Source: an uncultured Paenibacillaceae bacterium
GTDB lineage: Bacteria; Bacillota; Bacilli; Paenibacillales; K13
NCBI GenBank assembly: GCA_913056365.1
Contig: CAJXLT010000002.1
Location: forward strand, 248,001-312,000
DNA: 64,000 nt
Reading direction: 5' to 3'
The notes beneath the pieces were generated by a model that was not told where the DNA came from, searched no databases, and saw nothing but the letters and a program-made list of their open reading frames with translations. A program made the position numbers and the translations under genes. Shown here in pieces: positions 1 through 64,000 of this stretch (positions are counted from its first letter, which is position 1; each line of letters begins with the position of its first letter).

Positions 1-194
1 GGAATCCATTGCATTGGAATTTGAAAAATCTCACGGTCCGGTCTAATAGACGTAAGAAAGCTCCAGATGAATGGAAGCGTCATCATAATTGCAATTAAGA
101 CGCAGACACTATAGAAAAGGAGGTTGGTGACGACTTTTTTCCTTGCTAATCGTGGAATATGAGTAGCATTCACGACCACATTTAATTGTTTCAT
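1..194 (-). CDS. Sugar ABC transporter permease, N-terminal part (cut by window edge)
   Basis: Only the first 64 codons are present, and the gene continues beyond base 1. The start ATG at 194 is preceded by a strong GGAGGTGG site that lies just past the stop of the upstream permease. The visible protein begins MKQLNVVVNAT, has a basic stretch (RLARKK) and then a first membrane segment ending TLPFIWSFLTSIRP. This is typical of the second permease (AraQ/MalG type) of a carbohydrate ABC importer. It is the last visible gene of the mannan operon and would pair with the permease at 208-1089. The EAA loop is outside the window, so the family call rests on the N-terminus and position. Confidence 0.8.
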   Translation of the reverse strand, partial: MKQLNVVVNATHIPRLARKKVVTNLLFYSVCVLIAIMMTLPFIWSFLTSIRPDREIFQIPMQWI

Positions 195-207
195 TCCTGC
201 CACCTCC

Positions 208-1089
208 TCATATATTGGCGCCATCGCGGTTCATTTTAAGATTAACGAATGTAAATACGACTAGAACTATAGCTAGAATGAAGGCCTGTGCGGAGGCATA
301 GCCCATTTGCAATTGATTAAAGCCCATGTTGTAAATATGATACACTACAGTTTTCGTCGAATTAGCTGGCCCTCCCTGCGTTAGCACATAGGCCTGATCG
401 AACAATTGAAGCGCCATAATAATACTCATCGTACTCACAAAAAATGTAACAGGCTTCAGCATCGGCCACGTAACATAATAAAAGCGTTGTACTTTGTTAG
501 CACCATCTATTTTGGCAGATTCATACAAATGATCAGGTACTCCTTGTAAACCAGCCAAATATATAATCATATTGCTGCCTACGGTCATCCATAATGTGAT
601 GACGACAATAGACAGCAATGCCGTATTCGTCTGGGCAAGCCAAGCCGGTCCAACAATGCCAATATAGGATAATAATTCATTGACCAAACCATATTCCGGG
701 TTCAATAACCATAACCAAACTGTAGATGCCGCAACAGCCGAAGTGACCGTAGGCATATAATACATGGTACGAAAAAACTTCATCCCTGGCTTTTTCTGGT
801 TGACCAATAGGGCAATTAGACACGATAGGATCACTATGGCCGGGACATATATGACAGTAAAAATTAGCACGTTCTTAAATGAAACCCAAAAAATATAATC
901 CCCAATAAGCCGCTCGTAGTTGGCCAACCCAATCCAGTCTGATCTACTTAGCACATCATAATTGGTAAAGCTAATAAACAACGCCATCCCGACTGGCACG
1001 ACCATAAATACAAAAAATAGAAACATCGCTGGCGAGATAAATAAATAGGCCATGCGCGACTCGTGCTTGCCAACTCTTCCTGCTGCCAT
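208..1089 (-). CDS. Carbohydrate ABC transporter permease (MalF/UgpA type)
   Basis: This is a 293-residue inner-membrane permease of the binding-protein-dependent transport superfamily, with about six membrane segments. The first spans roughly residues 14-40. The cytoplasmic EAA loop that docks the ATPase is visible near residues 189-213 as ESAKIDGANKVQRFYYVTWP. The length is normal for the family. It follows the solute-binding gene and precedes a second permease by 13 bases, so the heterodimeric importer is encoded in one transcription unit. No ATPase gene is in the window; such importers often share a general MsmX-type ATPase (family knowledge). The likely substrate, alpha-mannan oligosaccharides, is inferred from the adjacent GH125 and GH76 genes. 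Confidence 0.9.
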   Translation of the reverse strand: MAAGRVGKHESRMAYLFISPAMFLFFVFMVVPVGMALFISFTNYDVLSRSDWIGLANYERLIGDYIFWVSFKNVLIFTVIYVPAIVILSCLIALLVNQKKPGMKFFRTMYYMPTVTSAVAASTVWLWLLNPEYGLVNELLSYIGIVGPAWLAQTNTALLSIVVITLWMTVGSNMIIYLAGLQGVPDHLYESAKIDGANKVQRFYYVTWPMLKPVTFFVSTMSIIMALQLFDQAYVLTQGGPANSTKTVVYHIYNMGFNQLQMGYASAQAFILAIVLVVFTFVNLKMNRDGANI

Positions 1090-1136
1090 ATAAAACCCTC
1101 CTCATTGCAAGCAATGTGTACCCTAATTCCATATCA

Positions 1137-1169
1137 ATAGTAGAGGAGAGTCATCCTCTCCTCTACTAT
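1137..1169 (-). terminator. Perfect 14-bp hairpin between binding protein and permease genes
   Basis: Arms 1137-1150 and 1156-1169 are exact reverse complements with a five-base loop. The hairpin lies between the solute-binding stop (1184) and the permease start (1089) and has no U-tract after it. It is more likely an mRNA-stabilising or partial-termination structure that raises binding-protein level over permease than a full terminator. That role is common in sugar ABC operons but is inferred here. Confidence 0.65.
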
Positions 1170-1183
1170 CGGGATACTGTTCC

Positions 1184-2500
1184 TTATTCCAATTGATTGT
1201 TCTTTAGAATGTCATTACCTTGCTTCTCTGCCTTCTCCAGTGCATCCTCTATGGATTGATCTCCATTTAGGAATAACTCGAGATTCGGAATTAGAGCATC
1301 GGTCTCCATAATAGAGTACCCTGGATGGCGCGGTCGAATTTGGGCATAGTCCAAAATATCAAGAAAAGGTTTCAAGTAAGGATCTTCCTGGAAGAAAGGA
1401 TCCTCTTCGGCTTTTTTGTTGCCAGGGATATTGAAGCTTGTTTTCGCCCATAGCAACGCATTCTCAGGATTGGCTGTCCACCATTTCAAAAACGCCCAAG
1501 CGCCTTCTTTTTCTTGTGACGCCTCAGGGATGACAAGTCCGAAGCCACCCATAACACTCGCTTTTCCGCCTGGTCCTGCTGGCATATCTACTACGCCAAA
1601 ATCAAGTTCATCGCCATATTTTTTATACGTGCTAATCATCCATGGTCCTGTATTCAACATCGCTACTTTGCCAGTGACAAAGGCATCTGTGCCTTCTCCC
1701 ATGCCTTGCTCGAAACCAAGCTTATAAACCTTATCTTCATTCAGTAGTTGATCCCATAGCTGCAAAGCCTGCTTACCCGCTTCGGTATTAAATCCGGTCT
1801 GGCCATCTTCCGTAATCATCTCGCCGCCAGCTTGCCAGTGATACATATTGTATTCCCACGGTCCAAATGAAAATCCAGCTCGTTCTAGCTTATCTCCATC
1901 CCACACGGTCAGTTCTCTAGCTGCATGTCTAAGCTCTTCCCAAGTAGTTGGCGGAGTTAGTCCCTTCTCCTCAAATAACGTCTTATTGTAAAATAGCGCC
2001 CGAGCATCCACGGTTATAGGTAAGCCATAGAGTGAATCTTTGTAAGAAAGTTCCTTCAGGGCCTCTTCATAAAAGTCATTTTGGTCTATCCCATCTTCTG
2101 TAACGAAATCGTCAATAGGGTGCAAAACCCCTTTAGGCGCATACAGTGATGTTCTCCAACGATCCCAGAACATAATATCCGGTGCCTGACCGGATCTAGA
2201 TGATGTTAAGAACTTGGTAATCATGTCTTCCTGAACGACATACTCTACTTCATACTTATCTTGAGATGCATTGAAAGCATCAGCCATCGTCTCAAACTGC
2301 TTAGCACCTTCGCCGCCCCAATCACCCCAGAACGTAACTTTTGTCTTCTCCGCACCTGTGGTGTTCTCCGTAGATGGATTACTTGAATCTTCCGAGTTGT
2401 TAGTGTTGCCGGTGCTCCCATTATTCCCACCACAGGCACTAACAACTGTTACGAACAGCACAAGTATGCATAAAACGGACAACCTTTTGACCTTCTGCAT
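1184..2500 (-). CDS. Extracellular sugar-binding lipoprotein of ABC importer
   Basis: This 438-residue protein is the substrate receptor of the importer. The N-terminus is a lipoprotein signal: basic MQKVKR, a hydrophobic core, lipobox VSAC near residue 23, then a Gly/Asn/Ser-rich linker. The mature part is a family 1 extracellular solute-binding protein (type I/MalE-like), recognisable from VTFWGDWGG near residue 55, RAGQAPDIMFWDRW-like hinge sequence and the C-terminal helical segments. AAAGGGGAATG supplies the ribosome site. It sits 81 bases after the GH125 gene and before the permeases, so it probably delivers mannan-derived oligosaccharides; that specificity is inferred from context. Confidence 0.92.
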   Translation of the reverse strand: MQKVKRLSVLCILVLFVTVVSACGGNNGSTGNTNNSEDSSNPSTENTTGAEKTKVTFWGDWGGEGAKQFETMADAFNASQDKYEVEYVVQEDMITKFLTSSRSGQAPDIMFWDRWRTSLYAPKGVLHPIDDFVTEDGIDQNDFYEEALKELSYKDSLYGLPITVDARALFYNKTLFEEKGLTPPTTWEELRHAARELTVWDGDKLERAGFSFGPWEYNMYHWQAGGEMITEDGQTGFNTEAGKQALQLWDQLLNEDKVYKLGFEQGMGEGTDAFVTGKVAMLNTGPWMISTYKKYGDELDFGVVDMPAGPGGKASVMGGFGLVIPEASQEKEGAWAFLKWWTANPENALLWAKTSFNIPGNKKAEEDPFFQEDPYLKPFLDILDYAQIRPRHPGYSIMETDALIPNLELFLNGDQSIEDALEKAEKQGNDILKNNQLE

Positions 2501-2581
2501 GTTTCATTCCCCTTTCACATGTCATGTCTTTGGTATATGTCAGAAAGGCATAACCCTTTAGACAACATTTCCTTATGTTCG

Positions 2582-3880
2582 TCAAGCTGTAGTATGCACC
2601 TTGACACCACAGCAATCCATAATAAATTCGCAGAACATCATATTTGCCCAAGAAAACCACGGGCGTGTAAATTGAGTCGGATCATCTACATGAAATCCTT
2701 CGTGCATGAAGTGCGTAGCCGCATCCGTTGCTTCAAGCATATCCAATAGTCTCTGTCGTTCGAACAAATTATCGCTTGTCAGTCCTTGAATAGACAACGC
2801 AATATGCCATATATACTGTTCTGGTGTGTGCGGACTACCAATACCCTCTGCTACCTTCCCCTTATAGAAATAAGGGTTTTCCATACTAAGCAAAAAAGCC
2901 CGTGTATTTTGATAGATTTCATCATCTTTGCCGCAATATCCAATATAAGGAATAGACAGAAGACTGGGTACATTCGCATCGTCCATCAAATTGTAATGAC
3001 CGTAACCATCCGTTTCATAAGCATAGATCCTTCCATATACCGGATGCTCTATCGTCCCATACGTTTGGATACCGTTGTCGATTTCAGCAGTCAGATGGTG
3101 ACATTGTTCGGCTATCTGATCGTTTTCAAGCATTTGCGTAGCGATTTCTGCCACATATTTCAGTACAACAACAGCAAACATATTCGAAGGAATTAAATAA
3201 CCGTATTGACAAGCATCGTCGCTGGGACGAAATCCTGACCAAGTCATGCCTGTATATGCTACGGGTGCCCCAAGCCCTTCTCTCGGTAGGGTATCTGAAG
3301 GCGGACAATTTGTACGTTGAAACCGGTACTGTGATTTCTCCTCATGATGTTGCTCTGTTGTCCACACGTTCACTATCGTTCGAACAGCCTTCCAAAACAT
3401 GTCGTCAAAATGGTCTGTATCACCCGTCACCTTCCAGTACATGTAAGCCAGTTGAAGCGGATAACACAAGGAGTCCACCTCATACTTACGTTCCCATATC
3501 CATGCAGTCATATCTGTCTGATCATGATTTTCACAGTTTCCATTAGGCTCTTTGTTAAAAGCATTGGCATATGGATCATGAACGATATAAACCATTTGTC
3601 TCCGTATGACTCCTTTAATGAAAGAGGCAATATCTTGATCCTCCCCTGCCAACGAAAGATAAGGTCGCACCTGCGAAGTAGAATCTCTCAACCACATTGC
3701 AGGTATATCACCCGTAATGATGAAGGTAGTATCATCCTGCAATCTTTCCATTGTGGTCAGATAAGTATTCGTGTAACAATTTCGAAACATACTAATGAGT
3801 TTCGGTTTGTCACCCATGCATGCCGCGATATCATCAATCATCCGATACATCGATCTAGGAAGTGTCTGCTGTACATGCAA
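2582..3880 (-). CDS. GH125 family metal-independent exo-alpha-1,6-mannosidase
   Basis: The protein matches glycoside hydrolase family 125 (formerly DUF1237): an (alpha/alpha)6 barrel with the family motif TGDIPAMWLRDSTSQVRPYL near the N-terminus and YEVDSLCYPLQLAY further on. No signal peptide is present, so it acts in the cytoplasm on imported mannooligosaccharides. The frame is open back to a TTG at 3904. A TTG at 3880 is preferred because AAAGGAGTG lies about ten bases upstream, giving about 432 residues. A sigma-A promoter and a cre-like site lie directly upstream. It heads an apparent operon with the ABC importer genes and is the cytoplasmic partner of the secreted GH76 enzyme. Confidence 0.9.
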   Translation of the reverse strand: MHVQQTLPRSMYRMIDDIAACMGDKPKLISMFRNCYTNTYLTTMERLQDDTTFIITGDIPAMWLRDSTSQVRPYLSLAGEDQDIASFIKGVIRRQMVYIVHDPYANAFNKEPNGNCENHDQTDMTAWIWERKYEVDSLCYPLQLAYMYWKVTGDTDHFDDMFWKAVRTIVNVWTTEQHHEEKSQYRFQRTNCPPSDTLPREGLGAPVAYTGMTWSGFRPSDDACQYGYLIPSNMFAVVVLKYVAEIATQMLENDQIAEQCHHLTAEIDNGIQTYGTIEHPVYGRIYAYETDGYGHYNLMDDANVPSLLSIPYIGYCGKDDEIYQNTRAFLLSMENPYFYKGKVAEGIGSPHTPEQYIWHIALSIQGLTSDNLFERQRLLDMLEATDAATHFMHEGFHVDDPTQFTRPWFSWANMMFCEFIMDCCGVKVHTTA

Positions 3881-3905
3881 TTCATTCTCACTCCTTTCCG
3901 TCAAA

Positions 3906-3921
3906 TCTTAAGCGCTTACAA
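3906..3921 (-). promoter_or_regulatory. cre-like CcpA site at the GH125 promoter
   Basis: On the minus strand the site reads TTGTAAGCGCTTAAGA, an excellent match to the catabolite-responsive-element consensus. It sits just downstream of the -10 box (3924-3929), a position where CcpA represses by blocking initiation. This indicates glucose repression of the mannan operon. Confidence 0.75.
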
Positions 3922-3923
3922 AT

Positions 3924-3953
3924 ATTATAGTTAGCATATCAACTATATGTCAA
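3924..3953 (-). promoter_or_regulatory. Sigma-A promoter of the mannosidase-ABC operon
   Basis: The minus strand has TTGACA (3948-3953), an 18-base spacer and TATAAT (3924-3929). A TATAGTT/AACTATA inverted repeat (3926-3932 and 3941-3947) overlaps the spacer and -10 box and could be a further regulator site. Confidence 0.75.
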
Positions 3954-3980
3954 CATGTTTTTTATATATCATTTAAAGTT

Positions 3981-4009
3981 CAAAAAAAAATCGCACCATC
4001 GGTACGATT
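3981..4009 (-). terminator. Rho-independent terminator of the GntR/LacI-type regulator gene
   Basis: The minus strand reads AATCGTACC-GAT-GGTGCGATT followed by a run of T, a nine-pair stem with one G-T pair, immediately after the regulator stop codon. It separates the regulator from the GH125 operon. Confidence 0.85.
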
Positions 4010-4023
4010 GTTACATTCTCCCT

Positions 4024-5178
4024 TTATACAGTTTCTTTTTTTGTACTTCGTGTAGACGATCCTTCCACAATGCGATAATCTACAGTGATATTCCCCGTCG
4101 AGATCTTCCCGTTCTTCCACTGGTCTATAAGCAACTGAACGGCTTTTTGCCCCATTTCTTCTTCTCTCTGTTCAATATGTGTGAAGTATGGATGACCAAA
4201 TGGATCTTCAGGTGAATCAAAGCAAGTTACTGAGCAATCCTCTGGCACACGCACGCCACATTCCCTTAGCACCTTCGATAAGATAAGGACTAAGTTGTAT
4301 TCATTCACCACGTAAGCGGAAACCTCCGGATGGGATTGAACGAAAGATCGCAGCGTATCCTCGTCCCTTTCAATATTTTCAGCATGAAATAAAGCGGGTA
4401 GGGTACTATACAATTCTGTCACAAGGTATTCCTGCGGAACATTTAATCCTCTTTGAGCAAAAGCATTTTGAAAACCACTTAACCGCTCTTCAATGGTCGT
4501 AGTGTTTTTGGTAGGCGGTGATAGGAATGCAATTCGTTCATGCCCTAGATCCAATAGGTGCTCGGTTAGTTCCTGTGCTGCCAGTTCATTGTTTGTTACG
4601 ACGGCATGTGTCGGAATCCCCTTCAAATACCTATCGACCAGCACGAGCGGAAAACCATCTAATACCAGCTTTAACAGCTCAGCGTTATAGTGCTCTCCGT
4701 GTACTGGAAATACAATCAGTCCATCTACTCCTATTTCGGTAAAGTCTTGAATAGCTATTTCTTCTTCCTGGCGTCCTCCATAGGTTCTTCTCAACAGAAG
4801 ATTCACCTGATTGTGTGAGCACTGTTCTTCTATGCCATGCAATAGCTTTAATCCGTATGAGTTCGAGAAATCGGGTAATATTAGGCCAATCAAGTTTTTC
4901 TTGTGGCCAGAGCGTGAATGGACCGGTTCTGATCCATGTAACCTAGACATATTCAAAAACGGCAGATCTGCAGATACGAAGGACCCTTTCCCTCTTATAC
5001 GTTCAATGATTTGTTCTTGAGCCAGTATATCTAACGCTTTCTTCGATGTGATACGGCTGACATTAAATGCCTCAGACAATTCCTTTTCCGATGGAACCCT
5101 ATCTCCGCTCTTCAATTCACCACTCTTTATTTGTTCAATAATATGATGTGTTATTTTCTCATATAAAGGCACACTCAT
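4024..5178 (-). CDS. GntR-type DNA-binding / LacI-type sensor regulator (AraR-like)
   Basis: Residues ~1-70 form a GntR winged helix (SVPLYEKITHHIIEQIKSGE, GDRVPSEKELSEAFNVSR, then a wing ending GKGSFV). The remaining ~310 residues are a periplasmic-binding-protein-like sugar sensor of the LacI/GalR type (IGLILPDFSNSYG near residue 95). This chimera is the AraR architecture: the sensor binds an inducer and releases the winged helix. The first ATG (5187) touches the AAGGGA site, so the ATG at 5178 is chosen. A palindrome at 5229-5244 just upstream resembles AraR operators and suggests autoregulation. It probably controls the flanking mannan genes; the inducer is unknown, perhaps mannose or mannobiose. 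Confidence 0.85.
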   Translation of the reverse strand: MSVPLYEKITHHIIEQIKSGELKSGDRVPSEKELSEAFNVSRITSKKALDILAQEQIIERIRGKGSFVSADLPFLNMSRLHGSEPVHSRSGHKKNLIGLILPDFSNSYGLKLLHGIEEQCSHNQVNLLLRRTYGGRQEEEIAIQDFTEIGVDGLIVFPVHGEHYNAELLKLVLDGFPLVLVDRYLKGIPTHAVVTNNELAAQELTEHLLDLGHERIAFLSPPTKNTTTIEERLSGFQNAFAQRGLNVPQEYLVTELYSTLPALFHAENIERDEDTLRSFVQSHPEVSAYVVNEYNLVLILSKVLRECGVRVPEDCSVTCFDSPEDPFGHPYFTHIEQREEEMGQKAVQLLIDQWKNGKISTGNITVDYRIVEGSSTRSTKKETV

Positions 5179-5228
5179 TTCAACCATTCCCTTAAGTTAA
5201 TATGGTTATTATATCATCTTGGGATCCG

Positions 5229-5244
5229 TTTTACTAGTACAAAC
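5229..5244. promoter_or_regulatory. Candidate operator for the GntR/LacI-type regulator
   Basis: TTTTACTAGTACAAAC contains TTnTACTAGTAnAA, a near-palindrome resembling AraR-type operators (TTTGTAC..GTACAAA). It lies between the divergent regulator and GH76 genes, about 16 bases upstream of the regulator's TATAAT (5208-5213). Binding by this regulator is inferred from resemblance and position. Confidence 0.5.
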
Positions 5245-5341
5245 AGGTGTCCAGCTTTATTCATTCATTGAAATGAGCATTTGATTCGCGTTCAAGTTGA
5301 CAAAATGCAGCTTGATTACAAAAAATAATGGATTGTAGTAA

Positions 5342-5370
5342 TTGACATATCATTATGTCATGTATATACT
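5342..5370 (+). promoter_or_regulatory. Sigma-A promoter of the GH76 gene
   Basis: TTGACA (5342-5347), a 17-base spacer and TATACT (5365-5370). The -35 overlaps a perfect TGACATA/TATGTCA inverted repeat (5343-5349 and 5354-5360), a possible operator. Confidence 0.7.
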
Positions 5371-5406
5371 CTGACTCAAGTGAAGGGAAAGGGGAGTGAG
5401 AAAACA

Positions 5407-5420
5407 TGTAAGCGTTTCCC
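5407..5420 (+). promoter_or_regulatory. cre-like CcpA site in the GH76 leader
   Basis: TGTAAGCGTTTCCC matches the core of catabolite-responsive elements. It lies some 35 bases past the -10 box, where bound CcpA would act as a roadblock. It parallels the cre at the GH125 promoter. Confidence 0.65.
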
Positions 5421-5468
5421 TGACGACACGAACTAGGCTGAAATCTTATAAAAAGAGGTGGGAATGAA

Positions 5469-7397
5469 ATGAAACAAAGAACAAAAAGCTGCTTTCTTGT
5501 CATTATTTTCTTCTTGATAGCATCCATTCTACCGTTCTCTTCAACACAGCAGACCGCTCAGGCGTTTACGGCATCGGATGCGGACGACGCAATGAATGCC
5601 TTGATTAACGTATATTGGGACTCGAACAAACAATACTTTTACACAAACAGTGACCAACAAATCCATACGCATGCACATGGACCTGAGAACGGACTTTATA
5701 CGGACTTCTGGTGGGAAGCACAAATGTGGGAAACGGTTATGGATGCTTATGAACGAACCAGCAGCAGTCAATACGAGCAAATGATTCATGACGTATATGA
5801 TGGATTTGTATCTTACTATCCTAATTTCTCTAATAACTTCAACGACGATTTGGGCTGGTGGGCTTTGGCCAGTACACGCGCCTATCAACTGACGAATGAC
5901 ACCACTTACAAAGATACTGCTATTCAATTATTTCAAGATATGTGGAATTACTGGGATAGCACCTATGGCGGCGGAATTTGGTGGAAGCGGGATGGGACAG
6001 ATCCTCAAAAAAACATGGCAACCAATGCACCTGCTTTGGAAACTGCTGTGAATTTGTATACGATCACGGGAGAAAGTGCCTATCTGGTTAAAGCAGAACA
6101 AATCTATAATTGGATCGAAAGTCGTCTAGTCGGTTCCAATGGGTATGTGTATGACCATATTGAAGGAACTGGGTCCGGAACAGTGGTCGCTTGGGACTTC
6201 ACCTATAACTTTGGAACGTATGCTGGAGCTTCACTAGCTATGTATAAAGTAACGCAAGATCCAGCTTACTTATCCAATGCGGTCAACGCTTTAGATTGGG
6301 TTATTGACAACATGACTTTAGATGGCACCCTACTGCACGAAGGCGTCAATGACGGTGGTGGTTTCAAAATGGTGTTCACGCGTAATATGAATAAGTTAAT
6401 CCAGGAAGCAGGACAAACCCAATATGTCAGTTTCTTGCAACATAATGCAACACAAGCATGGAATCATAGAAGAATGTCGGGTGGGATCATAGGTCCAGAC
6501 TGGACTGCGCCCGCACCGAATACTTACATCCAAAGTTTGACGGCTGCCGCAGGTGCATCCCTTCTGCAAATGGTTGCACCCGATGGATATCAAGGCACTG
6601 TTGAAGGGATTGGAAGGTTTGAAGCTGAGAATGCCCGCAAAAATATCATATCCGAAAGCAGTGAGTCTGGCTTTACTGGAAGGGGCTACCTCGCGGGGTG
6701 GAATAATAATGGGCAGGAGGTTGTGTTTCACGTTAATGTTGTTCAAAGTGGAACCTATGAGCTCTCATTCCACTATGCCGGGGGAGCCGGAAATGCCTCT
6801 AGGTATCTTGAAGTAAATGGAGTTTCAGCTAACAGTAATCTAAGCTTCCCGAATACAGGAAGCTGGGGGAATTGGTCGAATGTATATGCCAGCGTCCATC
6901 TGGACTCCGGACACAATACCGTTAGATTAGCCTATGACAGCAACGCCGGAAGCAGCAATTATATCAATCTTGATCACATGCATATAGATCAGTCCGTTAC
7001 GAATGCACAGTATGAGGCGGAAGATGGAAACTTATACAATCTTACTTCGGAGAATAGTCATAGCGGCTATACTGGAACCGGTTATGTAGCTGGTTGGCAT
7101 ACAGACGGACAATGGGTCGACATTAACGTCGATGCACCATCCGCTGGAAACTACACTGTTCAGTTCCGATATGCTAGTGGAGCTGGGGATGCTTCCCGAT
7201 ACTTGTACATCAATGGAGCTGGGATTGTCAACAATTTGGTCTTCAGTGATACAGGAAGCTGGAACAGTTACAATACGATCCATGTTTCCAACGTTTATTT
7301 GAACGAAGGAAGCAATACGGTATCCTTGATCTTCAATAGTTCACTGGGCAGTAACAACTGGCTCAATTACGACCACCTCACCATTGAGGCACAATAA
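5469..7397 (+). CDS. Secreted GH76 endo-alpha-1,6-mannanase with two CBM6-like modules
   Basis: This 642-residue secreted enzyme has a signal peptide in residues 1-32 (basic MKQRTK, long hydrophobic core, cleavage near AQA-FT). Residues ~35-370 form the GH76 (alpha/alpha)6 barrel; the catalytic Asp pair is visible as NDD (D126, D127) in NNFNDDLGWWALAS. Two tandem modules follow, about 380-508 and 515-642, each starting FEAE/YEAE and ending in an LDHMHID/YDHLTIE strand, as in CBM6-type carbohydrate-binding modules. It would cut the alpha-1,6 backbone of yeast-type mannan outside the cell. The start is fixed by AGAGGTGGG; the nearby ATG at 5464 runs into a stop. It is divergent from the regulator gene and has its own promoter and cre-like site. 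Confidence 0.92.
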   Translation: MKQRTKSCFLVIIFFLIASILPFSSTQQTAQAFTASDADDAMNALINVYWDSNKQYFYTNSDQQIHTHAHGPENGLYTDFWWEAQMWETVMDAYERTSSSQYEQMIHDVYDGFVSYYPNFSNNFNDDLGWWALASTRAYQLTNDTTYKDTAIQLFQDMWNYWDSTYGGGIWWKRDGTDPQKNMATNAPALETAVNLYTITGESAYLVKAEQIYNWIESRLVGSNGYVYDHIEGTGSGTVVAWDFTYNFGTYAGASLAMYKVTQDPAYLSNAVNALDWVIDNMTLDGTLLHEGVNDGGGFKMVFTRNMNKLIQEAGQTQYVSFLQHNATQAWNHRRMSGGIIGPDWTAPAPNTYIQSLTAAAGASLLQMVAPDGYQGTVEGIGRFEAENARKNIISESSESGFTGRGYLAGWNNNGQEVVFHVNVVQSGTYELSFHYAGGAGNASRYLEVNGVSANSNLSFPNTGSWGNWSNVYASVHLDSGHNTVRLAYDSNAGSSNYINLDHMHIDQSVTNAQYEAEDGNLYNLTSENSHSGYTGTGYVAGWHTDGQWVDINVDAPSAGNYTVQFRYASGAGDASRYLYINGAGIVNNLVFSDTGSWNSYNTIHVSNVYLNEGSNTVSLIFNSSLGSNNWLNYDHLTIEAQ

Positions 7398-7464
7398 TTC
7401 ATTGATGTAATTCCAAGTCATGAACTATGCAGGGCTAAGAATACCACCTGCTTGCACATGTAGG

Positions 7465-7500
7465 AACAGGCATTCCAATCAAGAATGCCTGTTTTTTTTA
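7465..7500 (+). terminator. Rho-independent terminator of the GH76 gene
   Basis: AACAGGCATTC (7465-7475) pairs with GAATGCCTGTT (7483-7493) and is followed by a long T run. Confidence 0.9.
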
Positions 7501-7587
7501 TTTTGCGTCCGCTACAAGTAACCTCGCAACATACGAATATCATCAGTGCTCAGGGCAATACTCATCCTTCTTTACATCATGGTCACA

Positions 7588-8553
7588 TCACAGATAAGGA
7601 GGCTCATAGCCTTTCTTCCGATACCCCATTCGCTGGCTGACGATCTGCAAGTTCCGATCAAGCCTTACATCTACGCCGAACGATAATTTGTGCTTATGAC
7701 TGAAGCGCACATCGCTCCACTTCACCTCATAGCCTTCCGCATTCTCTGTGCAAGAAACATGTATGCGCTGTGCAAACTGCAAGAACGCGCGCACGCCGTC
7801 CACCCCTCTCGTCGCCTGAATGGCCGGATGATTATCCTGCTCCCGCACGAATACATGCTGCGTCTCGATACAGCCTTTGTACAACAAGCCTACGTGAAAG
7901 GTACCAGCATGCTCCACAATATATTGCCAGCGAAACCAATTGAGCGTCGGAATCAGATGGCAGGTACCTTGCATACCATATCGCTTCAGGAAGCCGGATC
8001 GCGTTCGCTGATGCTGCAGCGTGCGAAGTGCAATGTAGGCGAAAGTAACCGCATAAATCTCGGCAAATAACATGCCCGGTTCCCATTCAGTGAACAGCCA
8101 AGCAGCGAGACCGCCTGCATGGAGAACGAATAAAAATGGCTCATACAAACAGAGCACATCAAGATGCACCCACTTGCGAGTGAACGGACGGAAGCATTGA
8201 ACCCCATACGCATTGAAGGCGTCTAGAAACACATGGAAGCAAACCGCGACCATCGTCCATAGGAACAAATGCAGCCATCCCCCTTGCAAGTCAACTAACC
8301 CAATGAACGGCAAACTGATGAGCGTTGGCCAGATGAGCATAGCAGGCAAGGAATGCGACAAACCGCGATGATGTTTTACATATACGGAATACCCTCTGAA
8401 TCTGGTCAACGTGTCAAAGTCGGGCGCATGCGAGCCGATTAACGTGCCCGCCAATACAGCATGCGCAAGCTGAGGCTGAGCAGCCACAACCGGGTCAAGC
8501 ATCGCCAACCCCGCAAGAGTCGTGCCAAACAGCAAATGGCTGCCAGTATCCAT
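7588..8553 (-). CDS. YfhP/YdjM-like membrane metal-dependent hydrolase
   Basis: This 321-residue membrane protein starts MDTGSHLLFGTTLAG and continues with HAPDFDTLTRFRG and KHHRGLSHSLPA. These His/Asp clusters mark the YfhP/YdjM (DUF457) family, predicted metal-dependent membrane hydrolases. About five hydrophobic segments lie within residues ~1-180, with a soluble C-terminal region of about 130 residues. A strong GGGAGGAGT site precedes the ATG. The substrate is not known for the family and nothing nearby suggests one. Confidence 0.8.
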   Translation of the reverse strand: MDTGSHLLFGTTLAGLAMLDPVVAAQPQLAHAVLAGTLIGSHAPDFDTLTRFRGYSVYVKHHRGLSHSLPAMLIWPTLISLPFIGLVDLQGGWLHLFLWTMVAVCFHVFLDAFNAYGVQCFRPFTRKWVHLDVLCLYEPFLFVLHAGGLAAWLFTEWEPGMLFAEIYAVTFAYIALRTLQHQRTRSGFLKRYGMQGTCHLIPTLNWFRWQYIVEHAGTFHVGLLYKGCIETQHVFVREQDNHPAIQATRGVDGVRAFLQFAQRIHVSCTENAEGYEVKWSDVRFSHKHKLSFGVDVRLDRNLQIVSQRMGYRKKGYEPPYL

Positions 8554-8774
8554 CCCTATACTCCTCCCGTCTGCATGGCTTTCAACCAGCTTTCCCTGAT
8601 TATAATGCTGAAATGTAACGGCTATACGAGGATTGTGTTAACGTAATGTCATCATGCCTCATCGGGCTCCCTCCTTGTTCTGCCAGCATAGAACGCTCCT
8701 GATTGTGACATCTTACTACTGGTCGCGAGCTAATGAGCGATGCCAAACCTTACAATTCAGGAGGGTGTATACGG

Positions 8775-8993
8775 ATGGCTAAACCGGACAATCGCGCTGA
8801 CAATGTGGAGAAGCTGCAAAGTATGGTGCAGAACACATTAGAGAACGCCGAGGAGAGCGAGGAGTACTTGGCTGAATTTGCAGACGAGCTTCCCGCTTCC
8901 CAAGCCAAACAGATGCGTGAGAAGAATGAACGTCGCTGCCGAAGTGTAGAAGGCTTCCGTGAAGAAATCAAGGACGAGGCAAACGAGCATTAG
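8775..8993 (+). CDS. tlp: Small acid-soluble spore protein Tlp
   Basis: This 72-residue, highly charged, Gln/Glu/Asn-rich protein begins MAKPDNRADNVEKLQSMVQN and contains AEESEEYLAEFADELP. It is recognisable as the thioredoxin-like spore protein Tlp, made in the forespore. The frame is open further upstream, but CAGGAGGG just before the ATG at 8775 decides the start. It is monocistronic and ends at a strong bidirectional terminator shared with RNase Z. Confidence 0.92.
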   Translation: MAKPDNRADNVEKLQSMVQNTLENAEESEEYLAEFADELPASQAKQMREKNERRCRSVEGFREEIKDEANEH

Positions 8994-9012
8994 CAGGCCA
9001 ACCTAAACAAGG

Positions 9013-9049
9013 AATAAGGCTGTTCGCCACGATTGCGAACAGCCTTATT
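9013..9049. terminator. Bidirectional terminator between tlp and rnz
   Basis: Arms 9013-9027 and 9035-9049 form a perfect 15-base-pair stem around a seven-base loop. The right arm contains the stop codon of the convergent RNase Z gene. Confidence 0.85.
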
Positions 9050-10010
9050 CTGAACGATTTCCCTTGCGCGGAATGACATACGTCCAATGATCACGGGCGG
9101 CATAGGCATGGGTCAGATGCGCCCTTGCCTCAGTAACCAGCTGCTCCATCTCATCGCCTTTATAGCGGGAACTGAAATGCGTCATGATGAGGCATTGAAC
9201 CCCGCAATCCGCAGCAAGCTTGGCAGCCTGTTCACTTGTTGCGTGATAATAACGATGGGCTAACTCCGCTTCATCCTTGGCAAAGGTCGCTTCATGCACT
9301 AGTACATCAGCATTCTGCGCCAGCCTCCTCGATCCTTCACACAGCCGGGTATCCCCAAGTATCGTCACAATACGGCCTTGTATCGGATCGGACAAGTAAT
9401 GTGCGGACTGTAGTACTCGCCCATCCTCTAACGCAATGCTCGATTCCTTCTTGAATCGTGCATACAAGGGGCCCGGCGTAAGTCCTTCGCCCCTCAGCTT
9501 ATCCGTTAATAGCTTACCGGGTTTGTCTTTCTCTAGAACCCGATAGCCATAACTCTGAATGCGATGCTCTAACAGCGCTGCTTCCACAATGAAACCGTCA
9601 TCCTCGAATACTCGCCCATTTCCCTTCACATGTCCCTGTTCGTCCACATCCAGTTCTTCAATGACCAGCTCGTAATCCAGATGCGCTTGGCTGACACGCA
9701 TAGCTGTCTCTAGAAACTCCCGCACCCCGGGAGGGCCAATCAAGGTGAGCGGTGTGTCTCCGCCTTGGTAGGAACGGCTTGTCAGCAAGCCGGGCAAGCC
9801 GTAGAGATGGTCGCCATGCAGATGCGTGATGAAAATCTTCTCCAGCTTGCCGAGCTTAATAGACGAGTGCAGCACTTGATGCTGCGTCGCTTCCCCGCAA
9901 TCGAACAGCCAGAAGCTGCCTCGCTCCGCGTTCAGCTGCAGGGCAATCGCTGTTACGTTCCTTTCCTTCGAGGGCATGCCCGCTCCCGTTCCCAAAAACA
10001 CAAGTTCCAC
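9045..10010 (-). CDS. rnz: Ribonuclease Z (tRNA 3' endonuclease)
   Basis: This 321-residue beta-lactamase-fold endonuclease removes the 3' trailer of tRNA precursors. The N-terminus MELVFLGTGAGMPSKERN and the zinc motif THLHGDH (about residue 63) identify the short RNase Z/ElaC type. GDTR and THFSSRY in the second half are also family-typical. The start is GTG with GAGGACGA upstream. It lies just after metH, separated by a hairpin. Confidence 0.94.
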   Translation of the reverse strand: MELVFLGTGAGMPSKERNVTAIALQLNAERGSFWLFDCGEATQHQVLHSSIKLGKLEKIFITHLHGDHLYGLPGLLTSRSYQGGDTPLTLIGPPGVREFLETAMRVSQAHLDYELVIEELDVDEQGHVKGNGRVFEDDGFIVEAALLEHRIQSYGYRVLEKDKPGKLLTDKLRGEGLTPGPLYARFKKESSIALEDGRVLQSAHYLSDPIQGRIVTILGDTRLCEGSRRLAQNADVLVHEATFAKDEAELAHRYYHATSEQAAKLAADCGVQCLIMTHFSSRYKGDEMEQLVTEARAHLTHAYAARDHWTYVIPRKGNRSE

Positions 10011-10069
10011 TCGTCCTCACCCCCGATTCCAGATTGTATCCGTCATACATTACGATCGACGTCAAGGCT

Positions 10070-10103
10070 CGAACAGACGGCAACCAACGGTCCCGTCTGT
10101 TCG
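10070..10103 (-). terminator. Hairpin after metH
   Basis: CGAACAGACGG (10070-10080) and CCGTCTGTTCG (10093-10103) form an 11-base-pair stem just beyond the metH stop. There is no T run, so it may be a weak terminator or 3'-end stabiliser. Confidence 0.55.
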
Positions 10104-10112
10104 AACTTGCAC

Positions 10113-13100
10113 TTATTCGCCTTTGTCTACGTTGAAGTATCGCGCCTCCGGATGGGCGAATACCATCGCCGATACAGAAGCCTCCGGCTCCATCATCGAG
10201 CCTTCCGTCAGCTCCACCCCTATATCCTCTGGCTTCATCAGGTCGAACAACAGCTCCTGATCGTCCAGATTCGGACATGCCGGGTAACCGAAGGAGACAC
10301 GGATGCCCTGATAACGAGCACCGAACCGCTGCTTCATCGTCATATCCGCTGGGTCAGGGAAGCCCCATATATCCCGCATCATATGATGCACACGCTCCGC
10401 CAGTGCCTCCGCTGTCTCGAGCGCAACTGCTTGCAAGGCGTGAGAACGCAGATAATCGCCTTTATCCTTCCACTCCGTAGAGCGTTCCCGGATTTCCTTG
10501 CCGGCCGTCACCACTATGAATCCTACATAGTCCATTACGCCGCTGTCCACGGATTTCAAGAAATCCGCCAAGCAGAGATACGGCTCCTTGCTCTGGCGCG
10601 GGAAATCGAACGTCTTGATCAGCTTACTGTGGTCAGCGGGATCGTAAATCCGTATTGTGTTCCCCTGCGACTGTGCAGGGAAGAACCGGTACATCGCATT
10701 CGTTTCGAGGAAACCCTCATTCACCGCTTCTTGCAAAATGCCATCCACAACTTCCTTCAATTCGGTCGCCTTCGGGTCCCGATTCGCCAGCAATTCATCC
10801 ACTTTGCCCTTTAATCCGAGATGGTGACCAAGCAGCATCTGTAGATTGATATAAGGAGTCACATGGCTGATTGGATACTGCCGCAATACATGGCGCTCTG
10901 TGTCGGGCGGTGTGAATACAGGCTCATTCTGAGATACATTGGAACGCATCGGCTTGGCAGGCACTTGCTGTTGTTTCTTAGTTTTGCCCGATTCCTGTAC
11001 GTCCGATTCCTTCCACTCCCGCAGCTCCTCGATCATCCGTTGCCGATGGTCTGGATTGTTCAATTGGTTGGCTAAGTCCAAGCCGTTCATCGCATCCTTC
11101 GCATACAGCACAAGTCCTTCATATTCACGGGCAATTCGATTCCGGGTGAAGTTACGGGTCAGTGCTGCACCGCCGACCATAATCGGCACATCGATCCCGG
11201 CATTACGCAGATCCTGTGCGGTAACGACCATTTGCTGCGCGGACTTAACGAGCAGACCAGACAGACCGATCGCATCCGGCTTCTCCTTGCGGAACGCTTC
11301 TATTAACGTTTCTGGCGGTACTTTAATCCCTAAGTTAATAATATCATAGCCGTTGTTGGACAGGATGATCTCGACCAGATTTTTGCCAATGTCATGCACA
11401 TCGCCCTTAACTGTAGCTAGCAAAATCTTGCCTTTGGCCGCTGAATCAGCCTTCTCCATATGCGGCTCCAAGTGTGCGACTGCTGCTTTCATAGCCTCTG
11501 CACTCTGCAGCACCTCTGCGACAATCAACTCATTATTATTGAATAGTCGGCCGACTTCATCCATTCCAGCCATGAGCGGTCCGTTAATGATGTCTAACGG
11601 TTTGTATTTCGTCATCGCCTCATCTATATCTTTGTACAAGCCTTCCTTCGTTCCCTCCACGATGTAGCTGGCGAGTCTTTCCTCCAGTGTTAAGTTGGAC
11701 ACCTTCTCCTTCTTCTCCACTTTCTTCTCGCGGAAATGAGCGACGAATTCAGCAAGATTGTCATCATTCGTATCGAAGATCAGCGCTTCAGCAAGCCTGC
11801 GCTCCTCCTCCGGAATGGATGCGTAGCGTTCCAGCTTCTCAGTATTGACGATCGCGTAATCCAAGCCTGCTTTCGTCGCGTGGTACAGGTAGACCGAATT
11901 AATGACCTCACGACCGGCATTCGGCAGCCCGAACGAGACATTACTCACGCCGAGAATCGACTTGCAAGCTGGCAGCTCCTGCTTCAGCAAGGCGATACTG
12001 TCAATCGTTGCCTTCGCAGAGCCGATATACTGCGGATCACCCGAGCCTACCGGGAACATATTCGGATCGAAGATGATATCCTCCGGTTGGATGCCGTAAT
12101 CGTTCACCAGAATATCATAAGAACGCTTCGCAACACGAAGCTTGTCCTCGAGCCAAACAGCCATGCCCTGCTCATCAATCAACCCGACCACGACAGCAGC
12201 GCCATACTTGTGCACAAGCGGAACGACCTTCTCGAAGCGGTCCAAGCCATCCTCTAAGTTAATCGAATTAATGATCGCCTTGCCTTGAGAAAACTTCAAT
12301 CCCAGTTCAATGACTTCATGATCCGTGGAATCGATCATGAGCGGTACCTTGACCTTCTTCACTACTTGCTGTAAGAAAGTCGTCATATCCTGATGCTCGT
12401 CCCGCTCAGAATCCTGCAAGTTAATATCGATAATGTGCGCGCCGCCCTTCACTTGCGCACGGGCAATCTCTGAAGCTTCCTCATACTTGCCTTCGGCAAT
12501 CAACCGCTTGAACTTACGCGAGCCGAGCACATTCGTCCGTTCACCAACCATGAGCGGCCGATTATCTTCCTCCACATAGAGCACTTCTATACCGGATACA
12601 GCCGCCGGATGCGTGCCACCGCTCGGACGTGGCTTAAACTGCTTCATCGTCTCCGCAAGCACGCGAATATGCTCAGGCGTCGTCCCGCAGCAGCCGCCGG
12701 CGATGTTCAACCAGCCCTGCTCAGCGAACCCAGCCAGCTTCTTCGCAAGTGATTCAGGTGATTCGTGGTAATGCCCATTCTCGTCGGGCAGACCCGCATT
12801 CGGATAACAGCTGATCGCAGCCTTCGACACCTCAGACAGTGTACGAACATGGTCACGCATGAATTCCGGTCCCGTCGCACAGTTTAATCCGATCGAGACA
12901 GGTTCGAGATGCTCCAGTGAAATATAGAAGGCGTCAATCGCTTGACCGGCCAGCGTCGTACCCATCGGCTCGATCGTACCGGAGATCATAATCGGAAGCT
13001 TCTTGCCGAGCGTCTCGAAAGCGCGGTGAATGCCAATGCTTCCAGCCTTCACATTCAACGTATCCTGCGACGTCTCCATGAGCAGCACATCAACCCCTGC

Positions 13101-13559
13101 TTCGACGAGCGCAAGTGCCTGCTCATAATAGCTGTCCACCAGCTCATCGAAAGTGACGCCGCCCGTAACAGCAAGTGTCTTCGTCGTCGGACCGAGAGCG
13201 CCTGCCACATAACGCGGCCATGTCGGTGTCGAATACTTCTCCGCAGCATCGATCGCCAGCTTCGCTGCAGCGAGATTCAGCTCACGCGCCCGCTCAGGTA
13301 TATCGTATTCAGCAAGCACGACACTCGTCGAGCCGAACGTGTTCGTCTCAATAATATCGGCACCTGCATCCAAATAAGCTTCATGGATGTCCCGCAGCAA
13401 GTCCGGACGAGTGACGCATAACAGCTCATTACAGCCGTCATATTCCTCCCCGCCGAAGTCATCCGCAGTCAAGTTCGCCTGTTGAATCATCGTACCCATT
13501 GCACCGTCTAATACCAAGATTTTATTCTGCATCTGTTCTTGCAAAGTCGGTTTCGCCAT
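10113..13559 (-). CDS. metH: Cobalamin-dependent methionine synthase
   Basis: This cytoplasmic enzyme of 1148 residues transfers the methyl group of 5-methyltetrahydrofolate to homocysteine via cobalamin. Domains in order: homocysteine-binding barrel (~1-325, zinc Cys in NCATGP and GGCCGTTPEH), pterin-binding barrel (~340-610, GERTNVLGSRKF), cap and B12-binding Rossmann domain (~640-880, axial His in DVHDIGKN), and AdoMet reactivation domain (~900-1148, RFFPAQ and YPACPNLDDQ). All modules are complete and the length is normal. No S-box or B12 riboswitch is recognisable upstream (13560-13790). It is divergent from acireductone dioxygenase, another methionine-cycle gene. Confidence 0.96.
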   Translation of the reverse strand: MAKPTLQEQMQNKILVLDGAMGTMIQQANLTADDFGGEEYDGCNELLCVTRPDLLRDIHEAYLDAGADIIETNTFGSTSVVLAEYDIPERARELNLAAAKLAIDAAEKYSTPTWPRYVAGALGPTTKTLAVTGGVTFDELVDSYYEQALALVEAGVDVLLMETSQDTLNVKAGSIGIHRAFETLGKKLPIMISGTIEPMGTTLAGQAIDAFYISLEHLEPVSIGLNCATGPEFMRDHVRTLSEVSKAAISCYPNAGLPDENGHYHESPESLAKKLAGFAEQGWLNIAGGCCGTTPEHIRVLAETMKQFKPRPSGGTHPAAVSGIEVLYVEEDNRPLMVGERTNVLGSRKFKRLIAEGKYEEASEIARAQVKGGAHIIDINLQDSERDEHQDMTTFLQQVVKKVKVPLMIDSTDHEVIELGLKFSQGKAIINSINLEDGLDRFEKVVPLVHKYGAAVVVGLIDEQGMAVWLEDKLRVAKRSYDILVNDYGIQPEDIIFDPNMFPVGSGDPQYIGSAKATIDSIALLKQELPACKSILGVSNVSFGLPNAGREVINSVYLYHATKAGLDYAIVNTEKLERYASIPEEERRLAEALIFDTNDDNLAEFVAHFREKKVEKKEKVSNLTLEERLASYIVEGTKEGLYKDIDEAMTKYKPLDIINGPLMAGMDEVGRLFNNNELIVAEVLQSAEAMKAAVAHLEPHMEKADSAAKGKILLATVKGDVHDIGKNLVEIILSNNGYDIINLGIKVPPETLIEAFRKEKPDAIGLSGLLVKSAQQMVVTAQDLRNAGIDVPIMVGGAALTRNFTRNRIAREYEGLVLYAKDAMNGLDLANQLNNPDHRQRMIEELREWKESDVQESGKTKKQQQVPAKPMRSNVSQNEPVFTPPDTERHVLRQYPISHVTPYINLQMLLGHHLGLKGKVDELLANRDPKATELKEVVDGILQEAVNEGFLETNAMYRFFPAQSQGNTIRIYDPADHSKLIKTFDFPRQSKEPYLCLADFLKSVDSGVMDYVGFIVVTAGKEIRERSTEWKDKGDYLRSHALQAVALETAEALAERVHHMMRDIWGFPDPADMTMKQRFGARYQGIRVSFGYPACPNLDDQELLFDLMKPEDIGVELTEGSMMEPEASVSAMVFAHPEARYFNVDKGE

Positions 13560-13713
13560 TCCACTGCTCCTCCTCAGTCTATCGCACCGTCATTAGCAGC
13601 ATCCCGCTGGTGACAGGGTTCGCGCATACATGTAGTGAGTACTAGTCTATCAAATCTCACATAAAATTTCCATTGAATTCATAGTTGTTCACTCGGATTT
13701 CAATTGTTAATGG

Positions 13714-13743
13714 TCGACAAGCCGTGAGCCTTTCCTCTATAAT
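13714..13743 (+). promoter_or_regulatory. Probable promoter of the acireductone dioxygenase gene
   Basis: TCGACA (13714-13719), an 18-base spacer and a perfect TATAAT (13738-13743) precede the ribosome site. The -35 is imperfect. Confidence 0.5.
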
Positions 13744-13798
13744 AAAGGATATCTGAACTGAAATCCTAGAGAATTTTATGAAAAGCGAGGGAACCACC

Positions 13799-14341
13799 AT
13801 GGCAGAAATTCGCATTCGCAACACCAATGAGCGCATATCCGGCGAGGACAATGTGAAAGCATTCTTGGATAAGCAAGAAGTGCTGTATGAGCACTGGGAA
13901 CCAACTAAGTTGCCGGAAGCATTGCGGGAGAACTTTCAACTAAGCGACGAAGACAAGGCACAGATCCTGTCCACCTTCGATGCGGAAATTCGCGACCTGG
14001 CTGGACGACGCGGCTACAAAACATGGGATGTGATCGCATTATCTGAGGCTACGCCGAACTTAGAGGAACTGTTGAAGAAATTCGAACAGGTGCATACACA
14101 TACCGAAGACGAAGTGCGCGCTATTACAGCTGGCAAGGGCATCTTCATAATTAAGGGTGATGATGAAACCGGCTATTTCGACGTAGAGCTGACTGCAGGC
14201 GATGTCATATCCGTACCGGAAGGCAAGCCGCACTTCTTCACCTTAATGGAGAACAAGCAGATCGTAGCTGTGCGGCTGTTCATCGAAACCGAGGGTTGGA
14301 TTGCGCACAAATTCGAAGATCCTGCATTCCAGAACGGCTAA
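13799..14341 (+). CDS. mtnD: Acireductone dioxygenase (cupin)
   Basis: This 180-residue cupin belongs to the methionine salvage pathway, where it oxidises acireductone to the keto-acid precursor of methionine (or a by-product, depending on metal). Metal ligands are visible in VHTHTEDEVRAI (HxH...E) and the later His in PEGKPHFFTL. The ATG at 13799 has GCGAGGGAA upstream; an ATG 21 bases earlier lacks a ribosome site. The other salvage genes (mtnA, mtnK, mtnW, mtnX, mtnB) are not adjacent, so here it stands alone next to divergent metH. Confidence 0.9.
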   Translation: MAEIRIRNTNERISGEDNVKAFLDKQEVLYEHWEPTKLPEALRENFQLSDEDKAQILSTFDAEIRDLAGRRGYKTWDVIALSEATPNLEELLKKFEQVHTHTEDEVRAITAGKGIFIIKGDDETGYFDVELTAGDVISVPEGKPHFFTLMENKQIVAVRLFIETEGWIAHKFEDPAFQNG

Positions 14342-14393
14342 GGAATCGATTGTCGTGCATAGTTGAAGCTATAATGCTTCATCGAGACCATCT

Positions 14394-14434
14394 AAATAAG
14401 CTGCTCGGCCGTTGAGGCTCGAGCAGCTTATTTT
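14394..14434. terminator. Bidirectional terminator after mtnD
   Basis: AAATAAGCTGCTCG (14394-14407) pairs with the arm at 14420-14433, leaving A/T-rich tails on both strands between two convergent genes. Confidence 0.8.
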
Positions 14435-14459
14435 AGATCAGATACCGCTTCACAACTGA

Positions 14460-15260
14460 TTATCCGCCGTTCAGTTTGTCCAATATCGGGAATAACTCGC
14501 GCAAATTCTGAATTTCGTAATCAGGAACCGCATCATCCGTTAACGGACGTCCGTGCCGATTGATCCATACACTCGGCATACCGGCACTGTTGGCACCCTT
14601 AATATCTGTCGTCAGCTTATCACCAACCATCACAGCGGCATGCGGATCAATCTCTGCCATTCCCAGCACATGCGAATATAGTTGCGGGGACGGCTTGCCT
14701 TCTCCGAAACCGCCGGAAATTACAATATGATCGAAATAAGGTGCGAGCTTCGGCTCTCCCTTCAGCTTCTCTGACTGCAAGTCTGGGGAGCCGTTCGTTA
14801 ACAACACAAGCTTGTATTGTCCCTTCAGCGCATCCAGCACCTCGTACGTCTCCTCGTATACAATCGGTCGAGTACGGCGCTCTGCATGGAACTTCTCAGC
14901 TAGTTCGTGACCGAGCTCCGAATCATCCACACCGACTGCCTTCAGCCCTTGCGTCCAAGCGTCTCTGCGATAACCTGGTGCAATGTCCCGCAGCTTGGCG
15001 AACATCGGATGCACATCATCATGGAAATTCCCCCACAAGCCTTCGAGCGGATTAATACCGATATTCTTCGTGAAAGGGTAAGTCTCGTAAGTCGCATAGA
15101 GGGAGAATGCCGCTTTACGCACTTCATCCTCCAGCTGCTCTGGATTCACATTGCGCAGATCAGCAGCATACTGACACACCGCTTCAAAAGACTCCTTCAC
15201 ACTGCGGTCATCCCATAACAGCGTATCATCCAAATCAAACACTACAGCCTCAATTGTCAT
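14460..15260 (-). CDS. HAD-superfamily hydrolase (YjjG-like subfamily)
   Basis: This 266-residue phosphatase has the nucleophile motif VVFDLDDTLLWDD at residues ~6-18, LLTNGS (motif II), a Lys in GEGKPSPQLY (motif III) and GDKLTTDIKGA (motif IV). A helical cap lies between motifs I and II, as in subfamily IA enzymes such as nucleotidase YjjG. The physiological substrate cannot be read from sequence. GAGGGAGAAAC supplies the ribosome site. The downstream membrane-protein gene at 15276-15803 is actually upstream in transcription, about 15 bases away, so the two probably share a transcript. Confidence 0.85.
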   Translation of the reverse strand: MTIEAVVFDLDDTLLWDDRSVKESFEAVCQYAADLRNVNPEQLEDEVRKAAFSLYATYETYPFTKNIGINPLEGLWGNFHDDVHPMFAKLRDIAPGYRRDAWTQGLKAVGVDDSELGHELAEKFHAERRTRPIVYEETYEVLDALKGQYKLVLLTNGSPDLQSEKLKGEPKLAPYFDHIVISGGFGEGKPSPQLYSHVLGMAEIDPHAAVMVGDKLTTDIKGANSAGMPSVWINRHGRPLTDDAVPDYEIQNLRELFPILDKLNGG

Positions 15261-15275
15261 CCCGTTTCTCCCTCT

Positions 15276-15803
15276 CTATGATTGATTGCCTCCGGCTTCC
15301 TTGTACATAGGTATGTCATGCCGCTGCACAAACAATAGCAGTCGCTCTGCCATTCGATCCGTCGGATACAGGTTCATCATACGCGAGAAGAACCACTTGC
15401 GCCGCTTACTCTTGAAGTCAATCGCAACATAACCGTCCCCAGCCGTTACAGAAGCAATATCCTTCGCCTCTACGATTTGATCCCTTCCCAATCGGCGGGT
15501 AGATATAAAGGACCGTCCAATTTTCAAATAAGGACGACGAAGAAAATACACAATTGCCAAAAAAGAATAGGCCGAGACCGTTACCCAGAACAACGGATCT
15601 TCACCAGCTTGCGAGCCGTACAGTAAAACAAACAACGAAACGATCGCAATCATCGTAATCGGCAAAATGATGCTCCTGCCTCGAATCTTCTCTGTCCCGT
15701 CTGCTTGCAGCTGTACACCGGGCAACGTCTTCTCCTGCTTGCTGCGCTGCTTGCTCACCTGATCATAATTGCGTTCCACCATGCGCTTCCATTTGCGCGA
15801 CAC
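15276..15803 (-). CDS. Conserved membrane protein, function unknown
   Basis: This ~175-residue protein has a charged N-terminal tail, two adjacent membrane segments (SIILPITMIAIVSLFVLLYG and DPLFWVTVSAYSFLAIVYFL) and a soluble C-terminal domain of about 85 residues. That domain (IGRSFISTRRLGRDQIVEAK, then GYVAIDFKS) resembles bacterial PH-like domains. The frame opens earlier at 15824, but GGAGGG seven bases before a GTG codon fixes 15803. It is probably cotranscribed with the HAD gene. Confidence 0.65.
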   Translation of the reverse strand: MSRKWKRMVERNYDQVSKQRSKQEKTLPGVQLQADGTEKIRGRSIILPITMIAIVSLFVLLYGSQAGEDPLFWVTVSAYSFLAIVYFLRRPYLKIGRSFISTRRLGRDQIVEAKDIASVTAGDGYVAIDFKSKRRKWFFSRMMNLYPTDRMAERLLLFVQRHDIPMYKEAGGNQS

Positions 15804-15854
15804 TGACCATCCCTCCGCATTCATTCGCTAATGTGTATAGATGCTTGCCTTGTA

Positions 15855-16061
15855 CTAGTGCTTCCTCTTCTTACGGTCCGCGTCGCTCGCTTCATCCGTG
15901 AATTCGATGTTATCCAATTGCGAGCGGAGGTTCCTCTTGAAGCTATCTATATAACGGCGGCGGAGCTCGCTCTGCTCCTTCGTCTCATCAGCAGTTAACC
16001 CGCTCGTCTTGCTCTTCTTGGCGAGCTCATTAATCCGCTTAACCATCTCATCGAATTGCAT
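15855..16061 (-). CDS. DUF896 family protein (YnzC-like)
   Basis: This 68-residue protein is helical and basic (FDEMVKRINELAKKSKTSGL, then ELRRRYIDSFKRNL), the signature of DUF896. B. subtilis YnzC belongs to the family and is encoded in the yneA-yneB-ynzC SOS operon beside lexA. Here it lies about 600 bases beyond yneA and could be reached by read-through only past a terminator. The ATG at 16061 follows GGAGGGG by six bases; a TTG two codons earlier is too close. Confidence 0.85.
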   Translation of the reverse strand: MQFDEMVKRINELAKKSKTSGLTADETKEQSELRRRYIDSFKRNLRSQLDNIEFTDEASDADRKKRKH

Positions 16062-16302
16062 GCCCAACCCCTCCTGTCCTAAGGTACTACTTTGCCATGA
16101 TGCAGGAGGATTGTCAAGATAGCTGTAGCTTACTCGTCCGATAGCGACAAGCGAGCTGTTAGTAACTTTTCGAGTCTATTCAGCTGGTCCTCTATGGAAC
16201 TGGCTCACCTTATTCGCATAAGACACTCGCTCGATGGGATACTCGATGGGATACATAAGGATTATCCGCGTTGTCCATTGCTCACAAGTAGAGGAAGTAT
16301 AC

Positions 16303-16456
16303 GGTCTTATAGTCACCGATACGCAACAAAGTGGAGCAATAAAGGGAGCATATGGTCTTATACTGCTGCCTCTACTATACTTACATTACTTTCAACACGA
16401 ACAAGACCAATCAGTTCCGCTAATTTGAGACAGCACCTCAATTCACACGCAATAAG
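16303..16456 (+). repeat. Dispersed repeat element, copy A (undescribed)
   Basis: Blocks in order: GGTCTTAT (16303-16310), TGGTCTTAT (16353-16361), TTACAT (16381-16386), AAGACCAAT followed by CAGTTC (16403-16417), CAGCA (16431) and AATAAG (16451). The same blocks occur in the same order and orientation at 33236-33434. In both copies the first two GGTCTTAT octamers are exactly 51 bases apart. It occupies the gene-free stretch 16068-16658, in which no credible gene was found. Confidence 0.6.
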
Positions 16457-16520
16457 TCCACATTTTCCCATTATATTTCGCAAGGAACTGGACCCACAAG
16501 AAATCTAAAACTACAATCAT

Positions 16521-16557
16521 AAACAAATAAAACTGACAAAGCGTATAGCTCTGCCAG
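16521..16557 (-). terminator. Terminator downstream of yneA
   Basis: On the minus strand CTGGCAGAGC pairs with GCTTTGTCAG (16548-16557 with 16533-16542, two G-T pairs) and is followed by TTTTATTTGTTT. It lies about 100 bases past the yneA stop. Confidence 0.65.
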
Positions 16558-16658
16558 CTTTCATCCCGGACCATATTGTGGGTGCCCTTATATATTCAGT
16601 TGTTTCGCAGAAGACTGTTCAAATGCGACTACCAATCAGCACTCCCTTGTAGCACTTG

Positions 16659-17132
16659 TTATGGCAGCAGAATTACCTGTCCTTCATAAATCACACTCTG
16701 CTCCATAGCATTCAAGTTCTTCAACTTATAGATGTATTCTCTGATATCCATGCCTTCCGGTGCATGAGACCGAGCAATTGCCCATAATGTATCCCCCGCC
16801 AGCACGACATGCTGCTCCAAGGCAGCTTCAGCATCACCAGAATGAAGTGAATAAGCTGCGGGATCGGATTGAGATGTTACAATTACCGCTCCATCTGAAT
16901 CAAGTCCCTCCTCTGAACCGAAAGACTTCTGAATAAATGCACCGAACATAAGGCTTAGTAATATGAACACAGCTACCAAAATTACACGAATGCCAGTAAT
17001 CTGCTTATCAGCAAACAAACGGAATCTCTTGTTGCGCACCTGTTGATTATGTATAGAAGCATGTGTTGAACTACCTTGCATTCCAGAAGTAGTAGAATAA
17101 GAATACCATTGTACACCGCTCGCATGTGCCAT
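16659..17132 (-). CDS. yneA: YneA-like SOS cell-division suppressor with LysM domain
   Basis: This 157-residue protein has a basic N-terminal region ending NKRFRLF, one membrane segment (GIRVILVAVFILLSLMFGAF) and a C-terminal LysM module starting HVVLAGDTLWAIARSH and ending YEGQVILLP. Topology and position, divergent from lexA across LexA boxes, match B. subtilis YneA, which halts septation during DNA damage. TTGGAG nine bases before the ATG at 17132 decides the start. The N-terminal segment is longer than in the Bacillus protein. SOS regulation is supported by the boxes at 17145-17215. Confidence 0.85.
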   Translation of the reverse strand: MAHASGVQWYSYSTTSGMQGSSTHASIHNQQVRNKRFRLFADKQITGIRVILVAVFILLSLMFGAFIQKSFGSEEGLDSDGAVIVTSQSDPAAYSLHSGDAEAALEQHVVLAGDTLWAIARSHAPEGMDIREYIYKLKNLNAMEQSVIYEGQVILLP

Positions 17133-17144
17133 GATTATCAACTC

Positions 17145-17158
17145 CAAACATTTGTTCT
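17145..17158 (-). promoter_or_regulatory. LexA box 1 (yneA-proximal)
   Basis: The minus strand reads AGAACAAATGTTTG, one base off the Bacillus LexA consensus CGAACRNRYGTTYG. It overlaps the yneA ribosome-site region. Confidence 0.75.
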
Positions 17159-17173
17159 GAAAATAGAGTAACA

Positions 17174-17187
17174 CGAACGGGTGTTTG
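17174..17187. promoter_or_regulatory. LexA box 2
   Basis: CGAACGGGTGTTTG is a full match to CGAACRNRYGTTYG in the yneA-lexA intergenic region. Confidence 0.85.
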
Positions 17188-17201
17188 TGTCAATGAAAAA
17201 G

Positions 17202-17215
17202 CGAACAAATGTTTT
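17202..17215. promoter_or_regulatory. LexA box 3
   Basis: CGAACAAATGTTTT matches the LexA consensus except the last base. Confidence 0.8.
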
Positions 17216-17228
17216 TTAGAACTTATGT

Positions 17229-17257
17229 TTGTGCGAACTCCGGTTCTATGATATACT
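17229..17257 (+). promoter_or_regulatory. Probable lexA promoter
   Basis: TTGTGC (17229-17234), a 17-base spacer and TATACT (17252-17257). LexA box 4 lies in the spacer, as expected for autorepression. Confidence 0.6.
17234..17247 (+). promoter_or_regulatory. LexA box 4 (lexA-proximal)
   Basis: CGAACTCCGGTTCT keeps both GAAC/GTTC half-sites but departs at the inner purine and last base. It lies within the lexA promoter spacer. Confidence 0.65.
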
Positions 17258-17292
17258 ATCTTGTAATTAAATGAGAATTTGGGGGGAGCACT

Positions 17293-17916
17293 GTGACGAA
17301 GCTTTCCAGCCGCCAGCAGGCAATATTGGAATACATAAAAAGCGAAGTCCGCGAGAAGGGATATCCACCTTCCGTAAGAGAAATTGGGGAAGCGGTAGGT
17401 CTCGCATCTAGTTCGACCGTTCACGGTCATCTGGATCGACTGGAGAAGAAGGGATTAATTCGACGCGATCCGACTAAGCCGCGCGCCATTGAGATTATCG
17501 GCATGAACGACAACACAGCAGCAGACTTCTCGATGTCGATCGTCCGCGTTCCACTTGTCGGCAAGGTAACCGCAGGTATGCCGATTACGGCGACAGAGAA
17601 CATCGAGGAGTATTTCCCATTATCCAGCCACATGGTAGGCGATCATACGGTGTTCATGCTCACCATTATCGGGGACAGTATGATTGACGCGGGTATCCAC
17701 GACGGCGACTATGTAGTCGTACGCCAACAGCCCCACGCGAACAATGGTGACATTGTAGTAGCCATGACCGAGGATGATGAAGCAACAGTCAAGCGCTTCT
17801 ATCGCGAGAGCGATCACATCCGCCTTCAACCTGAGAATACGTCCATGGCACCGATCCTGCTGCCTAACGTTACGATTCTGGGCAAGGTTATCGGATTGTA
17901 TCGGGATATTCATTGA
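17293..17916 (+). CDS. lexA: LexA repressor of the SOS regulon
   Basis: This 207-residue protein is a dimeric repressor that cleaves itself when stimulated by RecA. Residues ~1-65 form the winged helix ([20 protein letters not shown]). The cleavage site Ala94-Gly95 is in KVTAGMP, the catalytic Ser129 in GDSM, and Lys167 in ATVKRFY, so the peptidase is intact. The start is GTG at 17293 after a GGGGGGAG site. It is divergent from yneA with four LexA boxes between. The same box type occurs upstream of the tail operon at 32520, tying that island to DNA damage. Confidence 0.97.
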
Positions 17917-17942
17917 GGAATACTCCATCGTTATTGTAACGT

Positions 17943-17978
17943 ACAAAGAGCCGAGAGGATATCCTCTCGGCTCTTTGT
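17943..17978. terminator. 36-base perfect palindrome after lexA
   Basis: Positions 17943-17960 are an exact reverse complement of 17961-17978, with no loop bases, so the RNA would form a long stem closed by the central GATATC. It is the likely lexA terminator and can work in both directions. The rest of 17979-18182 shows no gene. Confidence 0.75.
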
Positions 17979-18182
17979 GTACGTAGAAGTAGAAGGAAGT
18001 AATCGTCGAGTGAGTAGCCTCCGAAGGAAGCAATCTCAATGTTAACTGTTCCTCATATACACAGAAATCTACGAACAATTTGTAACCGATTGGTCCATGT
18101 AATTTCGTTCACAATGGATCTATGATCAATGACTCGATTCAATTATTGTAGAATTATCTTTGTATAGATTGGAGAAGATGGC

Positions 18183-18599
18183 ATGCCTATCATACAAGCT
18201 AAATCAGATGAAGAGATCCTTGCAAGTTATACCGTAATGAAACAACTGCGTCCTCATCTTCAGAAAGAAAGCTATGTAAACGAGATCAAGCAACTTCAAT
18301 TACAATACGGCTATAATCTAATCACTATGATTCAGGATGGCGCAGTCAAAGCAGCCGCTGGTTATCGCATCAGTAGCTCCTTGGCATGGGGGAAGTATCT
18401 GTATGTGGATGATCTCATTACCGATGAAGATAGTCGTACGAATGGATATGCAGCTCAATTATTTGACTGGTTGGAAGAAGAACTTCATCGAAACAATTGT
18501 GTTTCCATCCATCTAGATTCTGGTGTCCACAGACATGATGCGCACCGCTTTTACTTGAATAGGAAGATGAGGATTACTTCACATCACTTTCAAAGTTGA
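18183..18599 (+). CDS. GNAT family N-acetyltransferase
   Basis: This 138-residue protein has the GNAT fold: N-terminal helices, a strand pair around AVKAAAGYRI, strand LYVDDLIT and the acetyl-CoA loop DSRTNGYAAQLFDWLEEEL near residues 82-100. The C-terminal HLDSGVHRHDAHRFYLNRKM is the usual last strand and helix. Substrate is unknown. It is convergent with the tail operon, between the lexA terminator and the tail terminator, and is not obviously part of the phage module. Confidence 0.85.
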   Translation: MPIIQAKSDEEILASYTVMKQLRPHLQKESYVNEIKQLQLQYGYNLITMIQDGAVKAAAGYRISSSLAWGKYLYVDDLITDEDSRTNGYAAQLFDWLEEELHRNNCVSIHLDSGVHRHDAHRFYLNRKMRITSHHFQS

Positions 18600-18610
18600 T
18601 CTACCTGGTA

Positions 18611-18647
18611 AAAAATCGAAAGAGACCTGCCACATGACGGGTCTCTT
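18611..18647 (-). terminator. Terminator of the tail operon
   Basis: AAGAGACC (18620-18627) pairs with GGTCTCTT (18640-18647). On the minus strand the stem is followed by TCGATTTTTT, so it ends the tail operon transcript about 25 bases after its last gene. It may also work against the convergent GNAT gene. Confidence 0.8.
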
Positions 18648-18670
18648 CCGTACTGTCAAGTGTCAGAGAG

Positions 18671-18784
18671 CTATTCATTGAGGAACTGATTGACTTGCAA
18701 CCTAATAGTATCAGGTACTTGCTCGATGAATCGACGTCCTGCTCTCACTAGATCGACATAAATTTTCACAATAGGATCATTCAT
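18671..18784 (-). CDS. CD1375-like small phage protein
   Basis: This 37-residue product reads MNDPIVKIYVDLVRAGRRFI and continues EQVPDTIRLQVNQFLNE. The pattern (short acidic start, VKIYVDLV, basic turn, then VP..I...V..FL) is that of small CD1375-like proteins found at the 3' end of tail-fibre operons in Firmicute phages. Its ATG overlaps the stop of the preceding gene by eight bases, which shows translational coupling. Function is unknown. Confidence 0.7.
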   Translation of the reverse strand: MNDPIVKIYVDLVRAGRRFIEQVPDTIRLQVNQFLNE

Positions 18785-19103
18785 TAGTTTCGCCTCCAAC
18801 TAGCATTTCATATAGCACAGCTATGGCTTCTTTATTGTCGAGATCAGCAGCTTGCAATGCGATATTCTCCGCTTCAAGGCGTGCTATCTTCTGTTCTGAG
18901 GTTTCTGATTGTGGCTGGTTACGGATTTCTTCGATTTCTTCGGAGGACAGTACTTCGACTACCTCTCCTCTTAGGAGTTTCGGTACGTACAATCCCTCGA
19001 TTATCTCTCCCCGATACAACGTATGTTCCTCTGGTAGCTGCATCCCTTCCAAGAAGTCGCCTACAAAGTTCCCCTGTTCGTCAAACTGTACGCCTAGTTT
19101 CAA
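18777..19103 (-). CDS. Tail-fibre-linked protein with C-terminal coiled coil (XkdW-like position)
   Basis: This 108-residue acidic protein begins MKLGVQFDEQGNFVGDFLEG and ends in a coiled-coil-like stretch (EQKIARLEAENIALQAADL). It lies 13 bases after the fibre gene and overlaps the CD1375-like gene. In PBSX-like operons this place is held by small fibre accessory or assembly proteins such as XkdW. Assignment is by position and general look only. Confidence 0.6.
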   Translation of the reverse strand: MKLGVQFDEQGNFVGDFLEGMQLPEEHTLYRGEIIEGLYVPKLLRGEVVEVLSSEEIEEIRNQPQSETSEQKIARLEAENIALQAADLDNKEAIAVLYEMLVGGETNE

Positions 19104-19116
19104 TGTTCAACCCTCC

Positions 19117-21897
19117 TTATCGTTCCGCTCGGAACATAGCGAAAAACCTCACAACATGTCCTGCTGTTATAGGGCTTAGGACAGCAAAATCCACATACGC
19201 TCCGTTATCCCTGATTTGAAACACCTTTTCAGCTACTTCCGAAGCGTCAGCCCCTACACACGGCGTATATAGCAATGGTCTGTAACCCCTTGGCAGTCTA
19301 AAAATAGTTGCGTTAGTCGCGCCAACTCCGGATACCGTATCACCAACGATCATTACATTACCTAATTCGTCTTTGTAATACTTTACCGAGCCTGTCCAAC
19401 CATTTAACAATGTCGCTTTAATCCAATCTGGCTGCTGCTTCCGTGCATAATCCCGTTCGATCACAGTCACGTCACGCTTGATATCAGCAATGTCTCGAAC
19501 GTTTTTGCCGACTGCTGTCGCAAGGTTTGCTTGACCTTCCAGATCAGCTTCGGCTGCGTTGGTCGTGAGTAGGTACTTGTCCAAGATGATGTAATCGACG
19601 GAATAGGTAGCGGTTGGGTCATAGTCGGATGCAGATATATACGCACGTTGATTCCCATAAGATGTGCCTGCGCTTGTAATAATCCATTTACCGTCTGCTT
19701 CCCCGTTTCTATACACAACTAGGATTTTATCTGCCCTGTACGCTAAATGGGTGGTCTCATATCCTGATATACCACTATTGATATGATACGTAGTTCCATC
19801 GCCGCTAGATTGCGGTGTAACAGGCTCTCCCAATATAACCCCTTCTGAAAGTTCGACTTGGTTCAGTCCAGCGTATAACTCTAAACCTCCAACGTCCGAA
19901 ATTTCGACTTCGACTGGCTGTGCGAGTTGGTATTGGAGTTGGTATGGTATATATCCCTGATCGTTCATTTCCGTGGGTACCGTTGGTACAGAAGATCCAT
20001 CAACATATCCACCACCAACTTTTTTCTTTATCCAGCGTTTATCACCAGTACCATTGTAAGACTCATATGATGTACCGTATTCCCACATATACCAACCGTT
20101 AAAATAAGCCTTTACCTCATCCGCTGTTGGAGTATAAGACTCGCCCCAACCGCTGTCGGTGTTTGCAATGGATATAAGTATATTAGCCACACCAATAGAA
20201 ACCATATCAGCTTCCTGTACGCTGGACGTGCTGATTACTGATCTGATGATTAGCCCGTTATACTTGCTAACTACCAATTTGCCCGAGCTTGTAACTATTC
20301 CGTTTATATTTGAGATGGTGATAGTCTTAAAGCTAGGATCGAAATCATCAAAAAAATTTAAGTCAAGTGAACCGTCCAAAACCCTATACCCAAACTTCTG
20401 CAACCGAAAAAGCTTCCCATCCCTCTCATACACCTCATCGCAAATCGTTCCGTCAACGTTAGAGCGCCCGACTTCGAGGATGACTAGTCCGGACTGGTCT
20501 TGTGGTTCGAAAGGGATATCCTCTAAACTTAAAATATAATGTTTGAAGTTGTACGTACCTGCACCCACTGTGCCGCTAGTAAGCCCAACTTTCAAAGTTA
20601 CAGAGTTACTTGGGGTCACAACTGAATATTGTGTTGTAGCCGTGGTTGTTTGCAAAAACGTCTCTGTACCGTCACTGTCAATCGAAACTATATACGTTCG
20701 TGCACCGTGTTCAGCAATCCTAAAATAGTATTGCTGATCTGGTATAGCAGGGACTAAGAAAGACATACCCTGTCCAAGTGCGGTTGCAGTTAGAGTTATA
20801 TCGTAATTTCCGTTTTGAGTAACGCTTCCTGACAATTCGATATTATCAGGGTGTGGTTTAAGCAAATTCTTCCCCTTATTCTCAATCATCACCGTACCCA
20901 ACGGCTTCATGTTGGCGACAAATGGACGTGCTTTGGAACCTTCTGTAAGCATGATGGTTTCCCAATAGAAAGAGCCATTGTTTCCTTGACTGGATATAAA
21001 AACTCTTATATTAGAGTTGCTACCAGTGTTAAAGGTCAACACCTGATCTGTTCTATAGCTTACTATTACAGTCGGACTCGCATCGTTTGTATATATCGCA
21101 ACATACCCATTATGATTTAGTGACAAGGTGTAGGATTCATTTTCTTTTACGGCGACTACAATGTTTCTGACATTAGGCGAGCCATCTTGCACCTCAACTT
21201 CCGTCCGCACAGGAGATACATCGTTAAAAGTTCCCGTTGACGTTAGCCACAACCCCGAATCAAACAAAGGCACATGGTTAATATCCGTCCGCCCCTTCAT
21301 GCTTATCAGCCTCAAGCCCGACTCCTGTACGGCATCGACGATTTTCTGGCCGCGCTGTAGATTATACGGGATGGGGGCAGCATCGTTGGTCAGATCAGCT
21401 TCAACCTGAGATACTCTTGCATCCAGTTCTTGCACCTGCTGCACTGTGGCAGCTGATGCACTATCGATTGTGGCTGTCACGTTGGCTGCATTGCCAACTA
21501 TGGTGATCAGATTCAGAATTTCCTCAATGATTCCACCGCCCTCTTCAGGAATGTAATCCGCTCGTTCCCCTGCATTCGTGACAGCGTACAAAATCTCCCC
21601 CGCGTCCGGATCATTCGCAAATATGCCAATCTCTCGGATGTAAAACCCCTCAGTCACACCCTCATTCGTCACTCTCGCCTGCAGTCTGACCTTGCCATCC
21701 TCGATATTCACCAGTTCAACAATATTCAGAGCTTCGGTTTCATGTACCAGTTCAGTCAAGTCTTGCAAATCCGTTCCCTCCGGCACATAGCCGTCCCCAA
21801 TACCCACTCGGGTGAATGTCAGCGGCACACCCGCCAGTGCTTTAGCTTGTAAGGTTATGCCGGCATGAGTCATCTTCATTCCGTTAAATTCGGCCAT
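19117..21897 (-). CDS. Tail fibre / receptor-binding protein with tail-collar N-terminus
   Basis: This 926-residue protein would give the particle its target specificity. Residues ~1-165 are the conserved phage tail-collar fibre domain that attaches to the baseplate (MAEFNGMKMTHAGITLQAKA, then ADYIPEEGG), followed by a short coiled coil (VQQVQELDARVSQVEADL). The remaining ~730 residues look like beta-sandwich repeats, with two KPLGTVMIEN/ISDVGGLELY-type connecting segments and a C-terminal tip (WIKATLLNGWTGSVKYYKDE). The central part (about 20.1-21.2 kb) is visibly richer in A and T than the conserved ends, consistent with modular exchange. The ligand is unknown. Confidence 0.85.
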   Translation of the reverse strand: MAEFNGMKMTHAGITLQAKALAGVPLTFTRVGIGDGYVPEGTDLQDLTELVHETEALNIVELVNIEDGKVRLQARVTNEGVTEGFYIREIGIFANDPDAGEILYAVTNAGERADYIPEEGGGIIEEILNLITIVGNAANVTATIDSASAATVQQVQELDARVSQVEADLTNDAAPIPYNLQRGQKIVDAVQESGLRLISMKGRTDINHVPLFDSGLWLTSTGTFNDVSPVRTEVEVQDGSPNVRNIVVAVKENESYTLSLNHNGYVAIYTNDASPTVIVSYRTDQVLTFNTGSNSNIRVFISSQGNNGSFYWETIMLTEGSKARPFVANMKPLGTVMIENKGKNLLKPHPDNIELSGSVTQNGNYDITLTATALGQGMSFLVPAIPDQQYYFRIAEHGARTYIVSIDSDGTETFLQTTTATTQYSVVTPSNSVTLKVGLTSGTVGAGTYNFKHYILSLEDIPFEPQDQSGLVILEVGRSNVDGTICDEVYERDGKLFRLQKFGYRVLDGSLDLNFFDDFDPSFKTITISNINGIVTSSGKLVVSKYNGLIIRSVISTSSVQEADMVSIGVANILISIANTDSGWGESYTPTADEVKAYFNGWYMWEYGTSYESYNGTGDKRWIKKKVGGGYVDGSSVPTVPTEMNDQGYIPYQLQYQLAQPVEVEISDVGGLELYAGLNQVELSEGVILGEPVTPQSSGDGTTYHINSGISGYETTHLAYRADKILVVYRNGEADGKWIITSAGTSYGNQRAYISASDYDPTATYSVDYIILDKYLLTTNAAEADLEGQANLATAVGKNVRDIADIKRDVTVIERDYARKQQPDWIKATLLNGWTGSVKYYKDELGNVMIVGDTVSGVGATNATIFRLPRGYRPLLYTPCVGADASEVAEKVFQIRDNGAYVDFAVLSPITAGHVVRFFAMFRAER

Positions 21898-22467
21898 TTA
21901 TGCTCCTCCTTCCGGTAAAATAGTCCTTACTTTGACTTGCTGCACAACGCCTCCGATGCGCAAGGACAGCTCCTTGGTCCGTTCGATAATCATGCCGTCT
22001 AACCAGCTTCGGACATTCTTCACGCTGTGAATCGATCGGATCAGCTCGTTCAATGCATCGGCATCCGTTACTTCCGATTCAGTCGAGACCCGGAAGTAAC
22101 CCGGTGTTCCGCCGTACTCCCACCATTCGGTTACTTCAGCATCCGAGAAGGCTATGCTCACCACTTCTTCTACCGCCGATGGTGTTCCCTTCCGCTTGTG
22201 CCATGCGAGCGAATGGTGGACTAGCTCTCGCTTCCGTTCGACTGGAAGTGATGGGTCATAGAAGTCCACATGAAACTGATAAGCAAGCTGATCTACCCAA
22301 GTTTCCGGCAACGTATCGATATGATGCACAATTGCCAAGCGCGGGATCAGTGCGGTAGTAGCATGCAGCTGTTGGTCGATCGCTTCGGCTGCCGCTCGAA
22401 TGGTTGAATCGTTCTTCATCGGAGAAGGGACGAGATCGATCAGCTTGATTTCGGATACATCAATCAT
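21898..22467 (-). CDS. Baseplate/tail protein I (P2 gpI family)
   Basis: This 189-residue protein resembles P2 gpI: LIDLVPSPMKNDSTIRAAAEAIDQQL, LPETWVDQLAYQFHVDFYDP and GTPSAVEEVVSIAF. gpI sits at the wedge tips of the baseplate and contacts the fibre. It overlaps gene J by eight bases and directly abuts the fibre gene, the same J-I-H order as P2. Confidence 0.9.
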   Translation of the reverse strand: MIDVSEIKLIDLVPSPMKNDSTIRAAAEAIDQQLHATTALIPRLAIVHHIDTLPETWVDQLAYQFHVDFYDPSLPVERKRELVHHSLAWHKRKGTPSAVEEVVSIAFSDAEVTEWWEYGGTPGYFRVSTESEVTDADALNELIRSIHSVKNVRSWLDGMIIERTKELSLRIGGVVQQVKVRTILPEGGA

Positions 22468-23578
22468 CTTCCAACCCTCCGTAAGTCACATGGATGGCAT
22501 CCGCTACAGCAACATCCGTATTCGCAACTGTTATATGCGTAGGGCTAACCATATCAACCCGTCTCGCACCAGCGTTCATGACGCGACGTATTAACTCTGA
22601 TGGAAGTATGTCTCGCCCTATTCGGGATTTTTGCCATAATACATATTCCGTAACAGCCGCTTGTACCGCTTCTTGAATAGCTGTTGCAGACGTGACATCA
22701 TCGCTTGCGATACAATAAGTAAGGTCAATGTTATAGGAAACGACGTTCGGCGCTAGCACTGTTACTCTATCCGTGAGCGGTCTAATACTGCGATCATTGC
22801 ATGCTGCGTCAACCGTATTCAGCACTTCAACCCCTGGCAGCTCACCGCCTGTTAGAAGCACCCTGATCTCTACCTCCATCGGTGAGGGGGAATAGACGAG
22901 TACGTCCAAGATATCCTTGGATGCGGATCGCGCCCAATATTCATAGGCTTCACGAGGACCCGCCGAGCTGAAAGACTCAGGAGCAATGTGAATACGTTCC
23001 CGGTAAGCCTCATCACTCTCCACATCGGTTCCACCTGCACTCACAGACACATTCGCAACTTGAGAGACGAACGGAATCGGATCAACCAATATATTGATCT
23101 GCCCCGGCGCATACCCGTTTCCGACAACACCCGCCTCCATACATTCACATAGAAACTCACCTTCGATTTCTCCTGCTGGGATGTCACCGCCTTCAACCAC
23201 TGCGAAGTACAGTTCATTCCCAGGTGTCACTCTCGTACCAGGCGGAATCAATAGTGCCCCAGGCTGAGGAGCAGACAGTGTATAACGAACGGTCACAGTC
23301 GCTGGCTCCGCTTGCAGGCGCGGTGTTTCTGTTAAAGCTCCGATCTGATCCAGATAATCCCCTGTGGCATAGCGCAGCAAATTCATCTTAGCAGTTTCGT
23401 TGATCAGCACTCGCTGCTGAATAATCAGGTCCGCAATGGTCATCAAAAAAAGCCGTACCGGATCGCCCGGATACAGCTTCTTGTCTGCGACTGCCTCATA
23501 GACTGCAATAATACTATTCTTAATCTCTTCGGTATCCGTATCGACAAACTGAATGTCTGACAAATCGTATACACTCAT
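22460..23578 (-). CDS. Baseplate protein J (P2 gpJ / XkdT family)
   Basis: This 372-residue wedge protein has the hallmark LLRYATGDYLDQIGALTETPRLQAEPA region near residue 85 and AGGTDVESDEAYRERI near 187, followed by a C-terminal domain with SELIRRVMNAGARRVDMVSP. It forms the conserved baseplate wedge arm of contractile tails. Its start overlaps the stop of the gp25-like gene by four bases. Confidence 0.93.
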   Translation of the reverse strand: MSVYDLSDIQFVDTDTEEIKNSIIAVYEAVADKKLYPGDPVRLFLMTIADLIIQQRVLINETAKMNLLRYATGDYLDQIGALTETPRLQAEPATVTVRYTLSAPQPGALLIPPGTRVTPGNELYFAVVEGGDIPAGEIEGEFLCECMEAGVVGNGYAPGQINILVDPIPFVSQVANVSVSAGGTDVESDEAYRERIHIAPESFSSAGPREAYEYWARSASKDILDVLVYSPSPMEVEIRVLLTGGELPGVEVLNTVDAACNDRSIRPLTDRVTVLAPNVVSYNIDLTYCIASDDVTSATAIQEAVQAAVTEYVLWQKSRIGRDILPSELIRRVMNAGARRVDMVSPTHITVANTDVAVADAIHVTYGGLEDD

Positions 23579-23907
23579 TCCAACCTCACCCCTTGCTTCA
23601 GACGAAATGTGATACCAGGCAACATCCGCCCTGACTGTCCATCCTCCTCATAATCTACTCGCACTACTTCCACACGGGGTTCATATTGCTGAACCGCTGT
23701 CACGATCTGTTCAGTCAGGCGAGCTTGTTGGACGGTATTCATAGGACCATCCAGCAGCGAGGTATTCATGCCCAAGCCGCGGTTGAGCACTGCACTGCCT
23801 TGTGCCGTCGATACGATTGTCCGGATGTTCTGAGCCAGCTCTTGTATGCCTGTTGCTCCGAAATCAATCGACTTGCCAGCAGCTGTCGTTGTATAGTTCA
23901 TATTCAT
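23575..23907 (-). CDS. Baseplate wedge protein, GPW/gp25 family
   Basis: This ~110-residue protein has ELAQNIRTIVSTAQGSAVLN and the contractile-tail signature RGLGMNTSLLDGPMN. gp25/gpW-family proteins seed sheath assembly on the baseplate. AAGGA precedes the ATG at 23907; a GTG one codon upstream is possible. It is tightly packed between U and J. Confidence 0.88.
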   Translation of the reverse strand: MNMNYTTTAAGKSIDFGATGIQELAQNIRTIVSTAQGSAVLNRGLGMNTSLLDGPMNTVQQARLTEQIVTAVQQYEPRVEVVRVDYEEDGQSGRMLPGITFRLKQGVRLE

Positions 23908-23915
23908 CACCTTCC

Positions 23916-24305
23916 TTATACGTACTCTTTCAGCGAAAGGTTAGCGATGCCGACTAGCAGCCGCCCCGCACCGTCAAAATACGTCCAATCCTGCGTAATC
24001 GATTCGATATACCATTTGTGCACCCCCATTGGGATGCCGCCGACTATGAGCGTCTCCGCTCGTCCTTCGCGACACATGACAAGCAGCTTGGTCATTTCGG
24101 ACCGTGGCTTCATGCCATATCGGACGTCGAAACGCATGGTGAACGATATCGAATCCTGTCCAGGTCCAATATACTCCGGTTTGGGATGCCGCTGATGGAT
24201 ATCATGCACCGACCACCGCGGTGAAGTAGAACGAGAGAAATTCTCGAACGTGCGGATCTGATTAGCTGAAGCTATAAAAACCACATCCCCGAACGAACCG
24301 ATCAT
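23916..24305 (-). CDS. Tail protein U (P2 gpU family)
   Basis: This 129-residue protein starts MIGSFGDVVFIASANQIRTF and contains HPKPEYIGPGQDSISFTMRF, a clear P2 gpU pattern. In P2 the product is needed for tail completion. GGGGGTG lies five bases before the ATG at 24305, so this start is preferred over an in-frame TTG 18 bases earlier. Its place between V and W differs from P2, where U follows the tape measure. Confidence 0.87.
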   Translation of the reverse strand: MIGSFGDVVFIASANQIRTFENFSRSTSPRWSVHDIHQRHPKPEYIGPGQDSISFTMRFDVRYGMKPRSEMTKLLVMCREGRAETLIVGGIPMGVHKWYIESITQDWTYFDGAGRLLVGIANLSLKEYV

Positions 24306-24547
24306 CCTATCACCCCCAACCAATAACCGGTTTCCAACCCATTACCGAGAAATACACAAAGCACCGTCTGACCGACTTGCGGCATGCGAAGCTCCGTATA
24401 TTCATCTAGCAATATAGGCGGTGCTGCCAGCTGCAGCCAGCCACTTACCAGATGATCCCGATCTGGGAACGTTGCCCGAATGCGGCGGCGAGCCGCATCA
24501 ATCGCGGATACACGGCCTACCTTCACTATGTTCATCCCATCGCTCAT
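24302..24547 (-). CDS. Short gpV-like baseplate OB-fold protein, no spike region
   Basis: This 81-residue protein matches the OB-fold part of baseplate assembly protein V: VGRVSAIDAARRRIRATFPD, SGWLQLAAPP and GQTVLCVFLGNGLETGYWLG. P2 gpV continues into a beta-helical spike that pierces the target; here the gene stops after the OB fold. The reading frame is intact at both ends (ATGA overlap with D, tight junction with U), so it looks like a naturally short form and not a frameshift. No PAAR-type tip was found in the cluster. Confidence 0.75.
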   Translation of the reverse strand: MSDGMNIVKVGRVSAIDAARRRIRATFPDRDHLVSGWLQLAAPPILLDEYTELRMPQVGQTVLCVFLGNGLETGYWLGVIG

Positions 24548-25557
24548 CCGTTTGCCAACACCCTTCTTAATTCCAGTGATGTTCTATAACCGGAGCTGCC
24601 TACCTCGTGCCTTGCGGAGTCGATCATATACTTCTCATCGAACTTGCCGAACCCGACAAGTGAGACTGTCAGCCCCTGTACTAGCGCATAATCGCCGAGA
24701 ACGGTAACGCTCGCGCGTTGTGCTTTCTTGTTCTTCTGGTACAGTGCTTTTCTTGCTTTGCGGATTGCCTCGGCCTCAGAGGATACCCGCTCGTTCAGCT
24801 TTAAGGTAGGACCCGTTGCTTCCGGCAGTCGGAATGCACCCTGAATGGTTCTATTCGCGGAACTATCGAAATAGCTGATTTCACATGCCGCATAGGCCGC
24901 ATCAACCACCGAGCGATTGAAGGAGTAAGAGAGAATGTCGCTCTCCCCACGCGTCAACGTACGCACCGGAGGCTGTGCTTCATAGGTACGATCGTCCAGC
25001 AGCACGAGCGTGTTATTCGTGATTTTCAAGGATACAGCTTCCTTCTCACAGATAGATGTCAGGAAGGACAGATCGCTCTCATTGCTCTGCTCCAGCCGAT
25101 CATAGCGGACATCCTCGGTCTCGAACATGAATGCCATCCCTGCTGAATCGGCAATGCTTGAGGCGATTTGCTGCAAGGTCACCTCTTCCCACGAACGGGT
25201 ACGCAACTCATTCTTGATGACATCATTGCCGGGATAAGACAAGGCCTGAATGACTACTTTATCTGGCGGACCATCCAAACTAAGGCTATCTATGGTGAAT
25301 GTACCGCATGACAAGGAACGACTGATGCCCGGACCGTACCAGTTCTCTAGCCTGATCTCTGCTTCCACCTCATCCCCACTGTTCGGCATCCATGCATCGT
25401 GCCAGCGTCCTTCCCGATCGGCTAAAGTCACGCTCAGATCATCTGCCCGATTGGTGCCATTGTCGGTGTAGGACATAGACATAAGAAAAGGCGCAATATC
25501 CTCTGAGATATCCACGCCTTCATAAGTAAGATGTGCTATTGCTTTTCGTGTGCTCAT
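24544..25557 (-). CDS. Tail hub protein D (late control D family)
   Basis: This 337-residue hub protein belongs to the P2 gpD / gp27 type. Visible family features are the N-terminal VDISEDIAPFLMSMSYTDN, SYPGNDVIKNELRTRSWEEV in the middle and SDLSFLTSICEKEAVSLKI. It forms the centre of the baseplate under the tube. It follows the LysM protein by three bases and overlaps gene V by four. Confidence 0.9.
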   Translation of the reverse strand: MSTRKAIAHLTYEGVDISEDIAPFLMSMSYTDNGTNRADDLSVTLADREGRWHDAWMPNSGDEVEAEIRLENWYGPGISRSLSCGTFTIDSLSLDGPPDKVVIQALSYPGNDVIKNELRTRSWEEVTLQQIASSIADSAGMAFMFETEDVRYDRLEQSNESDLSFLTSICEKEAVSLKITNNTLVLLDDRTYEAQPPVRTLTRGESDILSYSFNRSVVDAAYAACEISYFDSSANRTIQGAFRLPEATGPTLKLNERVSSEAEAIRKARKALYQKNKKAQRASVTVLGDYALVQGLTVSLVGFGKFDEKYMIDSARHEVGSSGYRTSLELRRVLANG

Positions 25558-25560
25558 CTC

Positions 25561-25767
25561 TCAACGCCTCCGCTTCCACGGCGGTAACTGCACAGCTTCT
25601 CGGGAAGCAATCTCCGGAGCTCGCAGGACAACACCTGCAGCGAACACAACCGTGCGCATATGTGCCGGGTTAGCCGCCATCAGCTCCGACATATAAGCCT
25701 CAGTCTGGTAGAGCTTATAGGAAATACCGTCCCATGTGTCCCCTTGGATCGTCGTATACTTAAGCAT
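25561..25767 (-). CDS. Tail protein X, LysM-like (P2 gpX family)
   Basis: This 68-residue protein starts MLKYTTIQGDTWDGISYKLY, a LysM-like fold as in P2 gpX, which bridges tube and hub. The start overlaps the tape-measure stop by eight bases. Confidence 0.88.
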   Translation of the reverse strand: MLKYTTIQGDTWDGISYKLYQTEAYMSELMAANPAHMRTVVFAAGVVLRAPEIASREAVQLPPWKRRR

Positions 25768-28387
25768 GGAAACTCAACCGCCTTTCCTGCTGAACCATCT
25801 CGCGGAAGCGGCGTTCGAACTCCACCTGCGACTCGCGGATGGCAGACTGTACCTGACTACGGACATCATGTGTGCTCCCTCCCACCGCCAACCGAATGTT
25901 CGGTGCGAAGGTCACTTGCATGCTACCGCTCGTATCATGCCCCATCAGATGATTGACCCGATCCAGAATCGCGTGCGAGCGCGGCTTGTTGTTGATTGGA
26001 ATAGCCGCCTCTAGCCCCGCCTCGCCGAAGATTGCCGGGCGGTCGGAGAAGCCTCCATCGGCATATCCTTCCGGAATAGGAATGCTTGGGTAGTATTGTT
26101 GAGCTAGTCTAAGATCAGATACTAGACCTGCTTGCTTAAATAATACATTGACATCAATCTGGTATTCCTTTTGCATGAGACCCATGTTTTCGTTTAGTTT
26201 CTCAATGTTGGCAAGCGCTAAATCAACTGCTACTTTTTGCTCGTCAGTGAGACTACTATAATTGGCCATCATACTTTCGATTGTGCCACCAAGATCAAGC
26301 TCAAGTAACGATAACTGTTGGTCGTATAGTTCTTTGTAACTTGCAGTCGCCGATTTGAGTTCTTCATACTTCTTGATGTATTCATCGAGATTGTCAATTT
26401 CTTCATCGGATAATTCATCTATTTTCTTATCAAGTTGTTCTAAGTGGTTATATCCAATAAAGCTATAACCGACTGTTTGTCCAACCTCATTAGCCCGCTG
26501 CTGCAAATCATCCAGTAGTTCTGTCCTCTCATCAGACGGTTGCATGTCCATGATTTCCTCAAATTCCACCTGGAACTCCTTGAATGCAGGTATTGCATTC
26601 TCTATGGCAGTTCTTTGATCCCAAAGTTCCTCTGTCTGAAGCTCTAATGATGCTATTTCCTCTTCAAGCTTTGGAAGATCCCTTCGCTTTTCTGCTACTT
26701 CCTTTTCCAGCTTTAACTTGGACAAATCCCGTTCGGCATCTTTTTCTCGCTTCAGCAGTTCCAGTTTTTCATTAATTTTTCCATTCTCAATATCATATTG
26801 ACTAATCCTGTCCGGGTACATATCCTGTAAGATTTGTTCTATTTCAGCAAGCCGCTCTTTTTGCGTTGACAGGTCGCGAGTAGCATCTGTGTTGTTATTA
26901 ACGATTTCATGTAAGTGTTCATATTCCCACACAAGATCATTCGTCTTTGTCGCTTTCTCCGCAGCTATATCATAATGAGAGGACACCTCCTCCAGATCGT
27001 CCCCCATATGAATTAGCTCTTGCCGCGCATCCTCTTGGTGCTTCTTATACGTAGTCCATCCTGCCGATAGAAGGCCTACACCGGCGATTGCCCAACCTAC
27101 AGGTCCAGTAAGCCCCCTGAGTACTGTACCCAGAATACGCACAGAGGCAGAGACACCTCCCACACCTGCTCCTGTCTTCGCTGTCTCTTTGCCCACTTTC
27201 GCGAGATTGCCGATGAATGTACTCACGTCAGCAATACCCTTGCCCATCTTAATCGTGCCTGCGGCGATCCCGATGCCCGCTATGGCCTTCGCTACATCTT
27301 CTGCAATAGCGATCATTTCCGGTCCATTCTGCTCGAAGTAATCCACCGCTTTCTCCGCCTGCTCAATCATCTTCTCCCCATAAGGCTCCAGCACCTGAAA
27401 AAGCTGATTCTTCAGCCGTTGCATCTTGTCATCCAGCGTCATGGTTTCATCAGCATAGCGGGCTATGCTTCCACCCACTCCTTCGAAGCTGCTGCCGAGA
27501 TCCGCCAGTGCGAAGGCACCGCTGCGCGCTACTGTCACCATCTGTTGGGCGCTGTCTTGGCCGAAGGCGTCTGTAGCGATGGCGAGAGCATCCGCAGATG
27601 ATTCCGCTCCCTGCATGGCCTGCATTGTCTTCGCCAGCTCCTGCCGTGAATTCTTCTGCTCGCCTGCCCATTGCTGGAACGTCTTGTTCAGCCCGGGCAT
27701 CACCTTAGATGTGGCAATTCCTTGTGCATTCAAATGTCCGAAGAAGTCTGCCGTCTCTTCCATACTGAAACCTGCATGTTGCATGGCTCCCCCGTAGCTG
27801 TTCAGGTCGGTTGCGAGCTGGCCGAAGCCGATGCCAGTATGCTGCGAAATCTTGAACATGCCATCCAATAACGTACTTGCATCCTCTGCCGGGCGCTGCC
27901 ATTGCGACAGAGCTTGTCCGAATGCCTTCGCGTTGCCCGCACCGTTCTCCTTCAGCATGCGAGACAGGTCCAGTATCTGCCGAGCAAGCGAATCCATCGT
28001 TCCGCCTGACGCCTCTGTGTACGAATCGAGATTGGCGATCGTTCCGGCAACTTCCGCAGCCGCATTGGGCACTTCCTGCATGATCGAGCGGAAGCTTCCC
28101 TCCATCGCTTGCAATTCCCGTCCGCTGGATCCTGTGCTTAGCTGGATAGATTTCAGCGCTTTGTCATACTCGTTCGCGGTATTCCAGGCTACGACTCCTA
28201 GCTGCGCAATGGCAGCCGTCATGCCAACGCCTATATTCTTCGCGTACTCATTCGCGCTTTTGGCTGCCCGGTCAAATTCGGAATCACTTTGATTCATGTT
28301 TTTTTGCAGCGTCTGCAGCTCTTCGGAAAATGTACCGACCGCATCTTGCAGCTTGTTCATAAGCGCTATCTCTGAATTGTTAGCCAT
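25760..28387 (-). CDS. Tail tape measure protein
   Basis: This 875-residue protein sets tail length. The N-terminal 350 residues are a TP901-type tape-measure core (helical, Gly/Ala/Met-rich, DAFGQDSAQQMVTVARSG). Hydrophobic segments lie around residues 365-455 (AIAGIGIAAGTIKMG, GPVGWAIAGVGLLSAGW), and a long charged coiled coil spans ~460-760. The last ~90 residues (GYADGGFSDRPAIFGEAGLE) are the usual C-terminal tail cleaved or packed near the hub. It comes after the chaperone gene and its -1 frame extension, the standard order. Confidence 0.92.
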   Translation of the reverse strand: MANNSEIALMNKLQDAVGTFSEELQTLQKNMNQSDSEFDRAAKSANEYAKNIGVGMTAAIAQLGVVAWNTANEYDKALKSIQLSTGSSGRELQAMEGSFRSIMQEVPNAAAEVAGTIANLDSYTEASGGTMDSLARQILDLSRMLKENGAGNAKAFGQALSQWQRPAEDASTLLDGMFKISQHTGIGFGQLATDLNSYGGAMQHAGFSMEETADFFGHLNAQGIATSKVMPGLNKTFQQWAGEQKNSRQELAKTMQAMQGAESSADALAIATDAFGQDSAQQMVTVARSGAFALADLGSSFEGVGGSIARYADETMTLDDKMQRLKNQLFQVLEPYGEKMIEQAEKAVDYFEQNGPEMIAIAEDVAKAIAGIGIAAGTIKMGKGIADVSTFIGNLAKVGKETAKTGAGVGGVSASVRILGTVLRGLTGPVGWAIAGVGLLSAGWTTYKKHQEDARQELIHMGDDLEEVSSHYDIAAEKATKTNDLVWEYEHLHEIVNNNTDATRDLSTQKERLAEIEQILQDMYPDRISQYDIENGKINEKLELLKREKDAERDLSKLKLEKEVAEKRRDLPKLEEEIASLELQTEELWDQRTAIENAIPAFKEFQVEFEEIMDMQPSDERTELLDDLQQRANEVGQTVGYSFIGYNHLEQLDKKIDELSDEEIDNLDEYIKKYEELKSATASYKELYDQQLSLLELDLGGTIESMMANYSSLTDEQKVAVDLALANIEKLNENMGLMQKEYQIDVNVLFKQAGLVSDLRLAQQYYPSIPIPEGYADGGFSDRPAIFGEAGLEAAIPINNKPRSHAILDRVNHLMGHDTSGSMQVTFAPNIRLAVGGSTHDVRSQVQSAIRESQVEFERRFREMVQQERRLSFHA

Positions 28388-28840
28388 GGTCCTCCCCTCC
28401 CTTCCCGCGGATGCGCATTATGCTGCTTACATACTCGTTCAACTCGCTTAATGACTGTGTCACGAAGTATGAAATCGGGGTGTGCGTGTGCAAGGACAAA
28501 AAAACCAATACGTCCCGAATCGGCGTCCGGCCTAGTCCACACCGAGCAAAAAATTTTGCACCCGCAGCGTAAGACGAGAGAAGTCCGAAGCGTTGATCTT
28601 CTTCACCAGCTCAATGGGCACGCCCGCAGCGCGTGCGGCAATATAAGCTTGAAACAGCTTACTTGTCTCCTTGACGAATGGATTCTCCCCCGTCTCTGCT
28701 ACGAATTGCCGTTCTGCTGCGATAATATCGTCTGCGGTTAGACCGGAGAAGTTGACTTGCAGCGAGTCAACTGTATTCCCTTCGAATTCAACAGGGTAGC
28801 GAAGCGAAAACTCGCTACCCTGAACCTTATGCTCAGCCAT
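28380..28840 (-). CDS. Tail chaperone long form by -1 ribosomal frameshift (E+E' / G-GT type)
   Basis: At 28547-28556 the chaperone frame reads CAA-AAT-TTT-TTG, which contains the slippery heptamers A-AAT-TTT and T-TTT-TTG. Slipping back one base opens a frame that runs without a stop from there to 28380, adding about 55 residues (beginning ARCGLGRTPIRDVLV, ending RGKGGEDHG) and overlapping the tape-measure start. Long chaperone forms made this way are conserved in P2, lambda and many contractile-tail operons. Use of the site is inferred from sequence and position. Confidence 0.7.
28532..28840 (-). CDS. Tail assembly chaperone, short form (P2 gpE-like)
   Basis: This 102-residue protein begins MAEHKVQGSEFSLRYPVEFE and ends VQNFLLGVD. 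It sits between tube and tape-measure genes, where a tape-measure chaperone is always found. The family is recognised by place, size and the frameshift site at its end rather than by strong motifs. GGAGGTAG precedes the ATG. Confidence 0.85.
   Translation of the reverse strand: MAEHKVQGSEFSLRYPVEFEGNTVDSLQVNFSGLTADDIIAAERQFVAETGENPFVKETSKLFQAYIAARAAGVPIELVKKINASDFSRLTLRVQNFLLGVD
28547..28556 (-). other. Programmed -1 frameshift slippery site
   Basis: The minus strand reads AAATTTTTTG in the frame A-AAT-TTT-TTG, giving two overlapping X-XXY-YYZ heptamers five codons before the chaperone stop. Confidence 0.7.
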
Positions 28841-28853
28841 ATGGTTCTACCTC

Positions 28854-29375
28854 CTACATTCCGAGTTGTTGGCGAACGTCAGCAAGCTGATCCTCACCGT
28901 CGATCACACATTTGAAATTAAACTTGTCGATCTCCAACACATTACGGCCGTCGATATCGATCTTCAGATAGGTCAGTTCGAATTCGTTGGTGGAATTGGT
29001 CGCCGTTCCTGGCGTAAGACTGCCGAGTGCGCCCGTCTTCGGAATGGCCTTGACCGCCACTGTGAATCCTGCTGAACGATATTCGCCTGAGGAAGTATCG
29101 TACATCTGCTGCGCTCCTCTGAAGGTGAGCGCATGTGATTTCGTCTGGAACAGATTGACACCTGGCCGAGCCAGTGTCCGCCAATTCAGCGTACAGGTCA
29201 TGCTGCCATAGTGGCCCAGCGTAGGGCTGTCTACCTCACCGGCAATGCCTGCACCGCTGATCGTTTCTGTCATAGCTGCGATGGAGGGCAAATCCACGCT
29301 TGCTGTACCGAGCCATTCCTTGCCATCACGATAGACGGAGAAGTTAATTAATTTTTCAGGTATTTGTCTACTCAT
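28854..29375 (-). CDS. Major tail tube protein
   Basis: This 173-residue protein starts MSRQIPEKLINFSVYRDGKE and contains GAGIAGEVDSPTLGHYGSMT, a clear match to P2-type (FII) tail tube proteins, which polymerise into the inner tube. It directly follows the sheath gene. Confidence 0.93.
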   Translation of the reverse strand: MSRQIPEKLINFSVYRDGKEWLGTASVDLPSIAAMTETISGAGIAGEVDSPTLGHYGSMTCTLNWRTLARPGVNLFQTKSHALTFRGAQQMYDTSSGEYRSAGFTVAVKAIPKTGALGSLTPGTATNSTNEFELTYLKIDIDGRNVLEIDKFNFKCVIDGEDQLADVRQQLGM

Positions 29376-29396
29376 CGTTTTATTCGTCTCCTTCCT

Positions 29397-30839
29397 TTAT
29401 GCGAACAGTCCGCTCAAATATTGGGGATCATACTCGACAACAAAGTCAATTTCCTTGGCTGGAGAAGGCGGCGTCACGTACACATGGAACTTGACGATGC
29501 CATCGGCCAGTGCGATGTCCGGATTTTCCGACGCTTGGAATTCTACGCGGCCGCCGACAATATTGCCTGCTGCAGCCAATCCGTTCAACCAGAGATTCAG
29601 GCTGTCGGTTACGGCTGCGATCAGGCGGCGGGTAATCGGTGCGTCTACTTGCTGCCAGAAGGTCAGTACTATCGTGTTCTGAATCCAATCCATCATGCGG
29701 CGCACCGGAATGAACGCATCCTTCGGATCAGTAACAGTCGGGTACACGCCAGTCCGGTTGCCCCATGCCCGCCAGCCGCCAATCCAGTTCAGCGCGGTGA
29801 CGACGCCTTCACCGTTCAAGTAGTTGGCTTGATCTTGACCTAGCAGCACTTCACTGCCGTCAGCAAGCTTCGCCCCGTCTGCCTGGAAGGCTTGGTTCGA
29901 TGGTGACACATACGGAACGTTGTCATTGTTGGCATCTGTGACCGCCATGACGCCAGCTAGCTGTGTGGACATATGGAACGTACGACCTCCCAAGCTCAGC
30001 TTCGGCCAGCTGTTGATCTGGCGTTCTGAGGTGTAGCTGTTGTCGTTCTTCCACGCAGGTACGTCGCTGTACGATGTAACGCTATCCGCAGGAATATCCG
30101 TTAGTGCGACACAGCGGAAGCTGCCGTTAATGTTCCCGGCCTTCGCCGTCATCACCGTGGCTACAGCGGGATTGTGCGAATATCCCGGCGCTAGCACTAT
30201 GCCGGGCACGATCCGGTATTTCGGGAATACTTGGTTAAGCAGCTCCAATCCAGTCAGATTGCCGCTACCGTCAACGCCGCCGATAATATCTTCGGCCGTC
30301 ACTGCTGTAGGATCGAGCTTGTCAAAATCAAGGGTGAGTGACTCACTAGCAATCATGGAACCGTCCGTCAATCGCTGGATCATCAGATAACCGTCTGCAT
30401 CATAGCCAATGGCATAATCCACACCTTCCACATACGTCGTACTGCCATCATCAGATTTCACAATAACCGACGCCAGCACAATACCGGATTGCTCTACTAC
30501 GACAAGATCATGTTCCAATACAGCCGATACATTCGTTTCGCTTATCTTCATCGTAGTCGGTTCCAATACGTTAATCAGAATGGCCGGGGAAGCTTGGAAC
30601 GTACCGAAATACGAATACATAAATTCGCACAAAGTAAAGCTCCAGTCATCCGAATACCCGAAAGCCTCAACAGCTTCCTGATACGAATGGCATAGTATGG
30701 GCTCATTCACAGGAGCCGATTCCCGTTGTGACAGATGCACCGGGGCACTGCCGAATACAACTGGCACCGTACCGGATTGTACAGCAGGGAGTATAGATGT
30801 TGGAATTTCAGAAGTATACACACCATGTTGGTAGCTCAT
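29397..30839 (-). CDS. Contractile tail sheath protein
   Basis: This 480-residue protein begins MSYQHGVYTSEIPTSILPAV, the typical sheath N-terminus, and includes FGYSDDWSFTLCEFMYSYFG, the conserved core GGWRAWGNRTGVYP and the C-terminal WLNGLAAAGNIVGGRVEFQ with the closing strand FVVEYDPQYL. Sheath proteins mark a contractile (myo-type) tail as opposed to a flexible one. Its ATG is one base after the stop of the preceding small gene. Confidence 0.95.
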   Translation of the reverse strand: MSYQHGVYTSEIPTSILPAVQSGTVPVVFGSAPVHLSQRESAPVNEPILCHSYQEAVEAFGYSDDWSFTLCEFMYSYFGTFQASPAILINVLEPTTMKISETNVSAVLEHDLVVVEQSGIVLASVIVKSDDGSTTYVEGVDYAIGYDADGYLMIQRLTDGSMIASESLTLDFDKLDPTAVTAEDIIGGVDGSGNLTGLELLNQVFPKYRIVPGIVLAPGYSHNPAVATVMTAKAGNINGSFRCVALTDIPADSVTSYSDVPAWKNDNSYTSERQINSWPKLSLGGRTFHMSTQLAGVMAVTDANNDNVPYVSPSNQAFQADGAKLADGSEVLLGQDQANYLNGEGVVTALNWIGGWRAWGNRTGVYPTVTDPKDAFIPVRRMMDWIQNTIVLTFWQQVDAPITRRLIAAVTDSLNLWLNGLAAAGNIVGGRVEFQASENPDIALADGIVKFHVYVTPPSPAKEIDFVVEYDPQYLSGLFA

Positions 30840-30840
30840 G

Positions 30841-31155
30841 CTACTTCACGTCCTTTCGAAGTTGGTTATACGCTTTATGTTCGATTGTGCCAGTTCGATT
30901 CATACGCTTCGTTCCTGCACCAATCTGTCCGATCGGCACAACAAGCTGTTGGATCGCTGGCTGATTCTCCATCATTCGTGCAACAGACACCGGCATCGCA
31001 TCGCGAAACACCGTGTATTGGGCAAGCCCGCGTAAATTCGGTCCAATATAAATAGTCTGTTCGCTTGCGCTGTGCTGTCGTGCCCGATTTTTCTGCTTCC
31101 GTCTCTTCGGCTTTTGTTGGACTTCGTCTATCATTGCTCCTTGCTCTTCAATCAT
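30841..31155 (-). CDS. Small basic protein upstream of the sheath, unknown
   Basis: This 104-residue protein has a Lys/Arg-rich N-terminal half (QKPKRRKQKNRARQHS) and a second half with YIGPNLRGLAQYTVFRDAMP. I do not recognise the family. It is embedded in the tail operon with GGAGGAGGTG before its ATG and near-zero spacing to both neighbours, so it is part of the module. The basic tail might bind a neighbour or nucleic acid; this is speculation. Confidence 0.65.
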   Translation of the reverse strand: MIEEQGAMIDEVQQKPKRRKQKNRARQHSASEQTIYIGPNLRGLAQYTVFRDAMPVSVARMMENQPAIQQLVVPIGQIGAGTKRMNRTGTIEHKAYNQLRKDVK

Positions 31156-31159
31156 AGAA

Positions 31160-31669
31160 CTACACCTCCTCCCATACCGGAATTACGCTTTGCACGGTCC
31201 AGATAGATTTCGCGCGGCCTATCCAGTATTCGGATGGCTGCTCCTGAGATATTTCCCATTGGTAAGGCTTTTCGATTGCGAACTTCCCTTCTACAATCCG
31301 CTGCTGAAGAAGCGACGCTCGTACTTGCTCCATCAGGTTCAGCAAATCGTATCCGTACGCAGATACAGGCTCGCTGGCAGCTGTCCCCCCACGATACATA
31401 CCGAATATCATCTCCATCTCGACTGTAGACGAGAGCGCATCCGGCACGTCCGGCGGAACGGCGTCTTCTCGATCAAGTCCCTTCACAGGTCGCACACAGA
31501 TGTATGGATTCGTGAAGTTCTCCGGCTGGAGAGGATCGGGAAAGGGAAGATCCCAGTCGAATACGCTCGGTGTCAGCAGTTCACCAGCTGTCCCCGATGC
31601 AGCCGCGTAGCCTGCAACCTGCTGCTCCAGAAATCTGCGAATCGCTCTCAACAGGAGATATGCCGTCAT
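31160..31669 (-). CDS. Probable tail terminator / completion protein
   Basis: This 169-residue protein (MTAYLLLRAIRRFLEQQVAG, NPYICVRPVKGLDREDAV, EKPYQWEISQEQP, IWTVQSVIPVWEEV) has the size, alternating pattern and position of tail terminator proteins that cap the tube at the end away from the baseplate. No exact family is recognised. In a headless particle it would be the top cap. CAGGAGGTG precedes the ATG. The 226 bases upstream (31670-31894) hold a 17-codon frame but no convincing gene. Confidence 0.55.
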   Translation of the reverse strand: MTAYLLLRAIRRFLEQQVAGYAAASGTAGELLTPSVFDWDLPFPDPLQPENFTNPYICVRPVKGLDREDAVPPDVPDALSSTVEMEMIFGMYRGGTAASEPVSAYGYDLLNLMEQVRASLLQQRIVEGKFAIEKPYQWEISQEQPSEYWIGRAKSIWTVQSVIPVWEEV

Positions 31670-31894
31670 CCACTCTTCACCTCCTGTCTGCTAGTGCTTG
31701 CTGGAATAGGATGGAACTGCATGTTTCCCATCACTCCTCACCTCCTTCATAGCGGCCAGCCAACGATTGTCAGATTGGCGAACGAGAAAGGCCACTCCGT
31801 ATCGAGTGACTGAGCACTGCCGTTTTATTTCCTATTTGGTACATTACCATCTTATAACGGAATTACTGTATAAATCCGCCACCTACCCGCCATG

Positions 31895-32332
31895 TTAATT
31901 CCATCCGAGCATTACGGCTACCTCTTGAACGAATTGTTTGCGCCATCTGCTGTACGTACGATCACTAATATGCAGCTTCTGGCAAATGCCGATGGCGGTT
32001 AGATGTTGAGAGGTGGTCCAGTATTTGACCCGAACAAACTCTTGCTTCACCTCTGGCAATTGTGCATAGACTTGCTCGATAGCCACAGATACGCGCTCCA
32101 TATGCATCAGCTTCGCATGTCCGGCTAGCTTGACCGCCATCTGTCCAGTAGGATCACTCGCTAACCTCGCAGAGCTCGCTCCCTTCACAATGGTCTTGTC
32201 AACCGGATCTTCGTCGAATGGCGTCATGATTTCCTCGCGCAGTCGAGACAATTCCTGATCACGGAATGGATGTGCGTACAGCTCTGCCTCAACATGTCGG
32301 AATACGTCCTTGTGCAGCTTTGTGTCATTCAT
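31895..32332 (-). CDS. ArpU/RinA-like late transcription regulator
   Basis: This 145-residue helical protein has a C-terminal helix-turn-helix (TAIGICQKLHISDRTYSRWRKQF) resembling sigma region 4, as in ArpU/RinA-type phage late activators. It is the first gene of the minus-strand module and probably switches on the tail genes once de-repressed. GGAAGGTGGAAGGGG lies upstream of the ATG. The intergenic region above it carries the Xre and LexA-type sites. Confidence 0.8.
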   Translation of the reverse strand: MNDTKLHKDVFRHVEAELYAHPFRDQELSRLREEIMTPFDEDPVDKTIVKGASSARLASDPTGQMAVKLAGHAKLMHMERVSVAIEQVYAQLPEVKQEFVRVKYWTTSQHLTAIGICQKLHISDRTYSRWRKQFVQEVAVMLGWN

Positions 32333-32370
32333 GTTCCCCTTCCACCTTCCCTAGTTCATAGTTCTTTACA

Positions 32371-32397
32371 GATAAATAAATTATCCATTTTGGATAA
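32371..32397. promoter_or_regulatory. Operator-like palindromes O1 and O1'
   Basis: GATAAATAAATTATC (32371-32385) is a GATAA-N5-TTATC palindrome. It overlaps a second one of opposite polarity, TTATCC-N5-GGATAA (32381-32397). They lie 39-65 bases upstream of the ArpU-like start. Confidence 0.65.
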
Positions 32398-32452
32398 GGG
32401 AAGATAGAAAGTCTCTTGACTCCGTCAGCTTCCCCATTTATACTATCCGCAA

Positions 32453-32467
32453 GATAAATCATTTATC
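32453..32467. promoter_or_regulatory. Operator-like palindrome O2
   Basis: GATAAATCATTTATC, same GATAA-N5-TTATC form. The flanking bases extend the perfect arms to AGATAAAT/ATTTATCT (32452-32468). Confidence 0.7.
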
Positions 32468-32519
32468 TGAGAGTTCATCCTACCTTTACAGCTTTCTATG
32501 AAGTTGCCGCATTAAACCT

Positions 32520-32533
32520 AGAACATTTGTTCG
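32520..32533. promoter_or_regulatory. LexA box upstream of the tail-operon repressor
   Basis: The minus strand reads CGAACAAATGTTCT, matching CGAACRNRYGTTYG except the last base and containing a perfect GAAC-N4-GTTC. It lies about 78 bases before the Xre start and 188 bases before the ArpU-like start. It would link the module to SOS. Confidence 0.75.
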
Positions 32534-32549
32534 TATTTGAATTATAGTA

Positions 32550-32564
32550 GATAACTATATTATC
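32550..32564. promoter_or_regulatory. Operator-like palindrome O3
   Basis: GATAACTATATTATC, the third GATAA-N5-TTATC site, next to the LexA box and close to the xre promoter region. Confidence 0.65.
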
Positions 32565-32610
32565 CGTCAAGGTAGTTTGTCACATTTTTCATAGAAGGGA
32601 GGAGAGACGC

Positions 32611-33108
32611 TTGGATTTGGCTGCGAAATTAACGATGCTTCGGAAGCAATCTGGTATGTCTCAATACGAAGTTGCTCAACGACTCGGTATCAAGCGACCG
32701 CGCTACAATGCTTGGGAACAGGGCATTGCCAAGCCTAGAGCAGATATGATTCATCTAGTGGCATCACTGTTCGATGTCTCCATCGATGAATTGCTGGGGC
32801 AACCGGAAGATGCAGGTGAAATATATGAGAAGCTTACGTCCGTTGTCGAGCTGTTTCAGTCTCACGGATTTACCGTTAAGCTCGATTTGTCATCGGGGAT
32901 CATACCGGAAGAAACGGTCATTCTGGGGACAGCGGGGAACACCTTGATGCGCGTTCATGTGAACAAGCTGTTGATTCATGCTGACGCAGTATTGACGCAA
33001 GTGCAGAATAAAGCAGCGGAAGTGGAAGAGGATTGGACAGCAGAAGAGTTGAACATGATCGAAGCGTACAAGAAGTTTTTGCGTTCGCAACGTTCGCAGA
33101 ATGGATAA
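32611..33108 (+). CDS. Xre-family repressor divergent from the tail operon
   Basis: This 165-residue protein has an N-terminal helix-turn-helix (LTMLRKQSGMSQYEVAQRLG, then YNAWEQGIAKPRADMIHLVA) and an unrelated C-terminal half (FTVKLDLSSGIIPEETVILG). The start is TTG with GGGAGGAG six bases before it. It is divergent from the ArpU-like gene, as phage repressors are from early genes. It most likely binds the GATAA-N5-TTATC palindromes between them. There is no peptidase Ser/Lys pair to suggest self-cleavage, so SOS control probably comes through the LexA box. Confidence 0.88.
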   Translation: MDLAAKLTMLRKQSGMSQYEVAQRLGIKRPRYNAWEQGIAKPRADMIHLVASLFDVSIDELLGQPEDAGEIYEKLTSVVELFQSHGFTVKLDLSSGIIPEETVILGTAGNTLMRVHVNKLLIHADAVLTQVQNKAAEVEEDWTAEELNMIEAYKKFLRSQRSQNG

Positions 33109-33151
33109 GTCTGAGCGAGTTTAGGAATAGACATCATCCTCAAGCGTGAAG

Positions 33152-33184
33152 AAGTCCCATCAGCAGCATACCGGCGGGACTTTT
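33152..33184 (+). terminator. Terminator of the xre gene
   Basis: AAGTCCC (33152-33158) pairs with GGGACTT (33176-33182), followed by TT, about 45 bases past the stop. Confidence 0.7.
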
Positions 33185-33235
33185 CACACTTGCTTCCACT
33201 CAATTCCGCCGAGTTTGTATTTAGCGGGAAATAAG

Positions 33236-33434
33236 GGTCTTATCTACTACAGAACGGTGAAATGTAGAACGCAAACGGGATTTATTGGTCTTATTCCTAG
33301 CATACGTTGCTTTCTCAGCTTACATACACCGTAATACGTCCATAATTTTCCGCAATTTTCTTAATTTGGGGGATGTCCCCTGTTATAAGACCAATTAGTT
33401 CTCCTAAGAGCCAGCAGAAGTGCGCAGCAATAAG
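33236..33434 (+). repeat. Dispersed repeat element, copy B (undescribed)
   Basis: Same ordered blocks as copy A (16303-16456): GGTCTTAT (33236), TGGTCTTAT (33286), TTACAT (33320), AAGACCAAT followed by TAGTTC (33387), CAGCA (33412), AATAAG (33429). ATTGGTCTTAT (33284-33294) and ATAAGACCAAT (33385-33395) are perfect inverted repeats, so this copy could fold into a long hairpin. It fills most of the gene-free stretch 33185-33561, where no credible gene is seen. Confidence 0.6.
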
Positions 33435-33459
33435 GTTAGTGCCGATGATGCAAGCAGAA

Positions 33460-33513
33460 GGGGCATTGCCCACAATGACGGTACATTCACCCGTCAGTTG
33501 TATGCAATGCCCC
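33460..33513. repeat. Long nested hairpin downstream of glnA
   Basis: Outer arms GGGGCATTGC (33460-33469) and GCAATGCCCC (33504-33513) enclose inner arms TGACGG (33476-33481) and CCGTCA (33491-33496), with further ACAA/TTGT pairing. It lies about 50 bases beyond the glnA stop. No T run follows on the glnA strand. It may be a terminator-like or protective RNA structure. Confidence 0.6.
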
Positions 33514-33561
33514 CGAACTACAATTCTTCGAGTATCCGCTATGCGTCAGGCCTTCAAGCTA

Positions 33562-34893
33562 TTAATACAGCGTCAAGTACTGGTCGCGTTCCCACTGGTG
33601 CACTTGTGTGCGGTACATGTCCCATTCGATTTCCTTCAGCTCGACGAAGTGTGTGAGCGCATGCTCGCCTAATGCATCGCAGATGACCTCATTCAAGAGC
33701 AGCTCGTCGATGCCTTCCTTCAGGTTGGACGGCAAGCTTGGGATGCCTTCCTCAATACGTTCTTCGTCCGTCATGACGTAGATGTTGCGGTCTGTCGGCT
33801 TCGGTTGTGCGAGCTTATTCTCAACGCCGTCCAAGCCAGCAGCCAGCATCACGGCAAGTGCCAGATACGGGTTCGCAGCCGGGTCCGGGTTGCGCAGCTC
33901 GATCCGCGTGCTGAGTCCGCGAGAAGCCGGTATACGAATCATCGGGCTGCGGTTGGAAGCCGACCAAGCTACATAGCACGGCGCTTCGTAACCTGGTACG
34001 AGTCTCTTGTAAGAGTTGACTGTCGGATTCGTAATTGCAGCGAAGGCGCGGGCATGACGCAGGCAGCCAGCCATATATTGGCGAGCGGTATCGCTCAGAC
34101 CCAGCTCATCCTTCTCATCATAGAAGGCGTTCTCCTTGCCCTTGAACAAGGACATATGGCAGTGCATACCAGAACCGTTCACTCCGAACAACGGCTTAGG
34201 CATGAAGGTGGCATGCAGATTGTGCTTGCGCGCAATCGTCTTCACTACCAGCTTGAATGTCTGGATTTGATCTGCCGCTTTCACAGCATTCGCATATTTG
34301 AAGTCAATCTCATGCTGACCTGGTGCTACTTCGTGGTGAGAAGCCTCAATTTCGAAGCCCATCTCTTCCAATGTCAGCACAATCTCGCGGCGGCAGTTCT
34401 CGCCGAGATCAGTAGGTGCGAGGTCGAAGTAACCGCCTTGGTCATTCAGCTCCAGCGTAGGATCGCCCTTCTCATCGTTCTTGAATAGGAAGAATTCCGG
34501 TTCTGGTCCGACGTTCATCGCCGAGAAGCCCATTTGCTCCATCTTCGCAAGGTTGCGCTTCAGAATACCGCGCGGATCACCAGCGAACGGTGTGCCGTCC
34601 GGCATATAGATGTCACAGATCAGGCGTGCGATGCGATCCTCTGTCACCCACGGGTAGATCAGCCAAGTATCCAAATCCGGGTATAAGTACATATCCGATT
34701 CTTCAATCCGCACATAACCTTCAATGGAAGAACCATCGAACATCATCTTGTTATCCAGCGCCTTCTCCAGCTGACTCACCGGAATTTCCACGTTCTTAAT
34801 CGTGCCGAGCATATCCGTAAACTGCAAGCGGATAAAACGAACATTCTCCTCTTGTGCAATACGCATAATATCTTCTTTAGTTAAACTCAACAT
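33562..34893 (-). CDS. glnA: Glutamine synthetase type I
   Basis: This 443-residue dodecameric enzyme makes glutamine from glutamate and ammonia. Visible signatures are [21 protein letters not shown], the metal and ammonium segment around [24 protein letters not shown] (nucleotide loop) and [13 protein letters not shown]. The length is that of the Bacillus GSI-alpha type, which lacks the adenylylation insert. The gene follows glnR by about 130 bases, the conserved glnRA operon. In Bacillus the feedback-inhibited enzyme also controls GlnR and TnrA. Confidence 0.97.
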
Positions 34894-35022
34894 GCATCTC
34901 TCCTTTAGAATACTAGTCTTTATCTATGCAGATAGCTTCCTTGCCAGTCCGCTAGCTCCCTATGCTATGCGGTTGGTCAAAATAGCTTTCCCACTGATGG
35001 TGAAAAAAACTTAATCACAAGT

Positions 35023-35427
35023 CTACTGGAAGAATCGGGACAAATCGCCTTGATTCAACGTTACCTGACCGGGCCGCTTCTCAAGCAGCTGCCGCTTGAG
35101 CATTCTTCGCAAATCCTTCACGGACATTTCACGGCGAGCTACTTCCGATTGTTCGTTCATATAGGTCGCTTCCTCAGAGCTTTGCGACACCGAAGGCAGC
35201 ACTTGCTTAATCCCTGCGATGTTCACACCCTTCTCGATCAAATTCTTGATCTCCAGAAGCCGCTCCACATCATTGAAGGAGAACAACCGCTGATTCCCGT
35301 TCGTTCTTGCCGGAACGATTAATTCATGTTGCTCGTAATAACGAATTTGCCTAGCTGTCAAATCCGTCAGCTTCATGACGATGCCAATCGGAAAAAGCGC
35401 CATGTTCCGTCGGATATCCCCGTTCAT
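35023..35427 (-). CDS. glnR: GlnR, MerR-family nitrogen repressor
   Basis: This 134-residue regulator has a MerR winged helix: RRNMALFPIGIVMKLTDLTA, RQIRYYEQHELIVPAR, then the recognition wing RLFSFNDVERLLEIK. It closely follows Bacillus GlnR. The open frame extends to 35484, but the family's N-terminus (M-x-x-x-IRR-x-M-x-LFPIG) and GGAAGGGTG fix the ATG at 35427. A full TGTNA-N7-TNACA site overlaps its own promoter, showing autoregulation. The short C-terminal tail (VTLNQGDLSRFF) is the region that senses feedback-inhibited glutamine synthetase in Bacillus. Confidence 0.95.
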   Translation of the reverse strand: MNGDIRRNMALFPIGIVMKLTDLTARQIRYYEQHELIVPARTNGNQRLFSFNDVERLLEIKNLIEKGVNIAGIKQVLPSVSQSSEEATYMNEQSEVARREMSVKDLRRMLKRQLLEKRPGQVTLNQGDLSRFFQ

Positions 35428-35460
35428 CCCTATCACCCTTCCAGTATAGCATTTGCACTT

Positions 35461-35489
35461 ATTGTAACCGAGCAAACACTTCATGTCAA
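35461..35489 (-). promoter_or_regulatory. Sigma-A promoter of glnRA
   Basis: On the minus strand TTGACA (35484-35489), a 17-base spacer and TACAAT (35461-35466) lie about 35 bases before the glnR start. Confidence 0.8.
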
Positions 35490-35500
35490 GAAAGGTGACA
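35484..35500 (-). promoter_or_regulatory. GlnR/TnrA box
   Basis: TGTCAAGAAAGGTGACA is a perfect TGTNA-N7-TNACA site that covers the -35 box of glnRA, the arrangement used for GlnR repression. Confidence 0.85.
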
Positions 35501-35505
35501 TCAAA

Positions 35506-36843
35506 TTACAACAATTGCTGCGAAATGAGTCGATCGATGGCGGTCATCACACCGAGTTTCACATGCGAGTATGTTAGTCCTCCTTGCATATAGGCAACAT
35601 AAGGCTCGCGGATCGGCGCATCCGCAGATAGCTCCAGACTGCCCCCTTGGATGAACGTGCCTGCTGCCATAATGACCGGATGCTCGTAACCCGGCATGTC
35701 CCATGGCTCCGGAATGACATGCGCGTCTACAGCTGCCGCAGCCTGAATCGCCTGCACGAAGGCAATGAGCGGCTCAGAACCGGGGAAGCGGATAGCTTGA
35801 ATCAAGTCCGTACGCTGATCCTCCCAGCTAGGATGCGTTGTCAGACCAAGCTGTTCGAATACTGCTGCGGCGAAAATTGCGCCCTTCACAGCTTGTCCGA
35901 CCAAGTGGGGCGCGAGAAACAACCCTTGATAGATCGCACGGGACTGACCGAGCATCGCACCTACTTCGCCGCCGATTCCCGGTGCGGTTAAGCGGTATGC
36001 CGCTCGTTCAACCAAATCACGTCTCCCCGCTATATAACCGCCTGATGCAGCAAGACCGCCCCCTGGATTCTTAATTAGCGAGCCTGCAATCAGATCCGCC
36101 CCCGCCTCCGTAGGCTCACTCGTTTCGGTGAATTCGCCGTAGCAGTTGTCGACGAAGACGATTAGGTCGTTACGGATCGCCTTCACACGACGCACCATCT
36201 CGCCAATTTGTTCCACGGTAAATGACGGACGCCAGTCATACCCGCGTGAACGTTGTATAGCAACAACCTTCGTTGCTGGCGTAACAACCGCTTCAACCGC
36301 TGACCAATCGACAGAGCCCTCTGCTGCAAGCCCCACTTCGCGGTAGCGTATGCCGAAGTCTTGCAGCGATCCTGTCGCATCGCCAGGCTGCCCGATTACT
36401 TTGTGCAGCGTGTCGTAAGGGCGTCCGGTCATGGACAGCAGCTCATCGCCGGGTCTCAATACGCCGAACAGAGCAGTCGCAATTGTATGTGTGCCAGAGG
36501 CGAAGTGCGGGCGAACGAGCGCCGCCTCTGCACCGAATACTTGCGCATATACTTCGTCCAGCACTTCACGCCCTCGGTCGTTATAGCCGTAGCCAGTAGA
36601 TGTGGCGAAGTGATAATCGCTAACGCGATGCTGCTGGAACGCATCAATTACCTTCCATTGATTGTAGTCAACGATCCGTTCCAGGTCTTGGAATCGCGAT
36701 GCTGCTTTCCCTTCCGCCTCTTCAGCAAGACGGAGCACCTCATCGGAGAAGCGCGGCGGCCTTGACGTATGAGCAGCTTGCTTCTTCTGTCTGTCTGTGC
36801 TGTTATTGTTCATACCGTGTGTAAATTCTGTTCCCTGCTTCAT
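35506..36843 (-). CDS. ynbB: Methionine gamma-lyase-like PLP protein (YnbB, aluminium-resistance family)
   Basis: This 445-residue fold-type I PLP enzyme has SGTHTIATALFGVLRPGDEL, the aspartate region VDNCYGEFTE and the cofactor-lysine region GSLIKNPGGGLAASGGYIAG. It is the family named after aluminium resistance protein, annotated as methionine gamma-lyase-like. The biochemical role is uncertain. Its position between hflX and glnR is the same as ynbB in B. subtilis. The start is less certain: the first ATG (36843) has GGAGAGG about 15 bases away. Confidence 0.85.
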   Translation of the reverse strand: MKQGTEFTHGMNNNSTDRQKKQAAHTSRPPRFSDEVLRLAEEAEGKAASRFQDLERIVDYNQWKVIDAFQQHRVSDYHFATSTGYGYNDRGREVLDEVYAQVFGAEAALVRPHFASGTHTIATALFGVLRPGDELLSMTGRPYDTLHKVIGQPGDATGSLQDFGIRYREVGLAAEGSVDWSAVEAVVTPATKVVAIQRSRGYDWRPSFTVEQIGEMVRRVKAIRNDLIVFVDNCYGEFTETSEPTEAGADLIAGSLIKNPGGGLAASGGYIAGRRDLVERAAYRLTAPGIGGEVGAMLGQSRAIYQGLFLAPHLVGQAVKGAIFAAAVFEQLGLTTHPSWEDQRTDLIQAIRFPGSEPLIAFVQAIQAAAAVDAHVIPEPWDMPGYEHPVIMAAGTFIQGGSLELSADAPIREPYVAYMQGGLTYSHVKLGVMTAIDRLISQQLL

Positions 36844-36872
36844 CGTATTCGGTACGTCCTCTCCCTCTGCAG

Positions 36873-38150
36873 TTATCGTTGCGCTTCCTGCTCTGACTCC
36901 GATGCAATGAGGAACGGTGTGAGGCGATACGCCTGCTGCTCGTAATCCCGAGCGTTCACCCTTACTTGCATCTGGATATGCTCGCCGTCCTCACTGCGAC
37001 TGATGACATCACCGATGCGATATACATCTGCAAGCGTACGCCCATCAGCCGCAGGAATCGACAACGTGATCAAGTCACCTTGCAGCAATCGTTCGATATG
37101 CACCTTCAGCTGCTGCATATCTTGGCTATTCAACGCGCTCACTGACAGTGCACGATCAGGAGGAGCAAGCAGCTCCGGGCGAGACTCGGCAATATCACGC
37201 TTGTTATAGACGAGCAGCTGCTCCTTGCCGCCCGCTCCGAGTGACTCCAGCACGTGATCGACAACTTCGATACGCTTCTCCCGCTCCGGATCAGACCCGT
37301 CAATCACGTGCAGAATCAAGTCAGCCTCACATACTTCCTCTAAGGTGGAACGGAAGGCTGCGACAAGATCGTGCGGCAGATTGCGGATGAAGCCGACTGT
37401 GTCGGTCAGCAGCACTTCCTTGCCGCTTGGCAGCTGCATCGCGCGGATAGTCGGGTCGAGCGTAGCGAACAGGCGATCTTCTACATAAGCATCCGCTCCA
37501 GTCAGTGCACGCAACAAGGTCGACTTGCCTGCATTCGTATAACCGACAAGTGACACTTGGAAGACGCCGTTCTTGCGCCGACGATCACGATGGAGCGAGC
37601 GATGCCGCTCCAGCTCTTGGAGCTGCCGACCTAAGTCGCGCACCCTCCGTTGAATGTGGCGCCGGTCCGTCTCCAGCTTCGTCTCGCCCGGACCGCGTGT
37701 GCCGATGCCGCCGCCGAGCCGCGACAGATGTATGCCGTGACCGGACAGCCGCGGCAGTAAGTAATTGAGCTGGGCCAGCTCGACCTGCAGCTTGCCTTCC
37801 CGAGTTGTCGCCCGTTGTGCGAAGATGTCCAGTATGAGCTGGGTGCGATCGATGATCTTGCAGCCAAGCGCCTCCTCTAAATTACGCACTTGTGCAGGAG
37901 ACAGCTCCGAGTCGAAGATCGCCACTTCCGCTCCCTCCTGCTCCATGCGCGAGCGAAGCTCCAGCACCTTGCCCTTGCCGATCAGCCACCTGGCATCTGC
38001 AGTCGGGCGCTGCTGGATCAAGCGGCTGGCTACTCGGACCTGAGCTGACTCGGCCAATTCGGCAAGCTCATACATGGAAGCTTCCGCTTCTATCCGATCC
38101 ACATGGGGACCGATAGCCGTACCGATAAGGATTGCTACCTCTTGCTCCAT
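36873..38150 (-). CDS. hflX: HflX, ribosome-associated GTPase
   Basis: This 425-residue protein has an N-terminal HflX domain (~1-190, with the glycine-rich GGGIGTRGPGETKLETDRR), then a GTPase domain with GYTNAGKSTLLRAL (G1), DTVGFI (G3) and YNKRD (G4). HflX splits stalled or stressed ribosomes. CAGGGAGG precedes the ATG. It lies between spoVK and the ynbB-like gene, as ynbA does in B. subtilis. Confidence 0.95.
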   Translation of the reverse strand: MEQEVAILIGTAIGPHVDRIEAEASMYELAELAESAQVRVASRLIQQRPTADARWLIGKGKVLELRSRMEQEGAEVAIFDSELSPAQVRNLEEALGCKIIDRTQLILDIFAQRATTREGKLQVELAQLNYLLPRLSGHGIHLSRLGGGIGTRGPGETKLETDRRHIQRRVRDLGRQLQELERHRSLHRDRRRKNGVFQVSLVGYTNAGKSTLLRALTGADAYVEDRLFATLDPTIRAMQLPSGKEVLLTDTVGFIRNLPHDLVAAFRSTLEEVCEADLILHVIDGSDPEREKRIEVVDHVLESLGAGGKEQLLVYNKRDIAESRPELLAPPDRALSVSALNSQDMQQLKVHIERLLQGDLITLSIPAADGRTLADVYRIGDVISRSEDGEHIQMQVRVNARDYEQQAYRLTPFLIASESEQEAQR

Positions 38151-38163
38151 ATAATCCTCCCTG

Positions 38164-39129
38164 TTATTCGAATCTCAAATCTTCGGGCAGAATGCTCATC
38201 AATTCCTGCTTAGTCGGTACAACAGGATGAGTCTTCATCAGCCGCACCGCTTGGAAGCGCATGGCGCGCTCCATCTGATTGCGCACATATCTCGCGTTGC
38301 TGAACACTTGCCCGAACGCTTGCTTCTCTTGCATCAAGTGCTCCTTCATCTTCATCAATGCCTGCGGCAGCATATGGTACTGTCGATCCTGCAGCATAAG
38401 CTCAGCTATGCGTATTAATTGATCGACCGTATAATCGGGGAAATCAATCTGAATCGGGAAGCGTGAAGGCAATCCCGGATTCGTCAACAGAAATTGCTCC
38501 ATCTCATCCGTGTATCCTGCGAGAATAAGGATGAAGTCGTTCTTGTGATCCTCCATCGCTTTCACTAGCGCGTCGATACATTCCTTGCCGAAATCCTTCT
38601 CGCCGCCGCGCGCCAAGCTATAAGCCTCATCTATGAATAGGATACCACCCATCGCTTTTTTTACAAGCTCCCTCGTCTTGAGCGCGGTATGCCCAATGTA
38701 TTCACCTACCAGATCAGCTCTCTCCGCTTCAATGAGGTGCCCCTTGCTTAACATGCCCATCGATTGGAACATCTTCGCAACAATTCGCGCAACTGTCGTT
38801 TTCCCCGTACCCGGGTTGCCGCGGAACAGCATATGATAGACGTGCGATCCGGTATGCAGCCCTGCCTGCTCACGATACTTCTTAATTTGGAGCATGGCGT
38901 AAATTTCGTACAGCAGCTCTTTCACGTGATCGAGTCCGATCATTTGATCCAATTCGCGAAACAATTCCTTGAACGGCCCGACAGCACCAAGCTGGCGGTC
39001 GTGCAGCGGAGGTTCGGGTGCAGGGACAGTAAGCTTCGCCGCTTCTTCCGGATTACGGAGCACGACATTAATCTGTCTCGTCTTGCGCGTTATCGTTCTG
39101 CGCTCAGATTGCAGCAGTTGATCGCTCAT
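38164..39129 (-). CDS. spoVK: Stage V sporulation protein K, AAA ATPase
   Basis: This 321-residue AAA ATPase of the CbbX/SpoVK type has Walker A GNPGTGKTTVARI, Walker B GGILFIDEAYSLARGG and the arginine-finger region DFILILAGYTDEME. In B. subtilis SpoVK is needed for spore maturation in the mother cell. AGAGGTGAG precedes the ATG. It heads the conserved spoVK-hflX-ynbB-glnRA string, though glnRA has its own promoter. Confidence 0.93.
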   Translation of the reverse strand: MSDQLLQSERRTITRKTRQINVVLRNPEEAAKLTVPAPEPPLHDRQLGAVGPFKELFRELDQMIGLDHVKELLYEIYAMLQIKKYREQAGLHTGSHVYHMLFRGNPGTGKTTVARIVAKMFQSMGMLSKGHLIEAERADLVGEYIGHTALKTRELVKKAMGGILFIDEAYSLARGGEKDFGKECIDALVKAMEDHKNDFILILAGYTDEMEQFLLTNPGLPSRFPIQIDFPDYTVDQLIRIAELMLQDRQYHMLPQALMKMKEHLMQEKQAFGQVFSNARYVRNQMERAMRFQAVRLMKTHPVVPTKQELMSILPEDLRFE

Positions 39130-39267
39130 GAACTCACCTCTTATTTATTTAGGCAGGTGTTCTAGTATACGCGCATGCCCAGTATGAAGTGAACTACAAA
39201 TCAGACATTCGCGAACAGTTCGGCCCCCACTGACGTTCCATCGCACGATCGAATCGTGTTATAGGTG

Positions 39268-39302
39268 AAAAAAAGCTTATTCTCAACGAATCGAGAATAA
39301 GC
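39268..39302 (-). terminator. Terminator of fabV
   Basis: On the minus strand GCTTATTCTC and GAGAATAAGC (39293-39302 and 39275-39284) form a perfect stem followed by seven T, ten bases after the fabV stop. Confidence 0.92.
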
Positions 39303-39311
39303 CCGCTTGTC

Positions 39312-40517
39312 TTACTTGCTCTCCTGCGCCAGCGATAGCACCGGCACATCAGCTTCGGTATCTGCTTCATAATTGATGCCTTCAAGTCCAAATCCGAACA
39401 GACGGAGAAATTCGCTGCGATAGCCGGCAATGTCGGAGATATTGTCCAAATTGTCTGTCGACACTTGGGTCCAGAGGTCAGCGACCTCCTGCTGGATGTC
39501 CTCGCGCATCTCCAGATCGTCGATGCGAATGCGGCCCTGTTCATCAACCGGCACTTCGCCATCTGTGTACAGCCTGTCTTCTAACAGTCGCACCATCTGC
39601 TCAATGCACCCTTCGTGCACACCTCTTTGCTTCATGACTTTATACAGCAAGGAGACGTACAGCGGCACAATTGGAATCGCCGCGCTCGACTGGGTAACTA
39701 ACGCCTTATTTACAGAGATATACGCCTTACCGTCAAGCTCGCGCAGCTTGTTGTTCAGTTCATGCGCTGACGATTCGAGATCATCCTTCGCACGTCCGAT
39801 TGTGCCCTCGCGGTAGATGGCATGTGTGACAGCTGGACCGATATATGAATAGGCCACTGTTCGAACACCTTCAGCGAGCACACCTGCTTCTTGCAGGGCG
39901 TCCATCCACATGATCCAATCTTCACCGCCCATGATCGCTGTCGTGTGGCGAACTTCTTCCTCTGTGGCAGGCTCTACCGTAATTTCCGATACTTGACCGC
40001 TGTTGACGTCCACGGTTTTGTTCGAATAGGGAGCGCCAATCGGCTTAATGACCGAAGAGAACGTTTCACCTGTACGCGGATGCGTGCGGCGAGGCGAGGC
40101 CAAGCTGTACACGACAAGATCCACCTGTCCCAAGTCTTCACGGATGCGTGCGATCGTCTGCTGCTTCAGCTCATCCGAGAATGCATCGCCGTTCAAGCTT
40201 GAAGCATAATAGCCGTCTTGTTGTGCTGCTTGCTCGAAGGCTGCCGTATTGTACCAGCCAGCCGAAGCCGTTCTTGCACCTGATGCCGGCTTCTCGAAGA
40301 AGACGCCAACTGTTGCTGCCCCGGAACCGAAGGTCGCTGCTATGCGGGAAGCGAGGCCGAAGCCGGTCGAAGCACCGATGATGAGAACTTTCTTCGGACC
40401 GGCTGTTTGCTTCGGGCGTGCCTTCACGTAGTCAATTTGCTCTTGCACGTGTTGCGCACAGCCGTCGGGATGCGCAGTCGTGCATATAAAACCGCGAATT
40501 TTTGGTTGAATGATCAT
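39312..40517 (-). CDS. fabV: Enoyl-ACP / trans-2-enoyl-CoA reductase FabV
   Basis: This 401-residue NADH-dependent reductase catalyses the last step of fatty acid elongation (or enoyl-CoA reduction in the Ter branch). The start reads MIIQPKIRGFICTTAHPDGC, the NAD loop is KVLIIGASTGFGLASRIAA, and the active-site block is YSYIGPAVTHAIYREGTIG with the catalytic Tyr and AK following. FabV enzymes typically resist triclosan (family knowledge). The ATG at 40517 has GAAAGGA upstream; the longer frame does not. It is a single gene with its own terminator. Confidence 0.95.
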   Translation of the reverse strand: MIIQPKIRGFICTTAHPDGCAQHVQEQIDYVKARPKQTAGPKKVLIIGASTGFGLASRIAATFGSGAATVGVFFEKPASGARTASAGWYNTAAFEQAAQQDGYYASSLNGDAFSDELKQQTIARIREDLGQVDLVVYSLASPRRTHPRTGETFSSVIKPIGAPYSNKTVDVNSGQVSEITVEPATEEEVRHTTAIMGGEDWIMWMDALQEAGVLAEGVRTVAYSYIGPAVTHAIYREGTIGRAKDDLESSAHELNNKLRELDGKAYISVNKALVTQSSAAIPIVPLYVSLLYKVMKQRGVHEGCIEQMVRLLEDRLYTDGEVPVDEQGRIRIDDLEMREDIQQEVADLWTQVSTDNLDNISDIAGYRSEFLRLFGFGLEGINYEADTEADVPVLSLAQESK

Positions 40518-40613
40518 GAGTATATCGAATCCTTTCCACAAGTAACTTTTCCTATCATAGCACAATCTTCCCGGCTTGCGAAGCAGACTTTGGGCGACTG
40601 CATATGTACAGGC

Positions 40614-41315
40614 TCACCGTGCAGGAACAGCAATCTGGCGGAGCACGAGCCGTCCGTTCCCCTGCTCCGCACGGAGTACGAAGTCGAAGCGGTCCAACGC
40701 CATACAATAATCGAAATCTTCCGCAGGCGCTGATGCCTCACCGACTAGGTCCAAGAAGCGACCTGTTGTACTATCCTCAGCCAGATAACGCCTGATTTCC
40801 TCGAAATCCGTCGTCCTTCCTTGTACAAGATCACGCAAGTATGCCGCGCATAATGTATCTTCATCCGCCAACTCCGTCCCTCCGAGTCCCATCGCAATCA
40901 GAGAAACCTCATCCGCGCCGGATTGCCGGATATACCTCGCGATCGCGCCAGCGTTCACGAATGCGCCCGTGATCACTTCATCCGCTTGCACCGCACCGAC
41001 AAGCCCCTGCGTGCCGGCACTAGTCGTATGCACGATCGTGCGTCCCCGCACATCTGCTGCTGCAATGAGCGAAGGAGAGTTGCCGAAGTCGAAGCCACCC
41101 ACCATCACACCGCCGCGTTCCCCAACTAGCAAGCAGCCGGACAACTCATTCCGAAGCGTGAACGCATCCTCAATCGTACCGATCGGGTAAATTTCCTTGC
41201 AGCCACCCGCATACGCATAGCATGCAGTAGTGAACGCCCGGAACACATCAATGACGACAGCAAGCCCGACCGCTTGTGCTGCGCCTTGCTTGCCATGCAA
41301 AATTCGTATATTCAC
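40614..41315 (-). CDS. comB: 2-phosphosulfolactate phosphatase (ComB family)
   Basis: This 233-residue protein carries the ComB pattern: VIDVFRAFTTACYAYAGGCK, LVGERGGVMVGGFDFGNSP and TTSAGTQGLVGAV. The family removes phosphate from 2-phosphosulfolactate, giving sulfolactate, which is a spore component in Bacillus and a coenzyme M precursor in archaea. The expected partner, phosphosulfolactate synthase (ComA), is not adjacent, so the pathway is inferred. It is about 20 bases from the YdcF-like gene and probably cotranscribed. Confidence 0.88.
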   Translation of the reverse strand: MNIRILHGKQGAAQAVGLAVVIDVFRAFTTACYAYAGGCKEIYPIGTIEDAFTLRNELSGCLLVGERGGVMVGGFDFGNSPSLIAAADVRGRTIVHTTSAGTQGLVGAVQADEVITGAFVNAGAIARYIRQSGADEVSLIAMGLGGTELADEDTLCAAYLRDLVQGRTTDFEEIRRYLAEDSTTGRFLDLVGEASAPAEDFDYCMALDRFDFVLRAEQGNGRLVLRQIAVPAR

Positions 41316-41336
41316 ACAGAACTCCCTTCCTTATCC

Positions 41337-41987
41337 CTATAGCCAACGTGTCAGCTCCATGCTGAGCTTGTCGACCTGCCATTTCGTATAGGCTAGCGTC
41401 TCTCGAACACGATGATAGGTCATATTCATCACATTCGTAGATGTCACTGCCAAGGCTGCTTGCTCATAACCGGCATAATTCGCCATTGCAAGTGCGCGCG
41501 GTCCGTGATAATCGTGGGTCACAATGAAGGCAGATGCCCATCCATGCTCGATCATCAAGTCTCGGCTGTAGCTGACATTCTCGTACGTGTTGGTCGCCTG
41601 TTGCTCTAACACAATCGCTTCATCAGCAATCCCGCGCTCCAGCAAGTACAGCCGCATTCCTTCCGCTTCTGTATAGACCGCACCTTCGTAATCATAGCCT
41701 CCGCTTACAATGATATGCGTGATCTGATCATGATTATACAAGTCAATAGCTCGATCCAATCGTTCCGCCAATGCCGGACTCGGCCTCCCTTGCCATAAAG
41801 CAGCCCCAAGCACAATCGCCACATCAGCCGAGTCGTGCACATCCGCATTACTCGGAGTAGCAAGCAAAATTTGCACATAGAGCACCCAGAGCATCCCGAT
41901 TGCAGCACATACACCGATGAATCTAGACGACATTTTCCATACGGAGAACTTCCGTCGCCTTTTCCTCTTCTTTCTCCCTTTCCCCAT
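41337..41987 (-). CDS. YdcF family (DUF218) membrane-anchored protein
   Basis: This 216-residue protein has a strongly basic N-terminus (GKGRKKRKRRRKF), one membrane anchor (FIGVCAAIGMLWVLYVQILL) and an extracytoplasmic DUF218 domain with VAIVLGAALWQGRPSPALAE, HIIVSGGYDYEGAVYTEAEG, QATNTYENVSYS and VTHDYHGPRA. Members such as SanA and YdcF are linked to envelope processes, but the substrate is unsettled. GGGGAGGG two bases before the ATG at 41987 gives the start. Confidence 0.85.
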   Translation of the reverse strand: MGKGRKKRKRRRKFSVWKMSSRFIGVCAAIGMLWVLYVQILLATPSNADVHDSADVAIVLGAALWQGRPSPALAERLDRAIDLYNHDQITHIIVSGGYDYEGAVYTEAEGMRLYLLERGIADEAIVLEQQATNTYENVSYSRDLMIEHGWASAFIVTHDYHGPRALAMANYAGYEQAALAVTSTNVMNMTYHRVRETLAYTKWQVDKLSMELTRWL

Positions 41988-42259
41988 AAGCCCTCCCCAA
42001 CGAAGCGTACGCCTCACCAATCGTGGATCATAGAGAGGTAAGGTGCAGCTGCAAACCCGAATATATGATAAGGCAGTCCCTACGCATATGTACCAATATC
42101 GGACACCATGCCTCTGAATGGCAGTTATGCCATCAACACTCCTTACACTTCTTCGTGATCCAACATTTTTCCTGCCCTTTTCGTCGATACTCTTTTGTTT
42201 TTATGAAATAAATGCTAAATTAGAGTACAGATGAGCTCATAAGCAAATAGGAGGGCATT

Positions 42260-43045
42260 ATGGAATTTCGGTTGCAAATGATCGGGACAGGTAGTGCTTT
42301 TGCCAAGAAATATTACAACAACAACGCCTTACTGATGAATCAGGACCGCTCACTGCTCATTGACTGCGGCATTACAGCCCCGATGGCCATGCATCAAGCA
42401 GGCAGAACCTTTCAAGAGCTAGATGGCATTCTCATCACGCATCTTCACGCAGATCACATCGGCGGCTTAGAAGAGGCTGCGTTCGTGACGAAATTTTCGG
42501 GCGGTCGCAAGCTCCGATTGTTCGTGCCGGAATCGTTAATTGCCCCGCTCTGGGAACATTCACTTAAGGCTGGTCTGGAGGATTCGCAATATGGACCAGA
42601 CTTGTCTAGTTATTTCGATGTGGTGCCGCTCGCAGAAGGCGAGCAACAGGAGCTCTTACCGGGGATTTCCGTCGAAATTATGCAAACAGATCATATTCCG
42701 AACAAGGACAGCTTCTCTTTGTTGTTAAACAGGAATTTCTATTATAGTGCAGATACGGTATTTCACCGAGAGCTGATCACTTCCATGATTGAGGACAAGC
42801 GATGCGGAGCCGTACTGCACGATTGTCAGTTGGAAGGGAAGCCGACCGTCCATGCAACATTGGACGAACTGCTAACACTGCCTGCACATGTGCAGGACAA
42901 AATCATGCTGATGCATTACGGAGACAACATGGAAGACTACGCCAATCGAAGCGGCAATATGTCGTTTGTTCGACAGGGCGTTATGTATCACATTGAACAG
43001 ACAGGACGCATTCACGCCCTGTCTGTCGAGAATTCCGGCAGCTGA
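42260..43045 (+). CDS. MBL-fold metallo-hydrolase (RNase Z-like)
   Basis: This 261-residue protein has a beta-lactamase fold with zinc motif ITHLHADHIGGLEEAA (~residue 60), TDHIPNKDSFS and YSADTVFHRE, LMHYGD near the end. The overall form resembles RNase Z-like and cyclic-nucleotide-type hydrolases, but the substrate is not evident. AGGAGGGC precedes the ATG. Its last 34 bases overlap the 3' end of the opposite-strand DUF3892 gene. The 270 bases upstream hold no gene. Confidence 0.88.
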   Translation: MEFRLQMIGTGSAFAKKYYNNNALLMNQDRSLLIDCGITAPMAMHQAGRTFQELDGILITHLHADHIGGLEEAAFVTKFSGGRKLRLFVPESLIAPLWEHSLKAGLEDSQYGPDLSSYFDVVPLAEGEQQELLPGISVEIMQTDHIPNKDSFSLLLNRNFYYSADTVFHRELITSMIEDKRCGAVLHDCQLEGKPTVHATLDELLTLPAHVQDKIMLMHYGDNMEDYANRSGNMSFVRQGVMYHIEQTGRIHALSVENSGS

Positions 43046-43260
43046 TCCAAGTTATTGCTTGGATCACCGTCTGCATCGCCGCGAATGTACATCTCTCCAT
43101 CTCTTCCCTTGAAGCTATTGACACCAACGACATTTCCGTATTGTACTTCTTGCAGGGCTTGCTCATAACCTAATACACGTCCGGAAGAGGTTTGGAATGC
43201 GGTGATATCTCCATCCCCGTTCTTCTGCACTGCTACGAAGCTTTCCTGATTCACATTCAT
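43012..43260 (-). CDS. DUF3892 family small protein
   Basis: This 82-residue protein begins MNVNQESFVAVQKNGDGDIT and contains GYEQALQEVQYGNVVGVNSF and DGEMYIRGDADGDPSNNLDQ, the DUF3892 pattern seen in spore formers. GGAGGAGAC precedes the ATG. It converges with and overlaps the MBL gene by 34 bases. Function is unknown. Confidence 0.82.
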   Translation of the reverse strand: MNVNQESFVAVQKNGDGDITAFQTSSGRVLGYEQALQEVQYGNVVGVNSFKGRDGEMYIRGDADGDPSNNLDQLPEFSTDRA

Positions 43261-43402
43261 GTAACGTCTCCTCCTTATATGATGACAGTTCCCAAGAGCT
43301 GTTCGCTATATAGTATGAGCATGAAGCACGCAATATATCGGCAAGCAATCTCACGCAGCTTCGCTTGCAGCAGATTTCATAGACGAGGATGGAGAGTGAA
43401 CG

Positions 43403-45019
43403 ATGGTGTTTGTCCGCATAACCGCTCCATTACTAGTTCTGCTTATAGCTCTATATGTCGTATTTGAACGCAACATCGGGTCGCTCCAGTGGTTAGCAAC
43501 CGCATCGGTCGTCCTGCTGTTGACTTTGCTGTTGCCCGCGAGCAAGTTCGTTCGTGTCGTGCGATTCGCCGCACTGGTCGCATTCGCTTATGTAACCAAA
43601 TCCGATTGGGTGCTATTCTTGTTCTTAATGTATGCTTTCATCCATGCCCAGGATCTGACCAAGACGTACCGGGCCAAGTGGGTATTCGCAGTGTATGGCG
43701 CCAGCTTCCTGCTGTTGCAGATGCTTGCACATACATCGATCATGATCTCTCCTGTCAAGATGGCGATATGCGCCCTCACGTTCATCGCAGCCTACTTCTT
43801 AACTTATCATTATCTAGAGGTAGAATCGCGCAACAAGCATCTGATAGACGCGAACCTGAGGCTCGTCAGTCAAGACTCCTTAACCGGCTTGTTGAATTTC
43901 CAAGAATTCCATAAGCGACTTCACACTTTGATCCAGCTGGAGAATCAATTAACGCTTGTCTTGATCGACTGCGCTGATTTGAAATCGATGAACAGTGAGT
44001 TGGGCTTCCTGGAGGGCAACCGGTTATTGAAGAAAGTCGCAGAGCTGATGAAACGCTCCTTCCCAGACGCCTACTTGCTTGCACGCTGCGGCGGCGATGA
44101 GTTCGCGCTCGTGCTGCACCGCATCGACGAAGAAGAGATGATGCTGCGTCTGGAGAGATTCTTGGAAAACAGGCTGCCGGAGATGACAGGTATTCAAATT
44201 ACATACGGGAAAGCGTACTATCCGGAGAACGGGCATACGAAGGACGAATTGTTGCAAATTGCCGAGGAAGACTTATTCATGATGAAGCGCAAGCTATGGC
44301 TCAAGCGGGAGGAGCATATGCTGCGCTCCGAGCAGCTGCGCGTCGTTGGTGAGTTAGCCTCTGGGATGGCACACGAAATTCGGAATCCGCTTACAACGAT
44401 CAAGGGTTTCCTGCAAATCTCCAAGACGAACGACTTTAATATCGAGCCTTGGTATGACCTGATTCTCGATGAGATTAACCGGATGAGCGATTTGACCGGC
44501 GAATTCCTGCAGCTGTCGCGCAATCAAGCGACGATGTACGAAGTGGAACCGCTGCAGCATTGCTTGCAACGAGTGAAGGCGCTCGTCGAAGCGGAGGCGA
44601 TTCGATTAGGCTTCCAGCTCGAATATGTCCCGCATACAGAACCTCTGCTCGTTAGAATGGATCAGGACAAGCTCATTCAAGTGCTCATTAATATTGTGAA
44701 AAATGCGTTCGAAGCGATGGAGCCAGGAGGCAAGGTGACGATTCGCAACGTGGTTGAGCACGGACAGGCCATCATCGATATTGCCGACGAAGGCAAGGGC
44801 ATCCCGGCAGACAAGCTGGACGAGATATTCCTTCCGTTCTATACGACGAAGGATCAAGGGACTGGGCTCGGACTATCGATCTGCCACCGCATCATCTTGG
44901 ATCACAAAGGTTCGATGGAAGTGTTCAGCGAGCTCGGACACGGCACCACGTTTCGTGTGAAATTGCCAATTCATTCCTCGTCTGCTGACGTGACAGAGAC
45001 AGAGCATGCCAACGCCTGA
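43403..45019 (+). CDS. Membrane histidine kinase with internal degenerate GGDEF domain
   Basis: This 538-residue protein has about five membrane segments (residues ~5-140), a GGDEF-type domain (~150-300) and a sporulation-type kinase core: phosphoacceptor His324 in GELASGMAHEIRNPLTTIKG, N box NIVKNAFEAM, G1 DEGKGIPADK and G2 GTGLGLSICH. The GGDEF motif itself (230-234, CGGDEFAL) is intact, and Asp189 and Asn197 are kept. The His and Asp normally at the substrate site are Phe202 and Asn206. It could be an active cyclase, a GTP sensor or a dimerisation module. The kinase part resembles KinA/KinB-type phosphorelay kinases; no response regulator is adjacent. Confidence 0.88.
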   Translation: MVFVRITAPLLVLLIALYVVFERNIGSLQWLATASVVLLLTLLLPASKFVRVVRFAALVAFAYVTKSDWVLFLFLMYAFIHAQDLTKTYRAKWVFAVYGASFLLLQMLAHTSIMISPVKMAICALTFIAAYFLTYHYLEVESRNKHLIDANLRLVSQDSLTGLLNFQEFHKRLHTLIQLENQLTLVLIDCADLKSMNSELGFLEGNRLLKKVAELMKRSFPDAYLLARCGGDEFALVLHRIDEEEMMLRLERFLENRLPEMTGIQITYGKAYYPENGHTKDELLQIAEEDLFMMKRKLWLKREEHMLRSEQLRVVGELASGMAHEIRNPLTTIKGFLQISKTNDFNIEPWYDLILDEINRMSDLTGEFLQLSRNQATMYEVEPLQHCLQRVKALVEAEAIRLGFQLEYVPHTEPLLVRMDQDKLIQVLINIVKNAFEAMEPGGKVTIRNVVEHGQAIIDIADEGKGIPADKLDEIFLPFYTTKDQGTGLGLSICHRIILDHKGSMEVFSELGHGTTFRVKLPIHSSSADVTETEHANA

Positions 45020-45044
45020 TCGGATTAACCGACCAGGCGTTGGC
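45008..45044. terminator. Terminator overlapping the kinase stop codon
   Basis: GCCAACGCCTG (45008-45018) pairs with CAGGCGTTGGC (45034-45044), with inner TCGG/CCGA pairing. The left arm contains the stop codon. It can serve both converging genes. Confidence 0.75.
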
Positions 45045-45117
45045 TCATGCGTATATGCGGCATTCCTGCATCCTCGAAGATTACCTCAGCGTTAGCATGT
45101 TCAACATAAGACACCGC

Positions 45118-46248
45118 CTAGCGGTCCGCATGCCGCTGACGCGTCATCTGCTGCCATACCGTACCGACTGCTTCCTCGCCGCCTTCAATGCGTTCCAATG
45201 CCCAAGCAGCCTGCAAGCTCACTTCGAATTCCGGATCATCGACAGTACGCTTCAACGCCGGTACAGCGCTCTCATCTCCTACTTCGTACAGGAATCGAGC
45301 AGCACGCCAGCGCACGAGCTTATTCGCGTCTTCAAGCGCCTCAATCATCGGCTGTATCGCCCGATTATCTCCCAAGTCTGAGATCGTATCCCCTGCTGTT
45401 CGCCGCACTGCGGGGGAATCATCCTTCATCGCGCGGTATAGCAGCGGCAATGCCGCATTGGCTTCTAGCTCGCCTATATGCACAACAGCCAAGCGACGCA
45501 CGGACATATGCTTGTCACCGAGCGCCTTCTCAATGACAGCTGCGCCTTCTGCCGAAGGCTTCCACCGTTCCAATGCTGCGTAACGCTTGCGCCAATCATC
45601 TGCATCGAGCAGCTTCAGCACTTCCGAGTCGTCAAGGCTGCCCTGTATGTCTAAGTCTGCGTCCTTATCTCCTTGAGCTTGTGCCCGGCGCACCATGTCG
45701 GTCAAGCGCTCATCATCATACGCTGCTTCAAGCTCCTGCTGCACCTGTTCAGCAATATCGCGCGGATCTCCGTAACGAATGCCCCAATCCTCCAGCTTCC
45801 GTTCCTTGATCAAGTTCGGGGACGCCAAGCCTGCATTCATCGCTTGCTCTGCAAACCTCGCAGGCAATGCCTCCCTCACCTCTTCCTGCTCAGTACGAAC
45901 ACGAATTTGCATAGGGATGCGCCGGAACGTCTGAACGAATACCCGCACCTCACCGAAGCCGTCAGCAGATTCCGGTGTAGGCTCATTCGTGTCACCGCGT
46001 TGCCCGAACACCTCCCGAACTTGCGCGAGAATCGGCTTCCAGTCTGAACCGGGCACGCGATCCAAGGCTATGAAATCCGCTGTCTGGAATATGCTCTTCA
46101 TACCTTCAATCTCCAGCATGCTCCGAATATAGGTCGGCGCCGAACGCGCATTGTCTGCTGTATATGTCTTGCCTGCATCTACCCGCTCATCCATGTTCAG
46201 CTTCATCGTATTCGGACTCGGGGTCGGTTCGATCGACACGATGTTCAT
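45118..46248 (-). CDS. CvfC/YpgR-like protein: Nfu N-terminal domain plus HEAT repeats
   Basis: This 376-residue protein starts with an Nfu/NifU N-terminal domain (IVSIEPTPSPNTMKLNMDER and SIFQTADFIALDRVPGSDWK). A C-terminal solenoid of HEAT-type repeats follows (~215-376: MSVRRLAVVHIGELEANAAL, SPAVRRTAGDTISDLGDNRA and KLVRWRAARFLYEVGDESAV). This is the conserved virulence factor C family of S. aureus and B. subtilis YpgR. The Nfu N-terminus suggests an iron-sulfur link, but the function is unproven. Confidence 0.88.
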   Translation of the reverse strand: MNIVSIEPTPSPNTMKLNMDERVDAGKTYTADNARSAPTYIRSMLEIEGMKSIFQTADFIALDRVPGSDWKPILAQVREVFGQRGDTNEPTPESADGFGEVRVFVQTFRRIPMQIRVRTEQEEVREALPARFAEQAMNAGLASPNLIKERKLEDWGIRYGDPRDIAEQVQQELEAAYDDERLTDMVRRAQAQGDKDADLDIQGSLDDSEVLKLLDADDWRKRYAALERWKPSAEGAAVIEKALGDKHMSVRRLAVVHIGELEANAALPLLYRAMKDDSPAVRRTAGDTISDLGDNRAIQPMIEALEDANKLVRWRAARFLYEVGDESAVPALKRTVDDPEFEVSLQAAWALERIEGGEEAVGTVWQQMTRQRHADR

Positions 46249-46294
46249 CCTATGTCCAGCCTCCTCATATTTATTCGAATCTAGTCATAACCGA

Positions 46295-46726
46295 CTATTC
46301 GTCACCATATTGACGCTCGTACTCACGCTGCAGCTCACGTAACGACTCTACAGATTGCAGCGCCCATTTCGCCTGCTCCTCCAGCTCCGCAATCGTGCGA
46401 GTTAAAGCTTCCTTCAACGATACAGCATAGCGGGGAATGTCGCCGCTGTATCGCTGCACAGAGGAAAGCGGCATGTTCGCTACCTCTCGGTGGGCAAGTG
46501 CCCGCCTCTGGTGAAACATCGATACGTCGGCCCGGTGCCCGACATGCAGGTTGCCCTGCTCGGGATGCTTGACAACGGCCTGCACTCTGACCTTCGCCTT
46601 GCTTGGCGCGAGCTCCACGAGCTCCCCAATGTATACACCTGTCTTATATTCCGCTACAACAGCATCGCCTGGCTGCAGCGCTCCGTCTGCCGCTTGCTTC
46701 GTCGCTTGACTGTACGGTCCTTCCAT
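46295..46726 (-). CDS. kapB: Kinase-associated protein KapB-like
   Basis: This 143-residue protein begins GPYSQATKQAADGALQPGDA, has a central beta domain (VVAEYKTGVYIGELVELAPS, HPEQGNLHVGHRADVSMFHQ) and a C-terminal helix. It matches KapB, needed in B. subtilis for KinB to start sporulation. No lipobox is present despite the family's lipoprotein name. A histidine kinase with sporulation-type core lies two genes away (43403-45019), an arrangement that suggests a functional link but not an operon. Confidence 0.85.
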   Translation of the reverse strand: MEGPYSQATKQAADGALQPGDAVVAEYKTGVYIGELVELAPSKAKVRVQAVVKHPEQGNLHVGHRADVSMFHQRRALAHREVANMPLSSVQRYSGDIPRYAVSLKEALTRTIAELEEQAKWALQSVESLRELQREYERQYGDE

Positions 46727-46856
46727 CCGTCTTCGCCTCCTTGCTTATGAACGCTCATACACGCATCTGATGACCAACATATCTTGCTTATTTAACTAAG
46801 GTAATGCAAAATGAAAGAAAAGTAAAATGAACATAGAAAAAGGAGCGGATATACAG

Positions 46857-47210
46857 ATGGCAAGCTATCGGGAACTAACGAGTATCGAAGAGTGGCAACT
46901 GGAGCTGGCTGCATCGCAGCACAAGCCGCGGCTCGTCTTCAAGCACAGCACAGTATGTCCAATTAGTGCAGCGGCGAAGGAGGAATTCGATTCCTATGTA
47001 GAGGATCTAAGGGGCACAGAGGACGAGCCGGAAGCCGTTCTGGTCAAAGTCATTGAATCGCGACCGGTGTCGAACCGTATCGCTGATGATCTCGGGGTCC
47101 GGCATGAATCACCGCAGCTGTTCTACATCGAGAACGAGACAGCTAGCTGGCATGCCTCGCACAGCGCGATTACGTACGACAGCATTAGGAGTGCGGTGAA
47201 GCGCAAGTAA
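46857..47210 (+). CDS. ytxJ: Monothiol bacilliredoxin YtxJ/BrxC
   Basis: This 117-residue thioredoxin-fold protein has the single-cysteine active site CPIS in VFKHSTVCPISAAAKEEF. It matches YtxJ (BrxC), which removes bacillithiol from proteins, so the host probably makes bacillithiol. AAGGAGCGG precedes the ATG at 46857; the longer frame from 46827 has no ribosome site. Confidence 0.9.
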   Translation: MASYRELTSIEEWQLELAASQHKPRLVFKHSTVCPISAAAKEEFDSYVEDLRGTEDEPEAVLVKVIESRPVSNRIADDLGVRHESPQLFYIENETASWHASHSAITYDSIRSAVKRK

Positions 47211-47270
47211 GTGGAGACAGCCGCTGTGTATCGGAGATTACGGCATCATGCAGTGATCGACCTGCCAACT

Positions 47271-47930
47271 CTATGATGTCGCACCTCTGTTGCGTCTTGC
47301 CCCAGGCTGCCATTCGCGCAGCTTGTACTTTCGGCGCAAGCGGCGGACGAGCCGTTCGAAGTGAATCGCATACTTCGGATTGCGCTCATTGCGCATCTGT
47401 CGAATGTACGGTCTCACAATCCGGTATAGCCGTACCATCTGCCATGCTGTCGATCCGGAGAAAGCCCGCAATGGCAGCACACGTTCCTGCCACTGGACAG
47501 CCCAGCCTTCATAGAAGGAACAGACCAAGTCAGCTGCTTCCGCATCAAGCTCTGAATCCTCAGCAGTACGCAGCAGACGTTGTTCAAGGCTGACATGCTC
47601 AGGTTCATGCAGTGCCTGCTGCCATTCGGACAGCGTGCGCACATAACGGCGCCGCTTCAGCTCCGCGCAAGTCCAGAGCACACCTAACGCCAACAGTGTT
47701 AGGCTGATACCGTACATATATTGCAATGCCGATTCACGGCTGTCCGGCGGCCAACGCAAGCCTACCCAGGCCCACCCTGCTGCTGAACAGACAGTCAGCA
47801 GCGCTGCAGCCCAATTCCACCCGTATTTCACGATCCATCCCTCATTTATGTAGCAATCTTGTCCATGAACGTAAGTACAGTGATGCCTCTCTTTCAGTAT
47901 GTCTCGCAACATCATGGGTGTCAACTGCAT
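47271..47930 (-). CDS. Hypothetical protein with two membrane segments
   Basis: This 219-residue protein has two hydrophobic segments (YGWNWAAALLTVCSAAGWAW and MYGISLTLLALGVLWTCAEL) and a mostly helical, Arg-rich C-terminal half (RRLRRKYKLREWQPGARRN). I do not recognise the family. GGAG ten bases before the ATG at 47930 gives the start. The gap 47931-48208 holds no convincing gene. Confidence 0.55.
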   Translation of the reverse strand: MQLTPMMLRDILKERHHCTYVHGQDCYINEGWIVKYGWNWAAALLTVCSAAGWAWVGLRWPPDSRESALQYMYGISLTLLALGVLWTCAELKRRRYVRTLSEWQQALHEPEHVSLEQRLLRTAEDSELDAEAADLVCSFYEGWAVQWQERVLPLRAFSGSTAWQMVRLYRIVRPYIRQMRNERNPKYAIHFERLVRRLRRKYKLREWQPGARRNRGATS

Positions 47931-48208
47931 AACGTCCAAGCTCCGCAGCAGTTAAGGAGGAATCGATAGCGAAGGCAGTCATGGCGCATAGATGGCTAGC
48001 AGGAACAAGCAGCAGGAACGGTGATTCGGATGAATCGTAAATAAAGCTGACCTATCTAGTCGAATCGCCTTAAGCGAACCGTGCCGAGCGTTGACAGTTG
48101 AAGGCAGATTGGCTCGAATGATGCGCTTGCCCGGGAAATACAAGCCAATGTATTCCCCGCTTGTGGCAATTGTGAGCATTCGCGTATGATAATAGAACAA
48201 GAACAACG

Positions 48209-48436
48209 TTACGATAGTCGAGAAGATTCATAGAATAGCGATTGAACCGTTACACCATAATAATCGGCTAGCTTCACCTTGATGTCATCGCGAGGAACAC
48301 GCCTTCCATTCTCGTACATTTGCAGTGCGCTTACACTGATCTGCAAATTACTCGCCACCTCCTCTCGCGATAATCTCCCTCTTAGATGTAACAGCTTGCG
48401 GCCAATATGCTGTTTATAAGGGGTTTCATTCTTCAT
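48209..48436 (-). CDS. Small Xre-family regulator A
   Basis: This 75-residue protein is almost only a helix-turn-helix (IGRKLLHLRGRLSREEVASN, then ISVSALQMYENGRRVPRDDI). GGAAGTGATG lies before the ATG. It is divergent from a second Xre gene across two CACATnAnGTG palindromes, so the two may form a small switch. Confidence 0.8.
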   Translation of the reverse strand: MKNETPYKQHIGRKLLHLRGRLSREEVASNLQISVSALQMYENGRRVPRDDIKVKLADYYGVTVQSLFYESSRLS

Positions 48437-48462
48437 AGGGCATCACTTCCATTACAATTCCG

Positions 48463-48475
48463 CACATTACGTGCT
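48463..48475. promoter_or_regulatory. Operator-like palindrome near Xre A
   Basis: GCACATTACGTGC has the core CACATTACGTG, close to the palindrome at 48542-48556, and sits 27 bases upstream of Xre A. Confidence 0.55.
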
Positions 48476-48541
48476 TTGTTTCCCATTATATGACATGGAT
48501 TGCTTGAAGTCAAACACAAACTGTGCGGTGTATATTGGATT

Positions 48542-48556
48542 CACACATAATGTGTG
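48542..48556. promoter_or_regulatory. Operator-like palindrome near Xre B
   Basis: CACACATAATGTGTG is a perfect palindrome around one base, 25 bases before the Xre B start. It shares CACATnAnGTG with the site at 48463. Confidence 0.6.
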
Positions 48557-48580
48557 CTATGATAGGTTTGGTGATGCAGA

Positions 48581-48931
48581 TTGGTACAATTTGGCGATCG
48601 GTTACGGGAGCTGCGGCTCTCCCGGCAAATAACCCAAAAAGAACTCGGCCGCATGTTCCAGCTCAGTGAAAGTGCAATCGGGATGTATGAGCGCAATCAG
48701 CGTGAGCCGTCACTAGAGCTCATCAGGCAATTCGCAGACTTCTTCCAAGTTACGACTGGATACATGCTGGATCACGAAGAGCCTGCGCCTGGAGTGCGTG
48801 AGCTTCCTACGTTGTATCCGCTGCCTGAGAACTTCCACATGCTGCTGACAGAAGGCCGCCGCATTCCGCTCAGCGAGAATGAAGCGCTCTACTTGCGAGA
48901 ACGATTGCATGATTATCGACAGCGCAAATAG
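48581..48931 (+). CDS. Xre-family regulator B
   Basis: This 116-residue protein has an N-terminal helix-turn-helix (FGDRLRELRLSRQITQKELG, then LSESAIGMYERNQREPSLEL) and a short C-terminal tail. The frame begins at a TTG (48581); GGTGATG upstream is a modest ribosome site. It is divergent from Xre A and probably autoregulated through the palindrome just before it. Confidence 0.82.
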   Translation: MVQFGDRLRELRLSRQITQKELGRMFQLSESAIGMYERNQREPSLELIRQFADFFQVTTGYMLDHEEPAPGVRELPTLYPLPENFHMLLTEGRRIPLSENEALYLRERLHDYRQRK

Positions 48932-48997
48932 CTGTCTGGCGTCAGCATGCCCAAGAATGATCATACGCATACTGTTCTACCCCTATATACGGAGTCC

Positions 48998-49034
48998 AAA
49001 AGGCTGTTCCCCACATACTGAGGAACAGCCTTTT
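48998..49034. terminator. Bidirectional terminator after Xre B
   Basis: AAAAGGCTGTTCC (48998-49010) pairs with GGAACAGCCTTTT (49022-49034), between convergent xre and beta-mannosidase genes. Confidence 0.85.
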
Positions 49035-49092
49035 GTTCACGCTATTATATTCAAGCTGCTCTGGTCAGCAAGCCTGTATCCGAACTAGAACC

Positions 49093-51534
49093 CTACAAGT
49101 AATCAACTGCAACTGTATGATTCAGACAATAGACGTTCCATGTTCCATCATCCGTCAGCGCTTCCTGAACGATAATCTCCTTCGACTCATTCGCGTACAG
49201 ATCGAAGTAGTTGTCCGATAGCTGGCCTGGCACGTCCAGCAAGCATACATCCTTAGCGAACACATTACTCGTAATCGTCACTCGGGTAGTGCCGTCATCA
49301 AGTGTTGCATGCTCGACCTTCAGAGCTGCCGGCTGCAGTTGAAGCCTATACGGCTTGTCCAGCACATACGTATGCTGTGCCAGCGCAGCGCCTGCTGAAT
49401 CGTGCAAGGTCAACCGCATCACCACCCGAGCCGGATCCCATCCATCGAGCGCCAGCTCGGTCAAGCGTGTAGAGCGGCAGCCAGTCCCCCGCGCATCCCA
49501 GGATTGCGTATGTACGACTGCGCCTTGTTGAATATCGTACAGCTCAGCCTGTACCGTACCGGTGAAATCCCCTTGATCGTGAATGAGATCAATAGCCGCA
49601 CGTTGGCTATCCGAGAATACCTTGGCAACTACATTCGGCGATTGAAAGCTCCGTTTCATATAATAGTACGACGGCTTCAACACCTTCGCATAATCTTCCA
49701 ACGACCAGCTGATCGAAGGCCACAGATCGCTCCATTGCCAGATCAACGCGCCCGATGTATCCGGCATGCGCGACAGCCAATGCTCCACGCCATAGCGCAA
49801 CGCATTCGCCTGCATCAGCTGATTCACATAGACGAACGCTAGCTTCTCCTGCGGCAGACGGTAGTCTCCTGCTGTATAGAACAGCAGCTTCTGCAAGCCA
49901 TGCGGTGACTTCTGCATCGCGTCGAATTGCGGATCGCGCAAGCTCGCGTCAGCATCTACTTGGTCGAGCACACGCATCGAAGGATAAGATTGCATGCCGA
50001 ATTCGGAGACGAATCGGCCGCGAGACTGGCGATACTTCTCATAAGGCTCTCCTCTCCCCCAGACAGCCCAGTAATGCTCATCACCGTAGTCGCCCTCTGG
50101 ACCGACCCGGTCATATTGCAGCGCGTAAGGGCTCGTCGGCCAATAAGGACGTAGTGTGTCGCTCTCACATACGCGAGCAAGTATGTCGAAGTACAGCTTC
50201 TCCCCATAGCCTTGACTGCGGTGCTTACGGCTGCGTTCGATGAACGATTGATTCTCATTATTGCCGCACCAGAGTACAATACTCGGATGATAGCCGAACT
50301 CGCGCACGACGTGCTCCGCCTCCTGCCGAACCAGCTCACAGAATGCGTCATCGTCTGGATAATCGCCGCAAGCGAACATGAAATCTTGCCACACTAGAAT
50401 GCCAAGACGATCGCACTCGTCATAAAATGCATGGTTCTCGTACGTACCACCGCCCCAGATGCGAATCATATTCATATTCGCTGCCGCAATACGCGCAATT
50501 TCCTTGCTGTACTCCTCCTTCGTGTCCAGATTCGGATACAGCTTGAGCGGAATCCAATTGACACCCTTGCATAGAATCGGAATGCCGTTCACTTCGAAGA
50601 TAAACTTGCGTCCTTGCTCATCGTACGGCATGGAGATCTTCATGTCGCGCAGCCCTACCGTACAACTCTCACTTCGCTGCTCCCCTGCAGCGGTCAGCTC
50701 TGCCTCCAGCCGATATAAGGGCTGATCTCCATGGCCGATAGGATACCATAGCTTCGGCTGTTCAACCGTAAGCGCAGCTTCGACAACCTGCTCCCCCGGC
50801 TTCAATGTACGTTGCCCTTGGTACTCTGCACATAAGCGATCCCCGTCATACAAGCGGAACGAGACTTCTGAAGCAAGCTCCTGTTGTTGCGACATGACGG
50901 CGGGAAGCTTGGCGATCACTACTGCCTGTTCCTCATTCAAGGAAGCGATCGCATAGCCTAATCGCTCAGTCCTAATAGCTTCGCCTGCTTCTATGTATAC
51001 GGACTTATGAATCCCGACAGTGACTAGACGCGCGCCCCAATCCCAACCATATCCGTATTGCGCCTTCCTCCCGAACAGTCTTGCCGGAATACCGTTCCAC
51101 AGCTGCATCGGCTCGCCGAAGGCTCGTTCCTTCTCCTGCAGCACACGTGTCGGCGAAGCGATGCGCACGACAAGCTCGTTCTCCGCTTCTGCGGCATGCA
51201 ACATATCGAAGCGATGCGGCATGAACATATTGTCTGTCTGCCCTAATCGGTGTCCGTTCACATATACTTCCGCATAGGTATCTATCCCTTCGAATACTAG
51301 CTCCAGCTTGGCAGTTGCCAGCATCTCCGGCTCCAGCTTGAACGTACGGCGGTAAGTCCAATCATCGTGCTCCACCCACTCGATTTCCGGCTCGAACAAC
51401 GTATAATAAGCGTCCGGCAGAACGCCTGCATCGGTCAGGTCTTGCTGTACGAAACCGGGAACCTGAAGCGAATAGCATTGCTTGGTTCGTTCATTGACAC
51501 CCTTCCATATTCCGTCTAGCTGCACTTGTTTCAT
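49093..51534 (-). CDS. GH2 family beta-mannosidase
   Basis: This 813-residue cytoplasmic enzyme has the GH2 layout: sugar-binding domain (~1-180, FVQQDLTDAGVLPDAYYTLF), immunoglobulin-like domain, then the catalytic barrel with acid/base Glu in WCGNNENQSFIERSR and nucleophile Glu in FVSEFGMQSYPSMRVLDQ. The FEPEIEWVEHDDWTYRR and WDWGARLVTVGI motifs point to the beta-mannosidase branch. There is no signal peptide. GAAAGAGGG precedes the ATG at 51534. It stands alone, far from the alpha-mannan genes. Its substrate would be beta-1,4-mannooligosaccharides. Confidence 0.92.
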   Translation of the reverse strand: MKQVQLDGIWKGVNERTKQCYSLQVPGFVQQDLTDAGVLPDAYYTLFEPEIEWVEHDDWTYRRTFKLEPEMLATAKLELVFEGIDTYAEVYVNGHRLGQTDNMFMPHRFDMLHAAEAENELVVRIASPTRVLQEKERAFGEPMQLWNGIPARLFGRKAQYGYGWDWGARLVTVGIHKSVYIEAGEAIRTERLGYAIASLNEEQAVVIAKLPAVMSQQQELASEVSFRLYDGDRLCAEYQGQRTLKPGEQVVEAALTVEQPKLWYPIGHGDQPLYRLEAELTAAGEQRSESCTVGLRDMKISMPYDEQGRKFIFEVNGIPILCKGVNWIPLKLYPNLDTKEEYSKEIARIAAANMNMIRIWGGGTYENHAFYDECDRLGILVWQDFMFACGDYPDDDAFCELVRQEAEHVVREFGYHPSIVLWCGNNENQSFIERSRKHRSQGYGEKLYFDILARVCESDTLRPYWPTSPYALQYDRVGPEGDYGDEHYWAVWGRGEPYEKYRQSRGRFVSEFGMQSYPSMRVLDQVDADASLRDPQFDAMQKSPHGLQKLLFYTAGDYRLPQEKLAFVYVNQLMQANALRYGVEHWLSRMPDTSGALIWQWSDLWPSISWSLEDYAKVLKPSYYYMKRSFQSPNVVAKVFSDSQRAAIDLIHDQGDFTGTVQAELYDIQQGAVVHTQSWDARGTGCRSTRLTELALDGWDPARVVMRLTLHDSAGAALAQHTYVLDKPYRLQLQPAALKVEHATLDDGTTRVTITSNVFAKDVCLLDVPGQLSDNYFDLYANESKEIIVQEALTDDGTWNVYCLNHTVAVDYL

Positions 51535-51683
51535 CGTAGCCCTCTTTCCTGTATGGTATGCTTTTCTTCTTTTCGCATTATGACCGTATTCCTTACATTT
51601 TGTCAAAAACACCAGCCCATCTTGCCATCCCCTACCCTCACTCTGGTAGAATAGAAGGAAAAGTTCTTGCCACAGGAGAGATT

Positions 51684-51908
51684 ATGAAGAAATATACATT
51701 CGATTTGCTTCACAACACCATACCAGAGTTTCGCGAACGGGATCACGTAATCCCCGCCCAATCGCTCACGGATGCGATCCGCAAGTTCACCCTCAAGCAC
51801 GATCTTGAAGCACCTGCATATTGGGATGAGCCGTTCTTCGAGACGTTCATGGAGATCAGCTTCACTGGGAGCGGCGGAACAGTCCGCTATCGCATTCACT
51901 GGCAGTAA
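51684..51908 (+). CDS. Small hypothetical protein
   Basis: This 74-residue protein begins MKKYTFDLLHNTIPEFRERD and ends FTGSGGTVRYRIHWQ. CACAGGAGAG precedes the ATG at 51684. I do not recognise the family. Composition and ribosome site suggest a real gene. Confidence 0.6.
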   Translation: MKKYTFDLLHNTIPEFRERDHVIPAQSLTDAIRKFTLKHDLEAPAYWDEPFFETFMEISFTGSGGTVRYRIHWQ

Positions 51909-51917
51909 CTAGCGAAG

Positions 51918-51956
51918 GAAACCTCTGCATGGAGCATACTCCGAATGGAGGTTTCC
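51918..51956 (+). terminator. Hairpin after the small hypothetical gene
   Basis: GGAAACCTC (51918-51926) pairs with GAGGTTTCC (51948-51956) with inner GGAG/CTCC pairing. There is no T run, so termination is uncertain. Confidence 0.5.
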
Positions 51957-52035
51957 CATAGAATTCGCTATAATAGTATGGAATGATCATACCGTGAGAA
52001 TTGAGAAAAGTGAATTAGCCACAGGAGGGAATACA

Positions 52036-52230
52036 TTGAGACGCTTCAACTTCGCTCGTCCTATATTGCTGCTAGCTGTAGCCTTCTTCGTCAATAGCTT
52101 GTCCAGCTTTCTAATCGTCCTGCTGTTCGACACTTCCAGAGAAACCGCTAGCAACATCGCCTTTATCATTATGCTCATCGCTGTTATACTCGTATACCGC
52201 AAAATGATGCGAAGAAATCCGAAATCGTAA
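52036..52230 (+). CDS. Small two-segment membrane protein
   Basis: This 64-residue protein has two membrane segments (PILLLAVAFFVNSLSSFLIV and NIAFIIMLIAVILVY) and a basic end (RKMMRRNPKS). The start is TTG at 52036, decided by CAGGAGGG seven bases before it. Function is unknown. The stretch 52231-52520 holds only a long imperfect hairpin (ACAGCCTTG 52257 with CAAGGCTGT 52293) and no gene. Confidence 0.6.
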   Translation: MRRFNFARPILLLAVAFFVNSLSSFLIVLLFDTSRETASNIAFIIMLIAVILVYRKMMRRNPKS

Positions 52231-52520
52231 TGCGATCAGGATCATTCGACATCCTTACAGCCTTGTCTGGCCGCAAGCATCCTCCTGCTGGTCAAGGCTG
52301 TCTGTCACCATCCATCCGTATATAATCTCCTTCCCTTCCCCTTATCGCCCATGAGAACGACATCCTTGACGAAAGGAGGATGCTGTGACCTGCATACTCG
52401 CACAGAGGCATGCCAGCACACAACAAAGCTCCCTTAACCGGATTCCATCACCGATATATAGGAGCTTCTGCATGACTATCGTCGTCAACGATCACTACCG
52501 AAGGAATTGTTATCGAACTT

Positions 52521-53513
52521 TTATGGCAGCTGTTCACATACCGTTCCATCCCCGTCTCCATCTAGCCGATGCGGATCACCCGGACCGTTCGCTTCATAGA
52601 ATGCTTGGGCGGCTTGTTGTGTGGCGAAATCACCACAGTCTCGATCTGCTTTCTCATCGTTGTTATTCCCGTTCAGCATGTCGTCTTCAGCTGCCCACAA
52701 GCCACGATTGTGCTGCTTCGCAACAGCCTGCAGCTGCGTGATTAATTCAACCCACTGCACATTAGGCGGATATGTCGCCTGCTGTGCGAACCCCTGCTCA
52801 ACTAAGTGCGCATTGACGAACACCCCGCCCTGTATATAAACATAGCCGAGCATCCGACCGTAGCGGTCTCGTTCTTCAACATCCAGACATACAGCAACCT
52901 GCTTGCCATCCAGCAGTTGCTTCACGTATGCCGACGCTTCCTTGCCATAAAGCTCAACACCCTTGAACGGATGGACGCTCTCCGGAGTGTCAATCCCGAT
53001 AAGGCGAACTGCCTCGACTTGGCCGTCCAAGCTCACTTCGATCGTATCACCATCTCGGACATGTGTCACTTCGCCCACAATAGGGGAGCAGGTGCTGATC
53101 ACAGCAATATCGCTTGCTGCATCCCACCCTACAAGCAGTCCCGCTTGTCGGAAACCGGCGTCGGACATATACAGCTGATCGTCAACTTGTGTAACCGCTA
53201 CATGCTGCATCGTCTCCCGCTCACCAGACAACTCGATGCTAACTGTATCAGCATCCTTCGTATCTGGTACGATGTGCGCCCCTTGATTCACCAATATATT
53301 GATTGGCAGCAGCAACTGTTCAACGTCATCCTGGCGATAAGCGACGGACGGCCATACTCGACCATCGACATAAACAGAGACCTCGCCTTCTCTCTCCAGC
53401 AGCGAGGAGGACCATCCCGCCATCCCTGTGTGACTGGCACTATTCGAGCTGCATGCTTGCAATAGGAATAGGATCCCGAGTATTGCTGACAGGAATCCGT
53501 GCTGTCTCTTCAT
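52521..53513 (-). CDS. Lipoprotein thermonuclease with Excalibur domain
   Basis: This 330-residue secreted nuclease has a lipoprotein signal (lipobox LQAC near residue 21), a copper-amine-oxidase-like N-terminal domain (~40-135, [20 protein letters not shown]) and a staphylococcal nuclease domain (~145-275) with [14 protein letters not shown] and [13 protein letters not shown]. The last ~38 residues form an Excalibur domain ending [13 protein letters not shown]. The catalytic Arg/Glu pattern looks intact. It would degrade nucleic acids at the cell surface. Confidence 0.92.
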
Positions 53514-53539
53514 GATGTATTCCTCCCGTGTACGTCATG

Positions 53540-54304
53540 CTAGTTCGTATCTGGTACATGCAACCTCCGCAAGCGGTAGCAGTTCTTGCCGGTATTGCCC
53601 AGCTCCTCCAGCAGACCGTAATTCGCCCATGCGCCTATGATCGCCCCGACCCCAGGCACAAGCTGCAACAGCTTGCGGAAATCGATCGTATCCCGATACT
53701 CCTGCTGCAGTTGACGCCAGTCAATGTGCTCTTCATAGTTGCTGGCTGATACTAGCACTTGCTCATGCACCGGCCAATCCTTAATGACCTTTAGCAGTGC
53801 AGCCTTCTTCTCGGGACTGGAGAAAGCCAATTGGAACGTATTCAAAATAAACAACCGTTCATGCAGCGCTTTCGTCGGATAACCATAAGCTTGTGCCAGC
53901 TCGAACAGAAACTTCATCTTAATGCCCAGCAATAGCGGGAAATCGACCATACCAAGCAAAATACCTCCTGCGCCGGTCCCTGCTCCCTCCGCAGCTGCCC
54001 ACTTCTTATAACGGTCGAGTATTTCATCAGCTCTCTCGTCACTTTGCGCAAGCGTTGCCCCGAAGAACGGCTTGCTCTTGGGCAAATATTCAGCGCTGAA
54101 CAACGCAGTGTGAACGATACTCTTCACAGCAGCCGTTATCGAGTTGTGTACACGCTCAGGTATGCGGCGATTCAAGCTCGATTGCACGGACTTGGATGCA
54201 CGCTCCAGCACGTGAGGCGGCTTGTGAAGCTGCCATTCCCATCGCCTAATCTCGCGCCGCACAAGCTCCTCGTAGCTTCCACCAGCATGCCGGTTGTCCA
54301 TCAT
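53540..54304 (-). CDS. EcsC family protein
   Basis: This ~254-residue protein has the EcsC pattern: ITAAVKSIVHTALFSAEYLP, then AEGAGTGAGGILLGMVDFPL and LLGIKMKFLFELAQAYGYPT, with a C-terminal GVGAIIGAWANYGLLEELG. EcsC accompanies an ABC exporter in B. subtilis, but no Ecs transporter is adjacent here. GAGGGAGGG precedes the ATG at 54304. Confidence 0.85.
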   Translation of the reverse strand: MMDNRHAGGSYEELVRREIRRWEWQLHKPPHVLERASKSVQSSLNRRIPERVHNSITAAVKSIVHTALFSAEYLPKSKPFFGATLAQSDERADEILDRYKKWAAAEGAGTGAGGILLGMVDFPLLLGIKMKFLFELAQAYGYPTKALHERLFILNTFQLAFSSPEKKAALLKVIKDWPVHEQVLVSASNYEEHIDWRQLQQEYRDTIDFRKLLQLVPGVGAIIGAWANYGLLEELGNTGKNCYRLRRLHVPDTN

Positions 54305-54491
54305 CGTCCCTCCCTCTTCATCACTAGACATATACTTGCCTTCATTATAGGCAGATGCAGCACATTTTGAACACTGCGAAATTCTTTAATATATACGATA
54401 TTCCGCTCGTACAAGTTTCAGGTCGACCGCAGCCGTCGAAATAGGGTACAATAGTAAGTATTCATAAACTATGACAAGGGGTTCAATCGAA

Positions 54492-55883
54492 ATGAAGTAT
54501 ACGAGCACACGGGGACAGGTATCCCCTATAGGATTTACTGAGGCCGTCCTCATGGGATTGGCGAACGACGGCGGCTTGTTAGTGCCCGAGCGTATTCCGC
54601 AGCTTTCCGAAGCTACACTAGCGAGCTGGCGCAACTTGACTTATCCGGAGCTGGCAACAGAAGTATTCGCCTTGTTCACAGGCGAGGACATCCCGCGCGA
54701 AGATCTGAAGCAGCTTGTCACAGACAGCTATGCGACGTTCCGGCATGAAGAGGTGACACCAATTCGCCGTCTCGACGACGGGCGCTATGTGCTAGAGCTG
54801 TTCCACGGGCCGACCTTCGCCTTCAAGGATGTCGCGCTGCAATTTCTCGGCAACCTGTATTCGTACATCTCGCAACGTACAGGATCGATTATTCATATTC
54901 TCGGTGCAACGTCCGGCGATACAGGCGCTTCAGCAATCGAAGGTGTGCGCGGCAAAGCCGGCATCCGTATCTGTATTCTTCATCCGCACGAACGGGTCAG
55001 CAAGGTGCAAGAGCTGCAGATGACTACGGTAGATGACAAGAACGTACTGAACTTAGCTGTACAAGGTACATTCGACGACTGCCAGCGCATCATCAAGGAA
55101 TTGTTCGCCGATGTAAGCTTCAAGCAAGCGTACCATCTGCGAGCGATTAACTCTATCAATATTGCGCGTGTATTAGCACAGACTGTCTATTACTTCTACG
55201 CTTATTTCCAACTGCGGAAGCAAGGCGTGGACGGCCCTATATCCTTCAGCGTTCCTACAGGCAACTTCGGCGATATCTTCGCAGGCTTCCTGGCCAAGCG
55301 CATGGGGCTGCCGATCGGGCAGCTCCTACTGGCTACGAACGAGAATAACATTCTGGCGAGATTCGTGAATGAAGGTGTCTATGAGCCGGGCACATTCCGG
55401 GAAACGTACAGTCCGTCGATGGACATTCAAGTAGCCAGCAATTTCGAACGCTACTTGTACTATCTCCACAACGAAGACGGCGAGCAAGCAGCCGCGCTGA
55501 TGGAGCAATTCAAGCGTGAAGGAAGCATGAAGATTGCAGGCGAGCTGCTAGAACAGGTGCAGCACGATTTCGCAGCGTACAGCGTCGGCAATGAGGAATG
55601 TCTGGATACGATAAGCGCCTACCATGAGCAATTCAGCTACTTGCTTGATCCGCATACAGCCTGTGGCGCAGCGGCAGCAGACAAGCTTGCGAAGGACGGC
55701 GAAGCCGCCGTCGTACTCTCTACAGCACATCCGGCTAAGTTCAACGAGGCGATCGATCGCCGCGGTCTGACACAGACGTTCCCAGAACCGATCCAAGCGC
55801 TGTTCGACAAGCCTCAGAAGCAGCAGATCATCGGCAATTCGAACGAGGAAGTCAAGCAGCAGTTGCTCACCTTCTTCCAATAA
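54492..55883 (+). CDS. thrC: Threonine synthase
   Basis: This 463-residue PLP enzyme converts O-phosphohomoserine to threonine. The N-terminus MKYTSTRGQVSPIGFTEAVL and the cofactor-lysine motif HGPTFAFKDVALQFLGN (~residue 105) mark the long, class I threonine synthase, as do GATSGDTGASAIEG and VPTGNFGDIFAGF. AAGGGG precedes the ATG at 54492; the longer frame lacks one. A possible TACAAT -10 box lies at 54447. hom and thrB are not adjacent. Confidence 0.95.
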   Translation: MKYTSTRGQVSPIGFTEAVLMGLANDGGLLVPERIPQLSEATLASWRNLTYPELATEVFALFTGEDIPREDLKQLVTDSYATFRHEEVTPIRRLDDGRYVLELFHGPTFAFKDVALQFLGNLYSYISQRTGSIIHILGATSGDTGASAIEGVRGKAGIRICILHPHERVSKVQELQMTTVDDKNVLNLAVQGTFDDCQRIIKELFADVSFKQAYHLRAINSINIARVLAQTVYYFYAYFQLRKQGVDGPISFSVPTGNFGDIFAGFLAKRMGLPIGQLLLATNENNILARFVNEGVYEPGTFRETYSPSMDIQVASNFERYLYYLHNEDGEQAAALMEQFKREGSMKIAGELLEQVQHDFAAYSVGNEECLDTISAYHEQFSYLLDPHTACGAAAADKLAKDGEAAVVLSTAHPAKFNEAIDRRGLTQTFPEPIQALFDKPQKQQIIGNSNEEVKQQLLTFFQ

Positions 55884-55900
55884 TCGATACACATAGAACT

Positions 55901-55940
55901 AGGGCCACCCTCGGAATACTTCCGATGAGTGGCCCTTGTT
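55901..55940. terminator. Terminator after thrC
   Basis: AGGGCCAC (55901-55908) pairs with GTGGCCCT (55929-55936), with inner TCGGAA/TTCCGA pairing, followed by TTG. Confidence 0.75.
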
Positions 55941-56000
55941 CGTCTAGATGCGCTGTTTCCTACTCGCATAACTGTGAACGCCGTAACTAGTGCGGTTACT

Positions 56001-56579
56001 TCACACTGGATTGCCGCCTTTCCTCTGCAACCAGATGAACAAGCTTACAATCCATTTGCTCACCAGCATAATGCACATATAACCGATGAAGAGATGATAA
56101 TATCTCATCCCATTCGTCACATCGAATAGACCAATCGCGGACATGACAGGCTTGAAGACGAAGGCAAGCAGCAGAGATAATACGGTGCCATACACATAAT
56201 AATTGCGCCCGTTCCTAATCGTCCATTGATACATCAATATATACGTCACTGGTACGAAAGAGGTATCTAGTCCCAAATTCCCTGTAACAATAGGCAGGAG
56301 CTGATAGGGATACTGACCGTACCCTAGACGAATACTTGTCGCATCGATATACGAGAAGATCATATGGACACATAAGCCGTAGAACCCTATCTGCAATGCT
56401 CTGCGCTTATCCAGACAAACGAAGAAAATAATCAACGGCACGACCAGCATAAGCAAAAGCACCCAGAATTGCCATGTGGACAGATCCGAATATTGCGACC
56501 AGTAATCGATCCAAGTTGACGTCAACTGCTGTTGCATCTCATCAAGCTGCTCCAACATCTCCCTCTGCTGCTCTGACAC
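56001..56579 (-). CDS. CBO0543-like membrane protein
   Basis: This 192-residue protein has a short coiled N-terminal region (EQLDEMQQQLTSTWIDYWSQ) and about five membrane segments, including WVLLLMLVVPLIIFFVCLDK and SLLLAFVFKPVMSAIGLFDV. The internal layout (RLGYGQYPYQLLPI, DTSFVPVTYILMYQWT) is that of the CBO0543 family of Firmicutes. Start GTG at 56579 follows AAAAGGG by eight bases. Function is unknown. Confidence 0.78.
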   Translation of the reverse strand: MSEQQREMLEQLDEMQQQLTSTWIDYWSQYSDLSTWQFWVLLLMLVVPLIIFFVCLDKRRALQIGFYGLCVHMIFSYIDATSIRLGYGQYPYQLLPIVTGNLGLDTSFVPVTYILMYQWTIRNGRNYYVYGTVLSLLLAFVFKPVMSAIGLFDVTNGMRYYHLFIGYMCIMLVSKWIVSLFIWLQRKGGNPV

Positions 56580-56734
56580 AAGAACCACCCTTTTTCCCTT
56601 AGAATAGTTGTAGTGTGTCCGTTAGTGTGGAAGATATTACATTGCGTGCACTCTTGTTCTCAGCCTATTCTCACAGCCAAAATTTCGGATAACGGCGTTT
56701 ATGATCGAAGCAAATCGAATCCGCTTCAGTTCGC

Positions 56735-57511
56735 TTACTTCGCCAGCCTCTCCGGAAGCAGCTTCTCCAGCAGCAACGGCAGCAGCTCCATGTCCATACT
56801 ATCGTCTGGGTAAGCAATGCCGAGGATTTCGTCGTCCTCGCCGTCCACTAGTAGTTCCTGAATGTATGCATGCAACGCTTGCATATAATATTCACCGAGG
56901 AACGCATAGCTGAACGGTTCCTTCGGCATTAGCTCCTGCTCACATACCAATGGATCACTATAGTTCAAGTACGTCCTGCACGGAATCGGACGCACGGCAT
57001 ACGCTAGACAGCTGCCTGACTCCGTATCGAGCAGCGGACATGGAAGCTGAAGAGACTTATACCGCCGCTTGTCCGCCTCCTCATCATAAGAATGCTGCTC
57101 TAGCTGATGCAATAGATCACGATACTGCGCATAATAGCGATTCAGATGCTGAATGATGTGTTCTTGCTGCAGCGCTGGAAGCTGCGCTATATAAGCGATA
57201 ATCTGCTTCGCCTCCATCGGTGTAATCACGATCGGATAATAGCAGCAGTGCACGCAGCCCTTCCGGCAACTTGGAGCAAGCTCCGTCTGTTGTTCAATCG
57301 TCTCAATCTCCTGATCGACCACTTCAAGCAAGTGCCGGTACGCATACAGCAGCTCATCAGCAGCAGTCGACTCCTCATGTGCATAGAGCGTATCCACCGC
57401 TGAATCGAAACGGCTCCCGTCCGGGATCAACCCTTCGTTGATTCGTTCGCAGATCGCGACCATCTCTTCGTAAGTTCGGTAGGAATGCTTCAGTCGGACC
57501 AGCTCCTTCAT
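56735..57511 (-). CDS. YkgJ-type cysteine-cluster protein
   Basis: This 258-residue protein has two cysteine groups: CRKGCVHCCYYPIVITPMEA (~residue 84) and CPLLDTESGSCLAYAVRPIP followed by CRTYLNY. This is the YkgJ-type zinc or iron-sulfur cluster. The role is unknown. It lies three bases after the DUF2812 gene, so it may be cotranscribed with the PadR pair. Confidence 0.82.
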   Translation of the reverse strand: MKELVRLKHSYRTYEEMVAICERINEGLIPDGSRFDSAVDTLYAHEESTAADELLYAYRHLLEVVDQEIETIEQQTELAPSCRKGCVHCCYYPIVITPMEAKQIIAYIAQLPALQQEHIIQHLNRYYAQYRDLLHQLEQHSYDEEADKRRYKSLQLPCPLLDTESGSCLAYAVRPIPCRTYLNYSDPLVCEQELMPKEPFSYAFLGEYYMQALHAYIQELLVDGEDDEILGIAYPDDSMDMELLPLLLEKLLPERLAK

Positions 57512-57514
57512 GCA

Positions 57515-58129
57515 TTATGCCTGTATCTGTTTATCATACAGCTTATTCGCTTTGTGCGCACAGTATAAATACACGCCAATAAACACCGGGAATACTAACC
57601 AGATAAACCCACGGAATAGCGCGAACGGCGTCTCGAACAGAAATGACTTCCAGAAGTCTGCACCGCTCTTCTCCCACAAACCTTCCGTCAAGTATAGCTG
57701 CTGCGGATCAAGCATCGCACTTGCATCAAGCGCACCAGTCGACATCAACGCAATGAAGACCGGCATGTAGCAAATCGCTAGATCCTTGAACATTTTCGAA
57801 ACCCGCTTGTACTTACCTGCGCGCGACAGCTGGTCGGAGAAAATATCATCGTGCGGATCACCGCCGACCTTCTTGAAATATTGCGAGCCAGAGCCTCTGC
57901 TGCCTGCTATATGCTGCCAACCGCTGTCTTCAAACAGCGTACAGTATTCCATGAAATCCTCCTGGCGCTTGAAGGACCGATAATCGATCTTAATAATAGC
58001 CTGCTCCGGCTCTGCCGCACGAAACTTGTATCCTAGAGATTTCTTCACCAACTGATAGCCCTGAGCGGCCATCTCCTCCAGCCACTTCTCCTCCTTGTCA
58101 AAATCTATAAAAAACTTAAACTTCCTCAT
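57515..58129 (-). CDS. DUF2812 membrane protein, partner of PadR regulator
   Basis: This 204-residue protein begins MRKFKFFIDFDKEEKWLEEM and continues GYQLVKKSLGYKFRAAEPEQ, the DUF2812 pattern. Two C-terminal membrane segments follow (LAICYMPVFIALMSTGALDA and FRGFIWLVFPVFIGVYLYCA). GGAGGAGG precedes the ATG at 58129, 16 bases after the padR stop. DUF2812 genes are commonly paired with PadR regulators. Function is unknown. Confidence 0.85.
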   Translation of the reverse strand: MRKFKFFIDFDKEEKWLEEMAAQGYQLVKKSLGYKFRAAEPEQAIIKIDYRSFKRQEDFMEYCTLFEDSGWQHIAGSRGSGSQYFKKVGGDPHDDIFSDQLSRAGKYKRVSKMFKDLAICYMPVFIALMSTGALDASAMLDPQQLYLTEGLWEKSGADFWKSFLFETPFALFRGFIWLVFPVFIGVYLYCAHKANKLYDKQIQA

Positions 58130-58145
58130 CCTTGATCCTCCTCCT

Positions 58146-58460
58146 TCATCTCTGCAATAACCGTTCTGTAATCGCCAGCATATGCTGCATACGCTCAGCA
58201 TCCAAGTGAAGCATGGCCTTCCCTGCTTCTGTAATCACATACGTCTTGCGCCGCTTCTCCTCACTCTTAACAGCTTCGATCCATTGATGCTTCAACAAAT
58301 TCTCGATCGCGCCGTACAAGGTGCCTGCTGCCAGCTTCACACTGCCTTCGCTTAATTCTTCGACCTTCTGCATAATAAGATACCCATGCGCAGGCTCCAC
58401 CAAAGCCAGCAAAATATAATACGTCGTCTCCGTCAACGGCAATTGCTTATCCCGATTCAA
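58146..58460 (-). CDS. PadR-family transcriptional regulator
   Basis: This 104-residue winged-helix protein begins LNRDKQLPLTETTYYILLAL and contains EPAHGYLIMQKVEELSEGSV, GTLYGAIENLLKHQWIEAVK and RRKTYVITEAGKAML, all PadR hallmarks. The start is TTG with GGGAGGTG upstream. It controls itself and the DUF2812 partner: two palindromes overlap or follow its promoter. Confidence 0.93.
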   Translation of the reverse strand: MNRDKQLPLTETTYYILLALVEPAHGYLIMQKVEELSEGSVKLAAGTLYGAIENLLKHQWIEAVKSEEKRRKTYVITEAGKAMLHLDAERMQHMLAITERLLQR

Positions 58461-58527
58461 TCGGACACCTCCCTTGCCAGGCTACAATATCTTCTCGACT
58501 ATATCGCCTAACTATTCATTTAGACTT

Positions 58528-58546
58528 TATATAGTTAAACTGTATA
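58528..58546 (-). promoter_or_regulatory. PadR operator 2
   Basis: TATATAGT-TAA-ACTGTATA differs from operator 1 by one base in the left arm and lies just downstream of the -10 box. Confidence 0.7.
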
Positions 58547-58551
58547 GTTGT

Positions 58552-58580
58552 ATTGTATACAGTTGGACTGTATATGTCAA
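58552..58580 (-). promoter_or_regulatory. Sigma-A promoter of the padR operon
   Basis: On the minus strand TTGACA (58575-58580), a 17-base spacer and TACAAT (58552-58557). Confidence 0.85.
58556..58574 (-). promoter_or_regulatory. PadR operator 1
   Basis: TATACAGT-TGG-ACTGTATA is a perfect eight-base inverted repeat filling the promoter spacer. Confidence 0.75.
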
Positions 58581-58680
58581 GAGGAACAAGCACATAACAA
58601 ACATGCAGCTTCCGAGCCTTCTACTCTGCTGCATGTTGAACGCTTACTATTTTTATTCAACTAATTTGAAGTAGTGCCCC

Positions 58681-59397
58681 CTACTTGCAAGACAGCAGCT
58701 TACGGTACGTCTTACGATCGCCTAATAGAAGGAATGGAAGAAGAGTCGGCTTCGTATTCGCTTCTATAATCCACATTCTTCCGTGTCTATCGATGCCGAT
58801 ATCAAGCCCGAATAATTGTTGATTCGGGTAATATCGCTCCAACTGTCGGGCTGTCAGCAAAGCGATACGATTGATCCCTTGCAGCAGTCTCCGTTTATTG
58901 TTCAATTGTGACTTTAATAAAGCAGTTTCGGTCGGCAAAATTTGTTCCGCATTATTCGTAACTACATATCCTTTGATCGCGATCTTAGCATACTGTCCTT
59001 GAACCTTCCAGGTGTTGTTTTTTCCCTTAAGCACCATGACCCGAATATCAAAAGGTTTGCCATTGATTTTAGACAAATCAATATACCTTTGCGCAATGTA
59101 CCTCTTATTTTTTATTTTCCTCTTCAAATAGAGAGAAGCTTTATTTTTCCCTTGCACATTTGTTTTTCTAAGTTCATGACGAATTTCATAACAGGTGCCC
59201 TTCTTTGAAACCTGGATGACACCTTTCCCATTGAATCCGTTGCATGGCTTTAACATAATCCTTTTATATTTGCTGACCATACTCCAAAAGGACGACCGTT
59301 TCACTAAAATGGTATTCGGCAGATAGGAGCGGAGTTTGTTCTCACGCTTCATGATGGTGTACTTCTCCCATTTCCCCGTTCTGGTTGTACGCATTGA
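58681..59397 (-). CDS. YheC/YheD-like ATP-grasp protein 1
   Basis: This 238-residue protein belongs to the YheC/YheD family, ATP-grasp-like proteins linked to the spore coat. Visible are the N-terminal domain (KWEKYTIMKRENKLRSYLPN), the glycine loop LKPCNGFNGKGVIQV, RYIAQRYIDLSKINGKPFDI, the RVMVLKGKNNTWKV strand and DIGIDRHGRMWIIEANTKPT. The ATG at 59397 follows AAGGGGAGCC; the longer frame upstream lacks support. It is divergent from the unknown gene at 59571. The amino-acid or peptide substrate, if any, is unknown. Confidence 0.87.
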   Translation of the reverse strand, partial: SMRTTRTGKWEKYTIMKRENKLRSYLPNTILVKRSSFWSMVSKYKRIMLKPCNGFNGKGVIQVSKKGTCYEIRHELRKTNVQGKNKASLYLKRKIKNKRYIAQRYIDLSKINGKPFDIRVMVLKGKNNTWKVQGQYAKIAIKGYVVTNNAEQILPTETALLKSQLNNKRRLLQGINRIALLTARQLERYYPNQQLFGLDIGIDRHGRMWIIEANTKPTLLPFLLLGDRKTYRKLLSCK

Positions 59398-59570
59398 ATG
59401 GCTCCCCTTTAAAGTAGAATACTTTATTATTATTCGTATCCAATCGAAAAGCATGGATACATGTATCAATAAGGAATCCCAAATTTGCTTGCCTTGGTGT
59501 TTGTCCCTTTCACCTTCTGCTTGTCTTACATATATAAAATTATCATGACAAGAAAGGAAGGTAATTGCTG

Positions 59571-60152
59571 ATGTTGAAAATTTCTGGGGTCTCCACACTT
59601 GGCCCCTTAACTAGGTCACTACAAATAGTAGCAAGGCAGGCCATTCCCTTTTACAAGCGACTTGTCAAAGAACGTGATTACGCGGCGGTCGTTGCCTCGG
59701 AGGTTAGAAGGAAAAACCAATCCGCTTTACTGAATCTAATAAGGCTACAAATTCCCGGAATCTCTGAGGAGGGCGTGTCCACAAGCGGAAGAGGGTTTGA
59801 TACTTGCTTCGCAGCACCATCGCCCGTTCTTATCTATTGCCTGGAAATCCAATCGAAACGCAGAAAAATGCCATTTAACGCGGGGAAACTGAGAAGTGTT
59901 GCCGCTTCGTTGCTGCCTTTTCTCCTAAAGCTTAGACAAAGCCGACGCTTTGCGCAAAAAGTTGCCCTTGCAATATTATCTAGAAATCAGAAGACATTAC
60001 GTCGTCTGATTCAATCTGTTGTGAAATCTTCCACACTAGCATCTATCCATCTTATTCGTCCTGAATTATTCGGGCTTGAACTACGCTTCCGTTTTGCCGA
60101 CGGCAGCGTCTATACAGCTACTCTTTTCTCAGCACGCATCATCCCGCAATAA
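59571..60152 (+). CDS. Unknown protein in the YheC/YheD island
   Basis: This 193-residue basic protein begins MLKISGVSTLGPLTRSLQIV and contains helical, Arg/Lys-rich stretches (PFLLKLRQSRRFAQKVALAI). It closes with LFGLELRFRFADGSVYTATL. No family, signal or membrane segment is recognised. GGAAGGTAAT precedes the ATG. It lies between the two YheC/YheD genes, so a spore-related role is possible but unproven. Confidence 0.6.
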   Translation: MLKISGVSTLGPLTRSLQIVARQAIPFYKRLVKERDYAAVVASEVRRKNQSALLNLIRLQIPGISEEGVSTSGRGFDTCFAAPSPVLIYCLEIQSKRRKMPFNAGKLRSVAASLLPFLLKLRQSRRFAQKVALAILSRNQKTLRRLIQSVVKSSTLASIHLIRPELFGLELRFRFADGSVYTATLFSARIIPQ

Positions 60153-60212
60153 AGGACGAGGGCGGTCATCGGATATGCATGCTATGCCCCCATCATGAGG
60201 TTTCCTTCTTCC

Positions 60213-61142
60213 CTATGATGACCCCCTCCTTATAAAGGACTTACCTCGTGAGCCAAAAGGAATCCCAAACTTCTCCATGTACCAATCGTCACTATGTTTG
60301 CGTATGGCTAAGTATGTTTTCCGCTGTTCCATAACACCCTCGGATAGTACCTCGGATTCGATTTGAGATGCGTCAGCATGTATCACTAACCCCTTGCATT
60401 GTTCAATTCTTTCTTCATTGAAGTGACTGTAGGCAAGTCGAAGCATATTATAATAGAGATGTTTATAAGTAACTGGGTAAGGATGCTTTTTCCTAAATTT
60501 ATGTCTAACCTTGGATAAAGGCTCGATGCTGCAGGTATAACCAAACAACCACAATTTCATTGTAAGTTCAATATCTTCATAGCCCCATACCCGAAATCCA
60601 TTATCAAAGCCCCCGACGGCATCAAACACCGACTTGCTAACCGCTAGACACCCCCCAGGCAATATAGCAGTGTGGCATACCGAGCTTGGCTTGCCCAACC
60701 ATCTAGCTTCAAACTTTTCGTTCAGAGTTAGACCATAGCCGACTACGTCAGGGTTATCATAACGGGCAATCCCCGGCGAGACCGCATCTGCAGCGTCTGA
60801 CTCGATGACATGGAGCATCCGGTCCATCCAGTAATCCTCGAATCCCAAATGTGCATCGCAAAAAATGAGATAACGTCCCCTTGCCTGGTCAGCCCCTCTG
60901 TTACGCACCATCGAAACCCCTATTCCCTCTGTTCTGAAAAACCGCACTGCATCCTGCCTATACAAAGCGGATAAACCATCACAACAACCGTCAGTGGAGC
61001 CATCGTCTACTATAATCATCTCAAAAGAACGATCAGTTTTAACACGCATGGCCGACTCTAGCGTTTCCGTTACGTTGCTCCCCTCATTTTTGACAGGAAT
61101 AATCAGTGAAACCTCCGGCACTTCAGATTGTGCGCATAGCAT
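60213..61142 (-). CDS. Family 2 glycosyltransferase
   Basis: This 309-residue GT-A enzyme has PEVSLIIPVKNEGSNVTETL, the nucleotide motif FEMIIVDDGSTDG, the metal-binding YLIFCDAHLGFEDYW and an acceptor-domain segment (GFDNGFRVWGYEDIELTMKL) as in polypeptide or polysaccharide transferases. AAGGGAGATG precedes the ATG, which is 18 bases after the second YheC/YheD gene, so they are cotranscribed. It probably glycosylates a surface or spore component; the nearby TPEP-rich protein is a candidate acceptor, but this is inference. Confidence 0.9.
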   Translation of the reverse strand: MLCAQSEVPEVSLIIPVKNEGSNVTETLESAMRVKTDRSFEMIIVDDGSTDGCCDGLSALYRQDAVRFFRTEGIGVSMVRNRGADQARGRYLIFCDAHLGFEDYWMDRMLHVIESDAADAVSPGIARYDNPDVVGYGLTLNEKFEARWLGKPSSVCHTAILPGGCLAVSKSVFDAVGGFDNGFRVWGYEDIELTMKLWLFGYTCSIEPLSKVRHKFRKKHPYPVTYKHLYYNMLRLAYSHFNEERIEQCKGLVIHADASQIESEVLSEGVMEQRKTYLAIRKHSDDWYMEKFGIPFGSRGKSFIRRGSS

Positions 61143-61160
61143 CTTTTCATCTCCCTTGGT

Positions 61161-61895
61161 TTATCCCTTGATATAGGATAGGATACGGCGATACACATTC
61201 CGATCCATATCGCGAAATGGGGCTATGGCGGGGTTCCTCAGGTTAACTTCAATAATCCATAAATTCCCGTGATGATCTATTCCCATATCCAACCCAATGA
61301 GCCGTACCCGTTTATTGACTTTTCCTATATATTTAGCTGTACGCAATGAGAGCATTTCCAATTCCCTCAATAATTTGGCTATCGGTATTGAGATGTTTTG
61401 CAGGGATGAAGATTCCATGACCTCTTCTACTGGATGCACGTTTGTTACTACATTGGTAATGATATAACCACTATGTGCCACTTTGGCATATTGGCCGGTA
61501 ACAACCCATTTCCGTGAATTCTTCCTCCGTTGCACCAAGACACGTATGTCGAAGGGCTGCCTGCCTACAGTAGCAAGCGGTATCCAGTATTGGACGATAT
61601 ATTTTCGTTTTCCCATTGCTTTTTTGAGAAACGTATAGGTCTCTTCCCTGCCTTGAATCTCCTCCTTGTTGCCCTCCTCATGTATCAAAAATTTGTCATT
61701 ATCTTTGTCGCTAATTTGAATGACACCCTTGCCCATACAACCTTGATCCGGCTTCGCCATAATGACCCCGTACTTTTCCAGCATACCCCAGAAGGTATGT
61801 TTCATCATCTTTTTGGTTTCAGGCAAAAAAAAATTCAAATCTGGCGAGCGACTCATCAATAGGTGCTTGTTCCACTTTCCCTTCGTAATCTCCAT
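61161..61895 (-). CDS. YheC/YheD-like ATP-grasp protein 2
   Basis: This 244-residue paralogue of the protein at 58681-59397 contains KGKWNKHLLMSRSPDLNFFL, AKPDQGCMGKGVIQISDKD, QPFDIRVLVQRRKNSRKW and DMGIDHHGNLWIIEVNLRNP. The shared layout suggests duplication within the island. AAAGGAGGG precedes the ATG at 61895. It is cotranscribed with the downstream glycosyltransferase. Confidence 0.87.
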   Translation of the reverse strand: MEITKGKWNKHLLMSRSPDLNFFLPETKKMMKHTFWGMLEKYGVIMAKPDQGCMGKGVIQISDKDNDKFLIHEEGNKEEIQGREETYTFLKKAMGKRKYIVQYWIPLATVGRQPFDIRVLVQRRKNSRKWVVTGQYAKVAHSGYIITNVVTNVHPVEEVMESSSLQNISIPIAKLLRELEMLSLRTAKYIGKVNKRVRLIGLDMGIDHHGNLWIIEVNLRNPAIAPFRDMDRNVYRRILSYIKG

Positions 61896-62147
61896 ACACA
61901 CTTCCCTCCTTTTTCATGCCAATGCAATGAATGATGGGAAAAGGGCAAGTACCATATGTTATGTGCTTGGGAGAAAAGGTGGAAAGGCTGTTGCCGATTC
62001 AAAAAGTCGGCGGGGCGTAAAATGGTTGGTTGTACATACGCTGACTAGTAGAATGAGACAAATCGTATACACATATTGATAAGTTAGCGTAGTGAATGGT
62101 GGTAGAGGTTTCCACACACAGTGTATATAATAAGGAGGCTGTGAAGT

Positions 62148-63698
62148 TTGGGAATAAGAACTCCCAGAAGAACTGCACTTGATGCGACACTCCGTCCTGC
62201 CGGAGCGATCTCAATTGCTTCGGACTTAGGAACTTGCTTAACGAATGGATTTAGAACCATTGTGATCGGAGAGGATTTCGCCCCCCTGCCAGGAGCTGTC
62301 ATTCGATATCAAATCGTGGAAGGACCATTGCAATTTGGTTGTGATGGAATAGTACGAAAAACCGTTGAAGTAAAAACTGGTGAAAGAGGAATCGCAAGTG
62401 TTGACGCGATGTTTACAAGCATCGGTTCCGCAGTAATCCTGGCAGAGATAAAGGATGACCCCTTTCAGACCTTGTTCTTTCATGCTCGGACTCAAGATGT
62501 CACGAACCGAATATATATTTACTCTGACCCGACGTATCCTGTAGATCCTGGAATGATCACAATACGCATCGTTGCTCTAGACTCCCGACTACTTCCTGTT
62601 CATGGAGCGAACCTTGCATTGTCTGCTACAACCGGTGTTGATACAAGTATAGAGGGCTCTGTTAGGGAACTGGGAAATGGAGAATATGAAGGCAGGCTGC
62701 AAACGAATCTTGCAGGCGATTGGATATTGCATGTTCAAGATCGAGATACAGGGATAACCGCAAATCAATGTATTCATATGCTTCCTGGAGAACCGCAACA
62801 ATTTCAGCTTCTTGGCGAAACCGACCCCCGCGTTCGGCAACCATTTAGCGAAATTGTATTGCGTGTACAATTGGAGGACCGATTCGGTAATGTGCTTGAC
62901 CCACATCGCATTCGTGCAAATACTAACGGATTACCCCTCTCTCCACAGACCCTAGTGAATGGAGAAGCCCGATATCTTGTCAGATTTATCGGGTCCGGGG
63001 ATGTGCTTGTTGAATTTTCCGATATTCAAACCAATGTAACCCTTCAACGAACGATTAACTTCTCAGCTGCTTGGCTTGATGTCCCAGACTCTGTTAATGT
63101 CGGGGAAATATTCAGAACCATTCTGTATGGAATTCCTCGCCCGAATTCACCTGTTCAATCATCATTGATTGACATCAATTTCATGCCAGATTTAGTCTCC
63201 TTTCATAGTCAAGCCCCGCCTCCTCCAGGTGGCCCGCTACTCTCAACTTCTATTAGCCGCGGCAATGACACAATCACCATTTCTGCGGAGGCAGAGGAAC
63301 CGATTGCGGCACAAAACTTTCCTAATGGCATCCCCCTCGTCACGCTTTTTTGGTCATGTTTGGGGGAAGGAGTGTCTTGTTTTACGACAAGTGTGAATCA
63401 GCCTGTCGAACCGACTCCTGAGCCAACACCAGGAGCTACTCTTGGACCTACGACAGGACCGATTCCTGAACCGACTCTCGGAGCGACACCTGAACCGACT
63501 CCTGAACCGACTCCCGAACCGACTCCCGAACCGACTCCTGAACCGACTCCCGAACCGACTCCCGAACCGACTCCCGAACCGACTCCCGAACCAACTCCCG
63601 AACCGACTCCTGAACCGACTCCCGAACCGACTCCCGAACCGACTCCCGAACCGACTCCCGAACCGACTCCCGAACCAACTACGCCGCCAATTGTCTAA
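62148..63698 (+). CDS. Ig-like repeat protein with C-terminal TPEP stalk
   Basis: This 516-residue protein has about four beta-rich modules of invasin/Big-type form (~residues 15-420, for example [20 protein letters not shown] and [19 protein letters not shown]). A Pro-rich linker and sixteen TPEP units follow, ending TTPPIV. It has no signal peptide or LPXTG anchor, so mother-cell delivery onto the spore surface is more likely than Sec export. The start is TTG with AAGGAGG upstream. A distant match to any named protein is not recognised. Confidence 0.8.
63486..63677 (+). repeat. 12-bp tandem repeat encoding TPEP x16
   Basis: Sixteen 12-base units with consensus ACTCCCGAACCG, varying only at third codon positions (ACT/ACA, CCC/CCT, CCG/CCA). 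The repeat stays in frame through the whole array. Confidence 0.95.
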
Positions 63699-63720
63699 AG
63701 TTTGAAAGGAGTGGATAGTA

Positions 63721-64000
63721 GTGCCCAGTAGATCCGGTAGGTGTACGATCCAGAAAAGGAGAAATGTCCGATGTATGTGTATTAATATTATTTATAGGCA
63801 GGGAGACTATGATGCTATTGCAGTGGTTGAGTCCAATCTACTTGAAGAATCCATCCGGCGAATCATTAATTCGAATTTCGAAAAGTGTTGTCCCCTTATT
63901 AGAACGGAAGTCTCAACCTGCGTACTAAATCCAACAGACTGGACAAAAGCCATAACACCAATAACACAAGCCGGTTCAGATGAACCTGCACTCTCTTCAG
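63721..64000 (+). CDS. Unknown protein, N-terminal part (cut by window edge)
   Basis: A GTG at 63721 follows AAAGGAGTGG, and the frame stays open to the window end (93 codons). The visible protein begins VPSRSGRCTIQKRRNVRCMC and continues IRRIINSNFEKCCPLIRTEV, with several Cys residues. It starts 22 bases after the TPEP protein and is probably cotranscribed. The family is not recognised. Confidence 0.6.
   Translation, partial: MPSRSGRCTIQKRRNVRCMCINIIYRQGDYDAIAVVESNLLEESIRRIINSNFEKCCPLIRTEVSTCVLNPTDWTKAITPITQAGSDEPALSS

Follow-up and report, generated by a model that had tools for sequence, protein, structure and literature searches.

A complete headless contractile tail cluster beside glnA in an uncultured Paenibacillaceae bacterium: a probable SOS-controlled R-type tailocin

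The R-type pyocins of Pseudomonas aeruginosa are P2-like contractile tails that lack a head, and the tail of the diffocin of Clostridioides difficile is PBSX-like. To our knowledge, few contractile tailocins of Gram-positive bacteria have been characterised. According to one review (PMC10598620), R-type pyocins are SOS-linked, and their clusters are governed by a RecA-cleaved repressor (PrtR) and an activator (PrtN) and include lysis genes of their own; more generally, R-tailocin clusters usually include a lysis cassette, whereas some eCIS loci do not. Diffocin is likewise a headless, SOS-linked contractile tail of a Gram-positive organism (PMC6088184), with a spike that lacks a C-terminal beta-helix and a hub that contains a lytic transglycosylase and an endopeptidase (PMC11329794). 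PBSX-like tail bacteriocins include PBSX of Bacillus subtilis and examples described from Brevibacillus laterosporus (PMC9406221).

The window analysed here, a 64,000-nucleotide stretch from an uncultured Paenibacillaceae bacterium (assembly GCA_913056365.1, contig CAJXLT010000002.1), encodes at positions 18671-33108 a complete contractile tail, accompanied by an ArpU-like activator and by an Xre regulator in divergent orientation. Among solved sequences, the sheath of this tail matches that of pyocin R2 (PA0622, E 3.2e-23) and no other. Compared with the SOS-linked R pyocins, this locus, known here from its genes, has a LexA-like box at its promoter, an Xre protein with no detected peptidase domain and no recognised lysis gene. 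It resembles diffocin in its short spike, an 81-residue OB domain, and in a terminator model that matches the diffocin collar (Z 10.6), but the tail is P2/Mu-like and no lytic transglycosylase or endopeptidase domain was found in its hub of 337 residues. The likeness to PBSX belongs instead to a second headless cluster in the same genome, on contig C10; the window cluster is of another tail type. Its sheath is 52-53% identical over the full length to those of the myoviruses Paenibacillus phage Lily, phiERICV and Vibrio phage X29, phages whose records run to 42-46 kb, whereas the window tail cluster spans 14.4 kb. Searches of open-licence papers turned up no Paenibacillus-group tailocin of this type. 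The locus most likely serves as a weapon against competing bacteria, with its cell-bursting genes borrowed from the second such tail, and as such it offers a system in which direct control by LexA can be tested, while the pair of loci offers a test of two tailocins sharing one lysis cassette.

Gene content and the boundary with head genes

Profile searches against Pfam and PHROGs recovered all the tail functions named in the original prediction, along with the two regulators. Read from the regulatory end of the cluster, the genes on the minus strand are an ArpU-like late activator (31895-32332; phrog_36, which we take to be ArpU, E 5.8e-21), the candidate tail terminator (31160-31669; phrog_2581, E 3e-30), a small tail-operon protein of unassigned function (30841-31155; phrog_4089, E 9.4e-17), the contractile sheath of 480 residues (29397-30839; phrog_23, E 4.4e-91; PF17482, E 2.6e-06), the FII tail tube (28854-29375; PF04985, E 9.3e-45), an E-like assembly chaperone (28532-28840; PF10109, E 4.6e-07; phrog_3140, E 2.2e-25) with its -1 frame extension (28380-28553), and a tape measure protein of 875 residues (25760-28387; PF10145, E 1.8e-11; phrog_28, E 6e-35). 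These are followed by tail protein X (25561-25767; PF05489, E 2.3e-07), baseplate hub D (24544-25557; PF05954, E 1.2e-09; phrog_52, E 4.6e-94), the V-like central spike (24302-24547; PF04717, E 9.7e-06), tail protein U (23916-24323; PF06995, E 9.8e-23), the gp25/W-like baseplate wedge (23575-23910; PF04965, E 2.7e-10), baseplate proteins J (22460-23578; PF04865, E 3.5e-60) and I (21898-22467; PF09684, E 1.2e-27), and a tail fibre that is the receptor-binding candidate (19117-21897; PF12571, E 3.1e-08; phrog_7037, E 7e-54, at the N terminus; phrog_13022, E 4.3e-111, at residues 325-878). Downstream of the fibre lie a protein of 108 residues (18777-19103) with no Pfam or PHROG match, profile matches to which reveal similar small proteins at this place in some relatives, and a gene of 37 codons (18671-18784) that we presume to be XkdX-like, matching a family of unknown function (phrog_1382, E 4.7e-07) and no Pfam family. 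The Xre-family regulator faces the other way (32611-33108, plus strand; PF01381, E 1.6e-14). The Pfam sheath family PF04984 misses the window sheath and matches two others in the same genome, in the C10 cluster and in an eCIS-like cluster on contig C3. Pfam and PHROG profiles detected no peptidoglycan-digesting domain in the hub, tape measure or fibre.

The 3' end of the chaperone gene is a slippery heptamer, T TTT TTG; read on from there in the -1 frame, the sequence stays open for 57 codons, giving an extension that is presumably the counterpart of E' of P2. The putative P2-type frameshift signal is kept, and a T6N heptamer with an open -1 frame occurs in all 37 loci compared. The gene at 31160-31669 is placed by PHROGs in the head and packaging category. 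Its predicted fold, however, matches terminator or collar chains of Mu, pyocin R2 (Z 10.3) and diffocin, from which we infer a tail terminator, so that no head gene is counted in the cluster. This gene is kept in all 14 headless loci. A C-terminal tail on the protein was considered as a marker of headed or headless loci and dropped, being present in near relatives only.

It had further been claimed that no terminase, portal, capsid, integrase, holin or endolysin lies between lexA and glnA, and profile searches of the interval recognised none. A head and packaging module elsewhere in the genome, which was named as a finding that would overturn the tailocin interpretation, was sought genome-wide with the terminase and portal families of the nearest prophages (phrog_15 and phrog_21) and with a broader terminase profile (phrog_2); capsid and integrase families were searched at the cluster. 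The first two gave no match in this genome, and the single weak phrog_2 match (22.6 bits) was rejected as a terminase, the reading frame around it looking HsdR/helicase-like. Neither phrog_15 nor phrog_21 matched in a sister genome of the same genus or in two other genomes with headless loci (G168 and G085). All three have stronger phrog_2 matches (E 1e-18 to 1e-47) and may contain other prophages; the match in the sister genome (E 2.5e-46) has one TGA inside. Among the 37 loci, the 14 headless ones have none of seven head/neck families and the other 23 at least five. Two genes between the terminator and the capsid, phrog_27 (tail completion/Neck1) and phrog_2551 (minor tail), have been lost from all 14 headless loci and are retained in all 23 prophage loci, and the head/neck profiles used found no head-gene remnant in the headless loci. 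Headless and headed relatives thus mark the boundary between tail and head genes, with the terminator kept and the tail-completion/Neck1 gene lost.

Conservation, position and regulation

Comparison of the locus with that of the sister genome suggests that selection has maintained it. No tail frame is broken, which was another finding named in advance as adverse, and dN/dS is 0.01-0.26 for tail genes with computable dS and 0.04 for both regulators, values that are rough, as dS exceeds 1 and synonymous sites are saturated. The tail proteins therefore look to be under purifying selection. Identity between the two genomes is 56-97% for the core, 47% for protein I and 32% for the fibre, which in the sister carries a polysaccharide deacetylase domain; the fibre has been replaced between the two, giving the conserved core and diversified fibre expected of a tailocin. 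The cluster occupies the interval between lexA and glnA, in which 14 of the 15 relatives inspected have no tail genes, and its glnA-side position is common to both genomes of the genus compared. On its far side the sister cluster reaches a contig end; a search of the sister assembly did not find lexA, the next contig starting just short of that gene. Flanking direct repeats that could serve as attachment sites were sought, but 17901-18900 and 33001-33700 have no word of at least 10 bases in common. The closest relatives of the cluster are prophages that share its tail gene order, and a tree of the 37 loci requires four changes between headed and headless states.

The original prediction had guessed at SOS control, and at the level of sequence this is borne out by a conserved operator. 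A likely promoter of the sigma-A type (TTGACG-18-TATAAT, 32541-32570, minus strand; 11 of 12 matches) faces the tail operon, and just downstream of its -10 element lies a LexA-box-like operator, AGAACATTTGTTCG (32520-32533), with one mismatch to the consensus used here. The promoter is kept in the sister genome, where the aligned place of the operator holds a perfect palindrome, CGAACAATTGTTCG. Sites with at most one mismatch number 111 in 1.86 Mb, so that 0.017 would be expected in the 278-bp gap. The promoter spacer also holds a candidate Xre operator. As no such box occurs in the gap of other headless loci, LexA-type control is not general for this tail type: headless clusters of the rpsI type have, between their regulators, no LexA-like box of one mismatch or fewer. 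In the headless locus of G085 a box of that quality lies between an unlabelled ORF of 172 codons and the Xre gene.

Proposed mechanism, release and rival readings

Intact frames, the lack of matches to a head module and the conserved operator support the tailocin interpretation of the original prediction, and the locus is probably a vertically kept, SOS-controlled R-type tailocin built from a tail module that belonged to a P2/Mu-like myovirus, of the same tail type as Paenibacillus phages Lily and phiERICV, with lysis provided in trans. In undamaged cells, LexA bound to the box where the tail-operon promoter starts would keep the activator and tail genes off, with the Xre protein probably acting as a co-repressor at inverted GATAA/TTATC repeats. 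DNA damage would lead to cleavage of LexA, production of the ArpU-like activator and reading of the operon. With help from the frameshifted chaperone the tail would assemble around its tape measure, the terminator would cap the tube at the end where a head would join, and headless contractile particles would accumulate. The fibre would then select the target, to be killed by puncture of its membrane. Release would depend on a holin and an amidase acting in trans, most likely those of the PBSX-like, LexA-boxed headless cluster of the same genome.

Lysis genes within the cluster, usual though not universal in tailocins, are what this locus lacks, and the original prediction considered their lack a puzzle. 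The lack stands, but the puzzle is eased by a plausible source elsewhere: the C10 cluster has a holin (phrog_1299) and an amidase (PF01520), together with a sheath, a PBSX-type tube and LexA-like boxes. A PBSX-like headless cluster that likewise combines a holin and an amidase with LexA-like boxes is present in the sister genome. The likely answer is thus that the second cluster would supply both proteins, the basis for this being co-occurrence and similar operators. Release by another route, through an orphan holin-amidase pair, host autolysins or the death of damaged cells, seems rather unlikely. At C4:197621-198725 a holin-like match does adjoin an amidase gene, in a gene neighbourhood shared with the sister genome, but no good LexA-like box was found in the approximately 1.1 kb scanned, where the sole site with three or fewer mismatches has one mismatch and lies inside an upstream ORF, and it is the second tail cluster that has boxes and lysis genes together.

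The remaining readings concern the nature of the locus itself. That it is a decaying prophage remnant, a myovirus being eroded after the loss of genes for head, integration and lysis, would accord with the missing lysis genes and with the prophages that are its nearest relatives. This is very unlikely given unbroken frames with low dN/dS, the retention of both regulators, promoter, LexA-like box and frameshift signal, the shared glnA-side position and the absence of head-gene remnants by the profiles used. Nor does it look like a functional prophage, as the profiles used recognised no head and packaging module. Such tails could instead be donated to a helper phage, either through a head module elsewhere or to a visiting phage, as their type is that of true phages and the sister genome, with its terminase-like match, may hold another prophage; the absence of phrog_15 and phrog_21 from all four genomes probed and the consistent loss of phrog_27 and phrog_2551 from headless loci make this very improbable, though a visiting phage might still use the tails. 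An AAA+ ATPase is a hallmark of eCIS clusters, and the eCIS-like cluster on contig C3 has one. Its presence in the same genome, with the headless contractile tail itself, might suggest an injection system delivering a cargo effector here too, but Pfam and PHROG profiles found neither an AAA+ ATPase nor a recognisable cargo gene in the window cluster, which resembles phages of the P2/Mu kind in gene content and arrangement, and there is hardly any likelihood of this reading.

The tailocin interpretation can be extended, tentatively and with a good chance of being wrong, to a single weapon system of two unlinked headless tails, in which the P2/Mu-type tailocin would have dispensed with lysis genes of its own and the PBSX-type cluster would supply holin and endolysin for both under a joint DNA-damage switch, the pairing having evolved on two or more occasions, in this genus and in an rpsI-linked lineage of another family, and the first partner having come through repeated head loss in one tail family. 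Headless loci do not as a rule lack lysis genes, as several have candidates beside the fibre: a holin (phrog_1299) and a glycoside hydrolase (PF08924) in G049, an amidase (PF01520) in G085, one or more lysis genes by an own-built profile in G108 and, by reading, a peptidase-like ORF in G279. In six genomes of the rpsI type that were classed as lysis-less (G168, G104, G122, G232, G074 and G258) there is an Amidase_3-like gene of 256-260 codons a few kilobases beyond the fibre, past genes read as sulphate-assimilation genes, which we take to be host CwlD. This CwlD-like gene, together with the contig end beside the sister cluster, makes the two-tail reading less probable. In G168 and G104 an ORF of 132 codons lies by the fibre; that of G168 has no PHROG match and is similar to a membrane ORF next to the amidase of G108. 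None of the six genomes yielded the C10-type sheath at E 1e-20, and the lysis partner there is therefore not that cluster. A different PBSX-type cluster is present in all four rpsI-type genomes examined (G168, G074, G122 and G258), so that the pairing of tail clusters occurs also in another lineage of the order.

Gene content and genomic setting

Judged from its sequence, the cluster at window positions 18671-33108 is predicted to be an SOS-controlled R-type tailocin that would be distinguished by a LexA-like operator at its promoter and by the lack of recognized lysis genes of its own. Profile searches recovered there every function named for the complete contractile tail of the original prediction, with all tail genes on the minus strand. 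The divergent Xre gene (32611-33108, plus strand) has glnA beyond it, and the opposite flank carries a GNAT gene, lexA, and a LysM protein that we take to be YneA. The further claim, that terminase, portal, capsid, integrase, holin, and endolysin are missing from the lexA/GNAT side to glnA, also held, as the profile searches recognized no head, packaging, integration, or lysis genes in this interval; one 108-aa gene within it has no family match. The central spike (24302-24547) is only 81 aa long, comprising an OB domain, with the same length in the sister genome G001 and 64-184 aa in the remaining loci. At 28854-29375, the phrog_55 label (head closure) is misleading, with Pfam giving tail tube.

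A survey of the lexA-glnA interval covered 15 genomes, hand-picked among the 36 other genomes that matched lexA. In 14 of these, glnA follows within about 8 kb of lexA with no match to a window tail protein between them; in the last (G024), the stretch examined did not include glnA. In the genome under study the interval is occupied by the tail cluster. The glnA side is the same in the sister, in whose assembly lexA was not found, the neighboring contig starting just short of it.

Head genes were sought throughout the genome (G000; 4.65 Mb in 34 contigs, estimated completeness 99.3%), in which the window spans C2:248001-312000, with profiles of terminase and portal families. Neither phrog_15 nor phrog_21 has a match in this genome or the sister; these are the families of the terminase (E 1.5e-249 for phrog_15) and the portal, respectively, in a prophage among the near relatives. 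The broad terminase family phrog_2 gives a single 22.6-bit match, by reading within an HsdR/helicase-like ORF; the sister match is stronger (E 2.5e-46), with one TGA inside.

A LexA-like operator at the promoter

The LexA-like box AGAACATTTGTTCG occupies 32520-32533, within the gap between the ArpU-like and Xre genes. A likely minus-strand promoter, TTGACG-18-TATAAT, has its -10 element seven bases upstream of the box. Only three sites in the 64-kb window come within one mismatch of the LexA consensus, the other two (17174 and 17234) being at the gap between lexA and the gene taken to be yneA. At the aligned place in the sister stands a perfect CGAACAATTGTTCG, and the promoter elements are likewise kept in a gap that has otherwise diverged. 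Against a background of 108 one-mismatch and three perfect sites in 1.86 Mb, the sister's counted among them, 0.017 sites would be expected in 278 bp. Because the promoter scan overall finds no excess over shuffled sequence (19 sites versus 21.8), the promoter call rests on place and conservation. GATAA/TTATC inverted repeats in the same gap, one inside the promoter spacer, are candidate Xre operators.

Relatives and the headless state

Of 296 genomes from the order, which includes Paenibacillus, 35 match the window sheath at E 1e-20 or better; its own genome and the sister, the only other genome of the genus among the 296, are included. The surroundings were read in all 35 (37 loci), and genes were labeled with profiles derived from the window itself and from a handful of relatives. 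The loci form two groups according to seven head/neck families (phrog_27 tail completion/Neck1, phrog_2551 minor tail, capsid, protease, portal, and large and small terminase): 14 have none, and the other 23 have at least five, with all seven in 21.

At its 3' end the chaperone gene carries the heptamer T TTT TTG, whose first T completes a codon. From this point the -1 frame runs without a stop for 57 codons, as far as 28380, slightly inside the tape measure gene. Phage P2 has an E/E' arrangement, which this pairing of heptamer and open -1 frame reproduces. All 37 loci share both features, a T6N heptamer in this phase and an open -1 frame (TTTTTTG in 30, TTTTTTC in five, TTTTTTA in two). The gene at 31160-31669 is labeled head and packaging by PHROGs (phrog_2581). 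Its AlphaFold model (mean pLDDT 69, built from six sequences) nevertheless resembles the tail terminators of phage Mu (Z 11.8), diffocin (collar, Z 10.6), and pyocin R2 (collar, Z 10.3), also with Foldseek, a match at the level of fold with 6-10% identity. Despite its label, the product is by fold probably a tail terminator, and the gene is present in all 14 headless loci.

On a tree built from sheath, tube, J, and D by a quick method with SH-aLRT branch support only, the headed and headless states require four changes, all forced by starred branches. The headless sets are the window cluster with its sister, G085, G274, and a clade of ten loci, eight of which directly adjoin rpsI. As the nearest relative of the window and sister clusters is a prophage (G215), the head was most simply lost here independently of the rpsI-linked clusters. 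Among phages, the sheath is best matched by those of Vibrio phage X29 (53% identity) and Paenibacillus phages phiERICV and Lily (52%).

Between window and sister, dN/dS (NG86) runs from 0.012 (tube) through 0.085 (sheath) and 0.231 (tape measure) to 0.256 (terminator), ratios that are rough because dS is saturated, exceeding 1 for every tail gene with a value. Tail protein identities are 56-97%, except in protein I (47%) and the fibre (32%), for which dS was not computable. A polysaccharide deacetylase domain (PF01522, E 2.3e-18) in the sister fibre (L037:2029-3747) suggests wall or capsule polysaccharide as a target. A conserved core with an exchanged fibre is a tailocin pattern and equally a phage pattern. 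In four pairs of rpsI-type headless clusters, tail gene dN/dS is also well below 1 (0.00-0.31 excluding fibre and terminator), with the terminator reaching 0.71 in the closest pair.

Candidate sources of lysis and additional contractile systems

How particles would be released was a puzzle in the original prediction; the cluster remains without recognized lysis genes, and candidates are present elsewhere in the genome. A second headless, PBSX-like cluster (contig C10, 98357-111481; L005, L006) encodes a PBSX-type tube (DUF2001), sheath, tape measure, baseplate, fibre, a holin (phrog_1299), and an amidase (PF01520). A sigma-factor-like gene (phrog_3512) precedes it; one LexA-like box, CGAACTAGTGTTCC, lies upstream of that gene, and a second, CGAATATATGTTCG, further in. 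The sister has the same cluster (L134), with holin, amidase, and both boxes at corresponding places. An orphan holin-amidase pair among host genes (G000:C4:197621-198725, L171), in the same neighborhood in the sister (L174), is another candidate source.

In the rpsI-linked clade (family f10), lysis genes adjoin the fibre in some members, and in others none were recognized there; an Amidase_3-like gene a few kb past the fibre in six of the latter is presumably host CwlD. In four without them (G258, G168, G074, G122), 44-48 kb separate the sheath from a PBSX-type tail cluster distinct from that on C10; this cluster contains a phrog_1299 match as well as a gene for an endolysin. Upstream of it in G258, G168, and G074 are Xre- and IrrE-type genes and no head gene by reading, nor in G074 by Pfam and PHROG profiles. 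The headless clusters on the rpsI side of eight f10 genomes (L053, L057-L066, L069-L070, L073-L074) have sigma-like, Xre, and IrrE-like genes, and several of them are without recognized lysis genes.

A tail cluster without recognized lysis genes therefore co-occurs with one that has them in the genome under study and in these four, and perhaps in the sister. R- and F-pyocins, which share one lysis cassette, provide a precedent. The predicted tailocin of the window would probably depend on the second tail cluster for lysis; the pairing is co-occurrence rather than proof of shared lysis. Some eCIS loci lack a lysis cassette, according to a review (PMC10598620).

An eCIS-like cluster (G000:C3:154424-175790; L003 14424 to L004 15790), with an AAA ATPase bearing a winged-helix domain, a 562-aa sheath (PF04984/PF17482), and, by reading, tube- and baseplate-like ORFs, is a third contractile system of this genome. 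In G203 (L072), additional fibre-like ORFs and one amidase-like ORF, identified by reading upstream of the headless cluster's regulators (22355-30029 of L071 and L072 joined), perhaps represent a fibre store or belong to a second tail cluster.

Follow-up and report, generated by a model that had tools for sequence, protein, structure and literature searches.

A GGDEF domain embedded in an orphan sporulation-type histidine kinase may serve as a non-cyclising purine-nucleotide sensor

The window, a 64,000-nucleotide stretch of DNA from an uncultured Paenibacillaceae bacterium, encodes a membrane-bound orphan histidine kinase with an internal GGDEF domain (43403..45019, plus strand; 538 residues from the ATG, as established by open reading frame translation and Pfam). 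Judged from its sequence, there is about an even chance that the GGDEF domain senses a purine nucleotide without cyclising it and transmits the signal within an orphan Spo0-type membrane kinase. The coordinates below are those of the window, and all features of the kinase gene lie on the plus strand.

The kinase starts with six membrane helices (residues 1–140, 43403..43822), recognised from AlphaFold2 helices and hydropathy, which form its most divergent part, with a mean pairwise identity of 22% in the window's clade. The last membrane helix continues into the GGDEF domain as residues 141–156 (43823..43870; AlphaFold2 helix 117–156). The GGDEF domain (residues 157–296, 43871..44290) scores 81.5 bits against Pfam PF00990, above the curated cut-off of 23.8, and is followed by the HisKA (DHp) domain (residues 316–376, 44348..44530; PF00512, 50.8 bits) and the HATPase_c catalytic domain (residues 420–523, 44660..44971; PF02518, 92.4 bits). 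The phospho-acceptor His324 (44372-44374) belongs to HisKA and sits within HEIRNPLTTIKGFLQI. His324, Asn430, Asn434, Asp462, Gly488 and Gly490 are all invariant or nearly so, which qualifies the protein as a histidine kinase. The order of six membrane helices, GGDEF, HisKA and HATPase, found by Pfam and AlphaFold2, bears out the first-pass annotation, in which the GGDEF domain had been placed between a membrane sensor and a kinase core.

The AlphaFold2 model is weak overall (pTM 0.37, calculated from five sequences), with low confidence in the linker and DHp region. The six N-terminal helices are positioned within residues 2–156. The fold of the GGDEF domain is well modelled, with block means mostly between 75 and 91, and the kinase core is normal. 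The lowest-confidence stretch of the GGDEF model is residues 191–200 (pLDDT 55), a loop that contains Asp192 to Asn197. A helix comprising residues 280–342 is unbroken in the model, but the confidence is low at residues 307–333. In model comparisons, the GGDEF part matches the Thermotoga maritima GGDEF domain (PDB: 4urg) with a Z-score of 19.6 and an rmsd of 1.9 Å over 140 residues, whereas the kinase part resembles ZraS, HK853 and KinB, with a Z-score of 20.2 for the Geobacillus KinB core (PDB: 3d36).

A second genome of the window's genus carries the fused kinase at 83% identity, and 41 matches that cover both the GGDEF domain and the kinase are spread over 38 of the 61 genomes of the order; the fusion is therefore far beyond chance. 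Among the sampled Bacilli, 58 of 399 genomes, the window's own counted, match a query running from the GGDEF domain to beyond the phospho-histidine (E ≤ 1e-20), and every listed match reaches to six residues or fewer from the end of the query. Members were also found in the phylum outside Bacilli, and four of these were read. The search for the same domain order elsewhere, which the first-pass annotation had proposed, thus succeeded in the order, in Bacilli and in other Bacillota. GGDEF, HisKA and HATPase domains are present in all 12 representatives scanned, and the named hosts include Paenibacillus periandrae, P. agricola and P. aestuarii. The distribution is patchy, with several genera of family f11 devoid of the fused kinase. 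All fused kinases fall on one side of a branch in a kinase-core tree, with a support of 42 and long branches, and a single origin of the fusion is possible. In the open-licence literature, we found no paper on a GGDEF–histidine kinase fusion or on a family of membrane–GGDEF–HisKA–HATPase proteins in spore formers; GGDEF receptors in kinases (SgmT) and GTP-binding degenerate GGDEF domains are already known.

The substrate-site residues of the window protein are a mixture of retained and replaced positions. Translation and alignment verify all the residues named in the first-pass annotation: Asp189, Asn197, Phe202, Asn206 and the GGDEF motif at residues 230–234 (44090..44104). By alignment, the four single residues correspond to Asp327, Asn335, His340 and Asp344 of PleD, respectively. 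The metal-site Asp189 (43967..43969) is retained in 24 of 24 clade members and the base-contact Asn197 (43991..43993) in 23 of them. Phe202 (44006..44008) stands in place of His340, the position being Phe in 21, Val in two and Tyr in one of the 24, and His occurs there in none of the tallied groups. Asn206 (44018..44020) replaces the guanine-contacting Asp344 (22 Asn and two Asp among the 24). A further change, absent from the earlier list, is at the position of Arg446, where the phosphate contact is replaced by Trp299; Trp is found here in 23 of the 24 clade members. By alignment, substitutions of the Phe202 and Asn206 type are fixed features of the family and no peculiarity of the window protein. 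The usual D..FK..ND..GH...GD pattern is kept in seven other GGDEF domains of the same genome, those that were automatically readable, and the altered site is therefore specific to the fused domain.

The GG[DE]EF loop and the metal Asp are present in the window protein and missing in several relatives. The window's clade has the motif GGDEF, family f6 has GSDEF, families f28, f41 and others have DGDQF, and Paenibacillus group g16 of f11 has AGDRF, whereas the four members from outside Bacilli have GGGHF, AGDQF, SGDQF and NGGCF. In the AGDRF lineage the metal Asp, Asn335, Asp344 and Lys442 are lost, and the GGDEF domain is still present.

Diguanylate cyclase activity is unlikely, given the changes at three positions of the substrate site and the GSDEF, AGDRF or DGDQF that relatives have in place of the motif. 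The residues of active cyclases Asp344, His340 and Arg446 are replaced by Asn206, Phe202 and Trp299. It is accordingly improbable that the protein unites a kinase with a synthase of c-di-GMP, or of another second messenger made through the changed base site, even though the window's clade has an intact GGDEF loop, metal Asp and Lys442. A change of product has a model in the Hypr enzymes, in which a changed base-site residue can alter the product; Hypr GGDEF domains are defined by Ser or Thr at the base-contact position together with a GGDE[FY] motif, with Asp at the third motif position (PMC6456294). The window protein has Asn, not Ser or Thr, at the base-contact position and does not qualify as a Hypr cGAMP synthase. 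Moreover, most of the canonical enzymes tested lost their activity when the Asp at the base position was changed to Ser (PMC6456294), and the catalytic Glu is lost in relatives with the same architecture as the window kinase.

The first-pass annotation had also allowed that the domain might be linked to c-di-GMP, which the alignments do not support. The residues from Pro221 to Tyr224 (44063..44074) occupy the place of the inhibitory RxxD motif, which excludes a c-di-GMP inhibitory site in the window kinase, and the motif is found in register in none of the aligned relatives; in three of them an RxxD string occurs close by but out of register. A connection to c-di-GMP by way of this known site is therefore unsupported. 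With 14 further GGDEF matches in its genome, the bacterium probably makes c-di-GMP, and Myxococcus SgmT is a precedent for a kinase whose GGDEF domain binds c-di-GMP (PMC3509222). Even so, with RxxD missing from the window protein and its aligned relatives, it is very improbable that the fused domain is a c-di-GMP receptor.

The conservation of the nucleotide site was evaluated at 19 preset PleD site columns, the substituted ones included and none dropped, against 50,000 random draws. In the 24 members of the window's clade, the mean entropy is 0.42 at the 19 site columns and 1.56 at the other 124, and none of the 50,000 draws matched a value as low, although neither the columns nor the sequences are independent, and the P value therefore overstates the strength of the result. 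The corresponding values are 0.00 and 0.59 in f6 (P 2e-5), 0.53 and 1.10 in the DGDQF group (P 0.001), and 0.75 and 0.93 in the AGDRF lineage (P 0.13). The groups comprise aligned members, with the divergent paralogues L049, L055-L057 and L108 left out, several of which show further motif losses. Outside the AGDRF lineage, all 43 aligned members retain the metal Asp, 42 retain Asn335 and all 43 have Asp or Asn at position 344, while just 30 retain the catalytic Glu371. The retention of metal and base contacts where Glu371 is often lost suggests that the site is preserved more for binding than for cyclisation. Nucleotide binding by the GGDEF domain of the window kinase is plausible on these grounds.

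The AGDRF lineage, which has lost the site and kept the domain, shows that the GGDEF domain also has a structural role free of ligand. It is possible, though not probable, that this is its whole role, and that in every lineage the domain is a nucleotide-free, dimerising spacer that couples helices and relays the membrane signal in the manner of a ligand-free PAS domain. The loss of the metal Asp, Asn335, Asp344 and Lys442 from a domain that persists, and the fixed spacing on the kinase side of the domain in all relatives, are both as expected of such a spacer; a mere spacer, however, has no need of site columns conserved well above the rest of the domain, as they are in the other lineages. Counting against the nucleotide sensor are the loss of the site in the AGDRF lineage, the change of Arg446 to Trp, and the uncertain model of the loop from Asp192 to Asn197.

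The segment from the last GGDEF helix through the phospho-histidine region (residues 288–338, 44264..44416) has the same length, 51 residues, in every one of the 74 main-alignment rows and the ten rows of a second alignment, which includes the four members from outside Bacilli. The GGDEF domain itself, unlike this stretch, varies in length. The segment preceding the domain has 18 residues in 62 of the 74 rows, 39 in eight related rows and 32 in one, and is shorter in three exceptions; the additions of 21 and 14 residues are multiples of a heptad. The three extra heptads belong to the DGDQF lineage (L127-L134) and the two extra heptads to L126. The fixed spacing between the GGDEF domain and the kinase suggests that helices transmit a signal in register across the GGDEF domain to the kinase. 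The proposal that the domain is positioned to relay a signal from the membrane to the kinase thus gains support.

In the mechanism that we propose for the nucleotide sensor, a nucleotide and Mg2+ would occupy the old substrate site and alter how the paired GGDEF domains pack together. The change in packing would pass through the fixed-length linker to the DHp helix and set the autophosphorylation of His324, from which the phosphate would be transferred to Spo0F. We infer the nucleotide binding, the identity of the ligand, the direction of its effect and the phosphotransfer to Spo0F. The position of Asp344 governs the choice of base in GGDEF enzymes (PMC6456294) and is Asn206 here, which makes ATP a candidate alongside GTP; the replacement of the guanine-contacting Asp suggests that the base choice may be altered or relaxed. 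That Asn would suit adenine is chemical reasoning; GTP is possible, and ATP or another purine nucleotide is equally open.

The kinase looks Spo0F-directed, because no response regulator gene is adjacent, the partner-specificity residues are of the Spo0F type, and the same genome encodes Spo0F, Spo0B and Spo0A. The Pfam scan of the window's neighbours revealed no response regulator beside the gene, and no receiver domain was found among the ten neighbours scanned in the loci of six relatives. Residues 331–339 (TTIKGFLQI, 44393..44419), read from the sequence, contain the specificity residues T-T-G-F-Q-I, which are within the range of those of verified Spo0F kinases: TAGFQL (KinA), TVGFQL, TSGFQI (KinC) and TGGFQL (PMC6136694). 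The Spo0F of the genome, encoded at G000:C10:35123-35470, is 71% identical to B. subtilis Spo0F. In the kinase-core tree, the fused kinases group with HEIRNP/HEVRNP kinases, separate from the genome's other kinases, with a support of 90. The classification as a sporulation-type kinase, made in the first-pass annotation, therefore stands. An N-terminal PAS domain is usual in Spo0-type kinases but not universal. Pfam matched no PAS domain in the window kinase; PAS is also missing from the verified kinases KinB and KinD in the table of PMC6136694.

Whatever the GGDEF domain does, the kinase could phosphorylate a response regulator other than Spo0F. The genome has 76 receiver-like matches from which such a target could come, the PAS domain is absent, and the KinD equivalog of NCBIfam (NF053867) gives 183 bits, far under its cut-off of 775. 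We nevertheless regard this as unlikely in view of the missing adjacent response regulator, the Spo0F-type specificity residues, and the grouping of the kinase core with HEIRNP-type kinases and not with the genome's remaining kinases. The NCBIfam kinase equivalogs were rejected as a means of identification, since all those shown score far under their cut-offs. A link to P. polymyxa Kin1038 and Kin1377 was considered and is not claimed; the passages available to us contain no domain descriptions. Neither 0A boxes nor a crude sigma-H –10 word were found upstream of the gene (43261-43405). The Spo0B of the window's genome (L148, G000:C2:657078-657230) begins with hydrophobic helices and resembles the Paenibacillus Spo0B with an N-terminal hydrophobic segment, Spo0B-TM (PMC12826061).

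Upstream of the kinase lies a gene for an Apyc1-family phosphodiesterase of the metallo-beta-lactamase fold (42260..43045, plus strand; PF23023, 281.7 bits), in which the HxHxDH motif reads THLHADH. Its 3′ end overlaps that of a small DUF3892 gene on the minus strand by 34 bases (43012-43045). Each of the 16 f1/f5 genomes whose kinase is of the GGDEF-retaining form has an Apyc1 gene near it, no more than 1 kb away in 13 and no more than 6 kb away in three, and the gene stays there (L004-L016, L018, L021-L024) while the other neighbours change. In four named Paenibacillus loci, Apyc1 is adjacent and the window's other neighbours are absent, save DUF3892 in one. The proximity is not shared by the relatives in f6, f7 and f11. 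Apyc1 proteins from Paenibacillus have been crystallised, and a broad range of cyclic mononucleotides is cleaved by Apyc1-like proteins (PMC9117128). The proximity of Apyc1 and the kinase may reflect inheritance of the gene order or a link in function, and is a lead.

In the window, positions 45118-46248 of the minus strand encode an Nfu/NifU N-terminal domain, a domain known by its Pfam name only, 'Virulence_fact' (PF13769), and HEAT/PBS-lyase repeats. In the DGDQF families, a small gene that starts ...THGGYHTGTLNLxNLSS... follows the kinase immediately, on the same strand, at three loci (L127 263-775, L129 1-334, L133 65-565). Genes for early lipid A synthesis were found in two single-contig genomes of the Paenibacillus-type group g16: lpxC, lpxD and lpxA, all three passing the NCBIfam equivalog cut-offs, are immediately downstream of the kinase in G058 (L054 6011-8660), and lpxC is just downstream of it in G046 (L158, G046:C1:1355222-1356031). 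They are unexpected in g16, which is taken to be a one-membrane group, and none of the four further genomes examined, of which three belong to g16, has lpxC.

The window kinase shares individual features with several known systems. SgmT of Myxococcus xanthus is an orphan hybrid kinase with a C-terminal GGDEF domain that binds c-di-GMP and serves localisation (PMC3509222). Both are orphan histidine kinases in which the GGDEF domain is a receptor and not an enzyme, as proposed here for the window kinase, in which, unlike in SgmT, the domain is located between the membrane part and the DHp and is without the c-di-GMP site. The kinase core and Spo0F-type specificity residues are shared with B. subtilis KinA–KinE, and the six membrane helices with KinB (PMC6011975); KinB, however, has no GGDEF domain, and others use PAS domains. 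Degenerate GGDEF domains can bind GTP and activate an EAL partner domain (PMC10333796). The window domain appears, from its sequence, to be a similar case of a site kept, catalysis lost and a partner controlled, but the partner is a histidine kinase instead of an EAL phosphodiesterase. The degenerate GGDEF domain of GdpP-type proteins, mentioned as having ATPase activity (PMC10333796), is another GGDEF fold with an altered site in Bacillota; GdpP is set apart by its fusion to a DHH/DHHA1 phosphodiesterase and, apparently, by different residues. The active cyclases PleD and T. maritima 4urg/4urs have in common with the window protein the fold, metal Asp, base Asn and GGDEF loop, and differ from it in His340, Asp344, Arg446 and the inhibitory site.

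To our knowledge, the signals sensed by the sporulation kinases themselves are largely unknown. In B. subtilis, a fall in GTP together with a rise in ATP leads to more transcription of kinA and kinB and thereby to more sporulation (PMC6011975). The predicted conserved purine-nucleotide site in the kinase's own chain makes a model of direct sensing testable, and the natural series GGDEF, GSDEF, DGDQF and AGDRF displays a cyclase domain shedding its catalytic residues inside a kinase. As a broader and rather doubtful proposal from these sequences, sporulation-type kinases across Bacillota may use a retired cyclase domain to read the purine pool, as GTP or, through the Asp-to-Asn change, as ATP, with part of the family perhaps working with an Apyc1-type cyclic-mononucleotide phosphodiesterase. 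If true, this would provide a direct molecular tie between nucleotide level and entry into sporulation.
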